Assembly (NCBI RefSeq): GCF_020991275.1
Contig: NZ_JAJLQY010000010.1
Coordinates: 1-64,000 of the forward strand
Length of the DNA: 64,000 nucleotides
Reading direction: 5' to 3'
From: Actinocorallia sp. API 0066
Lineage (GTDB): Bacteria; Actinomycetota; Actinomycetes; Streptosporangiales; Streptosporangiaceae
Shown here: positions 1-64,000 of the stretch, piece by piece
Layout: each line of letters begins with the position of its first letter
Numbering within the stretch: the stretch's first letter is position 1
Notes under the pieces: generated by a model
What the model was told of the DNA's origin: nothing
The model's database searches: none
What the model saw: only the letters and a program-made list of their open reading frames with translations
Made by a program: the position numbers and the translations under genes

Positions 1-3000
1 ACCGTCACCGGCCCACGCCGCAGTCAGACCCTGGAACGACGGCCCGTAGGTGTAACCGTGGTCGGCGAGGTTCTCGTAGAAGTCCTGGACGGGGATCGGG
101 TGCGCCCCAGGCGGCGGCCAGGCGCTCAGATCGTCGGTGGCGGCAGGGGTGGCGGAGGCGGCGAGGGACGCGAGGAGGCCCTCGGCGTTGGACCGCCATT
201 CCTGCGACCCGGACAGGCGGGAACGGATGAGGACCTGCCGACGCCCACGGGGATCCGGCTCGTCGGTGACGTGGACCTGGATCTCGACGGCGCCGGACGC
301 CGGGATCGGCAGGGGAGCGTGGATGACGAGCTCATCCAGGACAGGACAGTCGATCCGGTCTCCGGCGGTGATGGCGAGTTCGACCATAGCCGCACCGGGG
401 ACCACAACCGCACCGGCGATCGCATGGTCGGCCAGCCACGGATGAGTCTGCAACGACACCCGCCCGGCCAGCATCACACCGCCCGGTACCTCCACCACCG
501 TGCCCAGCAACGGATGACCACCAGCCACCTGACCGGCAGCAGGATTGGGGCTGAGCCAGTAACGATCGCGTTGGAACGGATAGGTCGGCAGCGGAACAAC
601 CCGACCCGGCACCCGAGCGCCTGGGATCAACGCGGCCAGAGCGGTCTGGGCGACCGGCCCTCCAGCAGCCCACAGCTCCGCCAACCCAGCAACAGCGGCA
701 ACCACCTCAGACTGGTTCCGACGCGAGAACGCCACCGCCACCGCAGACGGGTGATCGCTGGTCCGGGCCAGCGAAGTGAGACTCCCGTCCGGGCCGATCT
801 CGACCACGAACCCCGCGCCGGTGCTGGCCACTGCCTCAGCCAGGGCGTCGGCGTAGCGGACGGGTTCACGGACCTGCCGCACCCAGTACTCCGGCGACAT
901 CCACTCCCGCCGCCCGGCCGCCGACGGCTCCCGGTAGACGACACCAGCCGCCACAACGCCGAACTCCGCCAACATCGGATCCATCAACGGCGAATGGAAC
1001 GCATGACTGACCGGCAGCAGCCGCGCCCGAATCCCCGCACCAACCGCAGCAGCAACCAGCTCCTCAACAGCGGCCTGCTCCCCGGAGACCGTCACCGCCC
1101 TCGGCCCGTTGACGGCCGCGACCCACACCCCGGCACGATCGGCCACAAGCCCGACGACCCGATCCTCACCGGCGGCCAACGACGCCATCGCGCCCCCGGC
1201 CGGGAGAGCCTGCATCAACCGGGCCCGAGCGGCCACCACCTGGGCGGCATCCTCCAAAGACCACACACCGGCCGCGAACGCCGCAGCCAACTCACCGATG
1301 GAATGACCCACCAACGCCTCTGCCCGCACACCCCACGACTCCACAAGCCGCCACAACGCGACCTCAAAGGCGAACAACACCGACTGCGTATACAGCGTCT
1401 GATCCAACAAGCCCGCCAGATCCGAACCCGAATCAGCGAACGCCACCTCCCGCACCGGGAACCGAGTCACCCCACCCAACGCGTCGTCCAGCACCTCGCT
1501 CAACTCGGCATCCAACGCCGCGCACACCTCGTCGAACGCAGCCGCGAACACGGGGAACGCCCCATACAGATCTCGGCCCATCCCCGCCCGCTGAGCACCC
1601 TGACCAGCGAACGTCAACACCACCGGGCCCGTACCGGCCGCCCCCGAGGGCCCCGCGTCCCCAGCAGCCACCGCACGCAACCCCGCCACGGCCTCGTCCC
1701 GACCGACGGCCGCCACCGCAGCCCGGAACTCCCACACCGGACGACCAGACAGCAACGCCCCGCCGACCTCCTCCAACCCCCAACCCAGACCAGATTCGAG
1801 AGCCAGGAAATCGGCCAACCGGCCCGCCGCAGCCCGCAGACCCTCCGGAGACCGCGCCGACACCACCAACGGCACCACACCCGACACACCCGAAACAGGC
1901 TCGCTGGGCGTACCAGGGGTGTCGGGGGTGTCGGGGGCCTGTTCAAGGATGACGTGCGCGTTGGTACCGCTGATCCCGAAGGAGGACACACCGACACGGC
2001 GCGGACGACCGGTCTCCGGCCAGCCACGCTCCTCGGTCAGGAGCCGCACATCCCCGACCGACCAATCCACCTTCGACGACGGCGTCTCGGCATGCAATGT
2101 CCGGGGCAGCACCCCGTGCCGCAGCGCCAGAACCATCTTGGCAATCCCGGCGACACCGGCCGCCGCCTGGGTGTGACCGATGTTCGACTTCACCGACCCC
2201 AACCACAACGGCTCACCGCCTTCAGCGCGGTCGCCGTAGACCGCCAGCAGCGCCTGCGCCTCGATCGGATCACCCAAAGCCGTCCCGGTGCCATGCGCCT
2301 CCACCGCGTCCACGTGAGCCGGGGTCAGACCGGCACTCGCCAACGCCTGACGAATCACCCGCTGCTGGGAAGGACCGTTGGGAGCCGTCAACCCGTTCGA
2401 AGCACCGTCCTGGTTGATCGCACTACCCCGGACCACCGCCAGCACCTCATGCCCAAGACGCTGAGCATCCGACAAGCGCTCCAGGACCAACATCCCGGCA
2501 CCCTCGGCCCAGCCCATGCCGTCGGCGGAGTCGGAGAACGCCTTGCAGCGGCCGTCGAGGGCCATGCCCTGCAACCTGGAGAACTCCACAAAGGTCTCCG
2601 GGGTGGCCATCACGGTCGCGCCACCGGCCAGCGCCATCGAGCATTCGCCCGCCCGCAGCGCCTGGGCGGCCAGGTGCAACGCCACCAGCGATGAGGAACA
2701 CGCCGTGTCGACACTCACCGCCGGGCCCTCAAGCCCCAGCACATAGGAGATGCGCCCCGACGCCACGCTGTGCGCGTCCCCGGTCGAGCGGTACCCGTCC
2801 AGCTCCGGAATCGGCACCACCGCGTCGGCGGCGGACTGGTAGTCGTTGGCGATCAGCCCGGTGTAGACGCCGACGTCCTGGCCGTGCAGCGAGGACGGGT
2901 CGATCCCGGCGTGTTCCAGCGCCTCCCACGACGTCTCCAGCAGCAGCCGCTGCTGCGGATCCATCGCCAACGCCTCACGCGGACTGATCCCGAAGAACGC

Positions 3001-5700
3001 CGCGTCGAACCTCGCCGCGTCACTCAGGAACCCTCCCGCACGCGCGTGCGAGACGCCCACCGCGTCCGGGTCCGAGGCGAACAGGCCGTCCAGGTCCCAG
3101 CCCCGGTCGGTGGGGAACTCCCCCACCACGTCCGCGCCCGACGACAGGAGGTCCCACAACGCGGCCGGGCCGTCCACACCGCCGGGCAGCCGCACCCCCA
3201 CACCGACGATCGCCACCGGCTCGTCGGTCGCCGCCGTCGCGGGGGCGGCCGCGAGCGCGGGCGTCTCGCCGGCCACCTGGGCGGACAGGAAGTCGGCCAG
3301 AGCCGACGGGGTCGGGTGGTCAAAAAGCGCCGAGACCGAGAGGTTCAGCCCGGTCAGCGAGGCGAGCCGGTTCCGGAGGGCGACGGCCCGGGCCGAGTCC
3401 AGGCCGAGGTCCTTGAACGGCCGCCGCCGGTCGAACAGGTCGTCCCCGACGGTCGAGGCCACCTCGCGGTAGATGAGGTCGCGCAGGAACCCGGTCGCAC
3501 CGGCCACGGCGAGCCGGTCGTCCTGGGGCACGACCTCGGTGATCGCCATCGTGGTGCCCGAGGAGCGGACGGCGGCGTCGAACGCCGCGGCGAGTTCGGC
3601 CGCCGACAACGGATCCGCCAGGCTCGTGCGCAGGAAGCCGCCGGTGACCGCCCAGCCGTCGCACGTCAGGGACAGGACGCGCCGGTCCGGCGAGTCATGG
3701 CGGCGGGCGAGCGCGTCGAAGGGCCGCGCGACGCCCTCGGCGCACAGGACGACCGTTCGCGCCGACGACGCGGTCACCAGGTCCTCGACGTCCGGCGCCG
3801 CGCCGCGCGCGGGGTCCTGGATGTGGACGAGGCCCGTGATCTCCGCGTCCGGCGTGTCGGCCGCTCCCAGGACGACCTCGACGCCGGTCCGCCGTCCGAT
3901 GCCGTCGGCGAGCAGGTCGAGGTGGTCCCGGTGCTCGGCGGTGTCCACGAGCACGAGCCGGCGCACCGCGTACCGGTCGGCGAGCAGGTCCGCCACCGCC
4001 GCCCCGAGCGTCGTCGCGGCACCCGAGATCATCACGGTGTCGGACGGCCCGAACCACGGGTTCGGGGCGCCGGCGCGGATCCCGCTCCGGGCGACGGGCA
4101 GCGTCGTCTCCTCCCCGTCCGGGCCCGGGACGCGCGTGGCCGCCGTCGCCCGGCCCGCGCGGTTGACGGCCAGGAGCCGGGCGGGGGTGTCGGCGAGGAG
4201 ATGGCGGGCGATCTTGCCCGAGCCCGTTCGCGGGATGCGCCGCGTCTCGTACAGCTCGGCGGGGATCTTGTGGACCGAGAGCAGTTCGCGGCATCGGGCC
4301 AGGACCCGGTCGGGTTCGAGACCGCCGTCGCCGGCGACCAGGAAGGCGACCGGCACCTCACCGAGGACGTCGTCGGGCTTGCCGGCGGCGGCGACGTCCG
4401 CCACCCCCGGCACCGGCCGGATCGCCTCGTCGATCTCGCCGGGGTGGATGTTGACCGCGCCCCGGATGATGAGTTCCTTGATCCGGCCGGTGATGCGGAA
4501 GAAGCCGTCCTCGTCGCCGCGCGCCAGGTCGCCGGTGCGGTACCAGCCGTCGCTGAACCTGCCCTCGGTCTCGGCCGGGGCGTTGTGGTAGCCGAGCATC
4601 AGGCTCGGACCCCGGACCCAGACCTCGCCCTCCTCGCCGGTGCCGACGTCGCGGTGGGCGGCGGGGTCCACCAGGCGGACGTCGAGACCGGGGACCGGTC
4701 GGCCGCAGGACCCGACCGGCACGGGCTCGTCGAGGCCGCTCATGGTGATCGGCCCGCACGTCTCGGTGCTGCCGTAGGTGTTGAGCACGGCGACGCCGAG
4801 CGTCTCCTCGATCTCCCCGCGCAGGGTGTCGGAGGTGACCGAACCGGCGACGAGCGCCAGCCGCAGGCCCTGGGCCGCACGGGGCCGTGCCCGCGCCTCC
4901 TCGACCAGCAGGTGGTACATGGCCGGGACGCCGGACAGGATGCTGAACGGCTCCCGGTCCAGGGTGTCGAGCACCTCGTCGGCGGCGAATCCGCTCACGA
5001 TGTGCGCGGACGCGCCGACGACGGTCACGCCGAGCAGGCACAGGCAGTGGGCCAGGCTGTGGTGCAGGGGCAGCGGCCACAGGACGCGGTCCCGCTCGTC
5101 GAGCCGGGCCATCGGCAGGTAGCTGGAGACGACCGACCACAGGCAGGCGCGCTGGGTGCACAGGACGCCCTTGGGACGGCCGGTGGTGCCCGAGGTGTAG
5201 AGCATCCAGGCCGGGTCGTCGAGGCCGAGACCGTCCCGTGCGGGGGTGCCGGGTTCCGATCCGACCAGGTCGGCGAAGGAGGTGGTTCCGGGCGCGCTTC
5301 CCACCGCGACGATCTCGCGGACGCCGCCGCCGCGCGCCGCCCGGCGGACCTGGTCGGCATAGGCGGCCCGGGTGATGACGACCTTCGCGCCGCTGTCGTC
5401 GAGGTAGTGGCGCAGTTCCTCGTCCGTGCAGTCCGGTGCGAGCGGCACGCCGATCGCCGCCGCGCGGACGACGCCCAGATAGCTCTCGATCATCTCGACG
5501 CGGCTGCCGAGCAGCAGCGCGACCCGGTCTCCGGGTTCCACGCCGAGTGCGGCGAGGTGTCCCGCGAGGCGGGCGGTGTTCCGGTCCAGGTCGGCGTAGG
5601 TCACGCCGCGGTGCGCGTCGGAGAAGGCGATCTTGCCGCCCAGGCGGGCGGCGTTCGTCCGGACGATCTCGCCCAGGGGCCGGATGCGCTCGGTATGCAA
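1..5700 (-). CDS. Modular type I PKS with CoA-ligase loading module (3' end outside window)
   Basis: Starter module plus first extension module of a modular PKS; 1900 codons are visible and the frame is still open at the window edge. Domains in order: acyl-CoA/aryl-CoA ligase (about residues 1-500; YTSGTTGRPKG near 165, GSGK near the end); a Rossmann-like remnant (about 540-720, VMISGAATTLGAA) that lacks a recognisable KR catalytic Ser-Tyr; ACP (about 735-800, LGLDS); KS (about 830-1250, Cys1001 in DTACSSSL, then EAHGTGT and NIGHT); AT (Ser1467 in GHSIGE, with HAFHS near 1566, a malonyl-CoA signature); and the start of a DH (His1759 in ADHAIAGAVVVPG). Start chosen as TTG because the codon directly before it is a stop and an AGAAGG site lies 11 nt upstream. 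Upstream genes make and modify p-aminobenzoate, so an aryl starter is inferred. CoL-reductase-like-ACP loading modules are known from rapamycin/FK506-type PKSs. Confidence 0.93.
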   Translation of the reverse strand, partial: MHTERIRPLGEIVRTNAARLGGKIAFSDAHRGVTYADLDRNTARLAGHLAALGVEPGDRVALLLGSRVEMIESYLGVVRAAAIGVPLAPDCTDEELRHYLDDSGAKVVITRAAYADQVRRAARGGGVREIVAVGSAPGTTSFADLVGSEPGTPARDGLGLDDPAWMLYTSGTTGRPKGVLCTQRACLWSVVSSYLPMARLDERDRVLWPLPLHHSLAHCLCLLGVTVVGASAHIVSGFAADEVLDTLDREPFSILSGVPAMYHLLVEEARARPRAAQGLRLALVAGSVTSDTLRGEIEETLGVAVLNTYGSTETCGPITMSGLDEPVPVGSCGRPVPGLDVRLVDPAAHRDVGTGEEGEVWVRGPSLMLGYHNAPAETEGRFSDGWYRTGDLARGDEDGFFRITGRIKELIIRGAVNIHPGEIDEAIRPVPGVADVAAAGKPDDVLGEVPVAFLVAGDGGLEPDRVLARCRELLSVHKIPAELYETRRIPRTGSGKIARHLLADTPARLLAVNRAGRATAATRVPGPDGEETTLPVARSGIRAGAPNPWFGPSDTVMISGAATTLGAAVADLLADRYAVRRLVLVDTAEHRDHLDLLADGIGRRTGVEVVLGAADTPDAEITGLVHIQDPARGAAPDVEDLVTASSARTVVLCAEGVARPFDALARRHDSPDRRVLSLTCDGWAVTGGFLRTSLADPLSAAELAAAFDAAVRSSGTTMAITEVVPQDDRLAVAGATGFLRDLIYREVASTVGDDLFDRRRPFKDLGLDSARAVALRNRLASLTGLNLSVSALFDHPTPSALADFLSAQVAGETPALAAAPATAATDEPVAIVGVGVRLPGGVDGPAALWDLLSSGADVVGEFPTDRGWDLDGLFASDPDAVGVSHARAGGFLSDAARFDAAFFGISPREALAMDPQQRLLLETSWEALEHAGIDPSSLHGQDVGVYTGLIANDYQSAADAVVPIPELDGYRSTGDAHSVASGRISYVLGLEGPAVSVDTACSSSLVALHLAAQALRAGECSMALAGGATVMATPETFVEFSRLQGMALDGRCKAFSDSADGMGWAEGAGMLVLERLSDAQRLGHEVLAVVRGSAINQDGASNGLTAPNGPSQQRVIRQALASAGLTPAHVDAVEAHGTGTALGDPIEAQALLAVYGDRAEGGEPLWLGSVKSNIGHTQAAAGVAGIAKMVLALRHGVLPRTLHAETPSSKVDWSVGDVRLLTEERGWPETGRPRRVGVSSFGISGTNAHVILEQAPDTPDTPGTPSEPVSGVSGVVPLVVSARSPEGLRAAAGRLADFLALESGLGWGLEEVGGALLSGRPVWEFRAAVAAVGRDEAVAGLRAVAAGDAGPSGAAGTGPVVLTFAGQGAQRAGMGRDLYGAFPVFAAAFDEVCAALDAELSEVLDDALGGVTRFPVREVAFADSGSDLAGLLDQTLYTQSVLFAFEVALWRLVESWGVRAEALVGHSIGELAAAFAAGVWSLEDAAQVVAARARLMQALPAGGAMASLAAGEDRVVGLVADRAGVWVAAVNGPRAVTVSGEQAAVEELVAAAVGAGIRARLLPVSHAFHSPLMDPMLAEFGVVAAGVVYREPSAAGRREWMSPEYWVRQVREPVRYADALAEAVASTGAGFVVEIGPDGSLTSLARTSDHPSAVAVAFSRRNQSEVVAAVAGLAELWAAGGPVAQTALAALIPGARVPGRVVPLPTYPFQRDRYWLSPNPAAGQVAGGHPLLGTVVEVPGGVMLAGRVSLQTHPWLADHAIAGAVVVPGAAMVELAITAGDRIDCPVLDELVIHAPLPIPASGAVEIQVHVTDEPDPRGRRQVLIRSRLSGSQEWRSNAEGLLASLAASATPAATDDLSAWPPPGAHPIPVQDFYENLADHGYTYGPSFQGLTAAWAGDG

Positions 5701-5768
5701 CTACGTACTCACCTTCTGTGACCAGGTATTCGGTGCGGAGTACTCGTCCGGGAGAAGAGCGGCGGGGC

Positions 5769-6947
5769 CTACTTCGGGGACCGGACGCCCATGAACAGGC
5801 GGAGCAGCCGGGTCGTGACGGAGTTCCCGGCGATCCGCAGGAAGATCGTCCGGAGCGCGAGCGCGAACTCGGTGGGCGGCAGGAAGAAGCTCTCGCGTCC
5901 CCGGCGAGCCTGCGCCTGGACCTTCAGCGCGATCGGGCGGTAGGCGGCCTCCCACTCGCGCAGCGCCGTGGGGATGTCCCCGGGATGGCGTTCCAGCACG
6001 TCGCCGAGGAGATCGGCGCCGCCGACGGCCAGCGACGCGCCGAAACCCGCGTAGAAGCCGGTGCACCACGCCGCGTCGCCGACGAGAACCACCCGGCCCT
6101 GGCTCCAGGTGTCCATCTTGATCTGGCTCACCGGCCCGTAGTAGACCGACGGGACGGCCTCCACCTCCCTCAGCAGGGCCGGGACGGCCCAGCCGAGGTC
6201 CTCAAAACGGCGCCGGACCGAGGTGGACAGATCGGTGGCCAGGTCGCCCGGCAGGTCGGTGCTCGTCCACAGGAAGATCACCGAGAAGGTGTCGCCGAGG
6301 CTGCTGACCGCGATCATCCGGCCGACTCCGCTCAGGAGGTGCTCGACCCCGGTGTCGATCGGACTGCGCTCCAGGTTGTAGAGGGCCAGGAGGTCACCGA
6401 AGTCGGTTCGGAACTCCGTCTCCGGACCGAAGACCAGCTCCCGAACGGCCGAGTTGACGCCGTCGGCGCCGATCACCAGGTCAAAACGCTCGCTGACCCC
6501 GTTCGACAGGACGACCTCGGCGCCGGACTCGTCCTGGGTGACGCTCGACACGGTCGTGCCGTACTCGATCTTCACCTCGCCGTCCAGGGCGTCGAGCAGA
6601 ATCTCCGTGATCTTGTCGCGCGGGACGTGCAGGGTCGGCTCGTTCATCAGCGCGAGCTGGGTGGCCGCCCGCCAGATGACACGCAGCCGTCCGCCGGTGT
6701 CCACCATGTGGATGTCCTCCCACGGTAGCTGCGCCTCGACGAGCCGTGGGAGGATGCCCAACCGTTCGGCCGCCTGGTAGCCCACGCCCCGGAAGCTGAT
6801 CCACGTCCCACCTTTGCGGTTGCCCGTGGCCTTCTCCACGACCAGGACCTCCCAGCCACCCCGGTGCAGTCTCAGCGCCGCGGTCAGGCCGGCGACGCCC
6901 GCGCCGACGATCAATGCCCGCCCTGCTTCCCACCGTTGAGTGGACAC
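5769..6947 (-). CDS. FAD-dependent aromatic-type monooxygenase
   Basis: 392-aa class A flavoprotein monooxygenase. It has an N-terminal dinucleotide-binding fold (IVGAGVAGLTAALRLH, residues 13-28), a central DG motif (VIGADGVNSAVREL) and the C-terminal GD motif (VVLVGDAAWCTGFYAGFG). Such enzymes hydroxylate or epoxidise aromatic or unsaturated substrates using NAD(P)H and O2. GTG start, directly abutting the TGA of the upstream PobA-like gene, so the two are translationally coupled; the PKS starts 69 nt further on. The position between PABA-modifying genes and the PKS suggests tailoring of the aryl starter or of the finished chain. The substrate cannot be read from the sequence. Family assignment is strong, role is inference. 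Confidence 0.88.
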   Translation of the reverse strand: MSTQRWEAGRALIVGAGVAGLTAALRLHRGGWEVLVVEKATGNRKGGTWISFRGVGYQAAERLGILPRLVEAQLPWEDIHMVDTGGRLRVIWRAATQLALMNEPTLHVPRDKITEILLDALDGEVKIEYGTTVSSVTQDESGAEVVLSNGVSERFDLVIGADGVNSAVRELVFGPETEFRTDFGDLLALYNLERSPIDTGVEHLLSGVGRMIAVSSLGDTFSVIFLWTSTDLPGDLATDLSTSVRRRFEDLGWAVPALLREVEAVPSVYYGPVSQIKMDTWSQGRVVLVGDAAWCTGFYAGFGASLAVGGADLLGDVLERHPGDIPTALREWEAAYRPIALKVQAQARRGRESFFLPPTEFALALRTIFLRIAGNSVTTRLLRLFMGVRSPK

Positions 6948-8174
6948 TCAAGCCTCCATGCCGTCGAGTTCGTGAACGTAGGAACGTGCGGGCGGCCGGC
7001 GCCGAGAGCGGCCGACGTACTCGTCGGCGAAGGCGACGGCGCTGCTTCCGGCCTCGGCCAGGCGCGTCAGGCTCGCGGTCCGGCGGCGGTGGTCGAACGC
7101 GGTCGCGTCCGCCGCGGGGTGGAACAGCCAGGTCAGCCAGGCCGAGAAGTCCTGGGCACGCCAGACGGCGGGCAGGCGCGCGGCCGAGTAGCCCTCGAGG
7201 GGACCCGCCTCACCACGGCGGAACCACCCGATGAGGGCGTGGGCGAGCACGCTCGCGTCCTCAAGCGCCACGTTCAGCCCCTTGGCGGCGGTGGGCGGGA
7301 AGATGTGGGCGGCGTCGCCCACGAGGAAGAGCCGCCCGAACTGCATGGGCTCCGCGACGGTGGCCCGGAGCGGAACCCTGACCTGTTCGAGGACCGCTCC
7401 CCGCGTCCGGCGGCCCTCCTCGACGTACAGCCGCTGCCACAGTTCGTCCCAGATCCGTTCATGGGGCCAGTCGCTCTGCTCGTCCCGGGCGTCGGTCTGC
7501 AGGTAGAGGCGGCTGACCTCGGGTGTGCGCATGCTCGCCAGGGCGAAGCCGCGCGCGTGCACGGAGTAGACCAGTTCGGACGCGAAGGGCGCCGCGCCGA
7601 CCAGCAGCCCGATCCAGTCGAACGGGTAGCGTCGGCTGTGGACCACGAGGGACGCCGTGGGGATGCTCGCGCGGGACACGCCGTGGTGTCCGTCGCAGCC
7701 GGCGATGAAGTCGGCCTCGACGACGACCTGTTCCCCGTCGGCCGTGAACGCGACCGAGGGGTGGTCGCCGGTGATCCCCGCGATCTGGACGTCCCGCGCG
7801 TCGAAGTGCAGCGAACCGTCGTCCGGCGGACGAGCGGCCAGCAGGTCCTTGACGACCTCCTGCTGGCCGTAGATGTAGGTCGGCTCACCGATCAGCGACG
7901 TGGTCGAGATCCGCTGAACGGTGTCGTCGAAGCGTAGTTGGAAACCGTCGTGTACCAGGCCCTGCCGGTCCAGCCGGTCGGCCAGCCCGGAACCGCGCAG
8001 CAGCCGGACCGTGCCCTCCTCGAGCAGCCCGGCCCGCACCCGCCGTTCCAGATGCTCGCGGCTGCAGCGCTCGACGACCACGGAGTCGACGCCGTGGGCG
8101 CGCAGCTCGTGTGACAGGTACAGCCCGGCCGGGCCGGCGCCGACGACCGCGACCTGGGTCCGCAGCGTCCTCAT
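6948..8174 (-). CDS. p-Hydroxybenzoate 3-hydroxylase (PobA)-like monooxygenase, possibly acting on p-aminobenzoate
   Basis: 408-aa flavoprotein of the PobA family. It has GxGxxG (VVGAGPAGLYLSHELR, 10-25), the PobA-type RVRAGLLEEGTVRLLR stretch (45-60), the GD motif (GDAAHIFPPTAAKGLN, 286-301) and substrate-site residues matching PobA Tyr201, Ser212, Arg214 and Tyr222 (here Tyr203, Ser214, Arg216, Tyr224). The second tyrosine of the proton relay (PobA Tyr385) is not conserved: the aligned stretch reads ASLTRLAEAG (367-376). PobA needs that tyrosine to deprotonate a phenol, and PABA has an amine instead, so hydroxylation of PABA ortho to the amine is a reasonable inference. Overlaps the pabAB stop by 4 nt (ATGA), so the two are co-translated. 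Confidence 0.85.
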   Translation of the reverse strand: MRTLRTQVAVVGAGPAGLYLSHELRAHGVDSVVVERCSREHLERRVRAGLLEEGTVRLLRGSGLADRLDRQGLVHDGFQLRFDDTVQRISTTSLIGEPTYIYGQQEVVKDLLAARPPDDGSLHFDARDVQIAGITGDHPSVAFTADGEQVVVEADFIAGCDGHHGVSRASIPTASLVVHSRRYPFDWIGLLVGAAPFASELVYSVHARGFALASMRTPEVSRLYLQTDARDEQSDWPHERIWDELWQRLYVEEGRRTRGAVLEQVRVPLRATVAEPMQFGRLFLVGDAAHIFPPTAAKGLNVALEDASVLAHALIGWFRRGEAGPLEGYSAARLPAVWRAQDFSAWLTWLFHPAADATAFDHRRRTASLTRLAEAGSSAVAFADEYVGRSRRRPPARSYVHELDGMEA

Positions 8175-10246
8175 CGCCGCTGCCGGTCCGGGTCCAGCAG
8201 GACGGCGCGGGCCTTGAGCAGCATCTCCTCGTACTCCTCGACCGGGTCCGAGTCGAGCACGATCGCGCCGCCCGCACCGATCAGGACCGCGTCGCGCCAG
8301 AAGACCGCCGTCCGGATCACGATGCTGAGGTCGGCCGACCCGTTGAACCCGAAGTAGCCGAGCGCCCCGGAGTAGACGCCGCGTGCCTCGGACTCCAGCC
8401 GGTCGGTGATCTCGACCGTCCGGAGTTTGGGCGCTCCGGTCATCGAGCCGCCCGGGAAGCACGCCTTCACGCAGTCGACGGCGCTCGCCGTCGGCCGCAG
8501 CCGCCCCCGGATCGTGGAGACGAGCTGGTGCACGGAGGAGTACGACTCGGTCGCCATGAACTTCGGAACGTGCACGCTCCCGACCTCGCACACCTGGCCG
8601 AGGTCGTTGCGCACGAGGTCGACGATCATGAGGTTCTCGGCCCGGGTCTTGGCGCTGCGGGTCAGCTCGAGCCGCCGGGACTCGTCGGTCGCGGGATCCT
8701 CGCTGCGTGCCGCGGTGCCCTTGATGGGTTTGCTCTCGACCATGCGGTGCCGGTCGATCCGCAGGAACCGTTCGGGTGAGGAGCTCAGGATCCGCAGCTC
8801 ACCGAACCGCAGGAACGCGCTGTAGGGAGCCGGGTTGGTGCGCCGCATCCGCAGGTAGAAGGCGAGATCGTCGTCCGGGGCCGCGGTCCGGAGCATGTTG
8901 GTCAGGCAGACCTCGTAGCTCTCGCCCTCCCGCAGTTTCCGCAGGCACTCGGCGATGTCGGAGAGATAGGTCTCCCGGTCCCGCACGAAGGACGCCGGGA
9001 CGTCCACGCCGGGGCTCGGGCCCGGCGCCGCCGGTACGGGCGCCGCCTTCTCGAGCGCGCCGACGGCCGAGGCCGTGCGGGCCAGCCAGGCGTCGGCCTC
9101 GGCGACGGACTCCGCCCCCGGCCGGCACAGCGCGACCAGGTAGGTCCGGTGCTCGACGTGGTCGACGACGATGATCCGGTCGGCGCGCATCCATGTCGCG
9201 TCGGGGGTCTCGGCCTTGTGGCGGTTGACGAAGCCGCAGTGCTCCTTCATCTCGTACCCGAAGTAGCCGACGTATCCGCCGTTGAAGTCGAACGGGAGGT
9301 CCAGCTCGACCCGCGATGCGGCCAGCCGTCGGCTCAGGAGGTCGAAGATGTTCCCCTCGACCAGGCTCTGGACGCCGTCCGCGGATTCCACGACGACCGC
9401 GTCGTCGGTCACCGAGTAGCTCAGCACCTCGCTGAGCGGGCCCGAGGCGTCGCCCAGATACGAGAACCGCGCCAGGCCGCGCTCGCAGCGGTTGCTGTCG
9501 AGCCAGAACGAGTGGGAGCTGTTCCCGTAGAGGCCGACGTAGACCGTCTCGGCGTCGACCTCGCGTTCCAGGGTCGACGTGCGGACGACGAGCGAGCCCT
9601 CGCCGTCCGGGCTGGCCGCCGACGGGCTGCGGTGCGCGGCACCGCGGCGCCGGGTCAGGTCCCGGAAGTTCTCGAGGATCCGGGCGCCGTGCTCGGTCGC
9701 CACCGACTCGGGGTGGAACTGCACGCCCCAGTGCGGTCGGCCGGTGTGGCGGACGCCCATGATCTCGCCGTCCTCGGCCCAGGCGATCGCCTCCAAGGAC
9801 GTCGAGTCCAGGGAGTCCACGGCGAGGGAGTGGTAGCGCACCCCGGTGAAGTTCTGGGGCAGTCCTTCGAAGACGTCCTTGTTCAGGTGGGTGACCCGCG
9901 AGAGGTGGCCGTGCCTCGGCTCTCCGGCCGGGCGCACTCTGGCGCCGTGGAACAGGGCGATGCCCTGGTGGCCGAGGCAGACTCCGAGCACCGGCAGGTC
10001 CGGCATCGACAGCAGCCGGGCGGTGTCACCAAAATCGCGCCTGTGCCCGGGATGACCGGGGCCCGGGGAGATCACGACGTTGTCGAACCGGGCGATGAAG
10101 GCGTCGTCCCCCAACACCGGGTCGTCATTGCGGACGACCACGGGTTCCGCGCCGTTGATCTGCGCGATCAACTGGAAGAGGTTGTAAGTGTAGGAATCGT
10201 AGTTGTCCACCAGCAGCGTGCGCACATTACCGAGAGGTGGCTTCAC
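8171..10246 (-). CDS. pabAB: Fused aminodeoxychorismate (p-aminobenzoate) synthase, PabA-PabB type
   Basis: About 690-aa fusion. The N-terminal third is a class I glutamine amidotransferase (LLVDNYDSYTYNL near residue 10; nucleophile in LGVCLGHQGIA; HPES triad). The rest is a chorismate-utilising PabB domain (ESKPIKGTAARS, ENLMIVDLVRNDLG, CFPGGSMTGAPK, GALGYFG). It converts chorismate and glutamine to 4-amino-4-deoxychorismate. The PIKG motif near the C-terminal domain is the PabB signature rather than the PIAGT of anthranilate synthases. Fusions of this kind are typical of clusters for PABA-derived antibiotics such as candicidin or aureothin. No PabC lyase is seen here. The start is uncertain: GTG 10246 with a GGGGGAA site, or GTG 10225. 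First gene of the leftward operon pabAB-pobA-like-FMO-PKS. Confidence 0.95.
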   Translation of the reverse strand: MKPPLGNVRTLLVDNYDSYTYNLFQLIAQINGAEPVVVRNDDPVLGDDAFIARFDNVVISPGPGHPGHRRDFGDTARLLSMPDLPVLGVCLGHQGIALFHGARVRPAGEPRHGHLSRVTHLNKDVFEGLPQNFTGVRYHSLAVDSLDSTSLEAIAWAEDGEIMGVRHTGRPHWGVQFHPESVATEHGARILENFRDLTRRRGAAHRSPSAASPDGEGSLVVRTSTLEREVDAETVYVGLYGNSSHSFWLDSNRCERGLARFSYLGDASGPLSEVLSYSVTDDAVVVESADGVQSLVEGNIFDLLSRRLAASRVELDLPFDFNGGYVGYFGYEMKEHCGFVNRHKAETPDATWMRADRIIVVDHVEHRTYLVALCRPGAESVAEADAWLARTASAVGALEKAAPVPAAPGPSPGVDVPASFVRDRETYLSDIAECLRKLREGESYEVCLTNMLRTAAPDDDLAFYLRMRRTNPAPYSAFLRFGELRILSSSPERFLRIDRHRMVESKPIKGTAARSEDPATDESRRLELTRSAKTRAENLMIVDLVRNDLGQVCEVGSVHVPKFMATESYSSVHQLVSTIRGRLRPTASAVDCVKACFPGGSMTGAPKLRTVEITDRLESEARGVYSGALGYFGFNGSADLSIVIRTAVFWRDAVLIGAGGAIVLDSDPVEEYEEMLLKARAVLLDPDRQRR

Positions 10247-10367
10247 TTCCCCCGCCGGATCCGCAGGGTGCAACGGGGCCTCCACACAACGATCGATTTC
10301 ACAGGAGAAGCAACGGATCAAATGCTCGCCGGGGGGCGGCCGGGCCCGCAAGCACCGGTAGGGCATT

Positions 10368-10394
10368 TAGGGGTCGGCCGACCATTCCTAGGGG
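10368..10394. promoter_or_regulatory. Putative LAL-regulator element, copy 1
   Basis: 27-bp element with TAGGGGTCGG at the left and CCATTCCTAGGGG at the right, in the divergent region between pabAB and the esterase. The right arm continues into the 13-bp palindrome TAGGGGACCCCTA (10389-10401). A near copy occurs at 10452-10480 and an inverted one at 16642-16671. Recurrence next to a LAL activator gene suggests its operator; the assignment is inference. Confidence 0.55.
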
Positions 10395-10451
10395 ACCCCT
10401 ACCCGCGCCTGCCAGGGGTACGACCGGGCCGGCAGACGGCGCTATCACCCC

Positions 10452-10480
10452 TAGGGGGTCGGCCCGGCCATTCCTAGGGG
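10452..10480. promoter_or_regulatory. Putative LAL-regulator element, copy 2
   Basis: 29-bp copy of the 10368 element (TAGGGGGTCGG at left, GGCCATTCCTAGGGG at right). Its left edge lies in a perfect palindrome CCCCTAGGGG (10448-10457). A further half-site CCCCTA at 10506-10511 directly precedes TTGACA (10512-10517), a possible -35 box for the rightward esterase operon. No good -10 hexamer follows, so an activator-dependent promoter is likely. Together with copy 1 this accounts for the 333-bp gap between pabAB and the esterase. Confidence 0.55.
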
Positions 10481-10579
10481 CTCCGCCACCGATCGGGAAC
10501 ACAATCCCCTATTGACATTCTCCGGACGTCACCAGAAACATGAGCAGCGAGTGGTTTCTGAGGATTCGGAGACGAAGCC

Positions 10580-12004
10580 GTGCCTGATTTCACCAAAAAG
10601 GATCTCGTGGTCGGCACCGCATCCGGGCCAGTGCGCGGTTTTCTCGACCGGGGGGTGCCCCACTGGAGAGGCGTGCCCTACGCGCGGGTCGAGCGGCGTT
10701 TCCGTCCGGCGGTGCCGGTGGCGCCGGGCGGCCCGATCGAGGCCACCGCATGGGGACCGGTCAGCTGGCAGTTGCCGATCCAGGTGAGCCGGGGCCTCTA
10801 CCACCTCCCGCTGAACGGCCTTGTGGAGAACGAGGACTGCCTCAACCTGAACGTGTGGTCCCCTGGCCCGCGGCCGGACGGGCCCCTGCCGGTCCTGGTC
10901 TGGTTCCACGGAGGCAGCCGGGTGAACGGCAGTGCCAGTAGCTGGATCGACCCGTGGCACTTCGCCGCCCGGCACGGCGTCGTCGTGGTCACCGCGAACT
11001 ACCGCCTCGGCCCGTGGGGATGCCTCTACCTGGGCGGCCACGACCCGGACTTCGCCGACAGCGCCAACCTCGAGGCCCTCGACCAGGTCATGCTGCTGCG
11101 CTGGATCGGGGACAACATCGCCGGCTTCGGCGGCGACCCGGGCAACGTCACGCTGTTCGGCGTGTCCTCCGGCGGTTCCGACGTGGCGACGCTGCTCGGC
11201 ACGCCCGCGGCCCACGGCCTGTTCCACCGGGCGGCGATCTACAGCGGGAACGCCGAGGTGCCCGTGTCCGTGGAGGCCGCGGTGCGCTTCACCGACGAGT
11301 TCCTCGCGGCGGCCGGGCCGCTGGCGAAGTCGCCCGAGGACCTGGCCCGGCTCCCGAACGTGGGGCTGCGGTACATCCACGGGAAGCTGCTCCAACAGGG
11401 GGTCTCGGTCCGGTACCGGCCTTTTGTCGACGGCGCCGTCGTGCCCCGTCCGCCGCTCGAGACGATCCGCGCGGGGGGCGTCGCCGACGTGCCCCTGCTG
11501 GTATCGGTGACGTCGGACGAAGCCGGCATCTACGTCGCCATGGGCGACGTGGTCCTCGACCGCGTCTACAACGCGGTCGCCGCGGGTGAGACCCCGGCCG
11601 ACCTGGACGAGAAGACCAGGCTGCTCTCGAAGAAGTGCTTCTGGGAGCCCGCCGACCGGCTGCTGCGGGCCGCCCACCGATCCGGCGGGAAGGTGTGGCT
11701 GCAGAGGTTCTGCTACGCGCCGACCAATTCGAGCTTCGCGGCTGATTTTCCGGCCATGGCGGATCGCCCGGTGCACGGCACCGACATGGCGTCGTTGTTC
11801 GTCGACACCGAGGGAGGCGACGGGACGGAGACCGACCGGCTGGTGGGGGCGCGGGAGCAGAACGCCCTGATCACCCTGGCCCGGGAAGGCCGCCCGCCCT
11901 GGCCGGAATGGTCCCCGCGGACGCCGGTGACGCAGGAGATCACGGCGCCTTCCGCCGTCGTCGGTCGTATTTCCTTTTTATTCGAGCGGTGGATATGGGA
12001 GTAA
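10580..12004 (+). CDS. Type-B carboxylesterase
   Basis: 474-aa alpha/beta hydrolase of the carboxylesterase/lipase type-B family. It has the EDCLNLNVW signature (about 92-100), an oxyanion-hole region (VWFHGGS), the nucleophile elbow GVSSGGS (about 196-202), the acid region SDEAG and a catalytic His region (PVHGTDMASLF). No signal peptide, so cytoplasmic. GTG start with GGAG upstream; it overlaps a 15-codon mini-ORF beginning at ATG 10540. The MFS gene follows 4 nt after the stop. In a polyketide locus it could hydrolyse an ester or act in self-protection or product maturation; the substrate is unknown. Confidence 0.9.
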   Translation: MPDFTKKDLVVGTASGPVRGFLDRGVPHWRGVPYARVERRFRPAVPVAPGGPIEATAWGPVSWQLPIQVSRGLYHLPLNGLVENEDCLNLNVWSPGPRPDGPLPVLVWFHGGSRVNGSASSWIDPWHFAARHGVVVVTANYRLGPWGCLYLGGHDPDFADSANLEALDQVMLLRWIGDNIAGFGGDPGNVTLFGVSSGGSDVATLLGTPAAHGLFHRAAIYSGNAEVPVSVEAAVRFTDEFLAAAGPLAKSPEDLARLPNVGLRYIHGKLLQQGVSVRYRPFVDGAVVPRPPLETIRAGGVADVPLLVSVTSDEAGIYVAMGDVVLDRVYNAVAAGETPADLDEKTRLLSKKCFWEPADRLLRAAHRSGGKVWLQRFCYAPTNSSFAADFPAMADRPVHGTDMASLFVDTEGGDGTETDRLVGAREQNALITLAREGRPPWPEWSPRTPVTQEITAPSAVVGRISFLFERWIWE

Positions 12005-12008
12005 TTCG

Positions 12009-13484
12009 ATGACGTCGACCACCTCGAACCAGGGCGAGAAAACGCAGAACCAGCCAGGGCGGGGGCGGTGGCTGGTCTTCGCCGTACTGGCCTTCACCCA
12101 GTACCTGATGACGCTGGACACCAGCATCGTTTTTGTGGCGCTGCCGTCGATCCAGACCGACCTGCACTTCACCCAGACCGGGCTCGCGTGGGTCACGAAC
12201 GCCTTCATTCTCGCCTTCGGCGGCTTCCTGATGCTGGGTGGACGAGCGGCGGACATCTTCGGCCGGCGCAGGACGCTGACCATCGGCCTGGTGCTGATGG
12301 GCGTCGCGTCGCTGGCCGGCGGGCTGGCGACGGAGCCCTGGCACATCATCACGGCCCGGGCCGTGCAGGGCCTGGGCAGCGCGCTGGTGCTGCCCGCCAC
12401 GATGGCGCTGGTGCTGGACATCTTCGAGCCGGGGCCGGAGCGCCACAAGGCCCTGGCCATTCTGGGCGGCCTCGGCGGGCTCGCCGGAGCGACCGGCACG
12501 GTCTTCGGTGGTCTGCTCACCTCGATCGCCTGGCAGGCGGCGTTCCTGGTGTACGTCCCGATCATCGTCCTGGTGCTGGTGTTCGGCATGCGGATCGTGC
12601 CCGCCGGCACGACGACCGCCACCGGCGGCATCGACGTGTGGGGTGCCCTGACCAGCACCGGCGGACTGACCCTCCTGCTGTACAGCATCCTGGAGGGCAG
12701 CAACAAGGGCTGGACCTCGGGTGCCACGCCGGGCGCCTTCGCCGCCGCGGTGGTGCTGCTCGCGGCGTTCGTCGTGCGGCAGCGCCAGGCCGCCACGCCG
12801 CTGATCCCCCCACGGTTGCTGCGGATGCGCAACGTCGTCTTCGGCAACCTGGTCAACCTGGTGCTCGGCGCGCTGCTCCTCGGGGTCTTCTTTGTGCTGA
12901 CCCTGCACCTGCAGGGCGAGCGCGGCTACTCGCCCGTGGTGGCGGCCCTGCTGACCGCGCCGATCGGCCTGGCGATGTTCGCCGGCGCCAGCGTCGTGGT
13001 CCGGCTCCTCGCCCGGGTCACCCCGGCCACCGCGCTGATCATCGCGTTCACGATCCAGGCGGTCGGCCTGGTGTGGTGGGTGGGAGTGCTCGACGTGCAC
13101 GCCAACATCGTGCTGTCCTTCGTCCTGCCCGGCGTCCTGTACACCTTCGGGGTCGGACTGGCGATCGTCCCCTCGGTCATCGTCTGCACCACCGGCGTCG
13201 AGGGGTACATGATCGGTGCGGCGTCGGGGTTGAACAACACCACCCTGCAGATGGGCGGCGCGATCGGTGTCGCGTTCCTGAGCACGCTGAGCCAGCACCG
13301 GTACGGCAGGGCGCTGGCCGACGGCGTCGGCGCGGCGGAGGCCGGCAACAGCGGCCACGCCTGGGGGCTGGCCGGCGGTGTCGGCCTGGCCGCCACCGGC
13401 CTGGTGCTGGCCCTGGTGCTGCGGGCCGGCGCCCGAGGCCAGCAGCCCCCGGCCGACTCCGAGCCCGCCCGACCCGACGCCTAG
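12009..13484 (+). CDS. MFS drug:H+ antiporter, DHA2 (EmrB/QacA) type, 14 TM
   Basis: 491-aa integral membrane protein. It has the DHA2-type N-terminus (FTQYLMTLDTSIVFVALPSI), motif A after TM2 (GGRAADIFGRRRTL) and a long run of hydrophobic helices consistent with 14 segments. This family exports amphipathic drugs and polyketides at the cost of proton influx. It lies 4 nt after the esterase gene, so the two are one operon, and it is transcribed towards the LAL regulator. The likely role is efflux of the region A product. Confidence 0.92.
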   Translation: MTSTTSNQGEKTQNQPGRGRWLVFAVLAFTQYLMTLDTSIVFVALPSIQTDLHFTQTGLAWVTNAFILAFGGFLMLGGRAADIFGRRRTLTIGLVLMGVASLAGGLATEPWHIITARAVQGLGSALVLPATMALVLDIFEPGPERHKALAILGGLGGLAGATGTVFGGLLTSIAWQAAFLVYVPIIVLVLVFGMRIVPAGTTTATGGIDVWGALTSTGGLTLLLYSILEGSNKGWTSGATPGAFAAAVVLLAAFVVRQRQAATPLIPPRLLRMRNVVFGNLVNLVLGALLLGVFFVLTLHLQGERGYSPVVAALLTAPIGLAMFAGASVVVRLLARVTPATALIIAFTIQAVGLVWWVGVLDVHANIVLSFVLPGVLYTFGVGLAIVPSVIVCTTGVEGYMIGAASGLNNTTLQMGGAIGVAFLSTLSQHRYGRALADGVGAAEAGNSGHAWGLAGGVGLAATGLVLALVLRAGARGQQPPADSEPARPDA

Positions 13485-13889
13485 TCGCGTGTCACCGAGC
13501 CTTTTTCACCGTCGGCACGGAATACGAGCCAGGAAATCCACACGAATCGATCGACTGGTTCGACGCCCTTTCGGCCTGGACTGAATTCTGTCCGAAGACG
13601 GCCACGTCGTTATCCGATTCGGAAACCGCCACGCCCTTCCGCGAGCCTTCACCGTCCTGCTCCTCCATCACATCGATCACCGCTTCACCATGCGCACCGC
13701 GCCCGACCCCGGCTCTCGATGACCGTTTCCCACTCGCCGCGCCGCTCCGCCACATTCCGTCACCACGACCACCACCCTGACGGCAGCCGAATACGCGGCC
13801 CTCCCTCAGATCTCCGAAGACCGCGCGCGGCCGCCTTGACGATCGAGACCTGTTTGTGTCTTTATTTTTCCGGGAATAGGGGGGGTTGC
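13485..13889 (+). promoter_or_regulatory. 405-bp intergenic region with probable promoter of the LAL gene
   Basis: No convincing gene: the leftward frame here has low third-position GC for this genome. Near the right end TTGACG (13836-13841) is followed after 17 nt by TCTTTA (13859-13864), a plausible -35/-10 pair ending about 25 nt before the LAL start, which has an AGGGGGG ribosome site. The TAGGGGG at 13877 belongs to that ribosome site and is not an operator copy. Confidence 0.4.
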
Positions 13890-16625
13890 ATGAGGTTGTA
13901 CGAGCGGGATCAACCGTTGTCCAACCTGGTGGCGCTCTTCGCGGAGAGCCGGCTCGGTCAGCAACGGACAGTGATACTGACCGGCGCGGTGGGAACCGGC
14001 CGGACAGAGATGGTCCGGACCCTCGCCCGGGACGCGGTGGGCGCGGGCGCACTCCACTGCGCGGCCGCGACCTGCAGGTTGGACCACGCCCTCCCCTTCG
14101 GCACCATCTGGCAGCTCTTCATCAACCCGGGACTGCCGGAGAAGACGCGCAGGCGGGCGGCCCAACTCCTGAACTCAGAGGTCGCCCGGACCCCGCTCGA
14201 CACCGACGGCGCCGCGGACCGGAGCCTCGATCAGAACCTCGCCTACATCTCCCACATCCTGAGCGGTCTCCTGATGGACGTGATCGAGGAGACCGGCCGT
14301 CCGCTCCTGCTGACCGTCGACGACGCCCACCACGCCGACCCGGCGTCCCTGCACTGCCTGCTGGCGATCACCGCACGGCTGCGGCACTTCCCGCTCATGG
14401 TCGTCGTCAGCGCCGTCGACGGGCCCCAGTCGTTCAGCCCGGCGTTCCTGGGCGGGCTGCCGGCGGCACCGTACTGCCGTCACCTCCGGCTCGACCTGCT
14501 GACCGAGCGCGGTGTGGAGAGCATGCTGGCCGAGCACCTCCCCGACGCCGCGGCCCGGCGGGTCGCCGCGGAGTGCCACGCCCTGACCGGCGGCAACCCG
14601 GTCATGGTGCGCGGTTTCGCCGACGACCACCGCCGATCCGTCGAGGACGCCGGGCCGCTCGGACCGGAGACCATGCGCGCCTGGACACGCATCCTCCACC
14701 GGTGCGATCCCACCATGCTCCGGCTGGCCCGGTGGACGGCCGTCCTCGGGGAGTCGGGGACCCCGTCGATGGGCGGGCGCCTCGCCGGCCTCAAGGACGA
14801 GGCGACCTCCCGGACCCTGAGGGCGCTCGACCGGACCGGCTGCTTCGTCGGCGGCCGGTTCCGGCACCCCTCGCTCCGCCAAGCCGTCCTGGACGCCCTG
14901 GCCCCGGCGGAGCAGGCGGCCATGCACGCCGAGGCGGCGGCCCGCTTCCAGACCGAGGGCGCCTCCGTCCTCGTCGTCGCCGACCATCTCGTCGCGGCCG
15001 GGGAGCCCCAGGCCACCTGGGCGGTCCCGGCCCTGAACGAAGCAGCGGAACAGGCCCTGTCCCAGGGACGGGTGAACCGGGCCCTCACCTATCTTCGGCT
15101 CGCCCACGGGATCCCGGCCCCGGACCCCCACCACGAGGTCTCGCGGGCCCTCCTGGCGCGGGCGGAATGGCGGACCGACCCCGCCCTGACCATGCGGCAC
15201 GGAGCCGAACTGGTCGCGGCCCTGCGGTCCGGCGCCGATCCCGGCGGGCCGGACCTCCCGGCCTGGGCGGGCCGCCTGATCTGGTTCGGCCGCGAGCACG
15301 ACGCACGCGCGGCGATCGAGCGGCTCGGCGACCGAAAGCACGCCCTCGACGAGTCCCAGGCCGACCAGCTCGAGTCCCTGCGGCTGGGCCTGTCCTGCCT
15401 GTTCCCCACAGGCGAGGGGCCTGGGCGGACCGTCAGCGTGCCCGCCGAGAACAGGGAGGCGGCGGCGACGGCCGACCTTCTGGGGCAGGCCCTCGGGCTG
15501 CTGGTCAGGACTCTGCGGAACGGTCCAGGCGAGTCGACGGCCGCCGCCGAACACCTCGTCGAACAGAGCCCGCTCGGCGAGCGCACCTTCGGGGCGCTCG
15601 CCTGCGCCCTCGGCGCCCTCATCTACGGCGGGGAACTCGGCACCGCCGACCGGTGGTGTGCGTCCCTGGAGGGGGATGCCGCCGCGGCGGAGGCGCCGAC
15701 CTGGCTGGCGGTACTGGCCGCCCTCCGGTCGAGGATCGCCCTGCGGCAGGGCGATCCGGTCACCGCGCAGACGCACGCCGGCCGCGCCCTGGACCTGGTC
15801 CCGGCCGAGAGCTGGGGCGTCGGGGTCCTCCTCCCGCTCAGCGTGCTCATCGACGCCACAACGATGACGGGCCTGTATCAGGAGGCACTCACCCATCTGC
15901 GCACCCCCGTGCCCGACGTCCTGCACAAGACGCCCCTGGCGATCCCGTACCTGCGGGCCCGCGCCCGCTTCCACGCCGCGAGGGGAAGGCTCCACCGGGC
16001 GCTGAGCGAGATCGACACCGTCTCCGAGCTGGTGGCCCGATGGGACCTCGACCGGCCCGCGCTGGCGCCCTGGCGGACCGACGCCGCGCTCGTCCACCTG
16101 GAACTCGGATGCCGGGAGGAGGCCCGTCGCCTGGCGGTCGAGCAGTGGGAGATGCTCGCGCCGACGGAGGCCCTGGAACGGGGGATCACCCTGCGCGTGC
16201 TGGCCGCCGCCGGCGACCCGGCCAAGCGGCTCACCCGCCTGGAGCAGTCGGTGCGCGAACTCCGCAGGTCCGGCGACCGCTTCGAGCTCTCGCTCGCGCT
16301 GGTCGACCTGGGCCGGGTCCAGCCGGACGGAAGCGGTTCCCCGGTGCACCGGATCGCCGACCCCGACCGCGACGGGCACGAGGACGAGCCGGACATCGCC
16401 GTCGCGTGGGAGCCGTTCCAGGTCCTGACCAAGGCGGAACTCAGGGTGGCGGCACTGGCCGCCTACGGCCACAGCAACCGGCAGATCGCCAGCAAGCTCT
16501 TCATCACGATCAGCACGGTCGAGCAGCACCTCACCAGGGTGTACAGCAAGCTCAACGTCCGCCGCCGGAACGATCTGCCGATCCTGCCCGACGGTTCCGA
16601 ACTGACCGACGGGCTGCCCGCGTAA
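13890..16625 (+). CDS. LAL-family (large ATP-binding LuxR) transcriptional regulator
   Basis: 911-aa regulator. It has an N-terminal P-loop region (TGAVGTGRTEM, 31-41), Walker B (LLLTVDDAHHAD), a long TPR-like helical middle and a C-terminal LuxR helix-turn-helix (LTKAELRVAALAA, then NRQIASKLFIT and STVEQHLTRVYSKL). LALs are pathway-specific activators of type I PKS clusters (PikD, RapH, NysRI). Odd point: the invariant P-loop lysine is arginine (Arg38), so ATP use may be altered. The ATG was chosen because of the adjacent AGGGGGG site. The three TAGGGG elements nearby are its likely targets. Confidence 0.92.
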   Translation: MRLYERDQPLSNLVALFAESRLGQQRTVILTGAVGTGRTEMVRTLARDAVGAGALHCAAATCRLDHALPFGTIWQLFINPGLPEKTRRRAAQLLNSEVARTPLDTDGAADRSLDQNLAYISHILSGLLMDVIEETGRPLLLTVDDAHHADPASLHCLLAITARLRHFPLMVVVSAVDGPQSFSPAFLGGLPAAPYCRHLRLDLLTERGVESMLAEHLPDAAARRVAAECHALTGGNPVMVRGFADDHRRSVEDAGPLGPETMRAWTRILHRCDPTMLRLARWTAVLGESGTPSMGGRLAGLKDEATSRTLRALDRTGCFVGGRFRHPSLRQAVLDALAPAEQAAMHAEAAARFQTEGASVLVVADHLVAAGEPQATWAVPALNEAAEQALSQGRVNRALTYLRLAHGIPAPDPHHEVSRALLARAEWRTDPALTMRHGAELVAALRSGADPGGPDLPAWAGRLIWFGREHDARAAIERLGDRKHALDESQADQLESLRLGLSCLFPTGEGPGRTVSVPAENREAAATADLLGQALGLLVRTLRNGPGESTAAAEHLVEQSPLGERTFGALACALGALIYGGELGTADRWCASLEGDAAAAEAPTWLAVLAALRSRIALRQGDPVTAQTHAGRALDLVPAESWGVGVLLPLSVLIDATTMTGLYQEALTHLRTPVPDVLHKTPLAIPYLRARARFHAARGRLHRALSEIDTVSELVARWDLDRPALAPWRTDAALVHLELGCREEARRLAVEQWEMLAPTEALERGITLRVLAAAGDPAKRLTRLEQSVRELRRSGDRFELSLALVDLGRVQPDGSGSPVHRIADPDRDGHEDEPDIAVAWEPFQVLTKAELRVAALAAYGHSNRQIASKLFITISTVEQHLTRVYSKLNVRRRNDLPILPDGSELTDGLPA

Positions 16626-16641
16626 GGCGCTCGGAAGGCAA

Positions 16642-16671
16642 CCCCTAAAGAACGACCGGAACCGACCCCTA
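16642..16671. promoter_or_regulatory. Putative LAL-regulator element, copy 3 (inverted)
   Basis: 30 bp directly after the LAL gene, reading CCCCTAAAGAACG at left and ACCGACCCCTA at right. On the minus strand it matches copies 1 and 2 (TAGGGGTCGG ... TTCTTTAGGGG). It lies about 190 bp before the CoA-transferase gene and is the only recognisable signal in that 233-bp gap, linking the five-gene operon to the pabAB/PKS promoter. Confidence 0.5.
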
Positions 16672-16858
16672 GGGCGGGCCCGCCACCCCTTCATGGACGG
16701 ATTACGGCGAATCCGGGAGGTGAAAACAGGGGTTCCCGAATCTCGCTGGACCGGGCCAGCATAAAGGCCGTTCGGTGCCTCGCGATCGACTCTCGCTGAT
16801 CGGGCGTGAAGAAGCGAAGAAGCCCTGGACCGTGAACCGACGAGAGAATGAGGAAAGC

Positions 16859-18031
16859 ATGACAGACGAGCTTCTGCCGCTTGCCGATCTCACCATCATC
16901 GATCTCTCCACCGTTCTGGCCGGCCCTTTCGCCGCGCAGGTGCTCGCCGATTTCGGCGCCAGAGTGATCAAGGTCGAACACCCGGCGGGCGACCCGATGC
17001 GCCGTTTCGGCCCGTCGGTCGACGGCGCCCCGCTCTGGTGGAAGGTCCTGAACCGGAACAAGCAGGGGATCGCCATCAACCTGAGCACGCCCGACGGCGC
17101 GGCCGAGTTCCTGCGGATCGCGGCCACGGCCGACGCCGTGATCGAGAACTTCCGTCCCGGCACGCTGGAGCGGTGGGGGATCGGCCCGGAGAAGCTGAAG
17201 GAGGTCAACCCCGACCTCGTCCTGACCCGGATCACCGCCTTCGGTCAGCAAGGCCCGTACTCCCCGCGTCCCGGATTCGGCACGCTGGCCGAGGCCATGG
17301 GTGGCGTCGCCGCCCTCGCGGGCGGGCCCGACGGCCCACCGGTCCTCCCCGGATACCAGCTCGGCGACGCCCTGGCCGGCCTCTACGGCGCCTGCGCCAC
17401 CCTCATCGCGCTGCACGCCCGCGGCCGCATCGGGCACGGGCAGATCGCGGACGTCGCGATCACGGAGGGCGTCATCAGCCTCATGGGAGGGCACTTCGCC
17501 GTCCACGAGAAGCTCGGCGTCAGGCCGGGCGACGAGGCGCCCACCGCCCCCCGGAACGTCTACCGCTGCCGGGACGGCCGCTGGGTCGCCCTCTCGGCCC
17601 CGGTCACCCTGGTCGCCCAGCGCCTCCTGCGGCTCGTCGGACGAAGCGACCTCGCCGACCAGCCCTGGTTCCAGGAGGGCAGCGGACGAGGAGCCCACCG
17701 GGCCGAGATCGACGAAGCGGTGGCCAAGTGGATCGCCGACCGCGACCGCGACGAGGTGCTCGCGGCCGTCGAGCGGGCCGAGGCCGCCGCCGCGCCGGTC
17801 TACGACATCGAGGACATCCTCGAGGATCCGCACTTCCGGGACCGTGACACGCTGGTGCACGCCCCCGACACCGAACTCGGCTCGATCATCATGCCCAACG
17901 TCGCGTTCCGGCTCTCGGCCACTCCCGGGCGCGTCCGGCACGCCGGCCCCCGGCTGGGCGCGGACACCGAGGAGATCCTCCGGGCCGTCGCAGAGCACGA
18001 GAGACACCGGGGCGAGGAGCGGACGGCGTGA
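16859..18031 (+). CDS. Class III (CaiB/BaiF, formyl-CoA-transferase-like) CoA-transferase
   Basis: 390-aa protein of the CaiB/BaiF family. It has the N-terminal LADLTIIDLSTVLAGPFAAQ, the ARVIKVEHPAGDPMRR segment, NRNKQGIAINL, and the conserved aspartate in QLGDALAGLYGA that forms the aspartyl-CoA intermediate in the family. It moves CoA from one acyl-CoA to another carboxylate. ATG start with GAGGAAAG upstream. Its end overlaps the next gene by 4 nt (GTGA). First gene of the five-gene operon 16.9-22.3 kb. By context it would activate a (di)carboxylic acid for the CitE-like lyase; the actual acid is unknown. Confidence 0.92.
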   Translation: MTDELLPLADLTIIDLSTVLAGPFAAQVLADFGARVIKVEHPAGDPMRRFGPSVDGAPLWWKVLNRNKQGIAINLSTPDGAAEFLRIAATADAVIENFRPGTLERWGIGPEKLKEVNPDLVLTRITAFGQQGPYSPRPGFGTLAEAMGGVAALAGGPDGPPVLPGYQLGDALAGLYGACATLIALHARGRIGHGQIADVAITEGVISLMGGHFAVHEKLGVRPGDEAPTAPRNVYRCRDGRWVALSAPVTLVAQRLLRLVGRSDLADQPWFQEGSGRGAHRAEIDEAVAKWIADRDRDEVLAAVERAEAAAAPVYDIEDILEDPHFRDRDTLVHAPDTELGSIIMPNVAFRLSATPGRVRHAGPRLGADTEEILRAVAEHERHRGEERTA

Positions 18032-18906
18032 ATCCTCCCCAGACGGAGCATCCGGTCTTCAGAAGCTGCCTCTACGTGCCGGGTCACCAGGCACGTCTCA
18101 TCGAACGGGCCTACGAGTCCGAAGCCGACACCGTCATCCTCGACCTCGAGGACGCGGTACCGCCCTCCGAGAAGGCACGGGCCCGGGAGACCGTCGCGCG
18201 CGTCACCGCGGCGGCGACCCCCAAGCCGACCTTCGTGCGGGTGAACTCCATGGCGTCGGGACGCGCCGAGGACGACGTGCGGGCGGTGGCGGGTCCCGGG
18301 CTGAGCGGGGTCCGGATGGCGAAGGTCGCCCGCCCGGAGGACGTGCGGCAGCTCGTCACGCTGCTGGCCCAGGCCGGGTGCCCGGTTCCCGTCCACCTGC
18401 TCATCGAGACCGCGCACGCGCTGGAAACCGCCTTCGACCTGGCCACGTCCTCCCCCTCGGTCGCCATGATCAGCCTCGGGGAGTCCGACCTGTGCGCGGA
18501 TCTTCGGATCACGGCCGAGAGCCCCACGATGGACGCGTGCCGCAGCCGCGTCGTCATCGCGTCGCGGGCGGCCGGCCTGCCGAGCCCCTGCCAGAGCGTG
18601 TCCACCGACATCCACGACACCGACGCCCTGCTCCGCACCAGCCGAAGCGCCAAGGCACTCGGCTTTGTGGGGCGGATGGCCCTGCATCCCGCGCAGATCC
18701 CCGCCATCCACGAGGTGTACACACCGACGGCCCAGGAGATCGCCGACGCCCAGGCGGTCTTCCGCACCCCGGAACTCGCGCGGGAAGCCGACCGGTCCGT
18801 CGTCCTGAACGAACGCGGCGGCGTCATCGCCCCGCCCATCCTGGCGAACGCGAGGAACGTCCTGCGGCTCGCCGAAGCCCTCAGCCTTCTCGAGGCCCCC
18901 GCATGA
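18028..18906 (+). CDS. HpcH/HpaI (CitE-like) acyl-CoA lyase
   Basis: 292-aa TIM-barrel protein of the CitE/malyl-CoA lyase family. It has an acidic metal/substrate motif (VILDLEDAVPPSEK, about 36-49), a CoA-site arginine region (FVRVNSM), IETAHALE, and SLGESDLCADL. Members cleave or form beta-hydroxyacyl-CoA thioesters (malyl-CoA, beta-methylmalyl-CoA, citramalyl-CoA). GTG start within the CoA-transferase stop. Transferase plus CitE lyase is the usual pair in C5-dicarboxylate (itaconate/citramalate) and malyl-CoA pathways. Here the two sit in a polyketide locus, so either starter/extender supply or recycling is possible. Confidence 0.9.
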   Translation: MNPPQTEHPVFRSCLYVPGHQARLIERAYESEADTVILDLEDAVPPSEKARARETVARVTAAATPKPTFVRVNSMASGRAEDDVRAVAGPGLSGVRMAKVARPEDVRQLVTLLAQAGCPVPVHLLIETAHALETAFDLATSSPSVAMISLGESDLCADLRITAESPTMDACRSRVVIASRAAGLPSPCQSVSTDIHDTDALLRTSRSAKALGFVGRMALHPAQIPAIHEVYTPTAQEIADAQAVFRTPELAREADRSVVLNERGGVIAPPILANARNVLRLAEALSLLEAPA

Positions 18907-19745
18907 GCACACCCGCGGTAGCGCCGCCGGACGCCCTGCTCGGCGCCGTCCTGGCCGGTGTCGAGGTCTTCGACCTGGCCCAGCCGCTGGCCGACGGCAT
19001 GCCCTGCTCACCCAACCATCCCGGCTTCAAGATGTCCCTGACCAGGCGCCACGGCGACATGGTCCGCGCCGACGGCGGCTCGGCCGCCAGCGAGATCATC
19101 GTCATCGGAGGGCACGTGGGGACGCACATCGACGCCCTCGCGCACGTCTCCCACAAAGGCCGGCTCTTCGGGGACGTCGACTGCGCCGAAGCGCAGGTGG
19201 GAGGCAGATTCACCACCCACGGCGTGGACACGATCCCGCCGATGGTCTGCCGGGGGGTGCTGCTCGACATCGCGGCCCGGCACGGTGTCCCGGCCCTGCC
19301 CGCAGGCTACGGAATCACCGCGCGGGACCTCGACGACGCCGCCGAGCGGGTCGGCGTGCGACCCACCCCGGGCGGCGTCTGCCTGGTCCACACCGGCTGG
19401 AGCCGGTGGTGGGACGACCCCGTCGCCTACCTCGGCGTGCGGACCGGGGTGCCTGGACTCACCCCGGACGCGGCCCGGTGGCTGGCCGCACACCAGGTCG
19501 TCGCGGCCGGCGCCGACACGACAGCCTTCGAGCAGATCCACCCGGAGCGGGGGCACGCCGTCATGCCGGTCCACCGCATCCTCCTGGTCGAGCACGGCAT
19601 CCACATCATCGAGCACATGCGGCTCACCGAACTGGCGGAGCAGGACGTGGCCGAGTTCACCTTCATCCTGTCCCCACTGAAGATCGTCGGAGGCACCGGG
19701 TCTCCCGTGCGTCCACTCGCGATCGTGAGCCGTCCCCGTGACTAG
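18903..19745 (+). CDS. Cyclase-family metal hydrolase (KynB/kynurenine formamidase-like)
   Basis: 280-aa protein with the family metal motif HxGTHxDxxxH (GGHVGTHIDALAHVSH, about 74-89), a fold used for Mn/Zn-dependent hydrolysis of amides or lactams such as N-formylkynurenine and isatin. ATG overlaps the previous stop, and the 3' end overlaps the next GTG by 8 nt. The proline that usually follows the DxP of formamidases is Leu here. The substrate is not predictable. With the pathway built on aminobenzoate, an N-acyl aromatic amine is one candidate. Confidence 0.85.
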   Translation: MSTPAVAPPDALLGAVLAGVEVFDLAQPLADGMPCSPNHPGFKMSLTRRHGDMVRADGGSAASEIIVIGGHVGTHIDALAHVSHKGRLFGDVDCAEAQVGGRFTTHGVDTIPPMVCRGVLLDIAARHGVPALPAGYGITARDLDDAAERVGVRPTPGGVCLVHTGWSRWWDDPVAYLGVRTGVPGLTPDAARWLAAHQVVAAGADTTAFEQIHPERGHAVMPVHRILLVEHGIHIIEHMRLTELAEQDVAEFTFILSPLKIVGGTGSPVRPLAIVSRPRD

Positions 19746-21210
19746 CGCACAGGCTCGGGGCGGGCTCCTCGACGAGGTCGCCGACTTCGCCGCCCACGTG
19801 GTCGAGGCCGGGCTGCCGGAAGACCGGCTCCGGCACTCCATGCGGGCGGTCTTCGACACGGTCGGCGTCATGGTCCGGGGCTCGGCCCAGCCCCTGTCGT
19901 CGACCGTCGCCCAGGCCGCCCGGCACTGGGGCCGGGACGAGTCCGCCTCGGTGATCGGCGCCGGGCTCCGCGCGCCGGTCGGCACCGCGGCGTTCGTCAA
20001 CGGGACGTTCGCGCACTGCCTGGACTTCGACGACACCCACCTGCCGTCGGTCCTGCACCCGAGCGCGTCGGTCGTTCCCGCCGCCCTCGCCGTCGGCGAG
20101 GCCGTCGGAGCCACCGGTCCACGGACCCTCGCCGCGATCGCCGTGGGGAACGAGTTCTGCATCCGGCTGGGAATGGCCGGGTACGACACCGAGAACGCCA
20201 ACTCGATCTTCTTCGACCGGGGGCAGCACGCCACGTCGATCTGCGGCACCCTGGGCGCCGCCGTCGCGGCCGCGATGCTGCTGTCCGGCGAATCGCCCAC
20301 GATCGCCGCCGCGGCGTCGATCGCCGCGAGCATGGGATCGGGGATCATCGAATGCAACCGGACCGGCGGCACGGTGAAGCAGATCCACACCGGGTGGGCG
20401 GCCCACTCCGGGATCGCGGCCGCGCACCTGGCCGCGTCCGGCATCACCGGTCCGCCCACCGCCCTCGAAGGCCGGTTCGGCTTCTTCGAGGCGTTCTGCG
20501 GCCCCCGGGCGCATCCGAAGACCGTCACCGAGGACCTCGGCCGCCACTGGCACTCCGACGCGCTGCGCATCAAGCCGTACCCGTGCAACCTCTTCACCCA
20601 CGCCGGAATCGACGCGGCCGTCGAACTCCTTGAGCGCGGGGTGCGGCCGGAGGAGATCACCGCGCTCAGGCTCGGCGTCCCCGAGCCGGTGCTGAGGACG
20701 ATCGCGGAACCCGTCGCGGTGAAGGCCGCACCTGCCAGCGGATACGCGGGGGCCTTCTCCGGTCCGTACACCGTCGCCGCGGCCCTGCACGGAGGAGGCG
20801 GACTCGCCCTGTACATCGACGACTTCACCGACCAGGCCGTCCGCCGCCCGGAGGTACTGGCCCTGGCCGCGAAGGTCACGTGCTACGCCGACCCGGAATG
20901 CACGTCGCTCTTCCCCGTGCGGATGCCTGCCAGACTCACCGCCCACCTCGCGGATGGCCGCGTCGAGGAGGCGCTCTGCCTCGACAGCCGAGGCGGCCCA
21001 CGGCGGCCGCTGACCGACGAGGAACTCGCCCTCAAGTTCGGCCTGAACCTCTCCCCCACCCTGGACGAGGCGTCAGCCCGGCATCTACGCGAAGAGATCT
21101 TCCAGCTCACCGACCGGTCAACACCGCGGTCGATCATGCGCCTGCTGGCACGACCAGGAGGCGCCGACCCCAGCAACCCGGAGGAAACCCATGGCGGAAA
21201 CCGCCTTTGA
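19738..21210 (+). CDS. MmgE/PrpD-family protein
   Basis: 490 aa. Family features include NGTFAHCLDFDDTHLPSVLHP (about 84-104), the GTLGAAVAAAML helix, an HTGWAAHSGIAAAHLA segment and KPYPCNLFTHAGIDAA. The family contains 2-methylcitrate dehydratase and cis-aconitate decarboxylase (itaconate forming). GTG start inside the upstream gene; it overlaps the next gene by 20 nt. Combined with a CoA-transferase and a CitE-like lyase it suggests handling of a tricarboxylic or branched C5-C7 acid; the direction (making or breaking) is not visible. Confidence 0.9.
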   Translation: MTSAQARGGLLDEVADFAAHVVEAGLPEDRLRHSMRAVFDTVGVMVRGSAQPLSSTVAQAARHWGRDESASVIGAGLRAPVGTAAFVNGTFAHCLDFDDTHLPSVLHPSASVVPAALAVGEAVGATGPRTLAAIAVGNEFCIRLGMAGYDTENANSIFFDRGQHATSICGTLGAAVAAAMLLSGESPTIAAAASIAASMGSGIIECNRTGGTVKQIHTGWAAHSGIAAAHLAASGITGPPTALEGRFGFFEAFCGPRAHPKTVTEDLGRHWHSDALRIKPYPCNLFTHAGIDAAVELLERGVRPEEITALRLGVPEPVLRTIAEPVAVKAAPASGYAGAFSGPYTVAAALHGGGGLALYIDDFTDQAVRRPEVLALAAKVTCYADPECTSLFPVRMPARLTAHLADGRVEEALCLDSRGGPRRPLTDEELALKFGLNLSPTLDEASARHLREEIFQLTDRSTPRSIMRLLARPGGADPSNPEETHGGNRL

Positions 21211-22297
21211 CACGCGGTGGAACATCCTCGACCCGGCCGTCCGCCCGACGGATCCGCACCAGTACCTCCGCGCCGCCGTCCAGTGGCACTTCGGGGAGGC
21301 GACGGGGTCGAGATTCTGGCTGGAGCGGGCCAAGGACCTCGACTTCGACCCGCTGACCAGCATCCACGGCTACGACGACCTGCGGCGGTTCCCGAACATC
21401 GTCGACGAACTGCGGGACGTTCCGGTCGAGGACCTCATCCCGCGCGGCTACGGCCCCCGCCCGCCGGCCCCGCGCGTCTTCGAGAGCGGCGGCACCACCG
21501 GGGCGCCCAAGCGCGTCATCCTGATGCCGGACTGGTTGGAGAGCGCGCTGGACCGGATGGAGAAAGGGCCGCAGTTCTCCGGGCGGCCGCCGTCGAACAT
21601 CCTGGTCGCCATGCCGACCGGCCCGCACAAGGCGGGAAGCCTCTACGACGACATCGCCGCGCGGCAGAACTTCGTCAAGTTCAGCATCGACATCGACCCG
21701 CGCTGGGTGAAGAAGCTGATCGGCCGGGGCGAGAACGAGCAGGTCCAGGCGTACGTCGAGCACGTCCTGGACCAGATCGAGCACGTGCTGAGCAGCCAGC
21801 ACGTCGGGATGCTGGTCATCACGCCGCCGCTCCTGCTCGCCTGCGCACGGCGGCCGTCGCTCGTCGACCTGATCAACGCCAAGATCGACCTCATCACCTG
21901 GGGCGGCGCCCACATGACCCTCGACCAGCGGTTCGAACTCGAACGGGTGACCTTCCCCAAGGCCCGGTTCCTCAGCCGGTACAGCAGCGCCCTGATCCTC
22001 GAGGGATCCCGGCAGCGGCCCGGCACCAGCCTGGACGAGGAGATCGTCTACGACCCGGGCAGCCCGGTCGTCACGTTCCTGGTCGTCGATCCGGCGACCG
22101 GCGAGCCGGTCCCGTACGGGCGGCGCGGCCAGGTGGTCATGAACCACATCAGCAAAGGCATGTTCCTGCCGAACAACCTCGAACGCGACACCGCGATCCG
22201 GGTTCCCGGACCGCCCGGCCAGATCGGCGACTCGGTCTCGGCTCCCCAACCGGTGGAGACCTTCGGCGGCGAGGAGGTCATCGAGGGGATCTACTAG
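21191..22297 (+). CDS. EhpF-like short acyl-adenylating enzyme
   Basis: 368-aa member of the ANL (adenylate-forming) superfamily, recognised by the P-loop VFESGGTTGAPKRV (about 97-110) and the N-terminal FDTRWNILDPAVRPTDP also seen in proteins annotated as phenazine antibiotic biosynthesis enzymes (EhpF type). It is much shorter than a typical CoA ligase of about 500 aa or more: it ends soon after a VVDPATGEPVPYG region and lacks the C-terminal subdomain with the catalytic lysine. It may adenylate an aryl acid, or be a non-catalytic homologue. Last gene of the operon, overlapping the MmgE/PrpD gene. Confidence 0.75.
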   Translation: MAETAFDTRWNILDPAVRPTDPHQYLRAAVQWHFGEATGSRFWLERAKDLDFDPLTSIHGYDDLRRFPNIVDELRDVPVEDLIPRGYGPRPPAPRVFESGGTTGAPKRVILMPDWLESALDRMEKGPQFSGRPPSNILVAMPTGPHKAGSLYDDIAARQNFVKFSIDIDPRWVKKLIGRGENEQVQAYVEHVLDQIEHVLSSQHVGMLVITPPLLLACARRPSLVDLINAKIDLITWGGAHMTLDQRFELERVTFPKARFLSRYSSALILEGSRQRPGTSLDEEIVYDPGSPVVTFLVVDPATGEPVPYGRRGQVVMNHISKGMFLPNNLERDTAIRVPGPPGQIGDSVSAPQPVETFGGEEVIEGIY

Positions 22298-22371
22298 ACG
22301 GGCGGTTCCGAAGCCGGACCTGGAACGATCTTCGAGGCGGATTCTTGTCCGGATTCTGAGAGGATCGACGC

Positions 22372-23304
22372 ATGGCTCCCCCTGAACGGACAACAGTCGC
22401 AGGGCTCCTGGATCGCACTCGGGACGGCATCCTGCTCTACAGCATGACCCCGCCACGGCAGGCCATCACCCCCGAACAGGCCGACGCCGTCGCCTCCGCC
22501 GCCCTGACCCGGTTGGCGTCGGTGCGGGTCGACGGGCTCATCCTCTACGACGTGGACGCCGAGGCCGACCGGGCCGAGGCGCCGCGGCCGTTCCCGTTCA
22601 TGCCGATGATGGACCCGGCCCGCTTCCTCGACGACCACCTCGCCGACTGGGCCGGGCCGGTCATCGTCTACCGCGCCGTCGGCAAGTACACCGGCGACGA
22701 ACTGGACCTCTGGTGGACGAACGCCGACCGCGACCGGGTGCTGACCGTCCTGGTCGGCGCGGCCTCCCGGCACCAGGCCGTCCGGACGAGCCTTTCCGAC
22801 GCCTACCGCCGGCACGCCGGGCACCCGTTCCCGCCGCGGATGGGCGGCGTGGCCATCGCCGAACGGCACGCCTCCTCAGGCGCCGAGCACGCGCGCATGC
22901 TGCGCAAACAGGACGCCGGCTGCGAGTTCTTCGTCTCCCAGGTCTGCTACGACCTGGACCACACCCGCGACCTGCTGTCCGACTACGCCCACGGCTGCCG
23001 CGACCGCGGCCTGGACCCAAAACCGGTGGTGCTGACCCTGGCCCCGTGCGGGTCGGTGAAGACCCTGGAGTTCATGGCCTGGCTCGGCATCGCCGTCCCG
23101 CGCTGGCTCCAGGCCGAGATCACCCGCGGCGACGCCCTCACCGCCTCGTACGAGCAGTGCCTCCTCAACGCCCAAGCCCTGATCGCCTACTGCCGCCGCC
23201 TCGCCCTACCGTTCGGCATCAACGTCGAAAGCCTCACCAACCGCAAACGCGAGATCGACGCCTCCATCGAACTCACCCGAGAGATCCGCGCCCTCCTACC
23301 CTGA
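22372..23304 (+). CDS. Methylenetetrahydrofolate reductase-like TIM-barrel protein
   Basis: 310 aa resembling the MTHFR-like flavin/folate barrel: a short RTRDGILLYSMTPP start, a FFVSQVCYDLDHTRDLL segment, VVLTLAPCGSVKTLEFMAWLGI, and INVESLTNRKREI near the C-terminus. ATG start. It stands 74 nt after the EhpF-like gene but has its own spacing and no overlap, so it may be outside region A. A role in one-carbon supply is possible but not shown. Confidence 0.65.
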   Translation: MAPPERTTVAGLLDRTRDGILLYSMTPPRQAITPEQADAVASAALTRLASVRVDGLILYDVDAEADRAEAPRPFPFMPMMDPARFLDDHLADWAGPVIVYRAVGKYTGDELDLWWTNADRDRVLTVLVGAASRHQAVRTSLSDAYRRHAGHPFPPRMGGVAIAERHASSGAEHARMLRKQDAGCEFFVSQVCYDLDHTRDLLSDYAHGCRDRGLDPKPVVLTLAPCGSVKTLEFMAWLGIAVPRWLQAEITRGDALTASYEQCLLNAQALIAYCRRLALPFGINVESLTNRKREIDASIELTREIRALLP

Positions 23305-23349
23305 ACCACGGATGCCACCGACTCCATCCGCGCCGGGGGCGGCTTCAGG

Positions 23350-24033
23350 TCATCCCAGAGTCAGCCAGCGGATGCCTGCGCGGCGGACGGCCTGTGCCTC
23401 CGCCTCGCTGATCGGCTCCCTGCCGGTGGCCTTGCGCAGGAAGGTCACCTGGTCCCAGCCCAGCCGCCGCACGGTGGCCGCTCCCGCTCCGTCCAGCAGC
23501 AAGCCTTCCACCGCGTCGCCGGCCTCCGACGTCAGCCACGGCTCCCGGTCCAGTGCCGCCGCCAGGTCAAGCCCATGGACGGCTAGCTCCACCACCCGCG
23601 TCAGCAAGAACTCCGACAGCAGCATCGCATCCCCGTGACGGGTCCGTACGATCCGGCCGTCGGGCTCGGCCAGGCACAACGCGTGCACGCGCCGCCAGGT
23701 CTCCGCAAAATCCGCGGCCAGCGCCTCACCGCCGCCCTGAGCGGCCGCGTGCTGTTGGGCCACCAAGATCCGCGCCGCGTTCGTGCCCTCGGCGAAACGC
23801 TCATCAGGCCGGTAGTACTCCGCCGCCGACACCTCCGCCCGCACCGGGGACTCGGCGGCGAGCATGCCGGGAAGCCACGCGATCACCACCCGGACATGAC
23901 CCAGCAGATCCCGGACCCGCCAGGGAACACAACCCGTCGGACGCCGCCAATCCGCCTCCGACAAGCCCGTGACGGCCTGAGCGAGCCGCCCGGCCTCCAA
24001 CCCGAAGACCTCCACCGCCCGCGCCTGATCCAC
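23350..24033 (-). CDS. Maleylpyruvate-isomerase-type (DinB-fold, mycothiol-dependent-like) protein
   Basis: 227 aa. N-terminal four-helix DinB-like domain with WRVRDLLGHVRVV (His about 48) and LTRVVELAVHGLDLAAAL (His about 159), which supply metal-binding histidines in this superfamily. The C-terminus carries a small alpha/beta region. Members use mycothiol in maleylpyruvate isomerisation or other thiol transfers in actinobacteria. GTG start. Monocistronic, convergent with the MTHFR-like gene. The function is inferred from fold only. Confidence 0.75.
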   Translation of the reverse strand: MDQARAVEVFGLEAGRLAQAVTGLSEADWRRPTGCVPWRVRDLLGHVRVVIAWLPGMLAAESPVRAEVSAAEYYRPDERFAEGTNAARILVAQQHAAAQGGGEALAADFAETWRRVHALCLAEPDGRIVRTRHGDAMLLSEFLLTRVVELAVHGLDLAAALDREPWLTSEAGDAVEGLLLDGAGAATVRRLGWDQVTFLRKATGREPISEAEAQAVRRAGIRWLTLG

Positions 24034-24298
24034 AACCAGCCAAGTTACCGGAACGACCAGATTGCGGGGGGCACTCGGCGGTTGTCAATTGGTCGGACGG
24101 CCGGTGGCTTGACCGTAATTCCGGGTCAGGCTGGTGGTGCCTTTTCGGCTCCGTGGCGGGGAAAGTTCGAGGGGGCCTTGCGGGAGGGTCTCCCGGGTGC
24201 GGGGAAAAGTCAATGGCCGTCTGTGGCCAGGGTGGAGATATGTTTGTGTGGGCGGTTCGATTAGAGTCGATTTGTTGTCGGTGGAATGAAAGGAACCA

Positions 24299-25612
24299 AT
24301 GGTGGTGTCGAAGTCCGGTGGTGGCTTGGTCGGGTCGAAGAGTTTTATCGGGAAGGTGGCGCCCGCTCCTCCGGTGGAGCTTTTGTTCGAGGTCGCGACC
24401 CGGGCCCGGCTCCTGGTGTCGCCCCTGACGACGGACCTGGGGCTCGCTGACGGCATCACCTTCGAGGAGGCGGTCGGGCTTGTGCTGTCGGCGTCGCCGG
24501 TGCTCCCGGTACTGTCCGACCCGGACCTGGCCATCGTGGCCAGGGTCGCCGAGCGTGACCCGATCCAGGCGGACGAGCTGCTCGCCGCCGTCCTGACCCT
24601 GCGCGAGGACCTGGCCGCCCAGGCCGGGCAGCTCGGCGACGCCCGGCTCCAAGGCCAGCTGGAGGCGGCCGTGACCGCGGCCGCCCAGTTCGACGCCGCC
24701 GCGCACACCCTGCCCGTGCCGGACGACGACGACATCGAGATCGTCATCGACGTGGTCGCCCAGCAGGTCATCCGCGTCAATGACGCGCTCGCGGAATCAG
24801 GGGGCGTGGCTCCCGTCAAGGTCGTCCATCGGTCGATTCTCCACGCGCTGCACACCAATCCTCCGGCGGTCCCGATTCCCCCGCGCTCCGGCGACACGGA
24901 GCCGTTCCGCAGGGCGGCGGAAGCCGAGGCCCTCATCAGGCTGTCCGCCGGCGACAGCGCGGCGCGGAACGTGGCGGTCGCATTGGCGGGCCGCCTTTAC
25001 TGGCAGGACGAGACGCTGCGCCAGGCGCTTGAGGAGGAGACGAGTTCAGGCGACGATTCGGGGGACGCCCCCTCGATCATCGCCAAAGTCCAGGTGGACC
25101 ATCTCGAATTCTCGCTCGGTGTGTCCCAGGGAATCGGCAACGCCTTCCAACAGGCGCTCACGCCGCCCTCGCCCGCCGCCGTCGGCTCCGAAGCCGTGCT
25201 CCAGCAATCGGTGTCCTCCTACGTGCCCCTTCGGCCGTTCGGCCCGATTGGCACACACATCGACGACAACCACGTCTACGACCCCGAACTGGGTGAGGTC
25301 CGTGAACTCACCGAACGGGAGAAGACCATCAGGAACTGGGGTGTCGGCGGTTTCTTCGTCGGATGGGTCGGCGGAGCCACCGTGGGCGTCATCGGCACCG
25401 CCCCCCTCGGCGGGGCCGGCGGACTGGTCAGCGCTCCCCTCGGCGGAGTCGCCGGAACCGCCATCGGAATGAAACTCGGCCAGTGGAAGTACGACTACGG
25501 CTACGCCGGCGCCGGACTGAAAATCGGCGAGGCGTTCCTGGCCTTCCAGAACCCCTTCACCGCCATCAGATTCATCGTGCTCGACACCGTAGATTCGATG
25601 TCCCGAAAATAA
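24299..25612 (+). CDS. Uncharacterised protein with C-terminal glycine-rich membrane segments
   Basis: 437 aa, not recognised. ATG follows AAAGGA with 5-nt spacing. Residues 1-150 are acidic and helical with an Ala/Leu-rich stretch (ELLAAVLTLREDLAAQAG). The middle is polar. Residues about 345-400 form two Gly-rich hydrophobic segments (GVGGFFVGWVGGATVGVIGT and GGLVSAPLGGVAGTAIG) resembling glycine-zipper membrane hairpins. The upstream 265 bp is comparatively AT-rich and contains nothing else recognisable. Its codon use is less biased than that of the polyketide genes around it, suggesting a separate origin. Confidence 0.7.
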   Translation: MVVSKSGGGLVGSKSFIGKVAPAPPVELLFEVATRARLLVSPLTTDLGLADGITFEEAVGLVLSASPVLPVLSDPDLAIVARVAERDPIQADELLAAVLTLREDLAAQAGQLGDARLQGQLEAAVTAAAQFDAAAHTLPVPDDDDIEIVIDVVAQQVIRVNDALAESGGVAPVKVVHRSILHALHTNPPAVPIPPRSGDTEPFRRAAEAEALIRLSAGDSAARNVAVALAGRLYWQDETLRQALEEETSSGDDSGDAPSIIAKVQVDHLEFSLGVSQGIGNAFQQALTPPSPAAVGSEAVLQQSVSSYVPLRPFGPIGTHIDDNHVYDPELGEVRELTEREKTIRNWGVGGFFVGWVGGATVGVIGTAPLGGAGGLVSAPLGGVAGTAIGMKLGQWKYDYGYAGAGLKIGEAFLAFQNPFTAIRFIVLDTVDSMSRK

Positions 25613-25640
25613 AACCCCCCAAAACCACCGCCCTGAGGCA

Positions 25641-26135
25641 CTAATACGTGTCCTCCGGCAGTTTCGGTAGATCTTTGAGAATCGCCGAGAACCCTCCGAG
25701 AATCTCACCGACCGGCCTGCCGTGCGAAGTGTATTTCCTGGGAATGGTGACCTCGACATAGGCCGTCCGACCGACAAGGGTCCAGGTGACGGGCTGATCG
25801 CCTTCTCCAGGCCATGGACCGCCAGGAGCCCAGAGAAGTCCAGCTATGTTCACAACATCCGGGATAAGCCCTCGGACGTCGGATGGCCGAGCGACACCAC
25901 AACGAAGGGCGATCGCCGGCTCCCCCCATGCCGCGACCAGGTTCGACGGCGGCGATACCTTTCTCCTGGGAAGCCCATCAAAGGACTTCGGATACTCAAG
26001 CGCCCCACAAATCGTCGCCGCCTGCCCCGTCGGCGAAGGAATCGGAACTTCCACGCCGCCACCCCCCGCACATCCACCGAGAACGGAAACAAGGACACCC
26101 GATCCGATCCGCATCAACAGTCTTCCGGTGTTCAA
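25641..26135 (-). CDS. DUF3515-type lipoprotein
   Basis: 164 aa. A short signal peptide ends in a lipobox (SVLGGC, Cys22), so the protein is expected to be a membrane-anchored lipoprotein. Downstream pattern ICGALEYP, AAWGEPAIALRCGV and AYVEVTIPRKYTS matches the DUF3515 actinobacterial family. Start taken as TTG 26135 with GGAGGGGG upstream; an in-frame ATG at 26114 would shorten the signal peptide. Convergent with the 24299 gene. Function unknown. Confidence 0.8.
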   Translation of the reverse strand: MNTGRLLMRIGSGVLVSVLGGCAGGGGVEVPIPSPTGQAATICGALEYPKSFDGLPRRKVSPPSNLVAAWGEPAIALRCGVARPSDVRGLIPDVVNIAGLLWAPGGPWPGEGDQPVTWTLVGRTAYVEVTIPRKYTSHGRPVGEILGGFSAILKDLPKLPEDTY

Positions 26136-26202
26136 TCCGCCCCCTCCACAACGAAGAGCCTAGATCGGCTCTGGCGCGGCGCGGCTGGGCGGGGTGCGCC
26201 GT

Positions 26203-26676
26203 TCAGGTCCGGTCGGTGGTCTTGTGGACGGTCTCCGTTGGTCCCGGGCCGGGCCAGATCTGGAGGCGGTGTTCTTCGACGGGTTCGTCCTCGTTGTTGA
26301 GGGCGTCGGCGGCGTGGCCGGCGGGACGGCCCCGGGTGCTGATCCTGACGCGGACCTCGCCCGGCCCCCCGATGAGGTCGGGCAGGTCGTCGCGTTCGCC
26401 CGAACCCCACTCGCTGACCTCCAGCGCACCCGACGTCGCCGGGTAGCCGATCTCGACGATCTCCTCCCAGTCGTCGAGGTCGAGGGCCGGTTCGGTGTCG
26501 AGTGGTTCGACGTCCAGCCAGATCGGTCCGGTGTGGAGGCCGGCCAGGACGCACACGCCGTTCGTGTCGGCTCCGATCAGGCCGTTCTTGACCGCGCTGG
26601 TCGAGGGCAGGTTGTCAGCCTCGGTGTCGACGAGGAAGTACTGGTGGTGGTGCACCCACAAGCGGACGCGAGGCAC
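26203..26676 (-). CDS. Hypothetical acidic protein
   Basis: 157 aa, GTG start, not recognised. It begins with RLWVHHHQYFLVDTE, contains many acidic residues (LDLDDWEEIVEIGYPATSG) and ends in a low-complexity tail. Codon bias is normal for the genome and no other frame competes, so it is probably real. Nearest neighbour is the SARP gene 25 nt away on the same strand, but it is not part of the sugar operon by content. Confidence 0.6.
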   Translation of the reverse strand: MPRVRLWVHHHQYFLVDTEADNLPSTSAVKNGLIGADTNGVCVLAGLHTGPIWLDVEPLDTEPALDLDDWEEIVEIGYPATSGALEVSEWGSGERDDLPDLIGGPGEVRVRISTRGRPAGHAADALNNEDEPVEEHRLQIWPGPGPTETVHKTTDRT

Positions 26677-26701
26677 AGGGGCTGGCTCCGGGGGTCGGGG
26701 G

Positions 26702-27514
26702 TCAGTTGAAGGTCAGGGTCAAGGTGTTGGAGGGGGAGGGGTGTGTGGGGGGGTCGGCTGGGTGGGGGCTCAGGAGGCGGAGTTGGAGGCGTTTGAGTTC
26801 CAGGGTGGGTTCGACGCCGAGTTCGTCCGCCAGGAGGCGGCGGACGTGCTCGTAGGCCTGGAGCGCGTCGGCGCGGCGGCCCGTGGCGCCCAGGGCCGCG
26901 ATCAGGCGACCGTGGAACCACTCGTTGAGAGGGTAGTCGTTGATCAGGCGGCGCAGCTCAGGAATCGACTCCCGGTGCAGGCCCATGCGCTCCTTGGCCT
27001 CGATCCGGATCTCGTAGGCCCGGATGCGCAGCTCGTCCAGGTGGGCGATGTGGCCGACGAGGAGGTCGCCCGCCGGGAAGTTCGCCAGCGCCGGGCCGCG
27101 CCACAGCTCCAGGGCCTGCTGGACGGCGCACAGCGCCAGCGCCGGATCGCCGTCCGCGAGTTCGCTGCGCGCGTGGTCGATCAGGTCCTCGAACACCTGG
27201 ACGTCCACCTCGTCACGGTCCACGTGGATCGAGTAGCCGGGCGGCGACGTCGTGATCAGCGCGCGGTCGGGGTCGGCCAGCCGCTCGTTCACGAACATCC
27301 GGCGGGCGTGGTAGACGTACGTCTGCAAGGTGGTGACGGCGCTGCGCGGCGGGTTCGCCGCCCAGAGCTCCTGGATGAGCGCCTCGGCCGTGACTATCTC
27401 GTTCGGCCGGCTCAGCAGCAGCGCGAGGGTCTGGCAGACCTTGGGGGTGCCGGGGCGGTGCGTCCTGCCGTCGTCGGTCACGATCTCGAAGGGGCCGATG
27501 AGATTGAAGCGCAC
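26702..27514 (-). CDS. SARP-family pathway activator
   Basis: 270 aa. N-terminal OmpR-like winged helix (FNLIGPFEIVTDDG; PKVCQTLALLLSRPNEIV; AVTTLQTYVYHARR) followed by a bacterial transcriptional activation domain (FEDLIDHARSELADGDPALAL; ELRRLINDYPLNEWFHGRLI). Size and layout match ActII-ORF4/DnrI-type SARPs that activate type II PKS clusters by binding heptamers repeated every 11 bp. Start GTG 27514 is chosen for the GAGGAG site 8 nt upstream; GTG 27523 is in frame but overlaps that site. Last gene of the sugar operon. Candidate operators lie at 32.36, 38.5, 40.45, 43.55/43.65 and 46.7 kb. Confidence 0.93.
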   Translation of the reverse strand: MRFNLIGPFEIVTDDGRTHRPGTPKVCQTLALLLSRPNEIVTAEALIQELWAANPPRSAVTTLQTYVYHARRMFVNERLADPDRALITTSPPGYSIHVDRDEVDVQVFEDLIDHARSELADGDPALALCAVQQALELWRGPALANFPAGDLLVGHIAHLDELRIRAYEIRIEAKERMGLHRESIPELRRLINDYPLNEWFHGRLIAALGATGRRADALQAYEHVRRLLADELGVEPTLELKRLQLRLLSPHPADPPTHPSPSNTLTLTFN

Positions 27515-27519
27515 GCAGA

Positions 27520-28506
27520 TCACTCCTCGTCGGTGGGCAGCGCGCGCGGTGACGCGCCGGTGTGGATCCGGTCGAGCAGGACCGCCTGGTCCAGGACCAC
27601 GGGCTCCAGCGCGGTGCCGCCACGGGCGGCCTCGGTGAAGGCGGCGAGCGTGTTGCGCACCTGGTCGTCGGCCGGAAGGACGAGGTCCCGGACTTCGTCC
27701 TTGCGCTCCAGCCGGACGCGCGGCGGCATCTCGGCCGGCGGGGTGAACGCGCGGTCCACCGTGAGGACGCCTTCGCTTCCCCAGATCTCGTACGCGGACC
27801 GGTAGGCGTGGTCCAGCCCGAAGGCGAGGTGGACGCCGGTTCCGGAGGGGGTGCGGAGCAGGGCGGTACCGGAGACGTCCACGGGACGGCCCGGCGCGCC
27901 GCCGGTGCGGGAGGCGCCGAGGAGTTCCAGGTCCGCGCCCAGGAAGTACAGGGCGGCCCGGACCGGGTAGACCCCGGTGTCCCAGAGCGCGCCGCCGCCC
28001 AGCCGCGGGTCGTACCGGATGTCGCCGTCGGGGAGCCGGGGGATCGCGAACTCGGCGCGCAGGAACCTGATCTCGCCGATCGCCCCGTCCTCGACGAGCC
28101 GCCGTACCTCGGCGTGCTGCGCGTGGTGGACGAACATCACGTTCTCCCGCAGGGCGAGCCCCGAGGTCGCGGCCAGGGCGGCGAGTTCGGCGGTCGCCGC
28201 CGGGTCGGTCGTGAGCGGTTTCTCGCCGAGCACGTGTTTGCCCGCCTCCAGCGCGGCCCGTACCCACTGCTCGTGCAGGGCGGCGGGCAGCGGCACGTAG
28301 ACGGCGTCGATGTCGTCGCGGGCGAGGAGTTCGGCGTACCCGTGGACGGCCTCGCAGCCCGCGTCGGCGGCGGTCCGCCGGGCGCGCAGGGGGTCCCGGG
28401 AGGCGACCGCGACGAGCCGGGTGTCCGGGAAGGCGTTGATGGCCGGCAGCATCCGGCGGCGGGCGATGCCGGCGCAGCCGAGCACACCCATGCGCAAGGG
28501 TTCCAT
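27520..28506 (-). CDS. NDP-hexose 3-ketoreductase (Gfo/Idh/MocA family)
   Basis: 328 aa with an N-terminal NAD(P)-binding fold (MGVLGCAGIARRRMLPAI) and the conserved EKPLTT motif (about 93-98) holding the catalytic lysine. In deoxysugar pathways this family (SpnN/UrdZ3-type) reduces the 3-keto group left by 2,3-dehydration, giving a 2-deoxy-4-keto sugar. Adjacent to the 2,3-dehydratase gene with stop-start contact, as expected for enzymes acting in sequence. Confidence 0.88.
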   Translation of the reverse strand: MEPLRMGVLGCAGIARRRMLPAINAFPDTRLVAVASRDPLRARRTAADAGCEAVHGYAELLARDDIDAVYVPLPAALHEQWVRAALEAGKHVLGEKPLTTDPAATAELAALAATSGLALRENVMFVHHAQHAEVRRLVEDGAIGEIRFLRAEFAIPRLPDGDIRYDPRLGGGALWDTGVYPVRAALYFLGADLELLGASRTGGAPGRPVDVSGTALLRTPSGTGVHLAFGLDHAYRSAYEIWGSEGVLTVDRAFTPPAEMPPRVRLERKDEVRDLVLPADDQVRNTLAAFTEAARGGTALEPVVLDQAVLLDRIHTGASPRALPTDEE

Positions 28507-29894
28507 CAGAGCCTTACCGCTCCCGATACCAGGCAGGACAGCAAGGTCCGGGCCTGCACGTTGAGATAGTGGTTGTGGCTCAACAGGCCGGTGAGCTGGT
28601 CGGCGGTGGCCCACAGGTAGCCCGGCGGTTCCTCCGGGGGCGTGTCGGCTTCGTCCGCGTCGACGAAGAGGTAGCGGCTCTCGGCGTTCAGGAACCGGCC
28701 TCCCTCCTCGGAGTGCAGTGCCTCGTACCGGACGCGCGACGGGTCGGCGGCCGTCACCAGGTCGAGGAACGGCGGAGCGGGGTGGCCCCAGTTCGACGGG
28801 GTGTACTGCACGGTGGGCCCCAGCTCGACCTTCTCCACAAAGCCCGCCTCGACCCGCGCGTGGACGAGCAGGTGGGGCACGCCGCCGATGGTCCGGGTCA
28901 GGAACGCCGTCACGCCGGTGCCGGTGGGTTCGAACAGCGGCTGGGTCCAGCCCGTCACCTCCCGGCTCTCCGCCTCCACCGCGACGGCGACGACGCTGAA
29001 GTACCGGCCCTCCTCGTGGTCGATGGACCGTTCGCCGCGCCGCCAGCCCCGGATCCGTTTCAGCGGGACCCGGTCGACCCGCACGTCGTGCCGCGACCGT
29101 TCCGCGGTGAACCAGGACAGCAACTCCACGTCGGAGTGCAGGGCGAGGCCCGAGGGCGAGGAGTGGGGGGCGCAGGCCAGCACGGTCCGCGTGTCCATGT
29201 TGACGACGTTGTCCCGGCGCAGCAGCTCGCCCACCTGGCCCAGGGTCAGCCAGCAGAAGTCCGGGTGGAGCGGGACGTCGCCGCTCACCTCGACGATCAT
29301 GTTCCGGTTGCTCTTGCGGAGGAACCACGACCCGTGCTCGGACTGCAGCACGTCGGCCAGGACCCGGCTGCGCGACCGGTCCACGAAGTACTCCAGGTAG
29401 CGGACGTCCGCGCCCCGGTGGGCCTTGGTGTAGTTGCTTCGGGTGGCCTGGACGGTGGGGGACAGTTGGAGCAGGTTGCGGTTCCCCGGCTCCATCTTGG
29501 CCTGTAGCAGCAGGTGGAGGACGCCGTCGATCTCCTTGACGACGATCCCGAGGATACCCACCTCGGGTTGCCTGATGATGGGCTGCTCCCACTGGCGGAA
29601 CGGGCCGGAGTCCGTGGTGACCCGCAGCCCCTCGACGGAGAAGAACCGGCCGGTGCGGTGCACGATGTCGCCGGTGTCCTCCTCGAAGTGCCAGCCGTCC
29701 AGGTCCGCGAAGGGGATGCGCTCGACGCTGAACCGGCGGGCCGCGGCGCGCGCTTCGAGCCAGTCGGCGATCTCCTCGGTCCGCAGGTGGGCGCCCGCGG
29801 TGGCCGCCGCCGAGCGCGCGAAGCGGTGCCGTGGGCCGTCGTCGGCGCGGGCGACGAGCGGCGCGGTGGACCTGCCGATCGGGAGGGTCGTCAT
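28506..29894 (-). CDS. NDP-4-keto-6-deoxyhexose 2,3-dehydratase
   Basis: 462 aa composed of two homologous halves, as is typical of the EvaA/SpnO/TylX3 dehydratases: the first half holds FSVERIPFADLDGWHFEEDTG, then QLSPTVQATRSNY; the second half repeats them as VDRVPLKRIRGWRRGE and ELGPTVQYTPSNW. It removes water across C2-C3 of the NDP-4-keto-6-deoxy sugar, the committed step to 2-deoxysugars. ATG overlaps the upstream 3-dehydratase stop (ATGA). Confidence 0.93.
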   Translation of the reverse strand: MTTLPIGRSTAPLVARADDGPRHRFARSAAATAGAHLRTEEIADWLEARAAARRFSVERIPFADLDGWHFEEDTGDIVHRTGRFFSVEGLRVTTDSGPFRQWEQPIIRQPEVGILGIVVKEIDGVLHLLLQAKMEPGNRNLLQLSPTVQATRSNYTKAHRGADVRYLEYFVDRSRSRVLADVLQSEHGSWFLRKSNRNMIVEVSGDVPLHPDFCWLTLGQVGELLRRDNVVNMDTRTVLACAPHSSPSGLALHSDVELLSWFTAERSRHDVRVDRVPLKRIRGWRRGERSIDHEEGRYFSVVAVAVEAESREVTGWTQPLFEPTGTGVTAFLTRTIGGVPHLLVHARVEAGFVEKVELGPTVQYTPSNWGHPAPPFLDLVTAADPSRVRYEALHSEEGGRFLNAESRYLFVDADEADTPPEEPPGYLWATADQLTGLLSHNHYLNVQARTLLSCLVSGAVRL

Positions 29895-31195
29895 GGGTGC
29901 GCCGCCACGAACTCCCTGACCGAGGCGGTGACGTAGTCGAGCATCTCCTCGGTGAGCGCCGGGTAGACGCCGATCCAGAAGGTCTGGTCGGTGATGATGT
30001 CGCTGTTGGTGAGGTCCCCCACCACCCGGTGCCGGCTGCCGATGTAGGCGGGGTGCCGGGTCAGGTTGCCGGCGAACAGGCGTCTGGTGCCGATCTTGCG
30101 GGTCTCCAGGAAGTCCACGAGCGCGGCCCGCGAGAACGGGGCGTCCGGCTCGACGGTGAGTGCGAAACCGAACCAACTGGGGTCGCTGCGCACGGTCGGC
30201 TCGGGCAGGAGCAGGTGCGGGGTGCCGTCCAGGCCCGCGCGCAGCCGCTTCCAGTTGTCGCGTCTGGCGGCGCCGAACCGGTCCAGTTTGTCGAGCTGGG
30301 TCAGGCCCAGCGCGGCCTGGAGGTCGGTGGCCTTAAGGTTGTAGCCGATGTGGCTGAAGATGTACTTGTGGTCGTAGCCCTCGGGGAGGGTGCCCATCTG
30401 GTAGCCGAACCGTTTGAGGCACTTGTTCGTCTCGCCCGGTTCGCACCAGCAGTCCCGGCCCCAGTCGCGGAGGGATTCCACGATCCTGGCCAGCGCGAGG
30501 TTCGAGGTGAGCACGCAGCCGCCCTCCCCCATGGACAGGTGGTGGGCGGGATAGAAGCTGACCGTGGCGATGTCGCCGAAGGAGCCGGTGAGCCTGCCGT
30601 CATAGGTGGAGCCGACGGCGTCGCAGTTGTCCTCGATCAGAAAGAGATCGTTGTCCTCGGCCAGCTGTGCGATCTCGGCGACCTCGAACGGGTTCCCCAG
30701 CGCGTGCGCGATCATGATCGCCCGGGTTCGGGGGCCGACGGCCTCGGCGACCCGGGCGGCCGTGGTGTTGTAGGTGCGCAGCTCGACGTCGACGAAGACC
30801 GGGACCAGCCCGTTCTGGATGATCGGGTTGACGGTGGTCGGAAAGCCCGCCGCGACCGTGATCACCTCGTCGCCGGGGCGCAGCGCCCGGTCCTCGAGCA
30901 GGTGGGACGTGAAGGCGGTCATCGCCAGCAGGTTCGCGGACGATCCCGAGTTCGTCAGGTGCGCCTTGCGGTGTCCGAGCCTGCGCGCGAACCGCGACTC
31001 GAACCTGCGCGCGCTGGGTCCCGCCGCGATCCGCAGGTCCAGCGCCGCCTCGACGAGCGCCTTGCGGTCCTCCTCGTCCAGGACCGCGCCCGCCGGCCAG
31101 ATCTCCGTGACGCCGCCCACGAAGGGGCGTTCCTGTTGGGCGTTCTGATGGTATTTCGCGACCTCGTCGAGGATGAGGTCCCTGTGGGCGTTCAT
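29891..31195 (-). CDS. NDP-4-keto-6-deoxyhexose 3-dehydratase (SpnQ/RfbH/ColD type, PLP/PMP)
   Basis: 434 aa DegT/DnrJ/EryC1-fold enzyme. At the position where aminotransferases carry the PLP lysine it has histidine (FYPAHHLSMGEGG), and it has the cysteine-rich CWCEPGETNKC loop that holds the iron-sulfur centre of E1-type 3-dehydratases. It therefore removes the C3 hydroxyl rather than transferring an amine. SpnQ needs a reductase partner, not encoded in this window. Flanked by overlaps with rmlB and the 2,3-dehydratase gene. Its presence beside a 2,3-dehydratase means a 2,3,6-trideoxy sugar intermediate. Confidence 0.92.
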   Translation of the reverse strand: MNAHRDLILDEVAKYHQNAQQERPFVGGVTEIWPAGAVLDEEDRKALVEAALDLRIAAGPSARRFESRFARRLGHRKAHLTNSGSSANLLAMTAFTSHLLEDRALRPGDEVITVAAGFPTTVNPIIQNGLVPVFVDVELRTYNTTAARVAEAVGPRTRAIMIAHALGNPFEVAEIAQLAEDNDLFLIEDNCDAVGSTYDGRLTGSFGDIATVSFYPAHHLSMGEGGCVLTSNLALARIVESLRDWGRDCWCEPGETNKCLKRFGYQMGTLPEGYDHKYIFSHIGYNLKATDLQAALGLTQLDKLDRFGAARRDNWKRLRAGLDGTPHLLLPEPTVRSDPSWFGFALTVEPDAPFSRAALVDFLETRKIGTRRLFAGNLTRHPAYIGSRHRVVGDLTNSDIITDQTFWIGVYPALTEEMLDYVTASVREFVAAHP

Positions 31196-32202
31196 CGGAT
31201 CCCGCCTTCCTTCGGTGCCCGGGCGGGCGGTCCACCCGCGTGCTTGATCGACTTCCACCTGCCCGGGTTGTCGCGGTACCAGTCGACGACCCCGGCCAGC
31301 CCGTCCTCAAGGGTGATGCGGGGGGTGTAGCCGAGTTCGTCGCGGAGTTTGGTCCCGTCCAACGAGTAGCGCAGGTCGTGGCCCTTGCGGTCGGCGACCC
31401 TGCGCACCCGCGACCAGTCGGCGTCGCACAGGGACAGCAGGCGCTCGGTCATCTCCAGGTTGGTCAGTTCGCTGCCGCCCGCGATGTTGTAGACCTCGCC
31501 CGGCCGCCCCCCGTCGAGCACCAGGGCGACCGCCCGGCAGTGGTCGTCGACGTGCAGCCACTCGCGCACGTTGCGCCCGTCGCCGTACAGCGGGACGGGC
31601 TCGCCCTCCAGCAGGTTCGTGACGAACAGCGGGATCAGCTTCTCGGGGTGCTGGTGCTGGCCGTAGTTGTTGGAGCAGCGGGTGATCGACACGTTCAGGC
31701 CGTGGGTGCGGTGGTAGGCCCGCGCGATCAGGTCGGACCCCGCCTTGGAGGCCGCGTACGGGGAGTTGGGCAGCAGCGGCGACTCCTCCGTCCAGGAGCC
31801 CTCCGCGATCGATCCGTACACCTCGTCGGTGGAGACGTGCACGACCCGGCCCACGCCGTACTCCAGGCAGGCGTCCAGCAGCGCCTGGGTGCCTCGCACG
31901 TTGGTTCTGACGAACTCCGCCGCCGAACCCACCGACCGGTCGACATGCGATTCGGCGGCGAAGTGCACGACCGCGTCATGGCCCGGCAGGACCCGGGCGA
32001 GCGCCTCGGTGTCGCAGATGTCGCCCTGGACGAACTCCAGCCGGGGGTGCGTCGCGGGGAGCCGGTCGCGGGATCCGGCGTAGGTGAGCTTGTCGAGGAC
32101 CGTCACCCGGGTCTCGGTGTGCCCCGCGTAGCTTCCGTGCAGCAGGGACCGGGCGAAGTACGACCCGATGAATCCGGCCCCGCCGGTGACCAGCAGCCTC
32201 AT
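31192..32202 (-). CDS. rmlB: dTDP-glucose 4,6-dehydratase
   Basis: 336-aa extended SDR. GxxGxxG (VTGGAGFIGSYFARSLL, 5-21), VHFAAESHVDRSV, the Thr-Asp-Glu triad in VSTDEVYGS, YAASKAG, and the RCSNNYGQHQHPEKLIP signature are all present. It converts dTDP-glucose to dTDP-4-keto-6-deoxyglucose. First structural gene of the leftward operon rmlB / 3-dehydratase / 2,3-dehydratase / 3-ketoreductase / SARP, all overlapping or nearly so. A 15-codon mini-ORF overlaps its start. Confidence 0.95.
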   Translation of the reverse strand: MRLLVTGGAGFIGSYFARSLLHGSYAGHTETRVTVLDKLTYAGSRDRLPATHPRLEFVQGDICDTEALARVLPGHDAVVHFAAESHVDRSVGSAAEFVRTNVRGTQALLDACLEYGVGRVVHVSTDEVYGSIAEGSWTEESPLLPNSPYAASKAGSDLIARAYHRTHGLNVSITRCSNNYGQHQHPEKLIPLFVTNLLEGEPVPLYGDGRNVREWLHVDDHCRAVALVLDGGRPGEVYNIAGGSELTNLEMTERLLSLCDADWSRVRRVADRKGHDLRYSLDGTKLRDELGYTPRITLEDGLAGVVDWYRDNPGRWKSIKHAGGPPARAPKEGGIR

Positions 32203-32246
32203 GGCGCGGATGTCGAGCCGCTGTCGGTCAGGGGACGCTGTCTCAT
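32199..32246 (-). CDS. Possible 15-aa leader mini-ORF before rmlB
   Basis: ATG with AGGAG 5 nt upstream encodes MRQRPLTDSGSTSAP and stops at a TGA that overlaps the rmlB ATG (ATGA). It could couple translation or act as a leader peptide. Similar overlapping mini-ORFs precede the genes at 38382 and 56086. Short enough to be chance, hence the low confidence. Confidence 0.3.
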   Translation of the reverse strand: MRQRPLTDSGSTSAP

Positions 32247-32358
32247 GAGAGCTCCTAGCGCGATCGAACCGGGTTTCATCCTCCGCGCCCCGGCCGTCGC
32301 CGCTCAACATGCGCGACTTCAGAACCGGGCCCGCTTTCGCAGAGGAACGTCAGGGCTG

Positions 32359-32398
32359 CCAGGGGACTGTCAGGCGGCGTTCAGAACCGGGTCAGGTC
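32359..32398 (+). promoter_or_regulatory. SARP-type heptamer array (11-bp period)
   Basis: CCAGGGG (32359), TCAGGCG (32370), TCAGAAC (32381) and TCAGGTC (32392) start exactly 11 bp apart, with another TCAGGGC at 32350. This is the direct-repeat geometry bound by SARPs. It lies about 70 bp before the oxygenase GTG at 32465 and faces the rmlB operon on the other side. A 12-bp direct repeat TTCAGAACCGGG (32318 and 32380) also occurs in this 262-bp divergent region. Confidence 0.6.
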
Positions 32399-32464
32399 CC
32401 GGCCGCGACCCGGCCTCCAGCGGGACTCGACCGGCTCTCCAACGGCGCCCGGCAGGGTCCCGGT

Positions 32465-33547
32465 GTGAACCCCGACGAGCCGTTCCCGCCTCCGGCGCTG
32501 AGGCGTGCCGCTGAAACAGCCGCGCGCGGCGCGGCGAAAGCCGACGAGCACCGGGTTCTTTCGGCGGAGGTCGCCGAGTCCCTGGTCGCGGCGGGCTTCT
32601 CCCGGCATTTTGTGCCCGCGCGCTGGGGTGGCGCGGACGGCGCCGCGACCGGGCTGGTGCGGGCGGCGGCCACCGTGGGCGAGGGCTGCGCCTCCGCGGC
32701 GTGGTGCGGTGCCGTGGCGGCCGGTTCCAGCCGGATGGGCGTCTATCTGCCGGAGGAAGGCCAGGCCGAGCTCTGGGCGGACGGTCCGGACACGCGGGTG
32801 GTCGGCGCGCTCGTCCCGGCCGGACGTGCCGAGCGGACGGACGGCGGCTGGCTGGTCAGCGGCTCCTGGGACTTCACCAGCGGCGTCGACCATTCCGACT
32901 GGGCTTTTGTCTGCGCGCCCGACGCCGACGCCCGGCCGTGGTTCTTCGCCGTGCCACGGTCCGGGTACCGGATCAGGGACACCTGGCACAACGTCGGCAT
33001 GCGCGGCACGGGAAGCAACACGCTGGTCCTGGACGGGGTGTCGGTGCCCGCGCACCGCGCGTTCGACCGGGCGGAGATGCTGGCCGGGCGCGCGGTCGGG
33101 TCGCGGTCGCCCTGCCACACGGTGCCGCTGCGCGGCGTGAGCGGCCTGATCTTCGCCGCGCCGGCCCTCGGCGCCGCGCGCGGGGCCGCGCGCGAGTGGA
33201 CGACCCGGTTCAGGGGCGGCGGAGAGACGGCGCGGCTGGCGGCCGCGCGCGCGGCGGGCGCGATCAACGTCGCGGACCTGCTCCTGGAGACGGCCGCCGC
33301 CCGCTGCGACCGGGGCGGGCTGACGCCGGAGGAGTCGCTCCGCCAGCCGTACGACTGCGCGCTGGCCGTCGACCACCTGGTCGACGCGGTCGAGGGGCTG
33401 TTCCGCGGCGCGGGATCACGCGGCCAGCTCGCGGCGAGCCCCCTGCAGCGCTTCTGGCGGGACGTCCACTGCCTGGCCAGCCATGTCGCGCTGCGCCGGG
33501 AGCCGGCCGCCGTCGCGTACGGCGGCCACCTCCTGGACGCCGAATGA
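32465..33547 (+). CDS. Two-component flavin-dependent monooxygenase, oxygenase component (acyl-CoA dehydrogenase fold)
   Basis: 360 aa of the acyl-CoA dehydrogenase-like hydroxylase group (HpaB/ActVA-ORF5 style): an N-terminal helical domain (AESLVAAGFSRHFVPARWGG), a middle beta domain (GGWLVSGSWDFTSGVDHSDW; TWHNVGMRGTGSNTLVLDGV) and a C-terminal helical bundle (QRFWRDVHCLASH). Such enzymes hydroxylate phenolic polyketide rings with reduced flavin supplied by a separate reductase; the FMN reductase at 42.9 kb is the obvious partner. GTG start chosen in the absence of a nearer ATG; only a weak AGGG site precedes it. Ends at a strong hairpin. Confidence 0.85.
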   Translation: MNPDEPFPPPALRRAAETAARGAAKADEHRVLSAEVAESLVAAGFSRHFVPARWGGADGAATGLVRAAATVGEGCASAAWCGAVAAGSSRMGVYLPEEGQAELWADGPDTRVVGALVPAGRAERTDGGWLVSGSWDFTSGVDHSDWAFVCAPDADARPWFFAVPRSGYRIRDTWHNVGMRGTGSNTLVLDGVSVPAHRAFDRAEMLAGRAVGSRSPCHTVPLRGVSGLIFAAPALGAARGAAREWTTRFRGGGETARLAAARAAGAINVADLLLETAAARCDRGGLTPEESLRQPYDCALAVDHLVDAVEGLFRGAGSRGQLAASPLQRFWRDVHCLASHVALRREPAAVAYGGHLLDAE

Positions 33548-33581
33548 CGCCGGCCGCGCCTCCGGGAAGGCGCGGCCGGCG
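33548..33581. terminator. Bidirectional hairpin terminator
   Basis: Perfect 13-bp stem (CGCCGGCCGCGCC / GGCGCGGCCGGCG) with an 8-nt loop fills the gap between the convergent oxygenase and ActVI-1-like genes. No U-run, as is usual in high-GC actinomycetes. Confidence 0.8.
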
Positions 33582-33587
33582 GTCCCG

Positions 33588-34532
33588 CTACGCCTCGGCG
33601 GCCTCCACCTCGGCCAGCGCGCCCAGCACCGCGGTCTGCCGACGGTCCCTGGCCCGGACCAGTTCCTCGTAACTGCTGCCTCCGAACGCCTTGTCGGCCT
33701 GCTCAAGAAGGAGTTCGAGGGTCTCCTCGTCCATGGGCGGACGGCCGAGCCCCCGCCAGCCCGCCTCCAGGTTCGCGCCCAGCGACGACAGCCAGTGCCG
33801 GAGCCCGCCCTGCCCGCCGCCCAGGTGGAACGCGTGGAAGGGGCCGACGGTCGCCCAGCGCAGGCCGATCGAGTTGGTGACCACGGCGTCGAGCTCGCTG
33901 AGCGTCACGACCCCTTCGCGGACCAGGTGGACGCTCTCCTGGAGCAGCGCCGACTGGAGCCGGTTGGCGACGAAGGCGTGGATCGGCTTGCGCAGCACGA
34001 TGGGCACCTTGCCCACCGACCGGTAGAACGCGACGGCCTCGGCGACGGCCTCGGGGTGGGTGCGCTCGCCGCCGACCACCTCGACGAGGGGGACGACGTG
34101 CGGCGGGTTGAAGGGGTGGCCGACGACGAGTCGCGCGGAGTCGCCCATCCGCGCGCCGATGGCGTCGGGCAGCAGGGTGGACGTGGACGACAGCAGCAGC
34201 GTCTCGGGCGCCGCGGCCTCCCCGATCCGGCCGAAGAGCTCCTGTTTCAGTTCGAGCTGCTCCGGCACGTTCTCCTGGACGACATCGGCGCCCTCGACCG
34301 CGCGCCGCACGTCGGGCTCGAACTCCAGCCGCGCGGCAAGGTCGGCGGGGTCGGCCGAGCCCGGCGGCAGGAACGGCGCGTGCAGTTCGATCGCCTCCGC
34401 CACCACCCGCCGCGCGTCCGGCCGTCGGCTGCAGACCCGCACCCGCAGGCCCTGTCCGAGGAAGAGGCTGATCCAGCCGAGCCCGATGGTGCCGGTCCCG
34501 ATGACGACCGCGGTCCGCTGCTCCGTGCTCAT
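33588..34532 (-). CDS. 3-Hydroxyacyl-CoA dehydrogenase-family ketoreductase (ActVI-1-like)
   Basis: 314 aa. NAD-binding GTGTIGLGWISLFLGQG (12-28), the catalytic HPFNPPHVVPLVEV segment (His-Pro motif), and IGLRWATVGPFHAFHLGGG near the C-terminus. In benzoisochromanequinone pathways (actinorhodin ActVI-1) this family reduces the keto group that sets C3 stereochemistry before pyran-ring closure. Its presence is the strongest single clue that region B makes a pyranonaphthoquinone-type product. ATG overlaps the upstream luciferase-like gene stop. Last gene of the operon starting at 38382. Confidence 0.88.
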   Translation of the reverse strand: MSTEQRTAVVIGTGTIGLGWISLFLGQGLRVRVCSRRPDARRVVAEAIELHAPFLPPGSADPADLAARLEFEPDVRRAVEGADVVQENVPEQLELKQELFGRIGEAAAPETLLLSSTSTLLPDAIGARMGDSARLVVGHPFNPPHVVPLVEVVGGERTHPEAVAEAVAFYRSVGKVPIVLRKPIHAFVANRLQSALLQESVHLVREGVVTLSELDAVVTNSIGLRWATVGPFHAFHLGGGQGGLRHWLSSLGANLEAGWRGLGRPPMDEETLELLLEQADKAFGGSSYEELVRARDRRQTAVLGALAEVEAAEA

Positions 34533-35620
34533 CGTGTGCGCTCCTGACGTGGGCCGTCCGCCGCGGACAGCTCGGGGATCACCTGTTCTGCCATGAGCCG
34601 CACCGTCGTGGCGGCGTCTTCCACGCTGAGATGGCCGGAGTGGACGCCCAGGCTGATCGTGACGTCGTCACCGAACCAGGCGGCGATCCGCGCGAGCTGG
34701 TCGCGCACCTCGCCGGGCGAGCCGACCAACAGCTTTCCCTCGGCGAGCTTCCGGTCGAAGTCGGGGTGCCTGCCGATCTCGGCGAGCTTCTCGTAGCCGG
34801 GGTAGTCGGCGCTCTTACGGTCGGCCCAGGACGCGACCGCCGCGCTGATGGCGTCCGTGTTGCGCTCGTGGTCGAACCGTCCCTTCGCGCGGGCCTTCTC
34901 GGCCACCGGGTCCACCACGCACGGATAGCTGAGGTGGATCCGTTCGGTGCCGGGCGTACGCCCGGAGGCGGCCCATTCCGACCGGTAGACCGCCAGCCTG
35001 CTCTGCAGTTCCTCGGTCGACATGACGTTGGGCACGGTCTGCAGGTAGTGCCCGTCGCGCGCGGCCTGAGCGCAGGACTCAGCCGACCGGGCGGTCGTGA
35101 CGAACACCGGGGGGTGCGGCTGCTGGTAGGTACGCGGTAGCAGGGTGACGGGCCCGAAGGAGTGGAAGCTGCCTTTCCACACCACGTCCTCCCCGGACCA
35201 CAGCAGCTTGACGGCTTCCACGTTCTCCGCGAACCGGCTTTTGCTCTCGTCCATGGAGATGCCGAACGCCTCGAACTCGTCCGGGAGGAACGCCCGCCCG
35301 AAGGCGGCGTCGAGGCGTCCGTGGGAGATGTTGTCGAGCATCGCGAGCTTGCCCGCGAGTTTCACCGGGTGGACGAAGGCGGGAATCGTGGCGCTGGTGC
35401 CGAGCCGGATCCGCTCGGTCCGGCCGGCGGCCGCGGCGAGGAAGGTGACCGGATCGGGGCTGTACCCCCCGTAGGGGAAGAAGTAGTGCTCCACGATCTT
35501 CACGTGGTCGAGGCCGAGTTCCTCGGCGAGGTCCACCAGCCGCAGGCACTCGTCGAAGTACTGCGGGGCGGGCTTGTCGGCGGGGCCGACGGTCGGGAAG
35601 AAGACGATGCCGAACCTCAT
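34529..35620 (-). CDS. Luciferase-like (LLM class) flavin-dependent oxidoreductase
   Basis: 363 aa TIM-barrel of the bacterial-luciferase superfamily: MRFGIVFFPTVGP start, LAEELGLDHVKIVEHYFFP, RIRLGTSATIPAFVHPVKLA, and DNISHGRLDAAFGRAFLPDEFEAF. FMN or F420 dependence cannot be decided from sequence. Likely performs an oxygenation or redox step in aromatic tailoring. Overlaps both neighbours by 4 nt, so it is co-translated with the SnoaL-like and ActVI-1-like proteins. Confidence 0.88.
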   Translation of the reverse strand: MRFGIVFFPTVGPADKPAPQYFDECLRLVDLAEELGLDHVKIVEHYFFPYGGYSPDPVTFLAAAAGRTERIRLGTSATIPAFVHPVKLAGKLAMLDNISHGRLDAAFGRAFLPDEFEAFGISMDESKSRFAENVEAVKLLWSGEDVVWKGSFHSFGPVTLLPRTYQQPHPPVFVTTARSAESCAQAARDGHYLQTVPNVMSTEELQSRLAVYRSEWAASGRTPGTERIHLSYPCVVDPVAEKARAKGRFDHERNTDAISAAVASWADRKSADYPGYEKLAEIGRHPDFDRKLAEGKLLVGSPGEVRDQLARIAAWFGDDVTISLGVHSGHLSVEDAATTVRLMAEQVIPELSAADGPRQERTR

Positions 35621-36057
35621 CGCGCGCCCGCCGTCCGCAGGTCGGAGCCGTCGTGGTCGATCTCCCGGAGCCGCACCAGCCATCCCGTTCCGTCCGGCCG
35701 CAGATGATCCCTGCACACGACGCTGGCGAAGACGTCCAGGGAACCTCCCTCCTCCGTGCGCATGGCGAGGGCGTAGACGCGCGTGCGCACGCTCCCGTCC
35801 TCCTGCTCCCGGACGTCGAGCATGTTCAGCCAGTGCCGGAAGTGGACGCGCTGGGCCGCCAGCCGGTCGGCGCGGGCCCGGGCCGACGCCCGGATCGTCG
35901 CGCGGCCGCGCAGCGGCTCCAGCCGGTGCGGCTCCAGGAAGGCGGCGTCCTCGGTGAAGGTGTCGGCCCACCGCTCGGGCAGGCCGTCGTCCAGCAGGCC
36001 CATCTGACGGTGGTAGAACTGCTGGACGCGGAGGTGGAGATCCGCCGGTGTGAACAT
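35617..36057 (-). CDS. SnoaL/NTF2-fold small protein
   Basis: 146 aa. NTF2-like cone fold is suggested by VQQFYHRQMGLLDDG, WADTFTEDAAFLEP and the FRHWLNMLDVREQEDGS strand pair. ATG with GAGAGG 7 nt upstream. It is clearly paralogous to the C-terminal domain of the 37027-38382 protein (shared FY.RQM.LLD, TFTEDA.F, DFRHW-like and EEQEDGS blocks). Such proteins serve as aldol cyclases, hydroxylase partners or dehydratases in aromatic polyketide pathways; the catalytic aspartate of SnoaL cannot be confirmed here. Confidence 0.8.
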   Translation of the reverse strand: MFTPADLHLRVQQFYHRQMGLLDDGLPERWADTFTEDAAFLEPHRLEPLRGRATIRASARARADRLAAQRVHFRHWLNMLDVREQEDGSVRTRVYALAMRTEEGGSLDVFASVVCRDHLRPDGTGWLVRLREIDHDGSDLRTAGAR

Positions 36058-36100
36058 GCAGCTGCCTCTCTCGGGGTGGCGGGACACGACTCGGCCGGGG

Positions 36101-37030
36101 TCAGGCGCGGCAGAGCGGTCGGCCGCCGTGGAACTCGGTCATTTCCTCAAAGATCGCGGCGACGTCCAGCCGGTGTCCGCGCGGCTCGGGGCCGGTGTCG
36201 GCGTAGGCCCGGTGGAGGTTGGCGGCCAGCCGTTCGGAGTCCAGCAGCGCGCCGAACTCCGCCAGGTCCGTCGCGCGGGCCAGCTCCAGCGGGCTCAGTC
36301 CGGCGGCCTTGCCCTCGGCCGCCAGGCGCTGGAGCCACCGGAGGTATCTCTCGTTCGCGTCGAGGACCTCGGGTCCGCCGACGGGGCCGTGCCCGGGGAC
36401 GATGGTCCGCGCGCCCAGCGCCCGCAGCCGGGCGAGCGCCTCCAGGGAGCCCTCGACCGAGCCCATGAGGCAGAACGGCGTCACCCCGTTCATGACGATG
36501 TCCCCGGCGAACAGCACGGACCGTTCGGGGATCCACACCACCGTGTCCGTCGTCGTGTGCGCGTTCTCCAGGTGGATCAGCTCGGCCGTCAGGTCTCCGA
36601 CGTGCAGGGTCGCGCGGTCCCGGTAGGTGAGATCGGGGAGGGCGACGGTGATGTCGCCCCAGTCCACCTCGGGCCACAGGCTCTGCATGTGGAGGTCCGC
36701 GACGGCCATCTCCCGGCGGGCCGCCTCACACGCGACGATCACGGCGTCGGGCGCGAAGACGAAGTTGCCGAAGCTGTGGTCGCCGTGGAAGTGCGTGTTG
36801 ACCAGGATCCTGGGTGCCGCCCCGGTGACCGAGGCGATCGCGGAGCGCAGCCTCCTGGCCCGGCGCTCGGTGGCCGCGGTGTCGACGACCGCGACGTCCC
36901 GCCCGGACACCAGGACCCCGGCGTTGTTGAGGCACCATCCTCCGTCCGCCTGCTCGTAGGCGAACACACCGGGGGCGATCTCGCGGAGCACCGGCTCGTA
37001 CGCCGCCGGGGGCGTGCCCGCCGGGGTCAT
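36101..37030 (-). CDS. Metallo-beta-lactamase-fold polyketide cyclase (ActIV-like)
   Basis: 309 aa. Zn-binding NTHFHGDHSFGNFVF (HxHxDH, about 79-93), ENAHTTTDTVVW, SVLFAGDIVMNG and IVPGHGPVGG are the MBL-fold metal ligands in order. In actinorhodin-type pathways an MBL-fold enzyme (ActIV) closes the second ring of the bicyclic intermediate and releases the chain from ACP. ATG overlaps the stop of the upstream SDR-SnoaL gene. Clustering with SnoaL-like and ActVI-1-like genes fits ring closure in region B. Confidence 0.88.
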   Translation of the reverse strand: MTPAGTPPAAYEPVLREIAPGVFAYEQADGGWCLNNAGVLVSGRDVAVVDTAATERRARRLRSAIASVTGAAPRILVNTHFHGDHSFGNFVFAPDAVIVACEAARREMAVADLHMQSLWPEVDWGDITVALPDLTYRDRATLHVGDLTAELIHLENAHTTTDTVVWIPERSVLFAGDIVMNGVTPFCLMGSVEGSLEALARLRALGARTIVPGHGPVGGPEVLDANERYLRWLQRLAAEGKAAGLSPLELARATDLAEFGALLDSERLAANLHRAYADTGPEPRGHRLDVAAIFEEMTEFHGGRPLCRA

Positions 37031-38382
37031 GAAGGGGTGCCGTCGATCGCCAGATACCGGTGCCGCACCAGCCAGCGCCCGTCCCGGTGGACAAGGTGGT
37101 CCATGCCCACGGTGTGGCCTCGGAAGGCGAGGGATCCGCCTCGGGGGGTCGCCATGCCCAGCGCGTAGTAGCGGGTGCGCAGGCTGCCGTCCTCCTGCTC
37201 CTCGATGTCGAGCATCCCGATCCAGTGCCGGAAGTCCAGGTCCGTGGCGAAGATGCGGGCGGTCGCCCCGCTGACCGACGCGAGGATCGCCGGTCGGCCG
37301 ACCGTCGGTTCCGGATCGATGTTCGCGTCGAAGACCGCGTCCTCGGTGAAGGTCGCCGCCCACGCCTCGTTGTCCGGCTCGGCGCCGTCGAGGAGGTTCA
37401 TCTGGCGTGCGTAGAACTGCTGGATGTCGCTGAACAGCCGCGCGGAGACGAAGTCTCCGACGTCGTTCTTCCTGAGGGGTTCCGGCGCCCGGGTCATCGG
37501 TACCGCCTTCCTGTCGTCGGTGGGAGTCGGTGGGCATGCCCGTGGTGCGCGCGCCTCGCCGTCGGTGGTGCGGGCCAGGTCGTCCCACCGGGCCCACTCC
37601 TCCAGGCGCCGCCGGTAGGTGAGCGGCGCGAGGTCGGCGGCCGCCCCGCCGAGCAGGACGCGCAGCGGCGGCTCGGCGGCGTCCAGGATCTTCAGCAGGG
37701 CGGGGCCGAACAGGCGGGGGTCCCCCGGCTGAAGATGGGCGTACACGCCCGAGAGGCCGTGGCGGCGCTTGGCGAGCACCTCGTCGTACTCCGGCATGGG
37801 CGCGGCCCTGTCCATCGATCCCGCGCTCCAGTCGGTGCGGAACTCCCCCGGCTCGACGATGGTGACCCGGACGCCGAAGGACGCGACCTCCTGGGCCAGG
37901 GTCTCGCTGAGCCCTTCCAGCGCCCACTTGCTCGCGCAGTACATCCCGAGGTTCGGATAGGTGGCGATGCCGGCGATGCTCGAAAGCTGGAGGATGTGCC
38001 CCGAGCGCTGTCGGCGCATCGTCGGCAGCACCGCCTGGGCGCACCAGAGCGCGCCGAAGAAGTTGACGTCCATCTGGCGGCGGGCCTGCTCCTCGCCGAC
38101 CTCCTCGACGCCGCCCGCCAGCCCGTGGCCCGCGTTGTTGACGAGCACGTCGATGCGTCCGGTCGCCTCGGCGGCGCGCCCCACGACGTCGAACACGGCG
38201 GCGCGGTCGGTGACGTCGAGGGCGAGCGGCACCGCCCGGTCGCCGTACCGGTCGCGGAGACCGGTGAGGGCCTCGGGGTCGCGGGCGGTCGCCACGACGG
38301 TCTCGCCCGCCTCCAGGACCGTCTCCACCAGAGCCCGGCCGAGCCCCCGCGAGGCTCCCGTGACCAGCCAGGTGCGGGTCAC
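37027..38382 (-). CDS. SDR - SnoaL-like fusion protein
   Basis: 451 aa in one uninterrupted frame. Residues 1-280 are a classical SDR (WLVTGASRGLGRALVE, DVLVNNAGHG, LQLSSIAG, YCASKWALEGL). After a Pro/Asp linker, residues 296-451 are an NTF2/SnoaL-like domain (IQQFYARQMNLLDG, ATFTEDAVFDAN, DFRHWIGMLDIEEQEDGS). The linker codons contain a good ribosome site, AGGAAGG (37506-37512), 8 nt before an in-frame ATG at 37497, so the SnoaL domain may also be made alone. GTG start with GGAG 7 nt upstream; it overlaps the stop of a 16-codon mini-ORF. First structural gene of the operon down to 33588. Confidence 0.85.
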   Translation of the reverse strand: MTRTWLVTGASRGLGRALVETVLEAGETVVATARDPEALTGLRDRYGDRAVPLALDVTDRAAVFDVVGRAAEATGRIDVLVNNAGHGLAGGVEEVGEEQARRQMDVNFFGALWCAQAVLPTMRRQRSGHILQLSSIAGIATYPNLGMYCASKWALEGLSETLAQEVASFGVRVTIVEPGEFRTDWSAGSMDRAAPMPEYDEVLAKRRHGLSGVYAHLQPGDPRLFGPALLKILDAAEPPLRVLLGGAAADLAPLTYRRRLEEWARWDDLARTTDGEARAPRACPPTPTDDRKAVPMTRAPEPLRKNDVGDFVSARLFSDIQQFYARQMNLLDGAEPDNEAWAATFTEDAVFDANIDPEPTVGRPAILASVSGATARIFATDLDFRHWIGMLDIEEQEDGSLRTRYYALGMATPRGGSLAFRGHTVGMDHLVHRDGRWLVRHRYLAIDGTPS

Positions 38383-38429
38383 GACGCCGCTCCGGCCGTG
38401 GCCGCCGGGTGTGCTGCTGCCTGCTCCAT
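38379..38429 (-). CDS. Possible 16-aa leader mini-ORF before the SDR-SnoaL gene
   Basis: ATG with GGGAG 6 nt upstream encodes MEQAAAHPAATAGAAS and ends in a TGA that overlaps the SDR GTG (GTGA). Same arrangement as before rmlB and the KS gene. Could couple translation; could be chance. Confidence 0.3.
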   Translation of the reverse strand: MEQAAAHPAATAGAAS

Positions 38430-38510
38430 GATCGTCTCCCTCGTGTCGCGGCGCGGACGCGGCGCGCCCGGAGAAGATCCCAGGCGGTGCTGGAGGCTCA
38501 CCGAGCGTGG

Positions 38511-38591
38511 GGCTGGAGGAACCCTCGAGGCCCGCTCGACCCCCCACGGCCCGACGCGGGCTTCGAGCGGGCTTCGAGCGCCCGTCCAGCG
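38511..38591. promoter_or_regulatory. Bidirectional SARP-type heptamer arrays
   Basis: Rightward strand: TCGAGGC (38525) and TCGACCC (38536), then TCGAGCG (38563), TCGAGCG (38574) and TCCAGCG (38585), each set on an exact 11-bp period. Leftward strand: TCGAGGG (ending 38522) and TCCAGCC (ending 38511), also 11 bp apart. TCGAGCG-type heptamers match the ActII-ORF4/DnrI consensus. The arrays sit between the divergent SDR-SnoaL and aromatase genes. Confidence 0.7.
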
Positions 38592-38611
38592 CCACCGCAG
38601 AAGGTGCGCAC

Positions 38612-39496
38612 ATGTCACCCAGGGAGCCACGAGTGTCCGAGCCGGCCCGCGTCGAACTTCCGGTGCGCGCCCCGGCGGAGTCGGTCTACCGCCTGCTGGC
38701 CGACCTGGACGCCTGGCCGCGCGTGTTCGGCCGGTTCGTCCACCTCGAACGGCTGGGCGTCGAGGACGGCACGGAGCGCGTCGGGGTGTGGAGCGTCTCG
38801 GGCGACGGCGTCCGGTACGGCGAGATGCGCAGAAGGCTGCGCGCACGGGAGCTGCGCGTGGAGTTCCGCTTCCCGGACGGGTCACGGACCGAGGACCTCG
38901 GCCTGGCCGTCACCGCGCTGTCCGAGCGGGAGTCCCTCGTCCGCGTCACCCACGGCGCCGCCCGCGCCGACGACCTCTCGTCGGTGCGGGCGGCGGCGGA
39001 GTCGGAGTTCCACCGGCCCGAGCTCCGGCTTGTGCTGCGTGACGTCCGGCGGGTGGCCGCCTCGCCGCGTGACGTGTTCGACTTCCTCTACGCGGCCGAC
39101 AGATGGCCGGAGCACATGCCGCACGTGGCGGCGGCGAGCCTGCGCCGGTTCCCGGAGGGCGGCCAGCTGGTGGAGGTGGTCACGCGGGAGAGCGGCGGCG
39201 GGCTGCTCACGACAAGGAACGCGCGGGTGGGCCGCGCTCCCGGGCTCCTCGTGTACAAGCAGCTCCTCCTCCCACCGATCGGGGCGAGCCACTGCGTCCG
39301 CTGGCGGATCGGAGAGTCCTCGGGCGCTACCGTGCTCACCGCGCTGCAGGAGGTGACGCTCAGGGCCGAGGGTGTGGTGGAGCTCCTCGGCCCTGACGCC
39401 GACCTCTCGGTCGCCCGGGACTTCGCGCGGCGCGAGCTGGGTGGCAAGATGCGGCTGCTCCTCGACTGCGTCAGCGCGCGGGCAGCGGGCCGCTGA
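38612..39496 (+). CDS. Didomain aromatase/cyclase (SRPBCC), copy 1
   Basis: 294 aa with two START/Bet v1-like halves: the first opens with VELPVRAPAESVYRLLADLD, WPRVFGRFVHLERL; the second with ASPRDVFDFLYAADRWPEHMPHV. Didomain ARO/CYCs guide first-ring cyclisation and aromatisation of C9-reduced octaketide/decaketide chains (ActVII, Gra-ORF4). ATG chosen for AAGG 7 nt upstream. Its 3' end overlaps the 3' end of rmlA by 26 nt (convergent). A second didomain ARO/CYC is at 49.7 kb and looks more like the canonical one. Confidence 0.9.
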   Translation: MSPREPRVSEPARVELPVRAPAESVYRLLADLDAWPRVFGRFVHLERLGVEDGTERVGVWSVSGDGVRYGEMRRRLRARELRVEFRFPDGSRTEDLGLAVTALSERESLVRVTHGAARADDLSSVRAAAESEFHRPELRLVLRDVRRVAASPRDVFDFLYAADRWPEHMPHVAAASLRRFPEGGQLVEVVTRESGGGLLTTRNARVGRAPGLLVYKQLLLPPIGASHCVRWRIGESSGATVLTALQEVTLRAEGVVELLGPDADLSVARDFARRELGGKMRLLLDCVSARAAGR

Positions 39497-40400
39497 GCCC
39501 GGCGCCGGACGGCGCGCGCCCCGCCGACCTCCGCACGTCCTCCGCGACGCGCATGACGTACTGCCCGTAGCCGGAGCTCGCGAGCCCGGCGCCGAGCCGG
39601 TGGCACTGGTCGGGGTCGATGTAGCCCATCCGGACCGCCACCTCCTCGATGCAGGCCACCCGCACGCCCTGCCTGTGCTCGATGGTCTTGATGTACTGGG
39701 ACGCCTCCAGCAGCGAGTCATGGGTGCCGGTGTCCAGCCAGGCGAGGCCACGACCGAGGTTCACCAGGGACGCCTTGCCCCGGGCGAGGTACTCCCGGTT
39801 CACGTCGGTGATCTCCAGTTCGCCACGGGCCGACGGACGCAGCCCGCGGGCCACCGACACCACGTCGTTGTCGTAGAGGTAGAGGCCGGTGATGGCAAGG
39901 TCGGACTTCGGATGGTCCGGCTTCTCCTCGATCGACAGCAGCCGTCCCCCTTCGTCGACCTCGGCGACCCCGTAGCGCTCCGGATCACGCACCGCGTACC
40001 CGAAGAGCACGCAGCCGTCGGTGTGGGATCGATGCGGCCGGAGCAGCTCGGCGAAGCCCGCGCCGTGGAACACGTTGTCGCCCAGGACGAGGGCCACCGG
40101 TCCGTCGCCGATGTGGTCGGCGCCGACCAGGAACGCCTCGGCGATCCCGCGCGGTTTCTCCTGGACGGCGTAGGAGAGCCGGATGCCGATGGCGCTGCCG
40201 TCACCGAGGAGCTCGCGGTACTGGGGCAGGTCGCCGGGGGAGGAGATGACGAGGATGTCCCGCACCCCGGCCAGCATCAGGACCGAGAGCGGGTAGTAGA
40301 TCATCGGCTTGTCGTACACCGGCAGCAGCTGTTTTGAGGTTCCGCGGGTGATCGGGAGGAGTCGCGAACCCGTTCCGCCGGCCAGGATGATGCCACGCAC
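39471..40400 (-). CDS. rmlA: Glucose-1-phosphate thymidylyltransferase
   Basis: 309 aa. RGIILAGGTGSRLLPIT nucleotide-binding start, KQLLPVYDKPMIYYPLS, ALVLGDNVFHGAGF, and EKPDHPKSDLAITGLYLYDN are the RmlA signatures. It makes dTDP-glucose for rmlB. GTG 40400 is preferred because GAGGGG lies 7 nt upstream; an in-frame ATG at 40439 lacks a ribosome site. Separate transcription unit from the other sugar genes but under the same type of heptamer array. Confidence 0.95.
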   Translation of the reverse strand: MRGIILAGGTGSRLLPITRGTSKQLLPVYDKPMIYYPLSVLMLAGVRDILVISSPGDLPQYRELLGDGSAIGIRLSYAVQEKPRGIAEAFLVGADHIGDGPVALVLGDNVFHGAGFAELLRPHRSHTDGCVLFGYAVRDPERYGVAEVDEGGRLLSIEEKPDHPKSDLAITGLYLYDNDVVSVARGLRPSARGELEITDVNREYLARGKASLVNLGRGLAWLDTGTHDSLLEASQYIKTIEHRQGVRVACIEEVAVRMGYIDPDQCHRLGAGLASSGYGQYVMRVAEDVRRSAGRAPSGAGLSGPLPAR

Positions 40401-40451
40401 GCTGAACCCCTCGCACTCTGTCGACAGTGCGTCCACCATGACCGGGCGCGA

Positions 40452-40507
40452 TCGAGGATCGCTCAAGTCCCGCCGGGAGCGAGCGCCTCTCAAGTCCGCC
40501 TTGAGCG
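40452..40507. promoter_or_regulatory. Bidirectional SARP-type heptamer arrays
   Basis: Rightward: TCGAGGA (40452) and TCAAGTC (40463), then TCAAGTC (40490) and TTGAGCG (40501), each pair 11 bp apart. Leftward: TTGAGCG and TCGATCG, also 11 bp apart, over the same first segment. Located between rmlA and the divergent glycosyltransferase operon. Confidence 0.6.
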
Positions 40508-40563
40508 GCGCCTGGCACGTTCGCCGAGTCGCTGTCCTCGCCGACCGGATTGGGGTGCCCCGC

Positions 40564-41721
40564 ATGAGGGTGCTGTTCGCCGTTTCCCCCGGGCTCGATC
40601 ATCTCTACCCGCTGGCCGGTCTGGCCTGGGCCGCCCGCGTGGCGGGCCACGAGGTGGTCTTCGCCACCTCGGGGCCGTCGACGCGGGCCGCGGCCCACGC
40701 CGGCTTCACCGTCCGTGACGTCTCGCCCGACGCCGACTTCAGCCACATCTTCCCCAGGGTGGGGACCCGTGCGGAGCGGGCCGTCGCGATGCGGGAGCGG
40801 GGGCTGGCCATCGCCGAGACCGGCGAGACCCCCGACATCATCCTGCAGAAGTTCGCCCAGGTCAGCGAGCTGATGGCCGACGGCCTGATGGCGCTGGCCC
40901 GGTCCTGGCAGCCGGACCTGATCGTGTACTCCCGGCTCCAGGGGGCCGCCCTCGTGGCGGCCCGGGCGCTGGAGGTCCCGGCGGTCGAGCACGGGTTCAG
41001 CTTCCTGCGCGAAGGCTCGATGCCCCGGCGCTTCCTGCCGTTTCTGACGCCGCTGTTCGAGCGGCTGGGCGTACCGGCCGAACTGCCCTCCATCACCAGC
41101 GTCCACTTCGCCCCGGAGCCGATGATGCACGGCGAGGGCGAGGGCCTGACCATGCGGTCGGTGCCCTTCCACGGCGGCGGCGGCGTCCCCGACTGGCTGG
41201 CGGAGCCCAAGCCGCGCCCGCGCGTCTGCGTCACGCTCGGCACGACCGTGCCGCACGTGGCGGGGGTCGGATCGCTCCGCGGCGTCCTGGCGGCCGCGGG
41301 CACGGTGGACGCCGAGTTTGTGCTCGCGCTGGGCGACGACCCCGACCTGGACGAGCTCGGCCCGTTGGCGGAGAACATCAGGGTGGTCGGGTGGACCCCG
41401 CTGAGCCCGCTTCTCGCGACCTGCGACGGGATCATCCACCACGGCGGCGCCGGCACCACCCTGGCGTCCGCCCACGCGGGGGTGCCGCAGTTGACGCTGC
41501 CGCACGGCGCCGACAACTGGATCAACGCGCGGATGGTCGAACGCTGCGGCATCGGCCTGAACCGCGACCCGGACCAGGTAGACGCGGAAGTCCTGGACCT
41601 GCTCATCCATGACGGCGCCCTGCGCAAGAGCGCGCGGGCGTTCGTGGAGCAGTTGACGGCCGTGCCCGGCCCGGACCTCGTCATCGGACGGCTGGCCGAG
41701 CTCGCGGGGGCACGGCGGTGA
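40564..41721 (+). CDS. Deoxysugar glycosyltransferase 1 (GT1 family)
   Basis: 385 aa. N-terminal acceptor half (VLFAVSPGLDHLYPLAGLAWAA) and C-terminal nucleotide-sugar half with VVGWTPLSPLLATCDGIIHHGGAGTTLASAHAGVPQLTLP, the GT1 donor motif (read in two pieces: residues near 300 and 320). Antibiotic-type inverting glycosyltransferase; by context it attaches the amino-deoxysugar to the aromatic polyketide. No P450-like helper protein (EryCII/DesVIII type) is seen, so it probably works alone. First gene of the operon with the aminotransferase (GTGA overlap). Confidence 0.9.
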   Translation: MRVLFAVSPGLDHLYPLAGLAWAARVAGHEVVFATSGPSTRAAAHAGFTVRDVSPDADFSHIFPRVGTRAERAVAMRERGLAIAETGETPDIILQKFAQVSELMADGLMALARSWQPDLIVYSRLQGAALVAARALEVPAVEHGFSFLREGSMPRRFLPFLTPLFERLGVPAELPSITSVHFAPEPMMHGEGEGLTMRSVPFHGGGGVPDWLAEPKPRPRVCVTLGTTVPHVAGVGSLRGVLAAAGTVDAEFVLALGDDPDLDELGPLAENIRVVGWTPLSPLLATCDGIIHHGGAGTTLASAHAGVPQLTLPHGADNWINARMVERCGIGLNRDPDQVDAEVLDLLIHDGALRKSARAFVEQLTAVPGPDLVIGRLAELAGARR

Positions 41722-42851
41722 TCCACCTCTTCCGGCCCCAGGTGGGCGCGGCCGAACTCCAGGCGGTCGCGGAGGTCTTCGACAGCCAGTGGCTGGGCCA
41801 CGGGCCGCGCACCACGGCGTTCGAGGCGGCCTTCGCCGAGCACATCGGCGTCGCCGCCGAACACGTCGTGTTCGTCAACTCGGGCACCGCCGCGCTGTTC
41901 CTGGCGATGGAGGTGCTGGACCTGCGGCCCGGCGACGAGGTCGTGCTCCCCTCGCCGAGCTTCGTCGCCGCCGCGAACGCCATCATGGCCTGCGGGGCGG
42001 TGCCCGTCTTCTGCGACGTGGACGCGCGGACCCTCAACGTCACCCTGGCCGACATCACCGAGGTGCTCACACCGCGAACCCGAGCGGTCATCCTGCTGCA
42101 CTACGCGGGCTACCCCGGCGACGTCGTCGAGATCGCCGCGCACTGCCGGGAACTGGGCGTCGCGCTGGTCGAGGACTCCGCCTGCTCGGTGGCCTCGCGG
42201 GTCGACGGCAAAGCCGCGGGCTCCTTCGGCGACCTCGCGATCTGGAGTTTCGACGCCGCCAAGGTGCTGGTCACCGGGGACGGCGGCATGCTCTACGTCC
42301 GCGACCGGGAGCGGGCCGAGCGCGCCCGGCGCCTGGCGTACCACGGTCTGGTGCAGGCCAGCGGATTCGGGCACGCCGGAAAGCACGACCGCCGCTGGTG
42401 GGATCCCGAGATCACCGAGGTCGGACGGCGCCTCATCGGCAACGACCTCACCGCGGCGATCGGCCTGGTCCAGCTCGCCAGGCTGCCCGAGCTGGTGGCC
42501 CGCCGCAGGGAGGTCGTCGAGCGGTACAACAGCGCGCTCGGGCAGGTGGCGGGCCTGGCCCTACCGCCCGCCCTCCCCGCAGGACACGAGTCGACCTACT
42601 ACTTCTACTGGGTGCAGATGGAGGCGGGGATACGGGACGCCCTGGCGGGGAAGCTGTTCGCGGCCGGGATCTACACGACCTTCCGCTACGCGCCGCTGCA
42701 CAGGGTTCCCCTCTACGGCCAGGCGGACCGGGTGCTCCCGCGCGCCGAGCACGCCGCCGACCGGACGCTGTGCCTGCCCCTGCACGGCGGGCTCACCGAG
42801 GCCGATGTCGCGACCGTCGTCGACGCGCTGTGCGAGGGCCTCGGCGGGTGA
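41718..42851 (+). CDS. NDP-4-ketohexose aminotransferase (DegT/DnrJ/EryC1, SpnR-like)
   Basis: 377 aa PLP enzyme. NSGTAALFLAMEVL (cofactor phosphate site), EDSACSVAS, and the internal-aldimine lysine in WSFDAAKVLVTGDGG, so unlike the 3-dehydratase it is a true aminotransferase. In a pathway with both 2,3- and 3-dehydration the remaining ketone is at C4, so 4-amination (as SpnR in forosamine) is inferred. GTG start overlaps the glycosyltransferase stop. Confidence 0.88.
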   Translation: MIHLFRPQVGAAELQAVAEVFDSQWLGHGPRTTAFEAAFAEHIGVAAEHVVFVNSGTAALFLAMEVLDLRPGDEVVLPSPSFVAAANAIMACGAVPVFCDVDARTLNVTLADITEVLTPRTRAVILLHYAGYPGDVVEIAAHCRELGVALVEDSACSVASRVDGKAAGSFGDLAIWSFDAAKVLVTGDGGMLYVRDRERAERARRLAYHGLVQASGFGHAGKHDRRWWDPEITEVGRRLIGNDLTAAIGLVQLARLPELVARRREVVERYNSALGQVAGLALPPALPAGHESTYYFYWVQMEAGIRDALAGKLFAAGIYTTFRYAPLHRVPLYGQADRVLPRAEHAADRTLCLPLHGGLTEADVATVVDALCEGLGG

Positions 42852-42878
42852 TCCCGGCCGCCGGGCGCGGGTACCGGG

Positions 42879-43469
42879 TCAGCACGGGTAGGGGCGCTCC
42901 GCACGGGCGGTGCGGAGCGTCTCCGCCCACCACGTCAGTTGGTCCAGGAGGAGTTTGGCGGAGATCGTGGCGCCCTCCGCGTCACGCGGCGAGCCGCCGT
43001 CCTCGAACTGCTGGGCGGCCATCGGGAAGCAGACCCCGTCCCGCATCGTCACCGCGTGCAGCTCGGCGAAGACCTGCCGTAGCTGCTCCACCGCCCGGAG
43101 CCCGCCCGACTGGCCGCCGTGGCTGACGAACCCGACGGGCTTGGCGTTCCATTCGCGGTAGACGGTGTCGATGGCCAGTTTGAGCGCCGCCGGATAGCCC
43201 CGGTTGTACTCGGGGGTGACCACGACGAAGGCGTCCGCGGCGTCGATCCGCGCGGCGTACGCCGCCACGGCGGGCGAGGTGTACGAACCGTCGTCGGCCT
43301 GGCCGTCCAGTCCGTACGGAAGCGCCGCGTCCGCCAGGTCGACGACGTCGATCTCCACACCGCCGTGCGCGCGGGCCCGCTCGACGAACCAGTCGGCCAC
43401 CATCGGCCCGAGTCTGGCCTTGCGGGTACTTCCGATGATGACGGCGAGTCGGATGGGCTTGCTGGACAT
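42879..43469 (-). CDS. NAD(P)H-dependent FMN reductase
   Basis: 196 aa flavodoxin-like fold: RLAVIIGSTRKARLGPMVADW (FMN phosphate loop, about 7-27), VVTPEYNRGYPAALKLAID, and GFVSHGGQSGGLRA. It likely supplies reduced flavin to the oxygenase at 32465 (two-component system) and possibly to the luciferase-like enzyme. ATG preceded by GGAGG. Separately promoted, divergent from the MDR gene, under its own heptamer array. Confidence 0.88.
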   Translation of the reverse strand: MSSKPIRLAVIIGSTRKARLGPMVADWFVERARAHGGVEIDVVDLADAALPYGLDGQADDGSYTSPAVAAYAARIDAADAFVVVTPEYNRGYPAALKLAIDTVYREWNAKPVGFVSHGGQSGGLRAVEQLRQVFAELHAVTMRDGVCFPMAAQQFEDGGSPRDAEGATISAKLLLDQLTWWAETLRTARAERPYPC

Positions 43470-43545
43470 GTCGACACATCCTCCGGCGGTGGCGACCACG
43501 GCCGTGCGGGCCGTGGCGGGACGACGACATCGTCGCCCGCACGGG

Positions 43546-43574
43546 TCGAACCCGGCTCGAGACCCGTTCGGACC
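43546..43574. promoter_or_regulatory. SARP-type heptamer array, FMN-reductase side
   Basis: TCGAACC (43546), TCGAGAC (43557) and TCGGACC (43568) start 11 bp apart on the plus strand. On the minus strand TCGAGCC and TCGACCC are also 11 bp apart, about 75 bp before the FMN-reductase ATG. Confidence 0.6.
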
Positions 43575-43646
43575 GCCGCTCATCGCGGACGGCCGATCCA
43601 TTGACCTCCAGTGGACTTCAAGTTCTATCGTCGCGGTATCGGAGAC

Positions 43647-43675
43647 TCGAGCGGGAACCGAGGCGTGCTCGAGGC
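43647..43675 (+). promoter_or_regulatory. SARP-type heptamer array, MDR side
   Basis: TCGAGCG (43647), CCGAGGC (43658) and TCGAGGC (43669) start exactly 11 bp apart, about 70 bp before the MDR-reductase ATG at 43744. Confidence 0.65.
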
Positions 43676-43743
43676 GGTCGCGCGACCCTTCTCGCGTTGT
43701 CGCCGGTGCCTCCCCCGCTCCCAGCGCACGAGGAAGGAACGCC

Positions 43744-44652
43744 ATGCAGGCTGCCGCCCTGTCGTCATTCGGTGGGCCCGAGGTCCTGACCCCGCACGAG
43801 CTCGACCCGCCCCAGGCCGGTCCGGGCCAGGTCAGGGTCCGCGTGCGGGTCGCCGGCGTACAGCACTTCGACACGGTGATCAGGACCGGATGGGCGCCGC
43901 CCTCGGTGGACCTCAGCTTCCCCGTCGTCCCGGGAAACGAGTTCGCCGGGGTCGTCGACCAGGCGGACGGATCCGGTTCTGCGGTCGGCGACGAGGTCCT
44001 GGGCTACTGCACCACGGGCGCCTACGCCGAATACGTCGTGGCTCCGGCGGACCAGGTGGTCCCGAAGCCGAAGAACATGCCGTGGGACGTCGCCGGGGGC
44101 TTCTCCGGCAACGGGCAGGGCGCGCACATGGCCCTGCGGGCGCTGGACGTGCGTCCCGGCGAGACCGTGCTGATCCACGGCGCCGCCGGGGCGCTGGGCA
44201 CCTTCTCCGTGCTGCTCGCCCGGGCCTGGGGCGCCCGGACCGTCATCGGCACGGCGAGCGAGGGAAACCACGAGTACCTGCGGTCGCTCGGCGCGGTCCC
44301 GGTCACCTACGGCGAGGGCCTCGTCGACCGGGTCAGGGCGGTGGCTCCGAACGGCGTGGACGCCGCCCTCGACCTGGCCGGGCCCGAGGCGCTGCACGCC
44401 TCCGCCGCCCTGGTCGCCGACCGGAACCGGATCAGGACCATGGTCTCGGACGAGGCGGCGGCGGAACTCGGGATCCCGGCGCTGGGTCCGGCCAGGTCGG
44501 CGGCACGTCTCGTCGAGCTGCTCGACCTCTACGAGCGGGGCCTGCTCGACCTGCACATCCGCGCGGCGTACCCGCTCGCCCGGGCCGCCGACGCGCACCG
44601 CGCCATCGAGAGCGGACACGGCAGGGGAAAGATCGTCCTCACCGTGGCGTAG
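43744..44652 (+). CDS. Zinc-independent MDR enoyl/quinone reductase (ActVI-2-like)
   Basis: 302 aa medium-chain reductase. FPVVPGNEFAGVVDQADGSG, GDEVLGYCTTGAYAEYVV, and the NADPH loop VLIHGAAGALGTFSVLLARAWGA. In the actinorhodin pathway a related enoyl reductase (ActVI-2) sets C15 stereochemistry after pyran formation, so a similar role is likely beside the ActVI-1-like gene. ATG follows GAGGAAGGAA. First gene of the rightward operon MDR / N-methyltransferase / MFS / hydrolase / glycosyltransferase 2. Confidence 0.85.
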   Translation: MQAAALSSFGGPEVLTPHELDPPQAGPGQVRVRVRVAGVQHFDTVIRTGWAPPSVDLSFPVVPGNEFAGVVDQADGSGSAVGDEVLGYCTTGAYAEYVVAPADQVVPKPKNMPWDVAGGFSGNGQGAHMALRALDVRPGETVLIHGAAGALGTFSVLLARAWGARTVIGTASEGNHEYLRSLGAVPVTYGEGLVDRVRAVAPNGVDAALDLAGPEALHASAALVADRNRIRTMVSDEAAAELGIPALGPARSAARLVELLDLYERGLLDLHIRAAYPLARAADAHRAIESGHGRGKIVLTVA

Positions 44653-44722
44653 GACCGCGCACCGAATTTTCCGCACGCTCGTGCCGAATCGAAAGATCTG
44701 TCACGCCACAGGGAGGCATGCG

Positions 44723-45442
44723 ATGTACGAGAACGCCGGTGAGGCGGAGATCTACGATCTCCTGTACCAGGACCGGAAGGACTACGACGCCGAGGCCGCG
44801 CGGGTGACCGGGCTGGTCCGGGAGCGCAAGCCCGACGCCGCGACGCTGCTGGACGTGGCGTGCGGCACCGGAATCCACCTGGCCGGCTTCGCCAAGCGGT
44901 TCGCGCGGGTCGCCGGACTGGAGGTGTCGGAGCCGATGCTGGCACGTGCCGGGGAGCGCCTGTCGGGCGTGCCGCTCCACCACGGCGACATGCGGACCTT
45001 CGTGCTCGGCGAGACCTTCGACGCCGTCGTGTGCATGTTCAGCTCGATCGGCTACCTGCGCGGCACCACCGACCTGGACAGCGCCGTCCTCGCGATGGCG
45101 CGGCACCTCGCCGAAGGCGGCGTCCTCGTCATCGAGCCGTGGTACTTCCCCGACACCTTCATCGACGGCTACGTGTCCGCGCACGCGGTCAGGAACAGCG
45201 CCCAGGGCATCGCCCGGGTCGCGCACTCGACCCGGCAGGGCGACGCCACCCGGATGGAGATCCACTACCTGCTCGGCGACGCCGCCACCGGCGTCAGGCA
45301 CCGCAGCGAGGTGGACTACCTCACGCTCTTCTCGCGGGCCGACTACGAGGACGCCTTCGCCCGGGCCGGGCTGAGCGCGGAGTACCTCACCCTCGGCGAC
45401 GGCACCCCCGGCTTCTTCGTCGCGGTAGCCACCCCCCGGTAG
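44723..45442 (+). CDS. Amino-sugar N,N-dimethyltransferase (TylM1/DesVI/SpnS type)
   Basis: 239 aa SAM-dependent methyltransferase. The N-terminal MYENAGEAEIYDLLYQDRKDY stretch is typical of TDP-aminosugar N-methyltransferases; SAM motif LLDVACGTGIHLAGFAKRF; then MFSSIGYLRG and VIEPWYFPDTFIDGYVS. ATG with GGGAGG 6 nt upstream. It would methylate the 4-amino group made by the aminotransferase, giving a dimethylamino sugar. Confidence 0.92.
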   Translation: MYENAGEAEIYDLLYQDRKDYDAEAARVTGLVRERKPDAATLLDVACGTGIHLAGFAKRFARVAGLEVSEPMLARAGERLSGVPLHHGDMRTFVLGETFDAVVCMFSSIGYLRGTTDLDSAVLAMARHLAEGGVLVIEPWYFPDTFIDGYVSAHAVRNSAQGIARVAHSTRQGDATRMEIHYLLGDAATGVRHRSEVDYLTLFSRADYEDAFARAGLSAEYLTLGDGTPGFFVAVATPR

Positions 45443-45457
45443 CGGAAGGGAACCGCG

Positions 45458-46705
45458 ATGCATGACCTGAGCCTGTTCGGCGACCGGCGGTTCCTCATCC
45501 TGTTCATCGCCAGAACATGCTCGGTGATGGGCTCGGCGTTCGGGCCCGTCGCGCTCGCCTTCGGCGTGCTGGACCTGCCGGGGGCCACCGCCTCGACCCT
45601 GGCCGTCGTGCTGACCGCCCAGGCCGTCCCCGAGATAGCGCTCATGCTGTTCGGCGGCGTGATCGCCGACCGGCTGCCCAGACACCTGCTGATGACGGGC
45701 GCGGAACTGGTGTCCGCGCTCGCCTTCGGGGTGATGGCCGTGCTCTTCCTGACCGGCACGGCCTCCACGGCCGCCCTCGTCGTCTGCGCGGTCTTCGTCG
45801 GTGTCTCGTTCGCGCTCTTCTACCCGGCGCTCGTCGGGATCGTGCCCGAGGTGGTGCCCCCGGACCGGCTGCAGACCGCGAACGCGCTGCTCCGGCTCGG
45901 CATGAACGGGGCACGCCTGCTCGGGGTGGCGGCCGCCGGCGCGATGATCGCGCTGGTCGGATCCGGGTGGGCGCTCGCCGTCAACGCGGCCGCGTTCGTC
46001 CTCTCGGCCGTGCTGCTCGTGACGTTGCGGCTGCCGCGCGACCGCGACGCGGGGCCGTCCGGGTCGATGCTGGTCGACCTGCGGCAGGGATGGCGCGAGT
46101 TCTCCTCCCGCCGCTGGCTGTGGGCGGGCGTGCTGCACTTCTCCCTGGTGTTCGCGGCGATGCAGGCGGCGTTCGCGGTGCTCGGGCCCGTCGTCGCCAA
46201 GGCCGATCTGGGCGGTGCGCCCGCCTGGTCCGCGGTGCTGACGGGGCAGACCGTCGGGACCCTGCTCGGCGCCGTCGTCGCGATCCGGATCCGGCCGCGC
46301 CGACCGCTGCTCGTCGCCGTCCCCATGATCTTCGGGGTCGCGCTCCCGATGTTCCTGCTCGGCTTCGGCGCCCCGCTGATCGCGGTGGTCCTCGGCGGAT
46401 TCGTCATGGGGATCGCGTTCAACGTCTTCGGTGTGCTCTTCGAGACCACGATGCAGCGGGAGGTGCCCGCCGACGCCCTGTCGCGGGTGAGCGCCTACGA
46501 CGCCCTGGGCTCGTTCCTGTTCGGGCCGCTGGGCCTGATCGCCGCCGGTCCGCTGGCGGCCCGGTTCGGGGAGCGCCCGGCGCTGCTGCTGTGCGGCTGC
46601 CTCGTCTCCGCCGCCACGCTGCTCACCCTCCTCGTCCCGGACGTGCGCCGGATCAGGGCCCGCACGGGAGGCGGCCTCCTTCCCGAACCCGCGCCGGGCG
46701 GTTGA
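45458..46705 (+). CDS. MFS exporter
   Basis: 415 aa, about 12 hydrophobic segments. LFGDRRFLILFIARTCSVMGSA start, FGGVIADRLPRHLLMTGAEL (motif A-like loop), and YDALGSFLFGPLGLIAAGPLAARFG near the end, as in macrolide/siderophore-type exporters. It starts 15 nt after the methyltransferase stop. Likely exports the region B glycoside and contributes to self-resistance. Confidence 0.9.
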   Translation: MHDLSLFGDRRFLILFIARTCSVMGSAFGPVALAFGVLDLPGATASTLAVVLTAQAVPEIALMLFGGVIADRLPRHLLMTGAELVSALAFGVMAVLFLTGTASTAALVVCAVFVGVSFALFYPALVGIVPEVVPPDRLQTANALLRLGMNGARLLGVAAAGAMIALVGSGWALAVNAAAFVLSAVLLVTLRLPRDRDAGPSGSMLVDLRQGWREFSSRRWLWAGVLHFSLVFAAMQAAFAVLGPVVAKADLGGAPAWSAVLTGQTVGTLLGAVVAIRIRPRRPLLVAVPMIFGVALPMFLLGFGAPLIAVVLGGFVMGIAFNVFGVLFETTMQREVPADALSRVSAYDALGSFLFGPLGLIAAGPLAARFGERPALLLCGCLVSAATLLTLLVPDVRRIRARTGGGLLPEPAPGG

Positions 46706-46714
46706 GCACCGGCC

Positions 46715-46732
46715 TCGATCGCGGCTCGAGGG
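46715..46732 (+). promoter_or_regulatory. SARP-type heptamer pair before the secreted hydrolase
   Basis: TCGATCG (46715) and TCGAGGG (46726) are 11 bp apart, 58 bp before the hydrolase ATG. Weaker than the other arrays because only two repeats fit the period; the TCGAC heptamers at 46750 and 46757 are off phase. Confidence 0.4.
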
Positions 46733-46789
46733 CGGTGCGACGGCGGTGGTCGACCATCGACCTCCCACACCCGTGTGAGAGGCAGGTCC

Positions 46790-48436
46790 ATGAGTTCAGC
46801 GTCCTTGCGCACCCCGACCCACCGCCGACGATGGCGCCGCGCGTCGGCGGCACTCGCCGTCCTGCTCGGCGCCGGAGTCCTCAGCGCGCCGAACGCCCTC
46901 GCCGACGACTCCGGTCCGGTGGCCAAGACCGGTGCCGCCGCCACTCCGGTGCTGACCTGGACCGACTGCGGGGACGGCTTCCGCTGCGCCACGGCCAAGG
47001 TCCCGCTCGACTACGACCATCCGAACGGCCGCCGCGTCGACCTCGCCGTCATCAAACTGCCGGCCTCCGACCAGCGCAGGCGGATCGGCACGCTCTTCGT
47101 CAACTTCGGCGGCCCGGGAGCGCCCAGCGAGAACCGGCTGCGCGAGCGCGCCCGGTGGGAGTGGCTCTTCTCCACCGAACTGCGCGCCCGCTTCGACCTC
47201 GTGTCCTGGGACCCGCGCGGCATCGGCCGCTCCACCGCCGTCCGCTGCTTCGCCACCGAGCAGGAACAGCAGGACTACTACGCGGCGTATCCGGCGCGGC
47301 CGGTCGAACCCGCCGACGAGCCGGCGTTCTTCGCGGCCGCCAAGGACTTCAGCGAGCGCTGCCGGAAGCGGGCGGGCGGCCTGCTCGACCACGTGTCCAC
47401 CGCGAACTCCGCCCGCGACCTGGAGCTGTTGCGCCGTGCCGTGGGCGACAGCCGCCTCACCTATCACGGTCTCACCTACGGCAGCTACCTCGGCGCGGTG
47501 TACGCCAACATGTTCCCCCGGCGGGTACGGGCCATGGCCTTCGACGGCTCGCTGGACTTCATCGGCAACAGCACCGGCCACGGCGACGAGGGCGCGACGC
47601 TCCCCGTCGAGACCCGTCAGGACCGGCCGCGCGGCATCAGCGACACCTTCCAGGAGTTCCTGCGTCAGTGCGCCGCCGCCGGTCCCTCGCGCTGCGCCTT
47701 CGCCGAGGCCGGAGACCCCCGCCGGAAGTGGGCGGTGCTCACGGAACGGGCACGCCGCGCGCCCATCACGATCGACACCCCCGACGGCCCCTGGACCTAC
47801 ACCTACAACGACGTCGTCGACGAGGCCGCCGCGCTGTACGTCCCGGAGTACTGGCCGAGCACCGCCGACACGCTGCAGCAGCTGTACGAGGCGAGCGGGA
47901 CCACCGGCCCCGCGACCAGGGTCACCACCCCCGCGACCAGGCCCACGGGCGGCGGGGCCACCGAGGGCGCCCGGCAGGAGCAGTACGTGAACAACCGGGA
48001 CGAGGCGTTCCACGCGATCCAGTGCACCGACAGCGACGTGCCGAGGTCGATCCGCACCTACAGCAGGCTCGCGATCAGTGAGGACCGGCGGATCCCCCAC
48101 TTCGGCCGGATCGGCGTGTTCGAGATGATGCCCTGCGCCACCTGGCTCGGCCGCGACGAGGACCGCTACACGGGCCCGTGGAACGCCTGGACGGCGAACC
48201 CGATCCTCGTCCTGAACAACCGGTACGACCCGGGCACGCCGGTGCACGGCGCCGTCGACGGCGCGGGCCAGTTGGCCAGAGCCCGGCTGTTCGTGACCGA
48301 GGGGGCGGGCCACACCTCGATGTTCGTGCCCAGCACCTGCACGGAGAAGGTCAAACGGGACTACCTGATCCACGGCACCCTGCCCGCCGAAGGCACGACC
48401 TGCGGCGTCGACCACGACCCGTTCGGGCCGCGGTGA
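46790..48436 (+). CDS. Secreted alpha/beta hydrolase (tripeptidyl-aminopeptidase/SlpD-E type)
   Basis: 548 aa. Arg-rich then hydrophobic N-terminus (RRRWRRASAALAVLLGAGVL) ending in an SAPNALA-D type signal-peptidase site, so exported. Alpha/beta hydrolase core: GGPGAPSE (oxyanion), GLTYGSYLGAVYANMFP (nucleophile Ser), LVLNNRYDPGTPV (Asp) and EGAGHTSM (His). The family contains mycelium-associated tripeptidyl aminopeptidases, and several polyketide clusters carry such a hydrolase. A role in maturation or deglycosylation outside the cell is possible, not shown. ATG 46790 chosen for GAGAGG upstream. Confidence 0.88.
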   Translation: MSSASLRTPTHRRRWRRASAALAVLLGAGVLSAPNALADDSGPVAKTGAAATPVLTWTDCGDGFRCATAKVPLDYDHPNGRRVDLAVIKLPASDQRRRIGTLFVNFGGPGAPSENRLRERARWEWLFSTELRARFDLVSWDPRGIGRSTAVRCFATEQEQQDYYAAYPARPVEPADEPAFFAAAKDFSERCRKRAGGLLDHVSTANSARDLELLRRAVGDSRLTYHGLTYGSYLGAVYANMFPRRVRAMAFDGSLDFIGNSTGHGDEGATLPVETRQDRPRGISDTFQEFLRQCAAAGPSRCAFAEAGDPRRKWAVLTERARRAPITIDTPDGPWTYTYNDVVDEAAALYVPEYWPSTADTLQQLYEASGTTGPATRVTTPATRPTGGGATEGARQEQYVNNRDEAFHAIQCTDSDVPRSIRTYSRLAISEDRRIPHFGRIGVFEMMPCATWLGRDEDRYTGPWNAWTANPILVLNNRYDPGTPVHGAVDGAGQLARARLFVTEGAGHTSMFVPSTCTEKVKRDYLIHGTLPAEGTTCGVDHDPFGPR

Positions 48437-49605
48437 AGGTCCTCTTTGTCGTGGAGGCCGGCGAAGGCACGATCTTCCCGATCGTGCCGCTCGCCCAGGC
48501 CGTGCGCGGCGCCGGCCACGAGGTCCTCGTCGCCGGCCACGAGGGCGCGATGCCGATCATCGCCGCCGCAGGACTGCCCGGCGTTCCGGTGACCCGGAGG
48601 GAACCGGCGTCCTTCCGCACGGACGCCGACGGCGCCTTCATCCCCTTCCCCGAGGACCTGGACGAACGGGAGCGGGAACTGGGCCTGACGGCGGCCCGCA
48701 TGGCCGCCGACGCCCTGGGCGGGCTGCTCGGCCTGGCCGCCGGGTGGCGTCCGGACCTCGTGATCGGCGGCCCGCTGGTGTACGTGGCGCCGCTGCTCGC
48801 CGCGTCGGTCGGCGTCCCCTGGGTCAGGACCACGCAGGACATGGGCGAGTCGCTGATCCGGGACCGCGCCGCCGAGGACGGGCTGCGCCCCGAGCTGGCG
48901 GCGACGGGACGGGACGGGCTGCCCGCGCCCGCCCTCGTCCTTTCCCTGTGCCCGGAGAGCATCCGCCCGCCCGACGCCCCGCCCGCGGAGCTGATGCGGC
49001 ACGTGTCCTACGCCACCGCGCGGACGGTCGAACCCTGGATGTACACCAGGGGCGAGCGGCCGAGGGTCCTGGTGTCCGGCGGCAGCCGGGTGAGCCGCCG
49101 GTACGCCCTGGACGACCTCCGGCTCCTGGTCCACGGGGCGGCGGGCCTGGACGCGGAGCTGCTCATCGCCGCGCCCGCCGACATCGTCGCGGACCTCGGG
49201 CCGCTGCCGACCGGCGCCAGGGCGGGATGGGTCCCCCTCGACGTCGTGGCCGCCACCTGCGACCTGGCGATCCACCACGGCGGAGGCGGTCTCACGCTGG
49301 GGTGCATGGCCGCCGCGGTGCCGCAGGTCATCGTTCCGTTCATGCCCGACCTGGTGGGCTACCCCGAGCGGCTGGAGGACCACGGCTCGGCGAAGTGCTT
49401 CCGCGGCCGGGCGGCCACCGCGGACGCCGTCGCCACGGCAGGGCGGCTGATCCTGGACACACCCTCGTACCCGGAGGCCGCCGGACGGCTGCGCGAGGAG
49501 ATGCTCGGCTCCCCCAGCCCGACGGCGACGGTGCCCCGGCTGGAACGCCTCGTCGCGGAACACGGCGGCCAGGCCCCGCGCCCGGCTTCCACGGTGCTCC
49601 GGTGA
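48433..49605 (+). CDS. Deoxysugar glycosyltransferase 2 (GT1 family)
   Basis: 390 aa. VLFVVEAGEGTIFPIVPLAQAV start and donor motif AGWVPLDVVAATCDLAIHHGGGG, then VPQVIVPFMPDLVGYP. Same family as the 40564 enzyme but clearly diverged, so not a recent duplicate. GTG start overlaps the hydrolase stop. With one deoxysugar pathway and two transferases, the product may carry two sugars, or one enzyme may form a C-glycoside. Confidence 0.88.
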   Translation: MKVLFVVEAGEGTIFPIVPLAQAVRGAGHEVLVAGHEGAMPIIAAAGLPGVPVTRREPASFRTDADGAFIPFPEDLDERERELGLTAARMAADALGGLLGLAAGWRPDLVIGGPLVYVAPLLAASVGVPWVRTTQDMGESLIRDRAAEDGLRPELAATGRDGLPAPALVLSLCPESIRPPDAPPAELMRHVSYATARTVEPWMYTRGERPRVLVSGGSRVSRRYALDDLRLLVHGAAGLDAELLIAAPADIVADLGPLPTGARAGWVPLDVVAATCDLAIHHGGGGLTLGCMAAAVPQVIVPFMPDLVGYPERLEDHGSAKCFRGRAATADAVATAGRLILDTPSYPEAAGRLREEMLGSPSPTATVPRLERLVAEHGGQAPRPASTVLR

Positions 49606-49623
49606 CCTGATCCCGCAGGCGGA

Positions 49624-49667
49624 GACGGCCGTCGCGCCCGGCTTCCCGGGGAGGCGCGACGGCCGTC
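49624..49667. terminator. Bidirectional hairpin terminator
   Basis: Perfect 15-bp stem (GACGGCCGTCGCGCC / GGCGCGACGGCCGTC) with a 14-nt loop between the convergent glycosyltransferase 2 and aromatase genes; it closes both major operons of region B. Confidence 0.82.
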
Positions 49668-49687
49668 GTCGTCGCTCGGGACGCCGG

Positions 49688-50641
49688 TCAGGACCTGCTT
49701 TCCGCGTAGGTCCTGGCATGCCCCAGGGTGGCCCGGCTGTTGGTGCTGAGCGCGGCGCGCACGTACTCGCGGGCGTCGTCCACCGTCGCCTCGGCCCCGA
49801 GGACACGCGCGATGTTGGCGGTGTTGAGGACGACCGTGTGCTGCGAGGAGGCGGCGACCCCGTCCTCGTTCTCCTCGAACGTCCAGTAGCCGGTGTGCAG
49901 GGTCATGAGCGCCGGAAGCGTCACCTGCTTGTAGGCGATCTTCTGGACCGGCAGGCACACCCGGTACGACTTGGTGGTGTGCGTGGAGCCGTCCTTGGCG
50001 CGGGTGTCCATCTCCAGGGTCTGCAGGCCGGGCGACAGCTCCTCCAGCCGGACGGTCGCCACGTGCGGCAACCGCTCCCGCCAGCGTCCCGCCTCGTTGA
50101 TGAAGTCGTAGACGTCCTTGGCCGAGCCGTTGATCTGCACGGTGTCCTCGAACGAGAAGGTCAGCTCCTCGGCCGCGTGCGCCGCCTCCACGTTGGTCTT
50201 CAGCGCGGCGAGCTCGGACCGGGAGTTCCCGTCGACCGCCTCGTCGATCCACCGCAGGCTCGCCGGGTCGTCGTCGACCGCCCGGTAGTCGTGCAGCAGC
50301 CGCACCCGGCACTCCGTGTCCGACAGCGGTTCGATGATCCAGGTGCCGCCCATGGCCGCGACCGGCGGAGCGGAGACCTCCTGGCGGAAGCCGACGCGCA
50401 GCGCCCCGGCGTCGAGGGTGCGGCGGGACGTCCAGCTCTTGGCGGTCCCGTTCGCCGTCGCCCAGATGCGGATGCGCTCCTCGGTCGCGCCGCCTTCGAG
50501 ACGCTCGACGTGGATGGTCGGCGGAAAGATCCGCGGCCAGTGTTCCACCTCCGCGATCAGCCTGTAGACGGCGGCGGCCGGCGCCGAGACCGTGATCTCG
50601 TGCTCCACCTCTCGGTGCTCCCGTCCGTGCTCCTGCGTCAT
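49688..50641 (-). CDS. Didomain aromatase/cyclase (SRPBCC), copy 2
   Basis: 317 aa, two START-like halves: VEHEITVSAPAAAVYRLIAE, WPRIFPPTIHVERL; then QINGSAKDVYDFINEAGRW and GYWTFEENEDGVAASSQHTV. This matches the canonical ActVII/Gra-ORF4 didomain ARO/CYC that aromatises the first ring after C9 reduction. ATG with AGGA 5 nt upstream, 39 nt after the ketoreductase stop. Last gene of the KS operon, which fits its being the main aromatase. Confidence 0.93.
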   Translation of the reverse strand: MTQEHGREHREVEHEITVSAPAAAVYRLIAEVEHWPRIFPPTIHVERLEGGATEERIRIWATANGTAKSWTSRRTLDAGALRVGFRQEVSAPPVAAMGGTWIIEPLSDTECRVRLLHDYRAVDDDPASLRWIDEAVDGNSRSELAALKTNVEAAHAAEELTFSFEDTVQINGSAKDVYDFINEAGRWRERLPHVATVRLEELSPGLQTLEMDTRAKDGSTHTTKSYRVCLPVQKIAYKQVTLPALMTLHTGYWTFEENEDGVAASSQHTVVLNTANIARVLGAEATVDDAREYVRAALSTNSRATLGHARTYAESRS

Positions 50642-50679
50642 GCTCGTCCTCCTTGGATCGGATCTCGGGGCGGAAGCCT

Positions 50680-51465
50680 CTAGAAGTTGCCCAGTCCGCC
50701 GCACACGTTCATCGCCTGGGCCGTGATGGACGCCGCGCTGTCGGAAGCCAGGTAGCCGACCAGGCCGGCGACCTCCTCCGGGGTGGAGTAGCGGCCAAGC
50801 GGGATCTTCGCCTGGAACCTCTCCAGGATCGCGTCCTCCGTCGTGTCGTACGCGGCGGCGTATCCGGCCCTGACCCGCTGCGCCATCGGCGTCTCGACAT
50901 AGCCGGGGCAGACCGCGTTGACGGTGATCCCGGTCGGCGCCAACTCGTTCCCGAGCGCCTTGGTGAAACCCACGACCCCGTGCTTGGAGGCCGAGTACGG
51001 CGCGCCGAGGACGACGCCCTGCTTGCCCGCGGTCGAGGCGATGTTGATGATCCGGCCGCGCCGCCCGGCGCGCATCCCGCCGGCGTTCAGCACCTCGCGG
51101 GTCACCCGGAAGACGCTGTTGAGGTTGGTGTCGATGACGTCGTGCCAGAGCTCGTCGGCGATGTCGGCGGTGGTCCCGCCACCCGACCGTCCCGCGTTGT
51201 TGACCAGGACGTCGATCGGGCCGAACCGGGCGACGGCGGCCTGGACGAACTCCCGGACCGCGTCGTTGGAGCGCACGTCGACGGCGGCGCCCGCCGCGTC
51301 CAGGCCCTCCGCCCCGAGCTGCTTGACGGTCTGTGCCACGTTCTCCGCGCTCCGGGCGCCGATGAACACCCGGTGGCCGTGCCCGCCCAGGTGCCGGGCG
51401 ACGGCAAGACCGATGCCGCTGGTCGCGCCCGTGATCAGGGCGATCCGCTTCTCCTGTTGCTCCAC
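50680..51465 (-). CDS. Type II polyketide C9-ketoreductase (ActIII-like)
   Basis: 261 aa SDR. ALITGATSGIGLAVARHLG (NADPH), DVLVNNAGRSGGGTTADI, NIASTAGKQGVVLGAPYSASKHG (Ser, Tyr, Lys), and a C-terminal NVCGGLGNF. It reduces the C9 ketone of the nascent poly-beta-ketone. The stereochemical motif after NNAGR is SGG rather than the PGG of ActIII. GTG start with GGAGGA about 9 nt upstream. Confidence 0.94.
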   Translation of the reverse strand: MEQQEKRIALITGATSGIGLAVARHLGGHGHRVFIGARSAENVAQTVKQLGAEGLDAAGAAVDVRSNDAVREFVQAAVARFGPIDVLVNNAGRSGGGTTADIADELWHDVIDTNLNSVFRVTREVLNAGGMRAGRRGRIINIASTAGKQGVVLGAPYSASKHGVVGFTKALGNELAPTGITVNAVCPGYVETPMAQRVRAGYAAAYDTTEDAILERFQAKIPLGRYSTPEEVAGLVGYLASDSAASITAQAMNVCGGLGNF

Positions 51466-51500
51466 GGGGTCTCTTCCTCCTGTGAGTGGTGATCGTGAGA

Positions 51501-52307
51501 TCAGGGATCGTGCTTCGCTTGCCGAGGGGGGCCGAAGACCGCCTCGCCGAGGAGCGGCGCCGGATCGGCGACGCGCACCGCGTCGTCGGGGAGCCCGCGC
51601 AGCGTGGTCGTCAGCGGACCGGTGCCGCGCACGACCGCGGCGGCGGCGTGGGTCTCCGCCACGTCGACGTCGACCACCGTCCAGCCCGGCGGTCGCCGGG
51701 GCCCGCCCGGTGTCTCCGCGCCGAGGAAGTCGGCGCCGAGATCCCGGCTGAGCCCGGTGCCGAGCGCCTTCAGATACGCCTCCTTGCGGGTCCACAGCCG
51801 ACCGAAGGCGCGGCGCCGCTCCTCGACGTCGAGAGCCGCCAGCTCGGACTGCTCCGCCGGGTGGAGCATCCGGCCGCACGCCGCCACGGACTCGGCCCGG
51901 GGCACCCGTTCGACGTCGACGCCCACCGTCGCCGCCGCGACCCCGATCAGGACGAGGTCGCGGCTGTGCGACATCGAGAACTGCAGCGGCGCCCCCGCCA
52001 CGGCGGGCCTGCCGTGCGGGCCGCCGCACCCCGGGCACGCCTCCCGGACGAACCGCACCCTGTCGGGCGGCTCGCCGAGGTAGGCGGCCACCACCCGGCG
52101 CAGCAGGACGTGCGCGGACGTGAACCGGAGTCGGCCGGACGGCCCGAGGAACCTCGCGGCCCGCGCGCGCTCCGCCTCGGACAGCTCAAGCAGCGCGGGT
52201 GAGGGTCCTGGTCCGTGTGGGTCCGAACCGCGCATGACCCACAGATCCAGCCGTCCGGGCGAGACCGTCAGCGCGTCCCTGAGCTGGCGGTCGGCGAGCC
52301 GGCTCAT
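51501..52307 (-). CDS. Sfp-type 4'-phosphopantetheinyl transferase
   Basis: 268 aa. Family motifs in order: FTSAHVLLRRVVAAYLGEPP, QFSMSHSRDLVLIGVA, VGVDVERV (metal-binding Asp/Glu), and FGRLWTRKEAYLKALGTGL (WxxKEA). It loads phosphopantetheine onto carrier proteins, most simply the ACP two genes upstream. ATG overlaps the hydrolase stop (ATGA). A GC-rich Cys-containing insert (CPGCGG) is unusual for the family. Confidence 0.93.
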   Translation of the reverse strand: MSRLADRQLRDALTVSPGRLDLWVMRGSDPHGPGPSPALLELSEAERARAARFLGPSGRLRFTSAHVLLRRVVAAYLGEPPDRVRFVREACPGCGGPHGRPAVAGAPLQFSMSHSRDLVLIGVAAATVGVDVERVPRAESVAACGRMLHPAEQSELAALDVEERRRAFGRLWTRKEAYLKALGTGLSRDLGADFLGAETPGGPRRPPGWTVVDVDVAETHAAAAVVRGTGPLTTTLRGLPDDAVRVADPAPLLGEAVFGPPRQAKHDP

Positions 52308-53218
52308 CTCGGGCGCCGACGGGTGGCCAGGCACTGTTCGAAGAAGCCCAGCGCGCCCAGGTGGTACGCGCGGGCCGTCCAACCCAGGCTGACGTTGTGG
52401 CCGCTGTCCGGCAGGTGCTCGACGGAGACACGGGGACAGTCGACGAAGTGGGACCGGAGGTCGGTGACGGCCGGAGGGTCGTGACACCACCAGGGCTCGT
52501 GCTCGGCGAAGGTGAACCGGACCGGCGCCCTCACCCTCGCCGCGATCGCGGGAAAACGCACGGGCCAGTGCGGGAGATCCGCCGCCTCCCGCTCGGGAAC
52601 CGGAGCCACGATCGCCTCGCTGGCGCGGAACGTCCCGGGCGGATAGAAGCGCAACGCGCCCCAGTTCCGCCGACCGCCGTGACCGGCGATCCCGCCCGCG
52701 TCGACGGTGTACCGGTGGCCGCACCCCGAGACGTCCAGGGCGAGCAGAACGGATCCGCTGTCCTCGGCGGCCGCGGCCAGCGCCAGCTCGCCGCCGAAGG
52801 AATGGGCGAGGACGAAGAACCCGGCGCCCGTCTCGTGCCGACGGGAGAACCAGGCGAGCGCGGCGTGCAGGGCGGCGGCCTGCTCCACGACGTCCTGGCC
52901 GTGCGGCAGATCCACGGCGGAGGTGCCGTAGCCCGGCCGGTCCAGAGCCAGCACGGTAAAACCGAGCCGGGCGCCCAACTCCAGCAGTGACACGTCAGGG
53001 TGGGCCTGGCCGTGGAAGTAGCCCGCGCTCATGCCGGCGCCGTGCAGCGCCACGACCACCGAGCGCGGCGCGGCCTCCTCCGGTTCGCTCAGCAGCCCCG
53101 ACAGCCGGACGCCCCCGGCGTCCAGCGTGACCCGGCGGACCTGACGGCCCGCCGGACGCCCGGACCGGCCGCGCGGCGCGGTCGCCGGGCCGCGCTCGCC
53201 GCCGTCGTGGAACACCAT
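52304..53218 (-). CDS. Alpha/beta hydrolase
   Basis: 304 aa. VVALHGAGMSAGYFHGQAH (oxyanion region, about 55-73), LALDRPGYGTSAVDLP, nucleophile elbow LAHSFGGELAL, and DSGHNVSLG (His). No signal peptide. Co-transcribed between ACP and the PPTase gene, with GGAGGA before the ATG. Possible thioesterase or ester hydrolase helping chain release; TcmI-like function is not implied. Confidence 0.85.
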   Translation of the reverse strand: MVFHDGGERGPATAPRGRSGRPAGRQVRRVTLDAGGVRLSGLLSEPEEAAPRSVVVALHGAGMSAGYFHGQAHPDVSLLELGARLGFTVLALDRPGYGTSAVDLPHGQDVVEQAAALHAALAWFSRRHETGAGFFVLAHSFGGELALAAAAEDSGSVLLALDVSGCGHRYTVDAGGIAGHGGRRNWGALRFYPPGTFRASEAIVAPVPEREAADLPHWPVRFPAIAARVRAPVRFTFAEHEPWWCHDPPAVTDLRSHFVDCPRVSVEHLPDSGHNVSLGWTARAYHLGALGFFEQCLATRRRPR

Positions 53219-53302
53219 GGGAATCCTCCGGTGTGGGATCCGGCAGGGACCCTGTCCTCGCGGGCTCCGCCGGGCGGCGGGGGACCGCCCGGCGGGCGCG
53301 GG

Positions 53303-53569
53303 TCAGGTGGACACGGCTCCGGACAGGTGCGCGTTGACGGAGTCGATCAGTCCCCTGGGCGTCTCCTCGACGGTCAGCAGGTCGTCCCTGAGGACGATGC
53401 CGTACTCCTGCTCGATCCTGCTGCCCGTCTCCAGGAGGGCGAGCGACTCGTAGCCCAGCGCCTCGAAGCTGGCGTCCGCGATGTCACCGTCGAGATCGAC
53501 GGACTCGTCGGCACCGGCGGCGGCGCGCAGGATGCGCTTGAGGTCGTCGAGCGTGAATTCACCGGACAT
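53303..53569 (-). CDS. Type II PKS acyl carrier protein
   Basis: 88 aa. FTLDDLKRILRAAAG helix I, phosphopantetheine site GYESLALLE with Ser42, and DLLTVEETPRGLIDSV helix III. The common GxDS is GYES here, as in several aromatic-PKS ACPs. ATG overlaps the CLF 3' end by 11 nt, the usual KS-CLF-ACP order. Confidence 0.95.
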   Translation of the reverse strand: MSGEFTLDDLKRILRAAAGADESVDLDGDIADASFEALGYESLALLETGSRIEQEYGIVLRDDLLTVEETPRGLIDSVNAHLSGAVST

Positions 53570-54818
53570 GGGTCTTCCTCTCGTTCGCGACTGGCGGGTC
53601 CGTGTCGCGGGCCGAACGCAGGACCATCGCCGAGTTGAACCCGCCGTGGCCGCGCGCCAGCACCAGCACGGTGCGGAGTTCGGCGTCCCGGGTCTGCCGG
53701 GTGACCAGGTCCAGCCGGTGCTCGGCGGCCGCCTCCACGTTCACGGTGGGCGGGATGATCCCCTCCCGCATCGCGAGGAAGGCGGTGGCCAGGTCGAGCG
53801 GGGCGGCTCCCGAGTACAGCCGCCCCGTCATCGTCTTGGGCGCGGTGACGGGGACCCCGCGCGCGCCGAACACCGCGCACAGCGCCGCCGCCTCGGACCG
53901 GTCCAGCTCGGGCAGGGCCGCCGCGTCGGCGAAAACCAGGTCGACGGCGGCGGGGCCCGTGTCGGCGTCGGCCAGCGCGAGCTCGATGGCCTTGCGCAGG
54001 CCGGGAGCGCGTCCGCTGCCGGGCCTCGGGTCGAAGGTCGCGCCGTACCCGGCGACCTCACCGTAGACCCGCGCCCCGCGCGCGCGTGCCGCGGCGAGAT
54101 CCTCCATGATCAGGATGGCGCCGCCCTCGCCCGGCACATGCCCGCGGGCGGCGGAATCGAAGGGCAGGTAGGCGCGGGACGGCTCGTCGCTGGTGCTGAG
54201 CCGGCCGCCCGCCGTCTGCGCCACCCAGCCCCAGGGGCACAGGGAGGCGTCGACCCCGCCGGAGACGATCAACGGCGTGCCCTTGCGGATCTGCCGACGG
54301 GCCTGGGCGACCGCGTCCAGGCCGCCCGCCTGGTCGCTGACGACCACCCCGCTCGGCCCCTTCAGCCCGTGGCGGATCGAGATCTGGCCGCTGTTGACGG
54401 CGTAGAACCAGGCGAACGACTGGTAGGCGCTCACGTACTGGCCGCCCCGGCTCCACAGCTTCCGCAGCTCGTTCTGGCCGAACTCGAAGCCGCCGGAGGC
54501 GCTGGCGGTGATCACACCCATCTCGAAGGCGGGCCGCTCGGCGGTCGACACCCCCGCGTCGGCGAGCGCCCAGTCCGCGGCGACCAGCGCGAGCCGGGTC
54601 ATCCGGTCGGTCTGCGGCAGCAGCCGGCTCGGCAGGTGCTCCTCGGCCGCGAATCCGTGGATCTCGCCCGCCAGCCGAGCCGGATACTGGGACGGGTCGA
54701 AGCGCGTGATCCGGCTGAGGCCGCTCTTGCCGACCAGGGTCGCCGCCCAGTAGTCGGCGGCCCCGAGGCCGTTGGGCGACACGACGCCCAGCCCCGTCAC
54801 CACCACAGGCGTGTTCAC
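53559..54818 (-). CDS. Chain length factor (KS-beta)
   Basis: 419 aa ketosynthase-fold protein in which the catalytic cysteine is glutamine ([12 protein letters not shown], Gln163), diagnostic of CLF; other blocks are [18 protein letters not shown] and [20 protein letters not shown]. It pairs with KS-alpha and sets polyketide length. Octaketide length is expected from the other genes but cannot be proved from sequence by eye. GTG start overlaps the KS stop (GTGA), ensuring 1:1 synthesis. Confidence 0.95.
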
Positions 54819-56086
54819 ACAGCTCCCCTCTCCGGCCGGGCGAGCACCATGGCGCTCTGGAAACCGCCAAAACCGCTGCCGACGGTCAGGACGGCGTCCG
54901 TCCGCCGCTCGCGGGCCACGATGGGCACGTAGTCGAGGTCGCACTCGGGGTCGGGGGTGTGCAGGTTCGCCGTCGGCGGCACCACGTTGTGCGCCATCGC
55001 CAGAACCGACGCGGCTATCTCGATGGAACCGATGGCCCCGAGCGAATGGCCGACCATGGACTTGATGGAGCTCACCGGCGTCCGGTAGGCGTGATCGCCC
55101 AGGCTGCGCTTGAAAGCCGCCGTCTCGTGCCGGTCGTTCTGCTTCGTGCCCGAGCCGTGCGCGTTGACGTAGTCGATCGCGGTCGGCGCCATCCGTGCCT
55201 CGTCGAGCGCCACCCTGATCGCCTCGGCCATCTCCGCGCCGTCGGGGCGCAACCCCGTCATGTGGTAGGCGTTGCTGCGCGTGGCGTACCCGGCGATCTC
55301 CGCGTGGATCCGGGCACCGCGCCGACGTGCGTGCTCGAACTCCTCAAGGACGAAGAAGGCGGCGCCCTCACCGAGCACAAACCCGTTCCTGGTCCCGTCG
55401 AAGGGCCGGGACGCGCGCTCCGGCCGGTCATGGCGCGGCGTCGTCGCCTTGATCGCGTCGAAGCAGGCCATGGTGATCGGGGAGATCGGCGCGTCGGAGG
55501 AACCGGCGACCATGACGTCGGCGGACCCCTCGCGGATCAGGTCGACGGCGTAGCCGACGGAGTCGATGCCGGAGGTGCAGCCCGTGGACACCACGGTGCA
55601 GGGCCCTTCGGCGCCCACCGCCCAGGCGACCTCGGCCGCGAAGGAGCTGGGGACCAGGTAGTCGTAGAGGTGCGGGACCGCGTACCTGTGGTCGACGAGG
55701 TCCAGTCGGCCGCCGTCGCTGACGACCCGGTACTCCGCGTCCAGGCCCATGGTCGCGCCGACCGCGCTGCCGATCGCCACCCCGATCCGGTGCGGGTCGT
55801 GGGCCGCGAGGTCGACGCCGCTGTCGGCGACCGCGCCACGGGCGGCGACCACCGCGAACTGCGCGGCCCGGTCCATCCGCCGGACCTCCTGCGGGCTCAG
55901 GCCGTGCGCCTCGGGATCGAAGTCGATCTCGGCGGCCACCCGGGAGCGGAACGGGGCCGGGTCGAAGAAGGTGATCGCGCGGGTCGCGGTCCGGCCCTCG
56001 CTCAGCAGGCTCCAGAACGCCTCGACGCCGGTGCCCCCGGGAGCGAGGACATCGATTCCAGTGATGGCGACACGTCTTGCGGTCAT
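54815..56086 (-). CDS. Type II PKS ketosynthase (KS-alpha)
   Basis: 423 aa. Active-site Cys170 in [15 protein letters not shown], catalytic histidines in [15 protein letters not shown] and [14 protein letters not shown], and [13 protein letters not shown] at the C-terminus. It catalyses decarboxylative condensation of malonyl-ACP with CLF. First structural gene of the leftward operon KS / CLF / ACP / hydrolase / PPTase / KR / ARO. ATG overlaps the stop of a 24-codon mini-ORF. Confidence 0.96.
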
Positions 56087-56157
56087 GCCGCCGGCTCCCA
56101 GGTGAACCGCGGGCCGGTCGGCGCCGCCTGGATCCGCTCACTGCCGTCGCTGTTCAC
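56083..56157 (-). CDS. Possible 24-aa leader mini-ORF before KS-alpha
   Basis: GTG start with GAGAGG 8 nt upstream; the peptide begins [13 protein letters not shown] and ends PRFTWEPAA, stopping at a TGA that overlaps the KS ATG. It has a better ribosome site than KS itself, so translation of KS may be coupled to it. No similarity recognised. Confidence 0.4.
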
Positions 56158-56360
56158 GGTGTTCACCTCTCTGTCCTTGATTCGCCATTGACGGCGCCCG
56201 GCGCCGATGATGGCTCCGCCGATGGGAGAAAAATCTGCTGGAAAGTCGTTCGGGTACGGCACACCGGAGCACCACCCGATTCTTCTGCGGGCAGATATCC
56301 CGGTTCAAGGTCTGGAATGCCAGGAACCGGTCTGAAAATCCAGGTGTTGTGTGGAAGGGT

Positions 56361-56399
56361 TCGACGGAATTCAGGGGAAGGTCAGAAAATGGTCAGATC
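56361..56399 (+). promoter_or_regulatory. SARP-like heptamers in the 552-bp region before KS
   Basis: TCGACGG (56361), TCAGGGG (56371), TCAGAAA (56382) and TCAGATC (56393) have spacings of 10, 11 and 11 bp. They point rightwards, away from the KS operon that starts at 56157/56086. On the minus strand TCAATGG and TCAAGGA (56174-56191) are 11 bp apart but very close to the start. Nothing else is recognised in 56158-56709. Confidence 0.35.
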
Positions 56400-56709
56400 G
56401 GCCGGATGGTGGCGTGTCGGGGTGCCGAACACGGTAAGGACCCCGGGGCCCGGCCGGACTTATCGGCGGGCTTAGCCGAGTACGCCGCCGACGAATTTCA
56501 CAACGACCGAAACAGGGGTGAAGGTCATTTCCGAATGTCACAGGCGCCGGACGCGAGCGAAACGCCACCGATGCCGCGCGGTCCCCGCCGCACCCGCCGC
56601 ACCCACCGATCCAGCCCGCGATACTCGGCACCTGTCGCACGCGGCGGGCGGCGTCCCGCGACGGCCCCCACGCGGTGCGGGGCTCCAGCCGACCTCGACG
56701 GCCCGCCGC

Positions 56710-57363
56710 TCAGCCGCGCCCGAGCCGGAAGCCCACGCCCCGGATCGTAACGATCCATTCGCTGCCGCCGAGCTTGCCGCGCAGGCTGCTGACATGCGTG
56801 TCGACAGTGCGACGGGACCAGGAGTCACCCCACACGTGGGCCATGATCTGTTTGCGCGGGAGGACCTCGCCGTCCCGCGACGCGAGCAGGTACAGGAGGT
56901 CGAACTCCTTGCGGGTCAGCTCGACCGGATCGCCGTCGACGGTCACCTGACGGGTGCCCGCGTCGATCCGCAGCGACCCGCGCACCAGCGTCTCGGGCTC
57001 CTTGGGCTGCGGCTTCACCCTCCGCATCACCGCCTCGATCCGCGCTATCAGCTCACGGAAGCTGTACGGCTTGACCAGGTAGTCGTCCGCGCCGGCCTGC
57101 AGGCCCAGCACCCTGTCGAGTTCGCTGCCGAGGCCGGTCACCGCGATCACGGGGGTGTCCCCCGCCTTGCGGATGAGCCTGCAGACCTCCAGGCCGTCCA
57201 GGTCGGGGAGTTCGAGGTCGAGCAGGACGAAGTCGGCGTCGTCGAACGTCTGGAGGGCGTCGGCCCCGGTGCCGACACTGCTCACCTGATGGCCGTGCCG
57301 ACGCAATCCGCGCACCAGGTCCGCAGCCTCGGAGACATCGCTTTCCACCACCAGCACACGCAT
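56710..57363 (-). CDS. OmpR/PhoB-family response regulator (orphan)
   Basis: 217 aa. Receiver domain with acidic pocket (VVESDVSEAADLV; phospho-site Asp in VLLDLELPDLDG; Lys in YLVKPYSFRELIARIEAVMRR) and winged-helix output (ELTRKEFDLLYLLASRDG, RRTVDTHVSSLRGKLG, VRGVGFRLGRG pattern). One residue of the usual acidic pair is Glu-Ser (ESD). No sensor kinase is adjacent. It lies upstream of and codirectional with the KS operon and may regulate it. ATG start. Confidence 0.92.
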   Translation of the reverse strand: MRVLVVESDVSEAADLVRGLRRHGHQVSSVGTGADALQTFDDADFVLLDLELPDLDGLEVCRLIRKAGDTPVIAVTGLGSELDRVLGLQAGADDYLVKPYSFRELIARIEAVMRRVKPQPKEPETLVRGSLRIDAGTRQVTVDGDPVELTRKEFDLLYLLASRDGEVLPRKQIMAHVWGDSWSRRTVDTHVSSLRGKLGGSEWIVTIRGVGFRLGRG

Positions 57364-58050
57364 GCAGCCCGTCTTAGGCTGCGTTCCGGTCGGGGAGCCG
57401 GCTTCCGTCACCGCATTCCTGAACACCGCCGTACCCCCAGCCCACGTTAGAACCTGCAGACATTTAGGCGCCAATCTCCCACGTTCAGGCTTCAGAGGAT
57501 AGATGCACCGGCGCGCAACTGTGATGTGACCTGGATCACACTGTCCATTCGACGACTTGTTCAACCCCTCGCACTACGGCAAGGGAGTTAAGGTCCCGAG
57601 GTCTTGTCCAAAAGGTTTGGATCTGTGGGACCCGAGAACGGAGACCGGGTAGAGTGGCCCATCTCTTACCATCGTCCGTTCGATTACCGCCGGATCTCCG
57701 TTGAGTGCGCCAGGCCGGTTGTGGTGCGCGCGCGAACCCCCGCCGCGCCCCGGCGGCCGCGCTTCCGCCGTCGGCGGCGACCGGCGCCACCCTGCGCATC
57801 GACAGAGCGCCCACCCGAGGGCCCCCGGACCACACCGTCGGCCCGCCCGGCGCGCGCGGACCAGAACCGCGGATGGAGAACAGGTCGGAGAAAGCGCGGC
57901 ACGGGCGTCGGCGACCGGCGCCTCGACCACCGCACCATCGGCGAATACCCGCGTCGCCCCCTCGGATCATCCGACATATGCGAGCCGTTCCCGCTTTCCG
58001 GGACACCGATTTCCAGCGAACCCGGAGCCACCCGGAGTTCGTCCGCGCGG
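57364..58050. other. 687-bp intergenic region
   Basis: Separates the response-regulator gene from the AlkZ-like gene. Contains a Crp-type palindrome (57525-57540). Several short frames exist on both strands, but all are Arg/Pro-rich with no recognisable family or ribosome site, so I call no gene here. Confidence 0.6.
57525..57540. promoter_or_regulatory. Perfect Crp/GlxR-type palindrome
   Basis: TGTGACCTGGATCACA matches TGTGA-N6-TCACA without mismatch, 162 bp before the response-regulator ATG. Actinobacterial Crp proteins bind this consensus. Suggests carbon/energy or developmental input to the regulator. Confidence 0.6.
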
Positions 58051-59115
58051 TCAGCGGCCGGTGGGGTGGAGGAAGTGGGAGATGTCGGTTAGTTCGGTGG
58101 TGAGGGCGGGTTGGGGGAGGGGGTGGAAGGGGGTGGGTGTGTGGTTCTGGCGCCAGGTGCCCTGGACCAGGCCGTCGACGACGATGGTGGGGTTGATCTG
58201 GCCGCCGCCGGGCCAGACGGCGCGTTCGTGTTCGGGTGGGACGGAGAGGTGTCGGTTCTTGTAGGCGACCAGGTAGTTGTCGTAGGCCGGGAGGAGACGG
58301 ACGTCGCCGGTGGGCTCCAAGGTGAGGGGCTCTCCTGCGGGTAGCGCGTGCTCGGGTTGGTCGCCGACGCGGCATGGTTCGATCGAGCCGGAGGTAAGCA
58401 GGTGCGTCCAGGCGGCGCGTGTGGCGGGCAGTCCGAGGCCGGACCAGGTAGCGAAGTCGGCGGCTGTCGCCGGGCCGTGTGCGGCCAGGTACCTGTGCAG
58501 GAGCTCCCGGACGGCGTCCTCACCCGACGGGCCCGCAGCCGAAGGCAGCCAGTCGGCTACGAGGACGTAGGTGGCGGCGCCGTCCTCGCGGAGCGGGCCG
58601 AAGCAGACGGCGCCGAGCAGGGCGGAGCGGCGGACCAGATGGAAAGGGACCTGCCCTGAGACGTCCAGGCCCGCCTCCTTCAGGAGTACCGCGAGCTCGT
58701 CCCGAGTGAGCGGGCCGTCAGCGAGGGCGTCGGCGATCACCCGCTCGCCCCGGGCCAGCTCCGCCGGGCCGAGCCCCAGCTCGCGGTAGCGGCGTTCGCT
58801 GCGGCGCAACAGCGACGGCGCCAACAGCTCGCGCAGCCAGCCCGCGTCGCGGGCCGGGACGAGGTGCAGCGTGCCGCGCATGAACCAGCCTCGGACGAGG
58901 TCGCGGGCGCCGAGCGCGGCGTGCACATCCGCCTCGGTCAGCCCGGTGGCGCGCGCCCGGATGCCGAGCGCGGCGGCCCGCAGGTCCTGCGCCTGGACGG
59001 CGAGGCAGCGCGCCAGCACGGCCGCCGCCGACGTCGCGCGCCGACCGTCCCCGATGCCCTGCGACGCCGCCCGGAGCAGCCTGGCCTGGGACGGGCTGAG
59101 TGACCGCACGCGCAC
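58051..59115 (-). CDS. Winged-helix DNA-binding protein (AlkZ-like DNA glycosylase family)
   Basis: 354 aa. ARCLAVQAQDLRAAALGIRAR, RGWFMRGTLHLVPARDAGW, LLPAYDNYLVAYKNRH and a late GGGQINPTIVVDG are the hallmarks of the winged helix DNA-binding/AlkZ family, whose characterised members unhook interstrand crosslinks or bind antibiotic-damaged DNA. Catalytic QxQ-like motif is present as QAQ (about 41-43). Some family members give self-resistance to DNA-alkylating products; here a housekeeping role is equally likely. GTG 59115 or 59109. Confidence 0.8.
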   Translation of the reverse strand: MRVRSLSPSQARLLRAASQGIGDGRRATSAAAVLARCLAVQAQDLRAAALGIRARATGLTEADVHAALGARDLVRGWFMRGTLHLVPARDAGWLRELLAPSLLRRSERRYRELGLGPAELARGERVIADALADGPLTRDELAVLLKEAGLDVSGQVPFHLVRRSALLGAVCFGPLREDGAATYVLVADWLPSAAGPSGEDAVRELLHRYLAAHGPATAADFATWSGLGLPATRAAWTHLLTSGSIEPCRVGDQPEHALPAGEPLTLEPTGDVRLLPAYDNYLVAYKNRHLSVPPEHERAVWPGGGQINPTIVVDGLVQGTWRQNHTPTPFHPLPQPALTTELTDISHFLHPTGR

Positions 59116-59154
59116 CCCTCCCTACCAACGCGGGCCTATGAGTCGATCAGGAGG

Positions 59155-60330
59155 CTACGGGGTGCGGGTGACAAAAGCGTGACGTGCTCGGGCGGTCGTA
59201 AGGAGAGCGATCAGGATCAGGGGAAGGGCCCACCAAGGCAGCGCGGTCACGGGCGTGGCGGTGAGTAGGGCGCCGCCCAAGAGCGCGCCGGAGCCTATGG
59301 CGATGTTCCATGACGTGACGATGAGGGACTGGGCGACGTCGCCCGCGTCGCCCGCGGCCTCGGCGGAGGCCGTCTGGACAAGGGTGGCGACGCCGCCGGT
59401 GCCCAGGCCCCACACGGCGGCGCTGACGTAGACGAGGGCAGCGGAGCCGCCGAAGAGAGCGAGGCCCAGGGTGGCGACGGCGAAGAGGGCACAGGACGCG
59501 ACCATCAGGTGCCGTAGCCGGGTGTCGATGAGGGTTCCGGTGACAAGGAGACCCACCAAGGAGGCGACGCCGAAGGTCAATAGAACGGCGTCGACCCTGT
59601 GTCCGAGTCCTACCGGCTCCAGGAACGGCGCGATGTAGGTGTACAGGAGGTTGTGCGCAAGCACGAACGTCAGGGTGACCGCCAGGACTGGCGCGACCCC
59701 TGGGATGCGCAGGACGCGACGTAGCGGGAGCCGCTCCTGACGGGACGCTCCGGGGAACGCGGGCACGGTCAGGGCGACCCATCCGAGCAGGGCGAGGCTG
59801 AGCACCGTCATGATCCCGAACGTCCAGCGCCAGCCGACGAGGCCGGCGAGGAACGTCCCGGCCGGAATCCCTACCGACAAAGCGACCGGAATGCCCGCCA
59901 TCGCGATCGCCATCGCCCTGCCGCGCTGCGGGGCCGACACCATACGCCGGGCGTATCCGGCGAGCAGGGCCCACAGCAGGCCCGCGACGACGCCCGCGAG
60001 GAGGCGGGCCGCCATCGTCAGCGGATAGCTGGTGGACGTCGCGGTGACGGTGTTCGCGACGGCGAATCCGGCGATCGCGAGGAGCAGCAGGCGGCGGCGC
60101 GGCCAGCCCGCGGTCGCGGCGGTCAGGGGCACGGCGGCGACGGCGGAGCCGATCGCGTAGATCGTCACGGTCTGCCCGGCCGCCGACTCGCTCACCGCAA
60201 GATCCGCGCTCATCGCGGGCAGGACGCCCGCAGGCAGCGCCTCGGTCATGACGGTGATGAATCCGCCCGTCGCCAGGGCGAGCAGTCCCGCGAGGGGAAG
60301 CGGCGGCGCGGATTGTGTTGTCTGCGTCAT
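59155..60330 (-). CDS. MFS exporter (DHA1, AraJ/Cmx type)
   Basis: 391 aa, 12 predicted TM helices. LALATGGFITVMTEALPAGVL start, YAIGSAVAAVPLTAATAGWPRRRLLL (motif A), LLAGVVAGLLWALLAGYARRMV (motif C region). ATG 60330 preferred over the in-frame TTG 60345. Divergent from a MerR regulator with an intervening palindrome, so it is probably induced by the exported compound. Confidence 0.92.
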   Translation of the reverse strand: MTQTTQSAPPLPLAGLLALATGGFITVMTEALPAGVLPAMSADLAVSESAAGQTVTIYAIGSAVAAVPLTAATAGWPRRRLLLLAIAGFAVANTVTATSTSYPLTMAARLLAGVVAGLLWALLAGYARRMVSAPQRGRAMAIAMAGIPVALSVGIPAGTFLAGLVGWRWTFGIMTVLSLALLGWVALTVPAFPGASRQERLPLRRVLRIPGVAPVLAVTLTFVLAHNLLYTYIAPFLEPVGLGHRVDAVLLTFGVASLVGLLVTGTLIDTRLRHLMVASCALFAVATLGLALFGGSAALVYVSAAVWGLGTGGVATLVQTASAEAAGDAGDVAQSLIVTSWNIAIGSGALLGGALLTATPVTALPWWALPLILIALLTTARARHAFVTRTP

Positions 60331-60346
60331 GGCCCGTATCGTCAAG

Positions 60347-60372
60347 GGTTGACATTGGTGTGAAGGTCAACC
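60347..60372. promoter_or_regulatory. MerR operator
   Basis: GGTTGAC - 12 bp - GTCAACC, a perfect 7-bp inverted repeat in the 78-bp gap between the MFS and MerR starts. The TTGAC half can serve as a -35 element, as in typical MerR promoters with stretched spacing. Confidence 0.75.
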
Positions 60373-60408
60373 GATCGGACACCGCGACCGGACGTGGGGG
60401 TGATCACA

Positions 60409-60771
60409 GTGCGCATCGGCGAACTGGCCCGGCTGACCGACACCCCGGCCCGGTCCCTGCGCTACTACGAGGAGCAGGGACTCCTTCTGCCCCGGCGCCG
60501 CGAGAACGGGTACCGGGAGTACGACGACCAGGTGGTCGACCGGGTCATCCAGATTCGCGGCCTTCTCGACGCCGGACTCCCCACCCGGATTATCCGGCAA
60601 ATCCTGCCTTGCCTCGACAAACCACGCGTCATCCACTTCCGCGACGCGACACCCGAGATGCTCGCCACCCTGCAACGCGAACGCGACAGGATGACCCGCC
60701 GCATCGAATGCCTCATCCGCAACCGCGACGCCATCGACGGCTACCTGTCCGCCGTCACAGCCCTCGCCTGA
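60409..60771 (+). CDS. MerR-family transcriptional regulator
   Basis: 120 aa. IGELARLTDTPARSLRYYEEQGLLLPRR winged-helix (residues 3-30), then the NGYREYDDQVVDRVIQIRGLL wing and a short coiled-coil helix. No cysteine-rich metal site, so a drug-sensing type is likely. GTG 60409 chosen with GGGGGTG 6 nt upstream; GTG 60400 and 60394 are in frame. Divergent from and probably controlling the MFS gene. Confidence 0.9.
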   Translation: MRIGELARLTDTPARSLRYYEEQGLLLPRRRENGYREYDDQVVDRVIQIRGLLDAGLPTRIIRQILPCLDKPRVIHFRDATPEMLATLQRERDRMTRRIECLIRNRDAIDGYLSAVTALA

Positions 60772-61021
60772 GCCCCCGCGACCTTCCCACAGCCGTCAGG
60801 GTTCCCCACCCGGCCGACACCGCCGGAGACCGGCGCGTCCGAAGGGCCGCGTCCGCCCGTCACGAGCCGCCAGGACGCCCGGGGGCGGCTCGGTCGTCCG
60901 TCGGGCCACGTTCGCTCGTCGCGGGCCGCTGAAGCGCGCTCGTCGGCTGGTGGGGCCGCAGGGGCGTGGGCTCGGGCGGGTTGTGGGGGTTGGGCGGGAG
61001 AGGGGTGGGGAGGAGGCGGGT

Positions 61022-61411
61022 GTGGATGTGTTGAGCAGCCGGGTGTTGGTGCGGGCTTCGGATCCGGAGCGGAGCATCCGGTTCTATCGGGATGTGCTGG
61101 GGCTCGCGGTATATCGGGAGTTCGGCACGCCCGAGGAGCCCGGCACCGTGTTCTTCCTCGGGACGGGGTTCCTCGAGGTCTCGGGGCGGTCGGCGGAGGC
61201 GCCCTCGGAGTCCGTGGCGCTGTGGCTCCAGGTGCGGGACGTGCGCGCGGAGTTCGCGCGGCTGGCCTGGGTCGGGGTGGAGATGCTGCGGGAGCCCAAG
61301 GTGGAGCCCTGGGGCCTGGTCGAGGGCTGGATCGCCGACCCCGACGGCCTACGCGTCGTCCTCGTCGAGATCCCCGCCGACCACCCCCTACGCCGCGACA
61401 CCCGCCCCTGA
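61022..61411 (+). CDS. VOC-superfamily (glyoxalase/bleomycin-resistance-like) protein
   Basis: 129 aa with two beta-alpha-beta-beta-beta units: SSRVLVRASDPERSIRFYRDVLGL at the start and WGLVEGWIADPDGLRVVLVEIP at the end. Metal-ligand positions are not obviously complete. GTG start after GGAGGAGG. Function not predictable. Confidence 0.82.
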   Translation: MDVLSSRVLVRASDPERSIRFYRDVLGLAVYREFGTPEEPGTVFFLGTGFLEVSGRSAEAPSESVALWLQVRDVRAEFARLAWVGVEMLREPKVEPWGLVEGWIADPDGLRVVLVEIPADHPLRRDTRP

Positions 61412-61510
61412 ACCGTCCGGCGCGGGGCCACCGGCGCAAAGGCGGCGTTTTGGCCGAAGCATGACCCGGTCCCGGCGAAGGGCAGAGGCGTCGGGCCTTA
61501 GCGTCGAGGA

Positions 61511-62125
61511 ATGGGGGAAGCGGTGACGGACGAGGTCGTCGTCGACGTCGCCACGCGGTTGTTCGCGGGGATGGGCTACGACCTTACGTCGATGGATCTC
61601 ATCGCCGACGCCGTGGGCGTGCCGACGTCCACGGTGATGCAGCTGACCGGCGGGAAGCGGGCGCTGTACGTGCGGGTGATGGACCGCATCGCGGAACTGA
61701 AGTTCGTCAAGATCGAGGCCGCGGTGGCGCACGGCGAGGGCGGCGGCGCGGCGATGCACCGGATCGCCGACGCCTATCTCGACTTCTACGCCCACAATCC
61801 GGACTTCATGGCGCTCTGGGTGCACCGGTGGGCGTCGGACGCCCGCGACATCACCGAGATCGAAGACAGGTACATGCGGCCCCTACTGCGCTTCGCCGCC
61901 CACCGCGTAGGCGACGCCGCGCCAGCCGACCTCGGCCCCTACGCGCTGCTCGGGATCGTGCTGTGGTCGATCAACGGCTTCCTCGGCTCGGGCATCCCGG
62001 CGCGCGGCGGCGGCATGACCTACGCCGACGACCCGGACACCCTCGAACTGTTCCGTCACATCCTTCACACCGTCATCGACCGGCTGCTGGCGCCGCCGCC
62101 CTCCCCCGACTCCATAGCCTCCTGA
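61511..62125 (+). CDS. TetR-family transcriptional regulator
   Basis: 204 aa. N-terminal helix-turn-helix VDVATRLFAGMGYDLTSMDLIADAVGVPTSTV (two pieces, residues 11-42), followed by an all-helical ligand domain (MHRIADAYLDFYAHNPDFM). The recognition helix YVRV pattern is less canonical (TGGKRALYVRVMDR). ATG 61511 directly follows GAGGA; GTG 61523 is possible. Its 3' end overlaps the convergent acyltransferase by 61 nt. Confidence 0.87.
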   Translation: MGEAVTDEVVVDVATRLFAGMGYDLTSMDLIADAVGVPTSTVMQLTGGKRALYVRVMDRIAELKFVKIEAAVAHGEGGGAAMHRIADAYLDFYAHNPDFMALWVHRWASDARDITEIEDRYMRPLLRFAAHRVGDAAPADLGPYALLGIVLWSINGFLGSGIPARGGGMTYADDPDTLELFRHILHTVIDRLLAPPPSPDSIAS

Positions 62126-62919
62126 GGAGACGGAACAGAGGCGGGCGCGGGCTGGGCGACCCCCTCCAGGACGGCGGTGGCACGGGCGGCGAGGGTGCGG
62201 CGGGTGTCGGCGGCGGAGGGGTGCAGCGGCGGATGGACGCGTAGGTGGACGGTCAGGGATGACGCGGTGAGGACACGGCCGAGGGAGACGCCGAAGGAGT
62301 CGACGCCCACGTACGCGGCGACGGTGCTGGGCCTGCCGTCTTGCCGGTAGGCGAGCGTCACGGGACGGACGGGCGCGCCAGCGTCCAGGGCCGCCTGGAA
62401 GACGGCACGGCGCAGCGGGCCCGGCGTGCTGCACCGCGTCGTGCCCTCGGGGAAGGCCATGACGGACTGGCCGGCCCGGAGCAGCGCCGTCAGCTCGGCG
62501 ACGGTGCCGGGCAGCGAGCGCAGGCCGTCCCGGTCGATGAAGGCGGTGCCCGCCTCGTGCGCGATCCGGCCGATGACCGGCCAGTCGCCCACCTCGCGTT
62601 TGGCGAGCATGGTGACGGGTTCGACGGACAGCACCGCGAGCACGTCGAGCCAGGACACGTGGTTCGCCACGATCAGCGTCCCCACCTCGCCCGGCACCGA
62701 GAAGCCGGGTCCCTCCAGCTCCGCGCGGACGCCCAGGGCGGCGAGGAGGGACCGCGTCATCGGCGTCAGCCTGGCCGGGGAGACGGGCAGCACGGCGGCC
62801 CACGCGGCCGCTCCGGCCAGCGCGGCGGCACGCCGGGCGGCGACCAGCCGGGACGCCGGGGACAGCGCGTGCGCCACGCAGGCGGCCGTGCAGGGTGACC
62901 GGGGCGCCCAGACGTTCAC
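62065..62919 (-). CDS. PlsC-type acyltransferase (OlsA-like)
   Basis: 284 aa. NHVSWLDVLAVLSVEPV (NHxxxxD, acyltransferase motif I), AGTAFIDRDG, and the FPEGTT motif III. N-terminal hydrophobic segment (ALAGAAAWAAVLPV). With the adjacent OlsB-like gene it would acylate lyso-ornithine lipid; alternatively lysophosphatidate. GTG overlaps the upstream stop (GTGA). Confidence 0.85.
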   Translation of the reverse strand: MNVWAPRSPCTAACVAHALSPASRLVAARRAAALAGAAAWAAVLPVSPARLTPMTRSLLAALGVRAELEGPGFSVPGEVGTLIVANHVSWLDVLAVLSVEPVTMLAKREVGDWPVIGRIAHEAGTAFIDRDGLRSLPGTVAELTALLRAGQSVMAFPEGTTRCSTPGPLRRAVFQAALDAGAPVRPVTLAYRQDGRPSTVAAYVGVDSFGVSLGRVLTASSLTVHLRVHPPLHPSAADTRRTLAARATAVLEGVAQPAPASVPSPQEAMESGEGGGASSRSMTV

Positions 62920-63683
62920 CGCTCGCCCAGGAAGAAGCGCCGGTACCTGGGGTTCAGCCGCTCGGTGTCGAGCAGCACAAAGAAGTCGGCGGTGCCGAAC
63001 GCCGGGTCGTAGTGCGGCTCGCCGCACACCCAGGCGCCCAGCCGCAGGTAGGCCCGGAGCAGCGCGGGCAGCGCCGTCTGGTCCTCGTCGCCCGTGCCCG
63101 GCCGCGGCCTGGCGGGCCGCCACGGGGTGCGGGGGTGGACGGTGAGCTCCGGCGGCGCGGCGTGCCGGGCGGCGGTGAGGGCGCGGACGGCGCCTGCGGC
63201 CTCTCCCCCGTCGTCGAGCGACACCGAGGCGCACCCGCCGAGGTACCGGTACCCCGAAAGCAGGACGTATCGGGCTATCCCCGACCACAGCAGGGTGATC
63301 ACCGCGCCGGACCTGTGGTCCGGGTGCACGCAGACCCGGCCCGTCTCGACGAGGGACCCGCGGACGTCGCCGGGCAGGCCGTCCATGTCGAACTCCGTGG
63401 CGGAGTAGGACGGGCCGCCCCGGCCGGGCGGGAAGAGCCGGTAGGTGCCGACGACCTCGCCCGTCGCCCGCTCGGTGACGAGGAGGTGGTCGGCGTGGGC
63501 GTCGAAGGAGTCGATGTCGTGGCCCGGCACCGGGGTGTCGAGCAGGGCGCCCTGCTCGTGCGCGAACACCTGGTGGCGCAGCCGCTGGGCGGCCCGCACC
63601 TGCTCGGGGGTGTCGGCGAGGGAGATCGTGTAGGCGCCGGCGGCCGCCTCCACCGGCGGGCGGCTGCGCAGGGGCGTGGTCAT
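62916..63683 (-). CDS. OlsB-like GNAT-fold N-acyltransferase
   Basis: 255 aa. LADTPEQVRAAQRLRHQVFAHE, DHLLVTERATGEVVGTYRLFPP, and VETGRVCVHPDHRSGAVITLLW are typical of the ornithine-ACP N-acyltransferase/hemolysin group. It would attach a 3-hydroxyacyl chain to ornithine. Overlap with the PlsC gene makes an ols-type pair likely. Confidence 0.8.
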   Translation of the reverse strand: MTTPLRSRPPVEAAAGAYTISLADTPEQVRAAQRLRHQVFAHEQGALLDTPVPGHDIDSFDAHADHLLVTERATGEVVGTYRLFPPGRGGPSYSATEFDMDGLPGDVRGSLVETGRVCVHPDHRSGAVITLLWSGIARYVLLSGYRYLGGCASVSLDDGGEAAGAVRALTAARHAAPPELTVHPRTPWRPARPRPGTGDEDQTALPALLRAYLRLGAWVCGEPHYDPAFGTADFFVLLDTERLNPRYRRFFLGER

Positions 63684-63824
63684 CGGCGTTCTCCCGCGTT
63701 CGGCGGGCCGCGGGCGCGGCCCTTGAGCCGCCGCTTACCTTCGGTGGTGTGAGCGCCCACCGGGCGACGGGAGCCGAGCGCCCGCCGGAACACCGGATGA
63801 ATGCCGCGAACAACCGTCGCCGTC

Positions 63825-63858
63825 GCTTGCCCACGAGAAGCCCCGTTCTTGGGCAAGC
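63825..63858. repeat. Inverted repeat before the type III PKS gene
   Basis: GCTTGCCCA (63825-63833) and TGGGCAAGC (63850-63858) form 9-bp arms with a 16-nt gap, ending 18 nt before the ATG. It may be an operator or a hairpin in the leader. Confidence 0.5.
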
Positions 63859-63876
63859 AGGGCTTATCCAAGAAGA

Positions 63877-64000
63877 ATGACGCGTATCGCGGCGGTTCGT
63901 GCCCTGGTGCCCGAGCACCGGTATCCGCAGGAGCGGATCACCGGCGCCCTCATCGACGGCTGGGGCCTCACCGGGACAAAGCAGGCGCTCCTGCGGCGCC
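63877..64000 (+). CDS. Probable type III PKS (chalcone/stilbene-synthase family), 5' end only
   Basis: 41 codons before the window ends. MTRIAAVRALVPEHRYPQ followed by an ERITGAL helix resembles the N-terminus of actinobacterial type III PKSs, which begin with a short strand and a PEHxxxQ turn. ATG with AGAAGA 1-6 nt upstream is weak. The catalytic Cys-His-Asn triad lies outside the window, so this is provisional. Confidence 0.55.
   Translation, partial: MTRIAAVRALVPEHRYPQERITGALIDGWGLTGTKQALLRR

Follow-up and report, generated by a model that had tools for sequence, protein, structure and literature searches.

Genes of the cassette and its surroundings

The window, a stretch of 64,000 nucleotides from Actinocorallia sp. 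API 0066, carries, next to a gene cluster of antibiotic type, five overlapping genes (16859-22297, all on the + strand) that had been described in an earlier note; their ORFs, their common strand and the overlaps of 4, 4, 8 and 20 bases at the junctions are all confirmed. They encode a type III (CaiB/BaiF) CoA-transferase (16859-18031; PF02515, 389 bits), a CitE-like (HpcH/HpaI) CoA-ester lyase (18028-18906; PF03328, 124 bits), a KynB/isatin-hydrolase-like metal-dependent hydrolase of the Cyclase family (18903-19745; PF04199, 105 bits), an MmgE/PrpD-family protein (19738-21210; PF03972, 187 bits, and PF19305, 112 bits) and an EhpF-like adenylating enzyme (21191-22297; 282 bits to EhpF in the PDB, residues 16-368). 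The family names first given to them are borne out at the superfamily level by Pfam and, for EhpF, by the PDB. Third-position GC is 0.90-0.95 in every cassette ORF. A simple heuristic based on positional GC was used for gene calling; it picked four of the five ORFs and two antisense frames at the position of the hydrolase, whose ORF has clear homology though the automatic pick missed it. The CoA-transferase ORF could also begin at a longer, alternative GTG start at 16775. Since a type B carboxylesterase (10580-12004, + strand; PF00135, 226 bits) is found near the cassette in all five genomes that possess it, the original limits encompass the five genes but are slightly too narrow, and the esterase is counted here as the sixth member of the unit.

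All catalytic residues checked in the core enzymes of the cassette are retained; the alignment counts cover rows in which the gene was recovered over 70% of its length, no more than 6 kb away from the hydrolase. Asp170 of the CoA-transferase, which we take to be the catalytic-type Asp, is present in 5/5 cassette copies and 61/61 other aligned copies; with the family domain, it places the protein among the type III CoA-transferases, while substrate-level equivalog cut-offs are not reached, with a wide shortfall for mesaconate CoA-transferase. Arg71, Glu127 and Asp154, presumably the functional residues of the CitE-like lyase, are equally constant (5/5 cassette copies, 40/40 others), and the lyase scores 129 bits against the RipC equivalog cut-off of 375. 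The hydrolase possesses His71, His75, Asp77 and His81 in all five cassette copies and has isatin hydrolase and kynurenine formamidase among its PDB relatives; it scores 44 bits on the KynB arylformamidase profile (cut-off 223). Six active-site-type residues of the PrpD-like protein, for which we assume the roles and numbering of ACOD1, are likewise present in every cassette copy, and the nearest solved relatives are cis-aconitate decarboxylase (CAD, 120 bits) and IDS epimerase (117 bits). A 2-methylcitrate dehydratase function was rejected for this protein, with 37 bits against an NCBIfam cut-off of 950 and 24 bits to the solved enzyme. The carboxylesterase, related in the PDB to Est50 and p-nitrobenzyl esterase, bears the GxSxG motif in all five genomes. 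For every fold concerned, solved structures exist as relatives.

On the - strand, the window opens with the start of a type I PKS (1-5700; Pfam domains), cut by the contig end, in which a CoA-ligase-ACP loading region is followed by KS-AT-DH; modules similar to it are found on contigs C1, C15, C17, C18 and C20 of the same genome. The same strand encodes an FAD-dependent monooxygenase (5769-6947; PF01494), a PobA-like relative of 4-hydroxybenzoate 3-monooxygenase (6948-8177; PRK08243, 478 bits, cut-off 351) that falls short of the TIGR02360 equivalog (412 bits, cut-off 539), and a fused PabA-PabB aminodeoxychorismate synthase (8171-10366; pabB equivalog TIGR00553, 345 bits, cut-off 328). On the + strand, the MFS transporter of the surrounding cluster (12009-13484; PF07690) has a counterpart of 78% identity in Streptomyces sp. 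ISL-10 (contig C46), whereas the transporter beside the Frankia cassette is only 38% identical. Directly upstream of the cassette lies a LuxR-family large ATP-binding regulator (13719-16625, + strand; PF13191 and PF00196); among the four other cassette loci, ISL-10 alone has a copy upstream of the cassette (77% identical). An MTHFR-like gene (22372-23304, + strand; PF02219, 25.6 bits) follows EhpF after 74 bases. It probably lies outside the unit, because it is missing from the other four cassette loci; at E<=1e-10, it had no match in any of the 77 loci retrieved below. The PABA-loading PKS is accompanied by a GdmF-like amide synthase that lies on a separate contig, next to genes that by eye resemble a methoxymalonyl-type set; several neighbour names (FkbH-like, PabC-like, housekeeping genes) were also assigned by eye.

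Distribution of the cassette and of its four-gene core

Scanning the genomes of 84,980 species with peptide patterns of the hydrolase, we fetched 77 loci; the set includes short contigs and near-duplicate species, and its counts are of loci rather than independent events. As the patterns derive from one protein, distant cassettes may be missed. EhpF was present in four of the 77 loci and the carboxylesterase in exactly those four, which with the window brings the cassette to five genomes (Frankia R82/G379 counted once). The order of the five genes is identical in the four further genomes, a recurrence beyond chance. In each of five gene trees, a single branch sets the five cassette copies apart from the rest (hydrolase 98, PrpD 99, CoA-transferase 92, CitE 100, EhpF 100/100). 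With order and linkage kept in five genomes and the gene trees in agreement, the proposal that the five genes function as a unit is supported. All copies of the five-gene form belong to a single lineage, which occurs with two or more kinds of PKS cluster; together with the carboxylesterase, this form is a rare unit that recurs beside different clusters, and a literature search found no described cluster with this gene set.

Three of the cassettes lie in one cluster type, that of the PABA-type loading PKS, in three genomes that belong to different families and differ in gene arrangement, with rearranged flanks. The FAD monooxygenase of this cluster was found in three genomes (1/392 and 2/394 sampled), and all three have the cassette. 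The Gandjariella cassette adjoins a type II PKS, and that of Streptomyces sp. A 4/2 has an MFS transporter and a P450 for neighbours, and no PKS was observed within 20 kb of it; owing to these two exceptions, the cassette does not always accompany PABA-type PKSs. No fused PabAB above 35% identity was detected in the genomes of two of the five cassettes. These settings bear on whether the cassette delivers an unusual starter or extender to the adjoining PABA-type PKS, as its linkage to such a PKS in three of five genomes would suggest. Against this stand the two cassettes in genomes without a fused PabAB above that identity, the loading ligase that the PKS itself possesses, and the apparent methoxymalonyl-type set on the other contig. 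The earlier note had offered a starter, an extender, a side group or the recycling of a released fragment; we now consider the first two unlikely, since two of the five cassettes occur without that PKS or its PabAB.

The four core genes are by no means confined to the cassette. CoA-transferase, hydrolase and PrpD genes occur together in 57 of the 73 fetched loci that lack EhpF; 35 of the 73 also have the CitE-like lyase within 6 kb, and 16 have all four in cassette order and strand. These loci are distributed over Actinomycetota, Chloroflexota, Acidobacteriota and Bacillota, and their copies near the hydrolase share 35-65% (hydrolase), 40-59% (PrpD), 44-54% (CoA-transferase) and 31-46% (CitE) identity with those of the cassette. 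Neighbouring genes encode dihydropyrimidinase-like proteins (58/73), IclR regulators (29/73), FAD dehydrogenases (13/73) and two uptake-type permeases (6/73 and 11/73). On account of the IclR and dihydropyrimidinase-like neighbours, the core operon looks catabolic; our literature search found neither a described role nor a name for it.

Cassette and core operon thus share four homologous genes, often in the same order, and nearly all residues checked; one Tyr of PrpD, kept in the cassette copies, is Phe in 18 of 69 core-operon copies. They differ in their companions. The dihydropyrimidinase-like, IclR and FAD dehydrogenase genes are found at no cassette locus (E<=1e-15), where EhpF and the esterase stand instead, and these two occur at none of the 73 core loci. 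The claim of a new gene combination accordingly survives in part: the core of four is widespread without EhpF, whereas its joining with EhpF and the esterase is peculiar to the cassette. The earlier note would have yielded to a cassette common away from PKS loci with proven catabolism; what we find is a core that is common there and whose catabolic role we infer.

Might a catabolic operon have come to lie beside PKS clusters by chance? The abundance of the core in loci without EhpF, and the one cassette in five with no PKS seen nearby, would agree with such hitchhiking. Two lines of evidence make it improbable: i) three genomes that differ in family and in gene arrangement all have the cassette linked to one and the same cluster, and ii) EhpF and the esterase are absent from the core in all 73 other loci.

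EhpF without an aldehyde-dehydrogenase partner

The cassette EhpF aligns through residues 16-368 of 368 with residues 17-369 of 369 in 3hgu (also 3l2k; E 6.5e-83), a whole-length match, in which the two proteins end together, that places it in the EhpF family. EhpF lacks the usual C-terminal domain; a Pfam search with the cassette protein returned no match at E<=0.001. In PMC11278526, ehpF (AMP-binding) is tabulated as adjoining ehpG (aldehyde dehydrogenase family), and PMC3175449 assigns EhpF to EhpO, with the exception of EhpJ, to the conversion of phenazine-1,6-dicarboxylate to the antibiotic. The likeness of the cassette EhpF to this EhpF-EhpG system of D-alanylgriseoluteic acid is the whole-length, 282-bit alignment; the difference is the aldehyde-dehydrogenase partner, which the phenazine pair and many actinobacterial relatives possess and the cassette lacks.

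Among the 28 best-scoring non-cassette EhpF loci, which rank above weaker ones such as the distant EhpF-like proteins of A 4/2 (34%, contig C38) and Frankia (37%, C336), an aldehyde-dehydrogenase partner adjoins EhpF at 27; two of these 27 genes were identified by Pfam, and the remainder match one of those two at 45-67%. The single partner-less locus lies 128 bases from a contig end. At all five cassette loci, no EhpG-type partner is found near EhpF; three of the five genomes yield none at all at E<=1e-15. An aldehyde-forming, acid-reducing EhpF-EhpG role was rejected for the cassette, the partner being missing. A plasmid collection yielded 28 records with EhpF relatives, all below 60% identity, and a scan of viral_contigs yielded none.

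Possible supply or disposal of a small acid

The unit probably serves either to make a small acid group or to remove one. Taken together, a tentative model can be put forward, in which the five genes and the esterase constitute a transferable sub-pathway by which a small acid is produced, activated and attached to different scaffolds; we favour this reading without holding it to be probable. The four core enzymes would convert a small acid, probably of an unsaturated or hydroxylated dicarboxylic type, to its CoA thioester and back: the CitE-like lyase may form or cleave the C-C bond that links an acyl-CoA to a 2-oxo acid, the PrpD-like protein may catalyze a dehydration, decarboxylation or isomerization, and the hydrolase may act on the ring of a cyclic amide, a lactone or an anhydride, opening or closing it. 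Adenylation of the acid by EhpF would follow, and the esterase-fold protein would join it to a scaffold hydroxyl, or else trim it; the unit would thus provide different scaffolds with a side group. No acyltransferase besides the esterase fold was seen to be common to all five loci, which counts against the model.

Speaking for side-group supply are the gene order in five genomes, the gene trees, the exact co-occurrence of EhpF and esterase, the intact core enzymes, the EhpF without an EhpG-type partner, the two scaffold types, and the presence of the cassette in each of the three sampled genomes with the FAD monooxygenase. The A 4/2 unit without a PKS within 20 kb and the small number of cassette-specific residues speak against it. 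A more detailed version, which we regard as rather doubtful, has an acylation sub-pathway that moves horizontally and does not depend on the scaffold: a catabolic operon's enzymes would have been captured once and joined to a reductase-freed EhpF and an esterase-fold transferase, attaching an undescribed dicarboxylate-derived group to PABA-primed, amide-synthase-released (ansamycin-like) polyketides and to type II aromatic polyketides.

Disposal of an acid is nearly as likely as its supply. For salvage, self-protection or recycling, the esterase would release an acid, whether from the product, from an intermediate or from a compound of outside origin; EhpF and the CoA-transferase would activate it, the hydrolase and the PrpD-like protein would reshape it, and cleavage by the lyase would deliver an acyl-CoA and a 2-oxo acid to central metabolism. 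Relatives of the core reside in a catabolic setting, with dihydropyrimidinase-like and IclR genes and, less often, permeases, and the A 4/2 unit, accompanied by a transporter and a P450, has no PKS seen nearby. Alignment against core-operon copies revealed cassette-specific columns numbering zero in the CoA-transferase, one in CitE, zero in the hydrolase and two in PrpD; with almost no such residues, unchanged catabolic chemistry fits as well as synthesis. Disposal is less readily reconciled with the absence of the catabolic neighbours from all cassette loci, and with retention of the cassette in one cluster across three genomes despite rearranged flanks, the LuxR regulator being common to two.

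Were side-group supply correct, biosynthetic clusters would have taken over a breakdown-type operon whole and put it to use on different scaffolds, in the manner of deoxysugar cassettes, and EhpF, which otherwise stands beside an aldehyde dehydrogenase at nearly every locus examined, would acquire a second role. Disposal would instead amount to a portable means of acyl-group removal. On either reading, genome mining can use the six genes as a compact handle on untested clusters. The analysis also brings to light a widespread core operon, without a described role in the literature searched.

Among known pathways, itaconate/citramalyl-CoA degradation (CoA-transferase, hydratase and RipC-type lyase) has a CoA-transferase and a CitE/RipC-like lyase in common with the cassette; it possesses a hydratase that the cassette lacks, and the cassette adds PrpD, Cyclase-family and EhpF members. 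The plain form of this pathway was rejected, as the cassette has no hydratase gene and equivalog cut-offs are far off. At the level of the product, tautomycetin, described in PMC6560455 as a linear polyketide esterified with a C8 dialkylmaleic anhydride, provides a lead to how such a sub-pathway might work. Its dialkylmaleic anhydride sub-pathway may also resemble the cassette in gene content.

Composition and distribution of the cassette

Five forward-strand open reading frames (ORFs) span 16859–22297 of the window and encode a CoA-transferase, a CitE-like lyase, a KynB-like hydrolase, a PrpD-like protein and an EhpF-like protein, with junction overlaps of 4, 4, 8 and 20 bases. Pfam and PDB comparisons, together with the ORF coordinates, bear out the earlier note, which had named these five superfamilies and their overlap at every junction. 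Third-position GC is 90–95% in the cassette ORFs, in a window of ~70% GC overall. The automatic ORF pick omitted the hydrolase and took two antisense frames; the hydrolase frame is open and its homology clear. Every cassette protein scored far under the cut-off of the NCBIfam equivalogs, which thus yielded no specific function. Among solved structures, the PrpD-like protein matched cis-aconitate decarboxylase (120 bits), iminodisuccinate epimerase (117 bits) and 2-methylcitrate dehydratase (24 bits), and the EhpF-like protein matched EhpF end to end in the PDB comparison. An MTHFR-like orphan gene (22372–23304; weak PF02219 match) lies 74 bases past EhpF and is not conserved with the cassette.

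When 394 genomes of the class were searched with EhpF, one near copy besides the window's own protein came up, at 84% identity, in Frankia sp. R82; the next matches reach ≤54%. The Frankia contig carries the PKS start, an FAD monooxygenase, a PobA-like protein, PabAB, the five cassette genes and an esterase at 75–87% identity to the window. A hydrolase-based scan, made in one pass over the genomes of 84,980 species, yielded 77 loci, four of which bear EhpF: those of Streptomyces sp. ISL-10, Frankia R82, Streptomyces sp. A 4/2 and Gandjariella thermophila. A type B carboxylesterase (10580–12004 in the window) was likewise found at four of the 77, the identical four. The unit, cassette plus esterase, totals five genomes with the window included; the cassette set is real, rare and coherent.

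Genomic settings of the five copies

Three of the cassette copies, those of the window, ISL-10 and Frankia, lie within one type of cluster, a PABA-loading PKS locus, whose genes are arranged differently in each. The window has the esterase upstream of the cassette, ISL-10 has it downstream on the opposite strand, and in Frankia it follows directly downstream; among these three loci, the LuxR regulator (13719–16625 in the window) is present in the first two and not in Frankia. Searches for the FAD monooxygenase of the cluster (E ≤ 1e-90) gave one genome among 392 of the ISL-10 genus group and two among 394 of the class. The three, ISL-10, Frankia and the genome of the window, each carry the cassette. 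In ISL-10, a berberine-bridge-type FAD oxidase (PF01565, PF08031; locus positions 13460–15013) with a leader that is twin-arginine-like by eye lies between EhpF and the esterase.

The PKS loading region is a CoA-ligase–ACP. Similar modules occur on contigs C1, C15, C17, C18 and C20 of the window's genome, with ketosynthases 84–88% identical to the first, and we infer that these scattered modules form one PKS. On contig C1, the genes after the PKS encode a GdmF-like amide synthase (118 bits), an O-methyltransferase, an ACP, an acyl-CoA dehydrogenase and a KSIII-like protein; the corresponding contig of ISL-10 has in addition a 3-hydroxyacyl-CoA dehydrogenase and FkbH-like and PabC-like proteins, the last two named by eye. 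The amide synthase, the loading region and the methoxymalonyl-type genes suggest a PABA-primed macrolactam with methoxymalonyl-type extension; the PKS (window 1–10366, contig C1 1–20000, ISL-10 contig C46), which is accompanied by a fused PabAB and a PobA-like hydroxylase and has its amide synthase and methoxymalonyl-type genes on separate contigs, perhaps makes an ansamycin-like macrolactam primed by PABA, not AHBA. The KSIII-like protein (contig C1 10410–11372), which adjoins the methoxymalonyl-type genes, retains an active-site Cys by eye and is 95% identical to its ISL-10 copy, could be an acyltransferase.

Constant company of PABA-type PKSs, a point that the earlier note had proposed to check, holds at these three loci and fails at the other two. 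In Gandjariella, on a contig beginning ~7 kb ahead of the cassette, a type II ketosynthase lies ~8 kb from it and is 74% identical to the window's at 54815–56086. The window's own type II cluster, ~32 kb off the cassette past a regulator and sugar genes, may be a second such association; the type II ketosynthases of ISL-10 and Frankia are on contigs other than the cassette's. The window's cluster (28506–56086) comprises a KS pair, an ACP, cyclases, SnoaL-like proteins, deoxyaminosugar genes and an EryCIII-like glycosyltransferase, and seems to be distinct from the cluster of the PABA PKS. In A 4/2, the unit sits amid housekeeping-looking genes, a P450 and an MFS transporter, and neither flank, out to 20 kb, has a match to the PKS or KS proteins of the window. 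The transporter is 55% identical to one of the Gandjariella cluster, the P450s of both are 30% identical, and PabAB matches in these two genomes reach merely 35% identity.

The core operon and the direction of the unit

Every copy of the unit combines a core for acid/CoA interconversion with an adenylating enzyme and an enzyme of esterase fold. For a unit moving between scaffolds, we prefer as simplest, and tentatively, a supply role: it would build one small acid, activate it and attach it to the scaffold. The position of the unit in biosynthetic clusters favors this reading over its reverse, in which the unit would free, activate and break down a small acid.

That reverse course, which we regard as only slightly less likely, draws on the kinship of the core with a catabolic-type operon. 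At the 73 loci without EhpF, CoA-transferase, hydrolase and PrpD genes occur within 6 kb at 57, all four core genes at 35, and the same order and strand at 16; core loci span Actinomycetota, Chloroflexota, Acidobacteriota and Bacillota. The earlier note had put the gene set forward as the window's best candidate for an undescribed module; the four-gene core is ordinary, the five/six-gene form is not, and the novelty lies in the joint arrangement, the enzyme kinds being already known. Neighboring families among the 73 include dihydropyrimidinase/allantoinase-like hydrolases (58), IclR regulators (29), flavocytochrome-c-type FAD dehydrogenases (13), EutA-like proteins (12), NitT-type permeases (11), isochorismatase-like hydrolases (9), molybdenum hydroxylases (7), PrpB-like proteins (7), BCAA-type permeases (6) and Asp/Glu racemases (6). 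Given these neighbors, the core operon looks suited to breaking down a cyclic amide or an N-heterocycle; a literature search found no described role for it. All these families are missing from the cassette loci at E ≤ 1e-15, and this absence of catabolic entry genes counts for supply. A record labelled as a Bifidobacterium breve MAG, possibly a mislabelled bin, bears the core operon and groups in the hydrolase tree with two environmental actinobacterial MAGs.

The five cassette copies fall on one side of one branch in each of five gene trees, with support of 98 for the hydrolase (77 rows), 99 for PrpD (74), 92 for the CoA-transferase (66), 100 for CitE (45) and 100/100 for EhpF (33); all but the EhpF tree are quick trees scored by SH-aLRT alone, and the CoA-transferase value is below the program's 95 mark. 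The cassette stem is longer for CitE (0.71) than for the hydrolase (0.19). Since all trees are midpoint-rooted, it is from the spread of the core that we infer it to be older than the cassette. The catalytic-type residues checked, with roles that we take from their families, are kept in five of five copies in the alignment of every core enzyme. Cassette-specific columns number zero in the CoA-transferase and hydrolase, two in PrpD and one in CitE, an Ala to Ser change beside the metal-ligand Asp. Judged from these sequences, the core chemistry is probably little changed, which is compatible with either direction; the near-absence of residue change also lends weight to breakdown.

EhpF apart from its partner

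EhpF has been described as adenylating a phenazine acid, which EhpG, its aldehyde-dehydrogenase-family partner, reduces. Among the 28 non-cassette loci that scored highest in the class search, all actinobacterial, 27 have a gene of the partner's family adjoining EhpF, the lone miss being at a contig edge; PMC11278526 likewise lists an ehpG of this family beside ehpF in a phenazine operon. In contrast, no EhpG-type gene lies near the cassette at any of the five loci, and if the description of EhpF holds, the acyl adenylate must have another destination in the cassette. Three genomes, those of the window, A 4/2 and Gandjariella, yielded no EhpG-type gene at all (E ≤ 1e-15); ISL-10 and Frankia have one each, adjoining a second EhpF away from the cassette's contig. 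Distant EhpF-like proteins are also found in A 4/2 (34%) and Frankia (37%).
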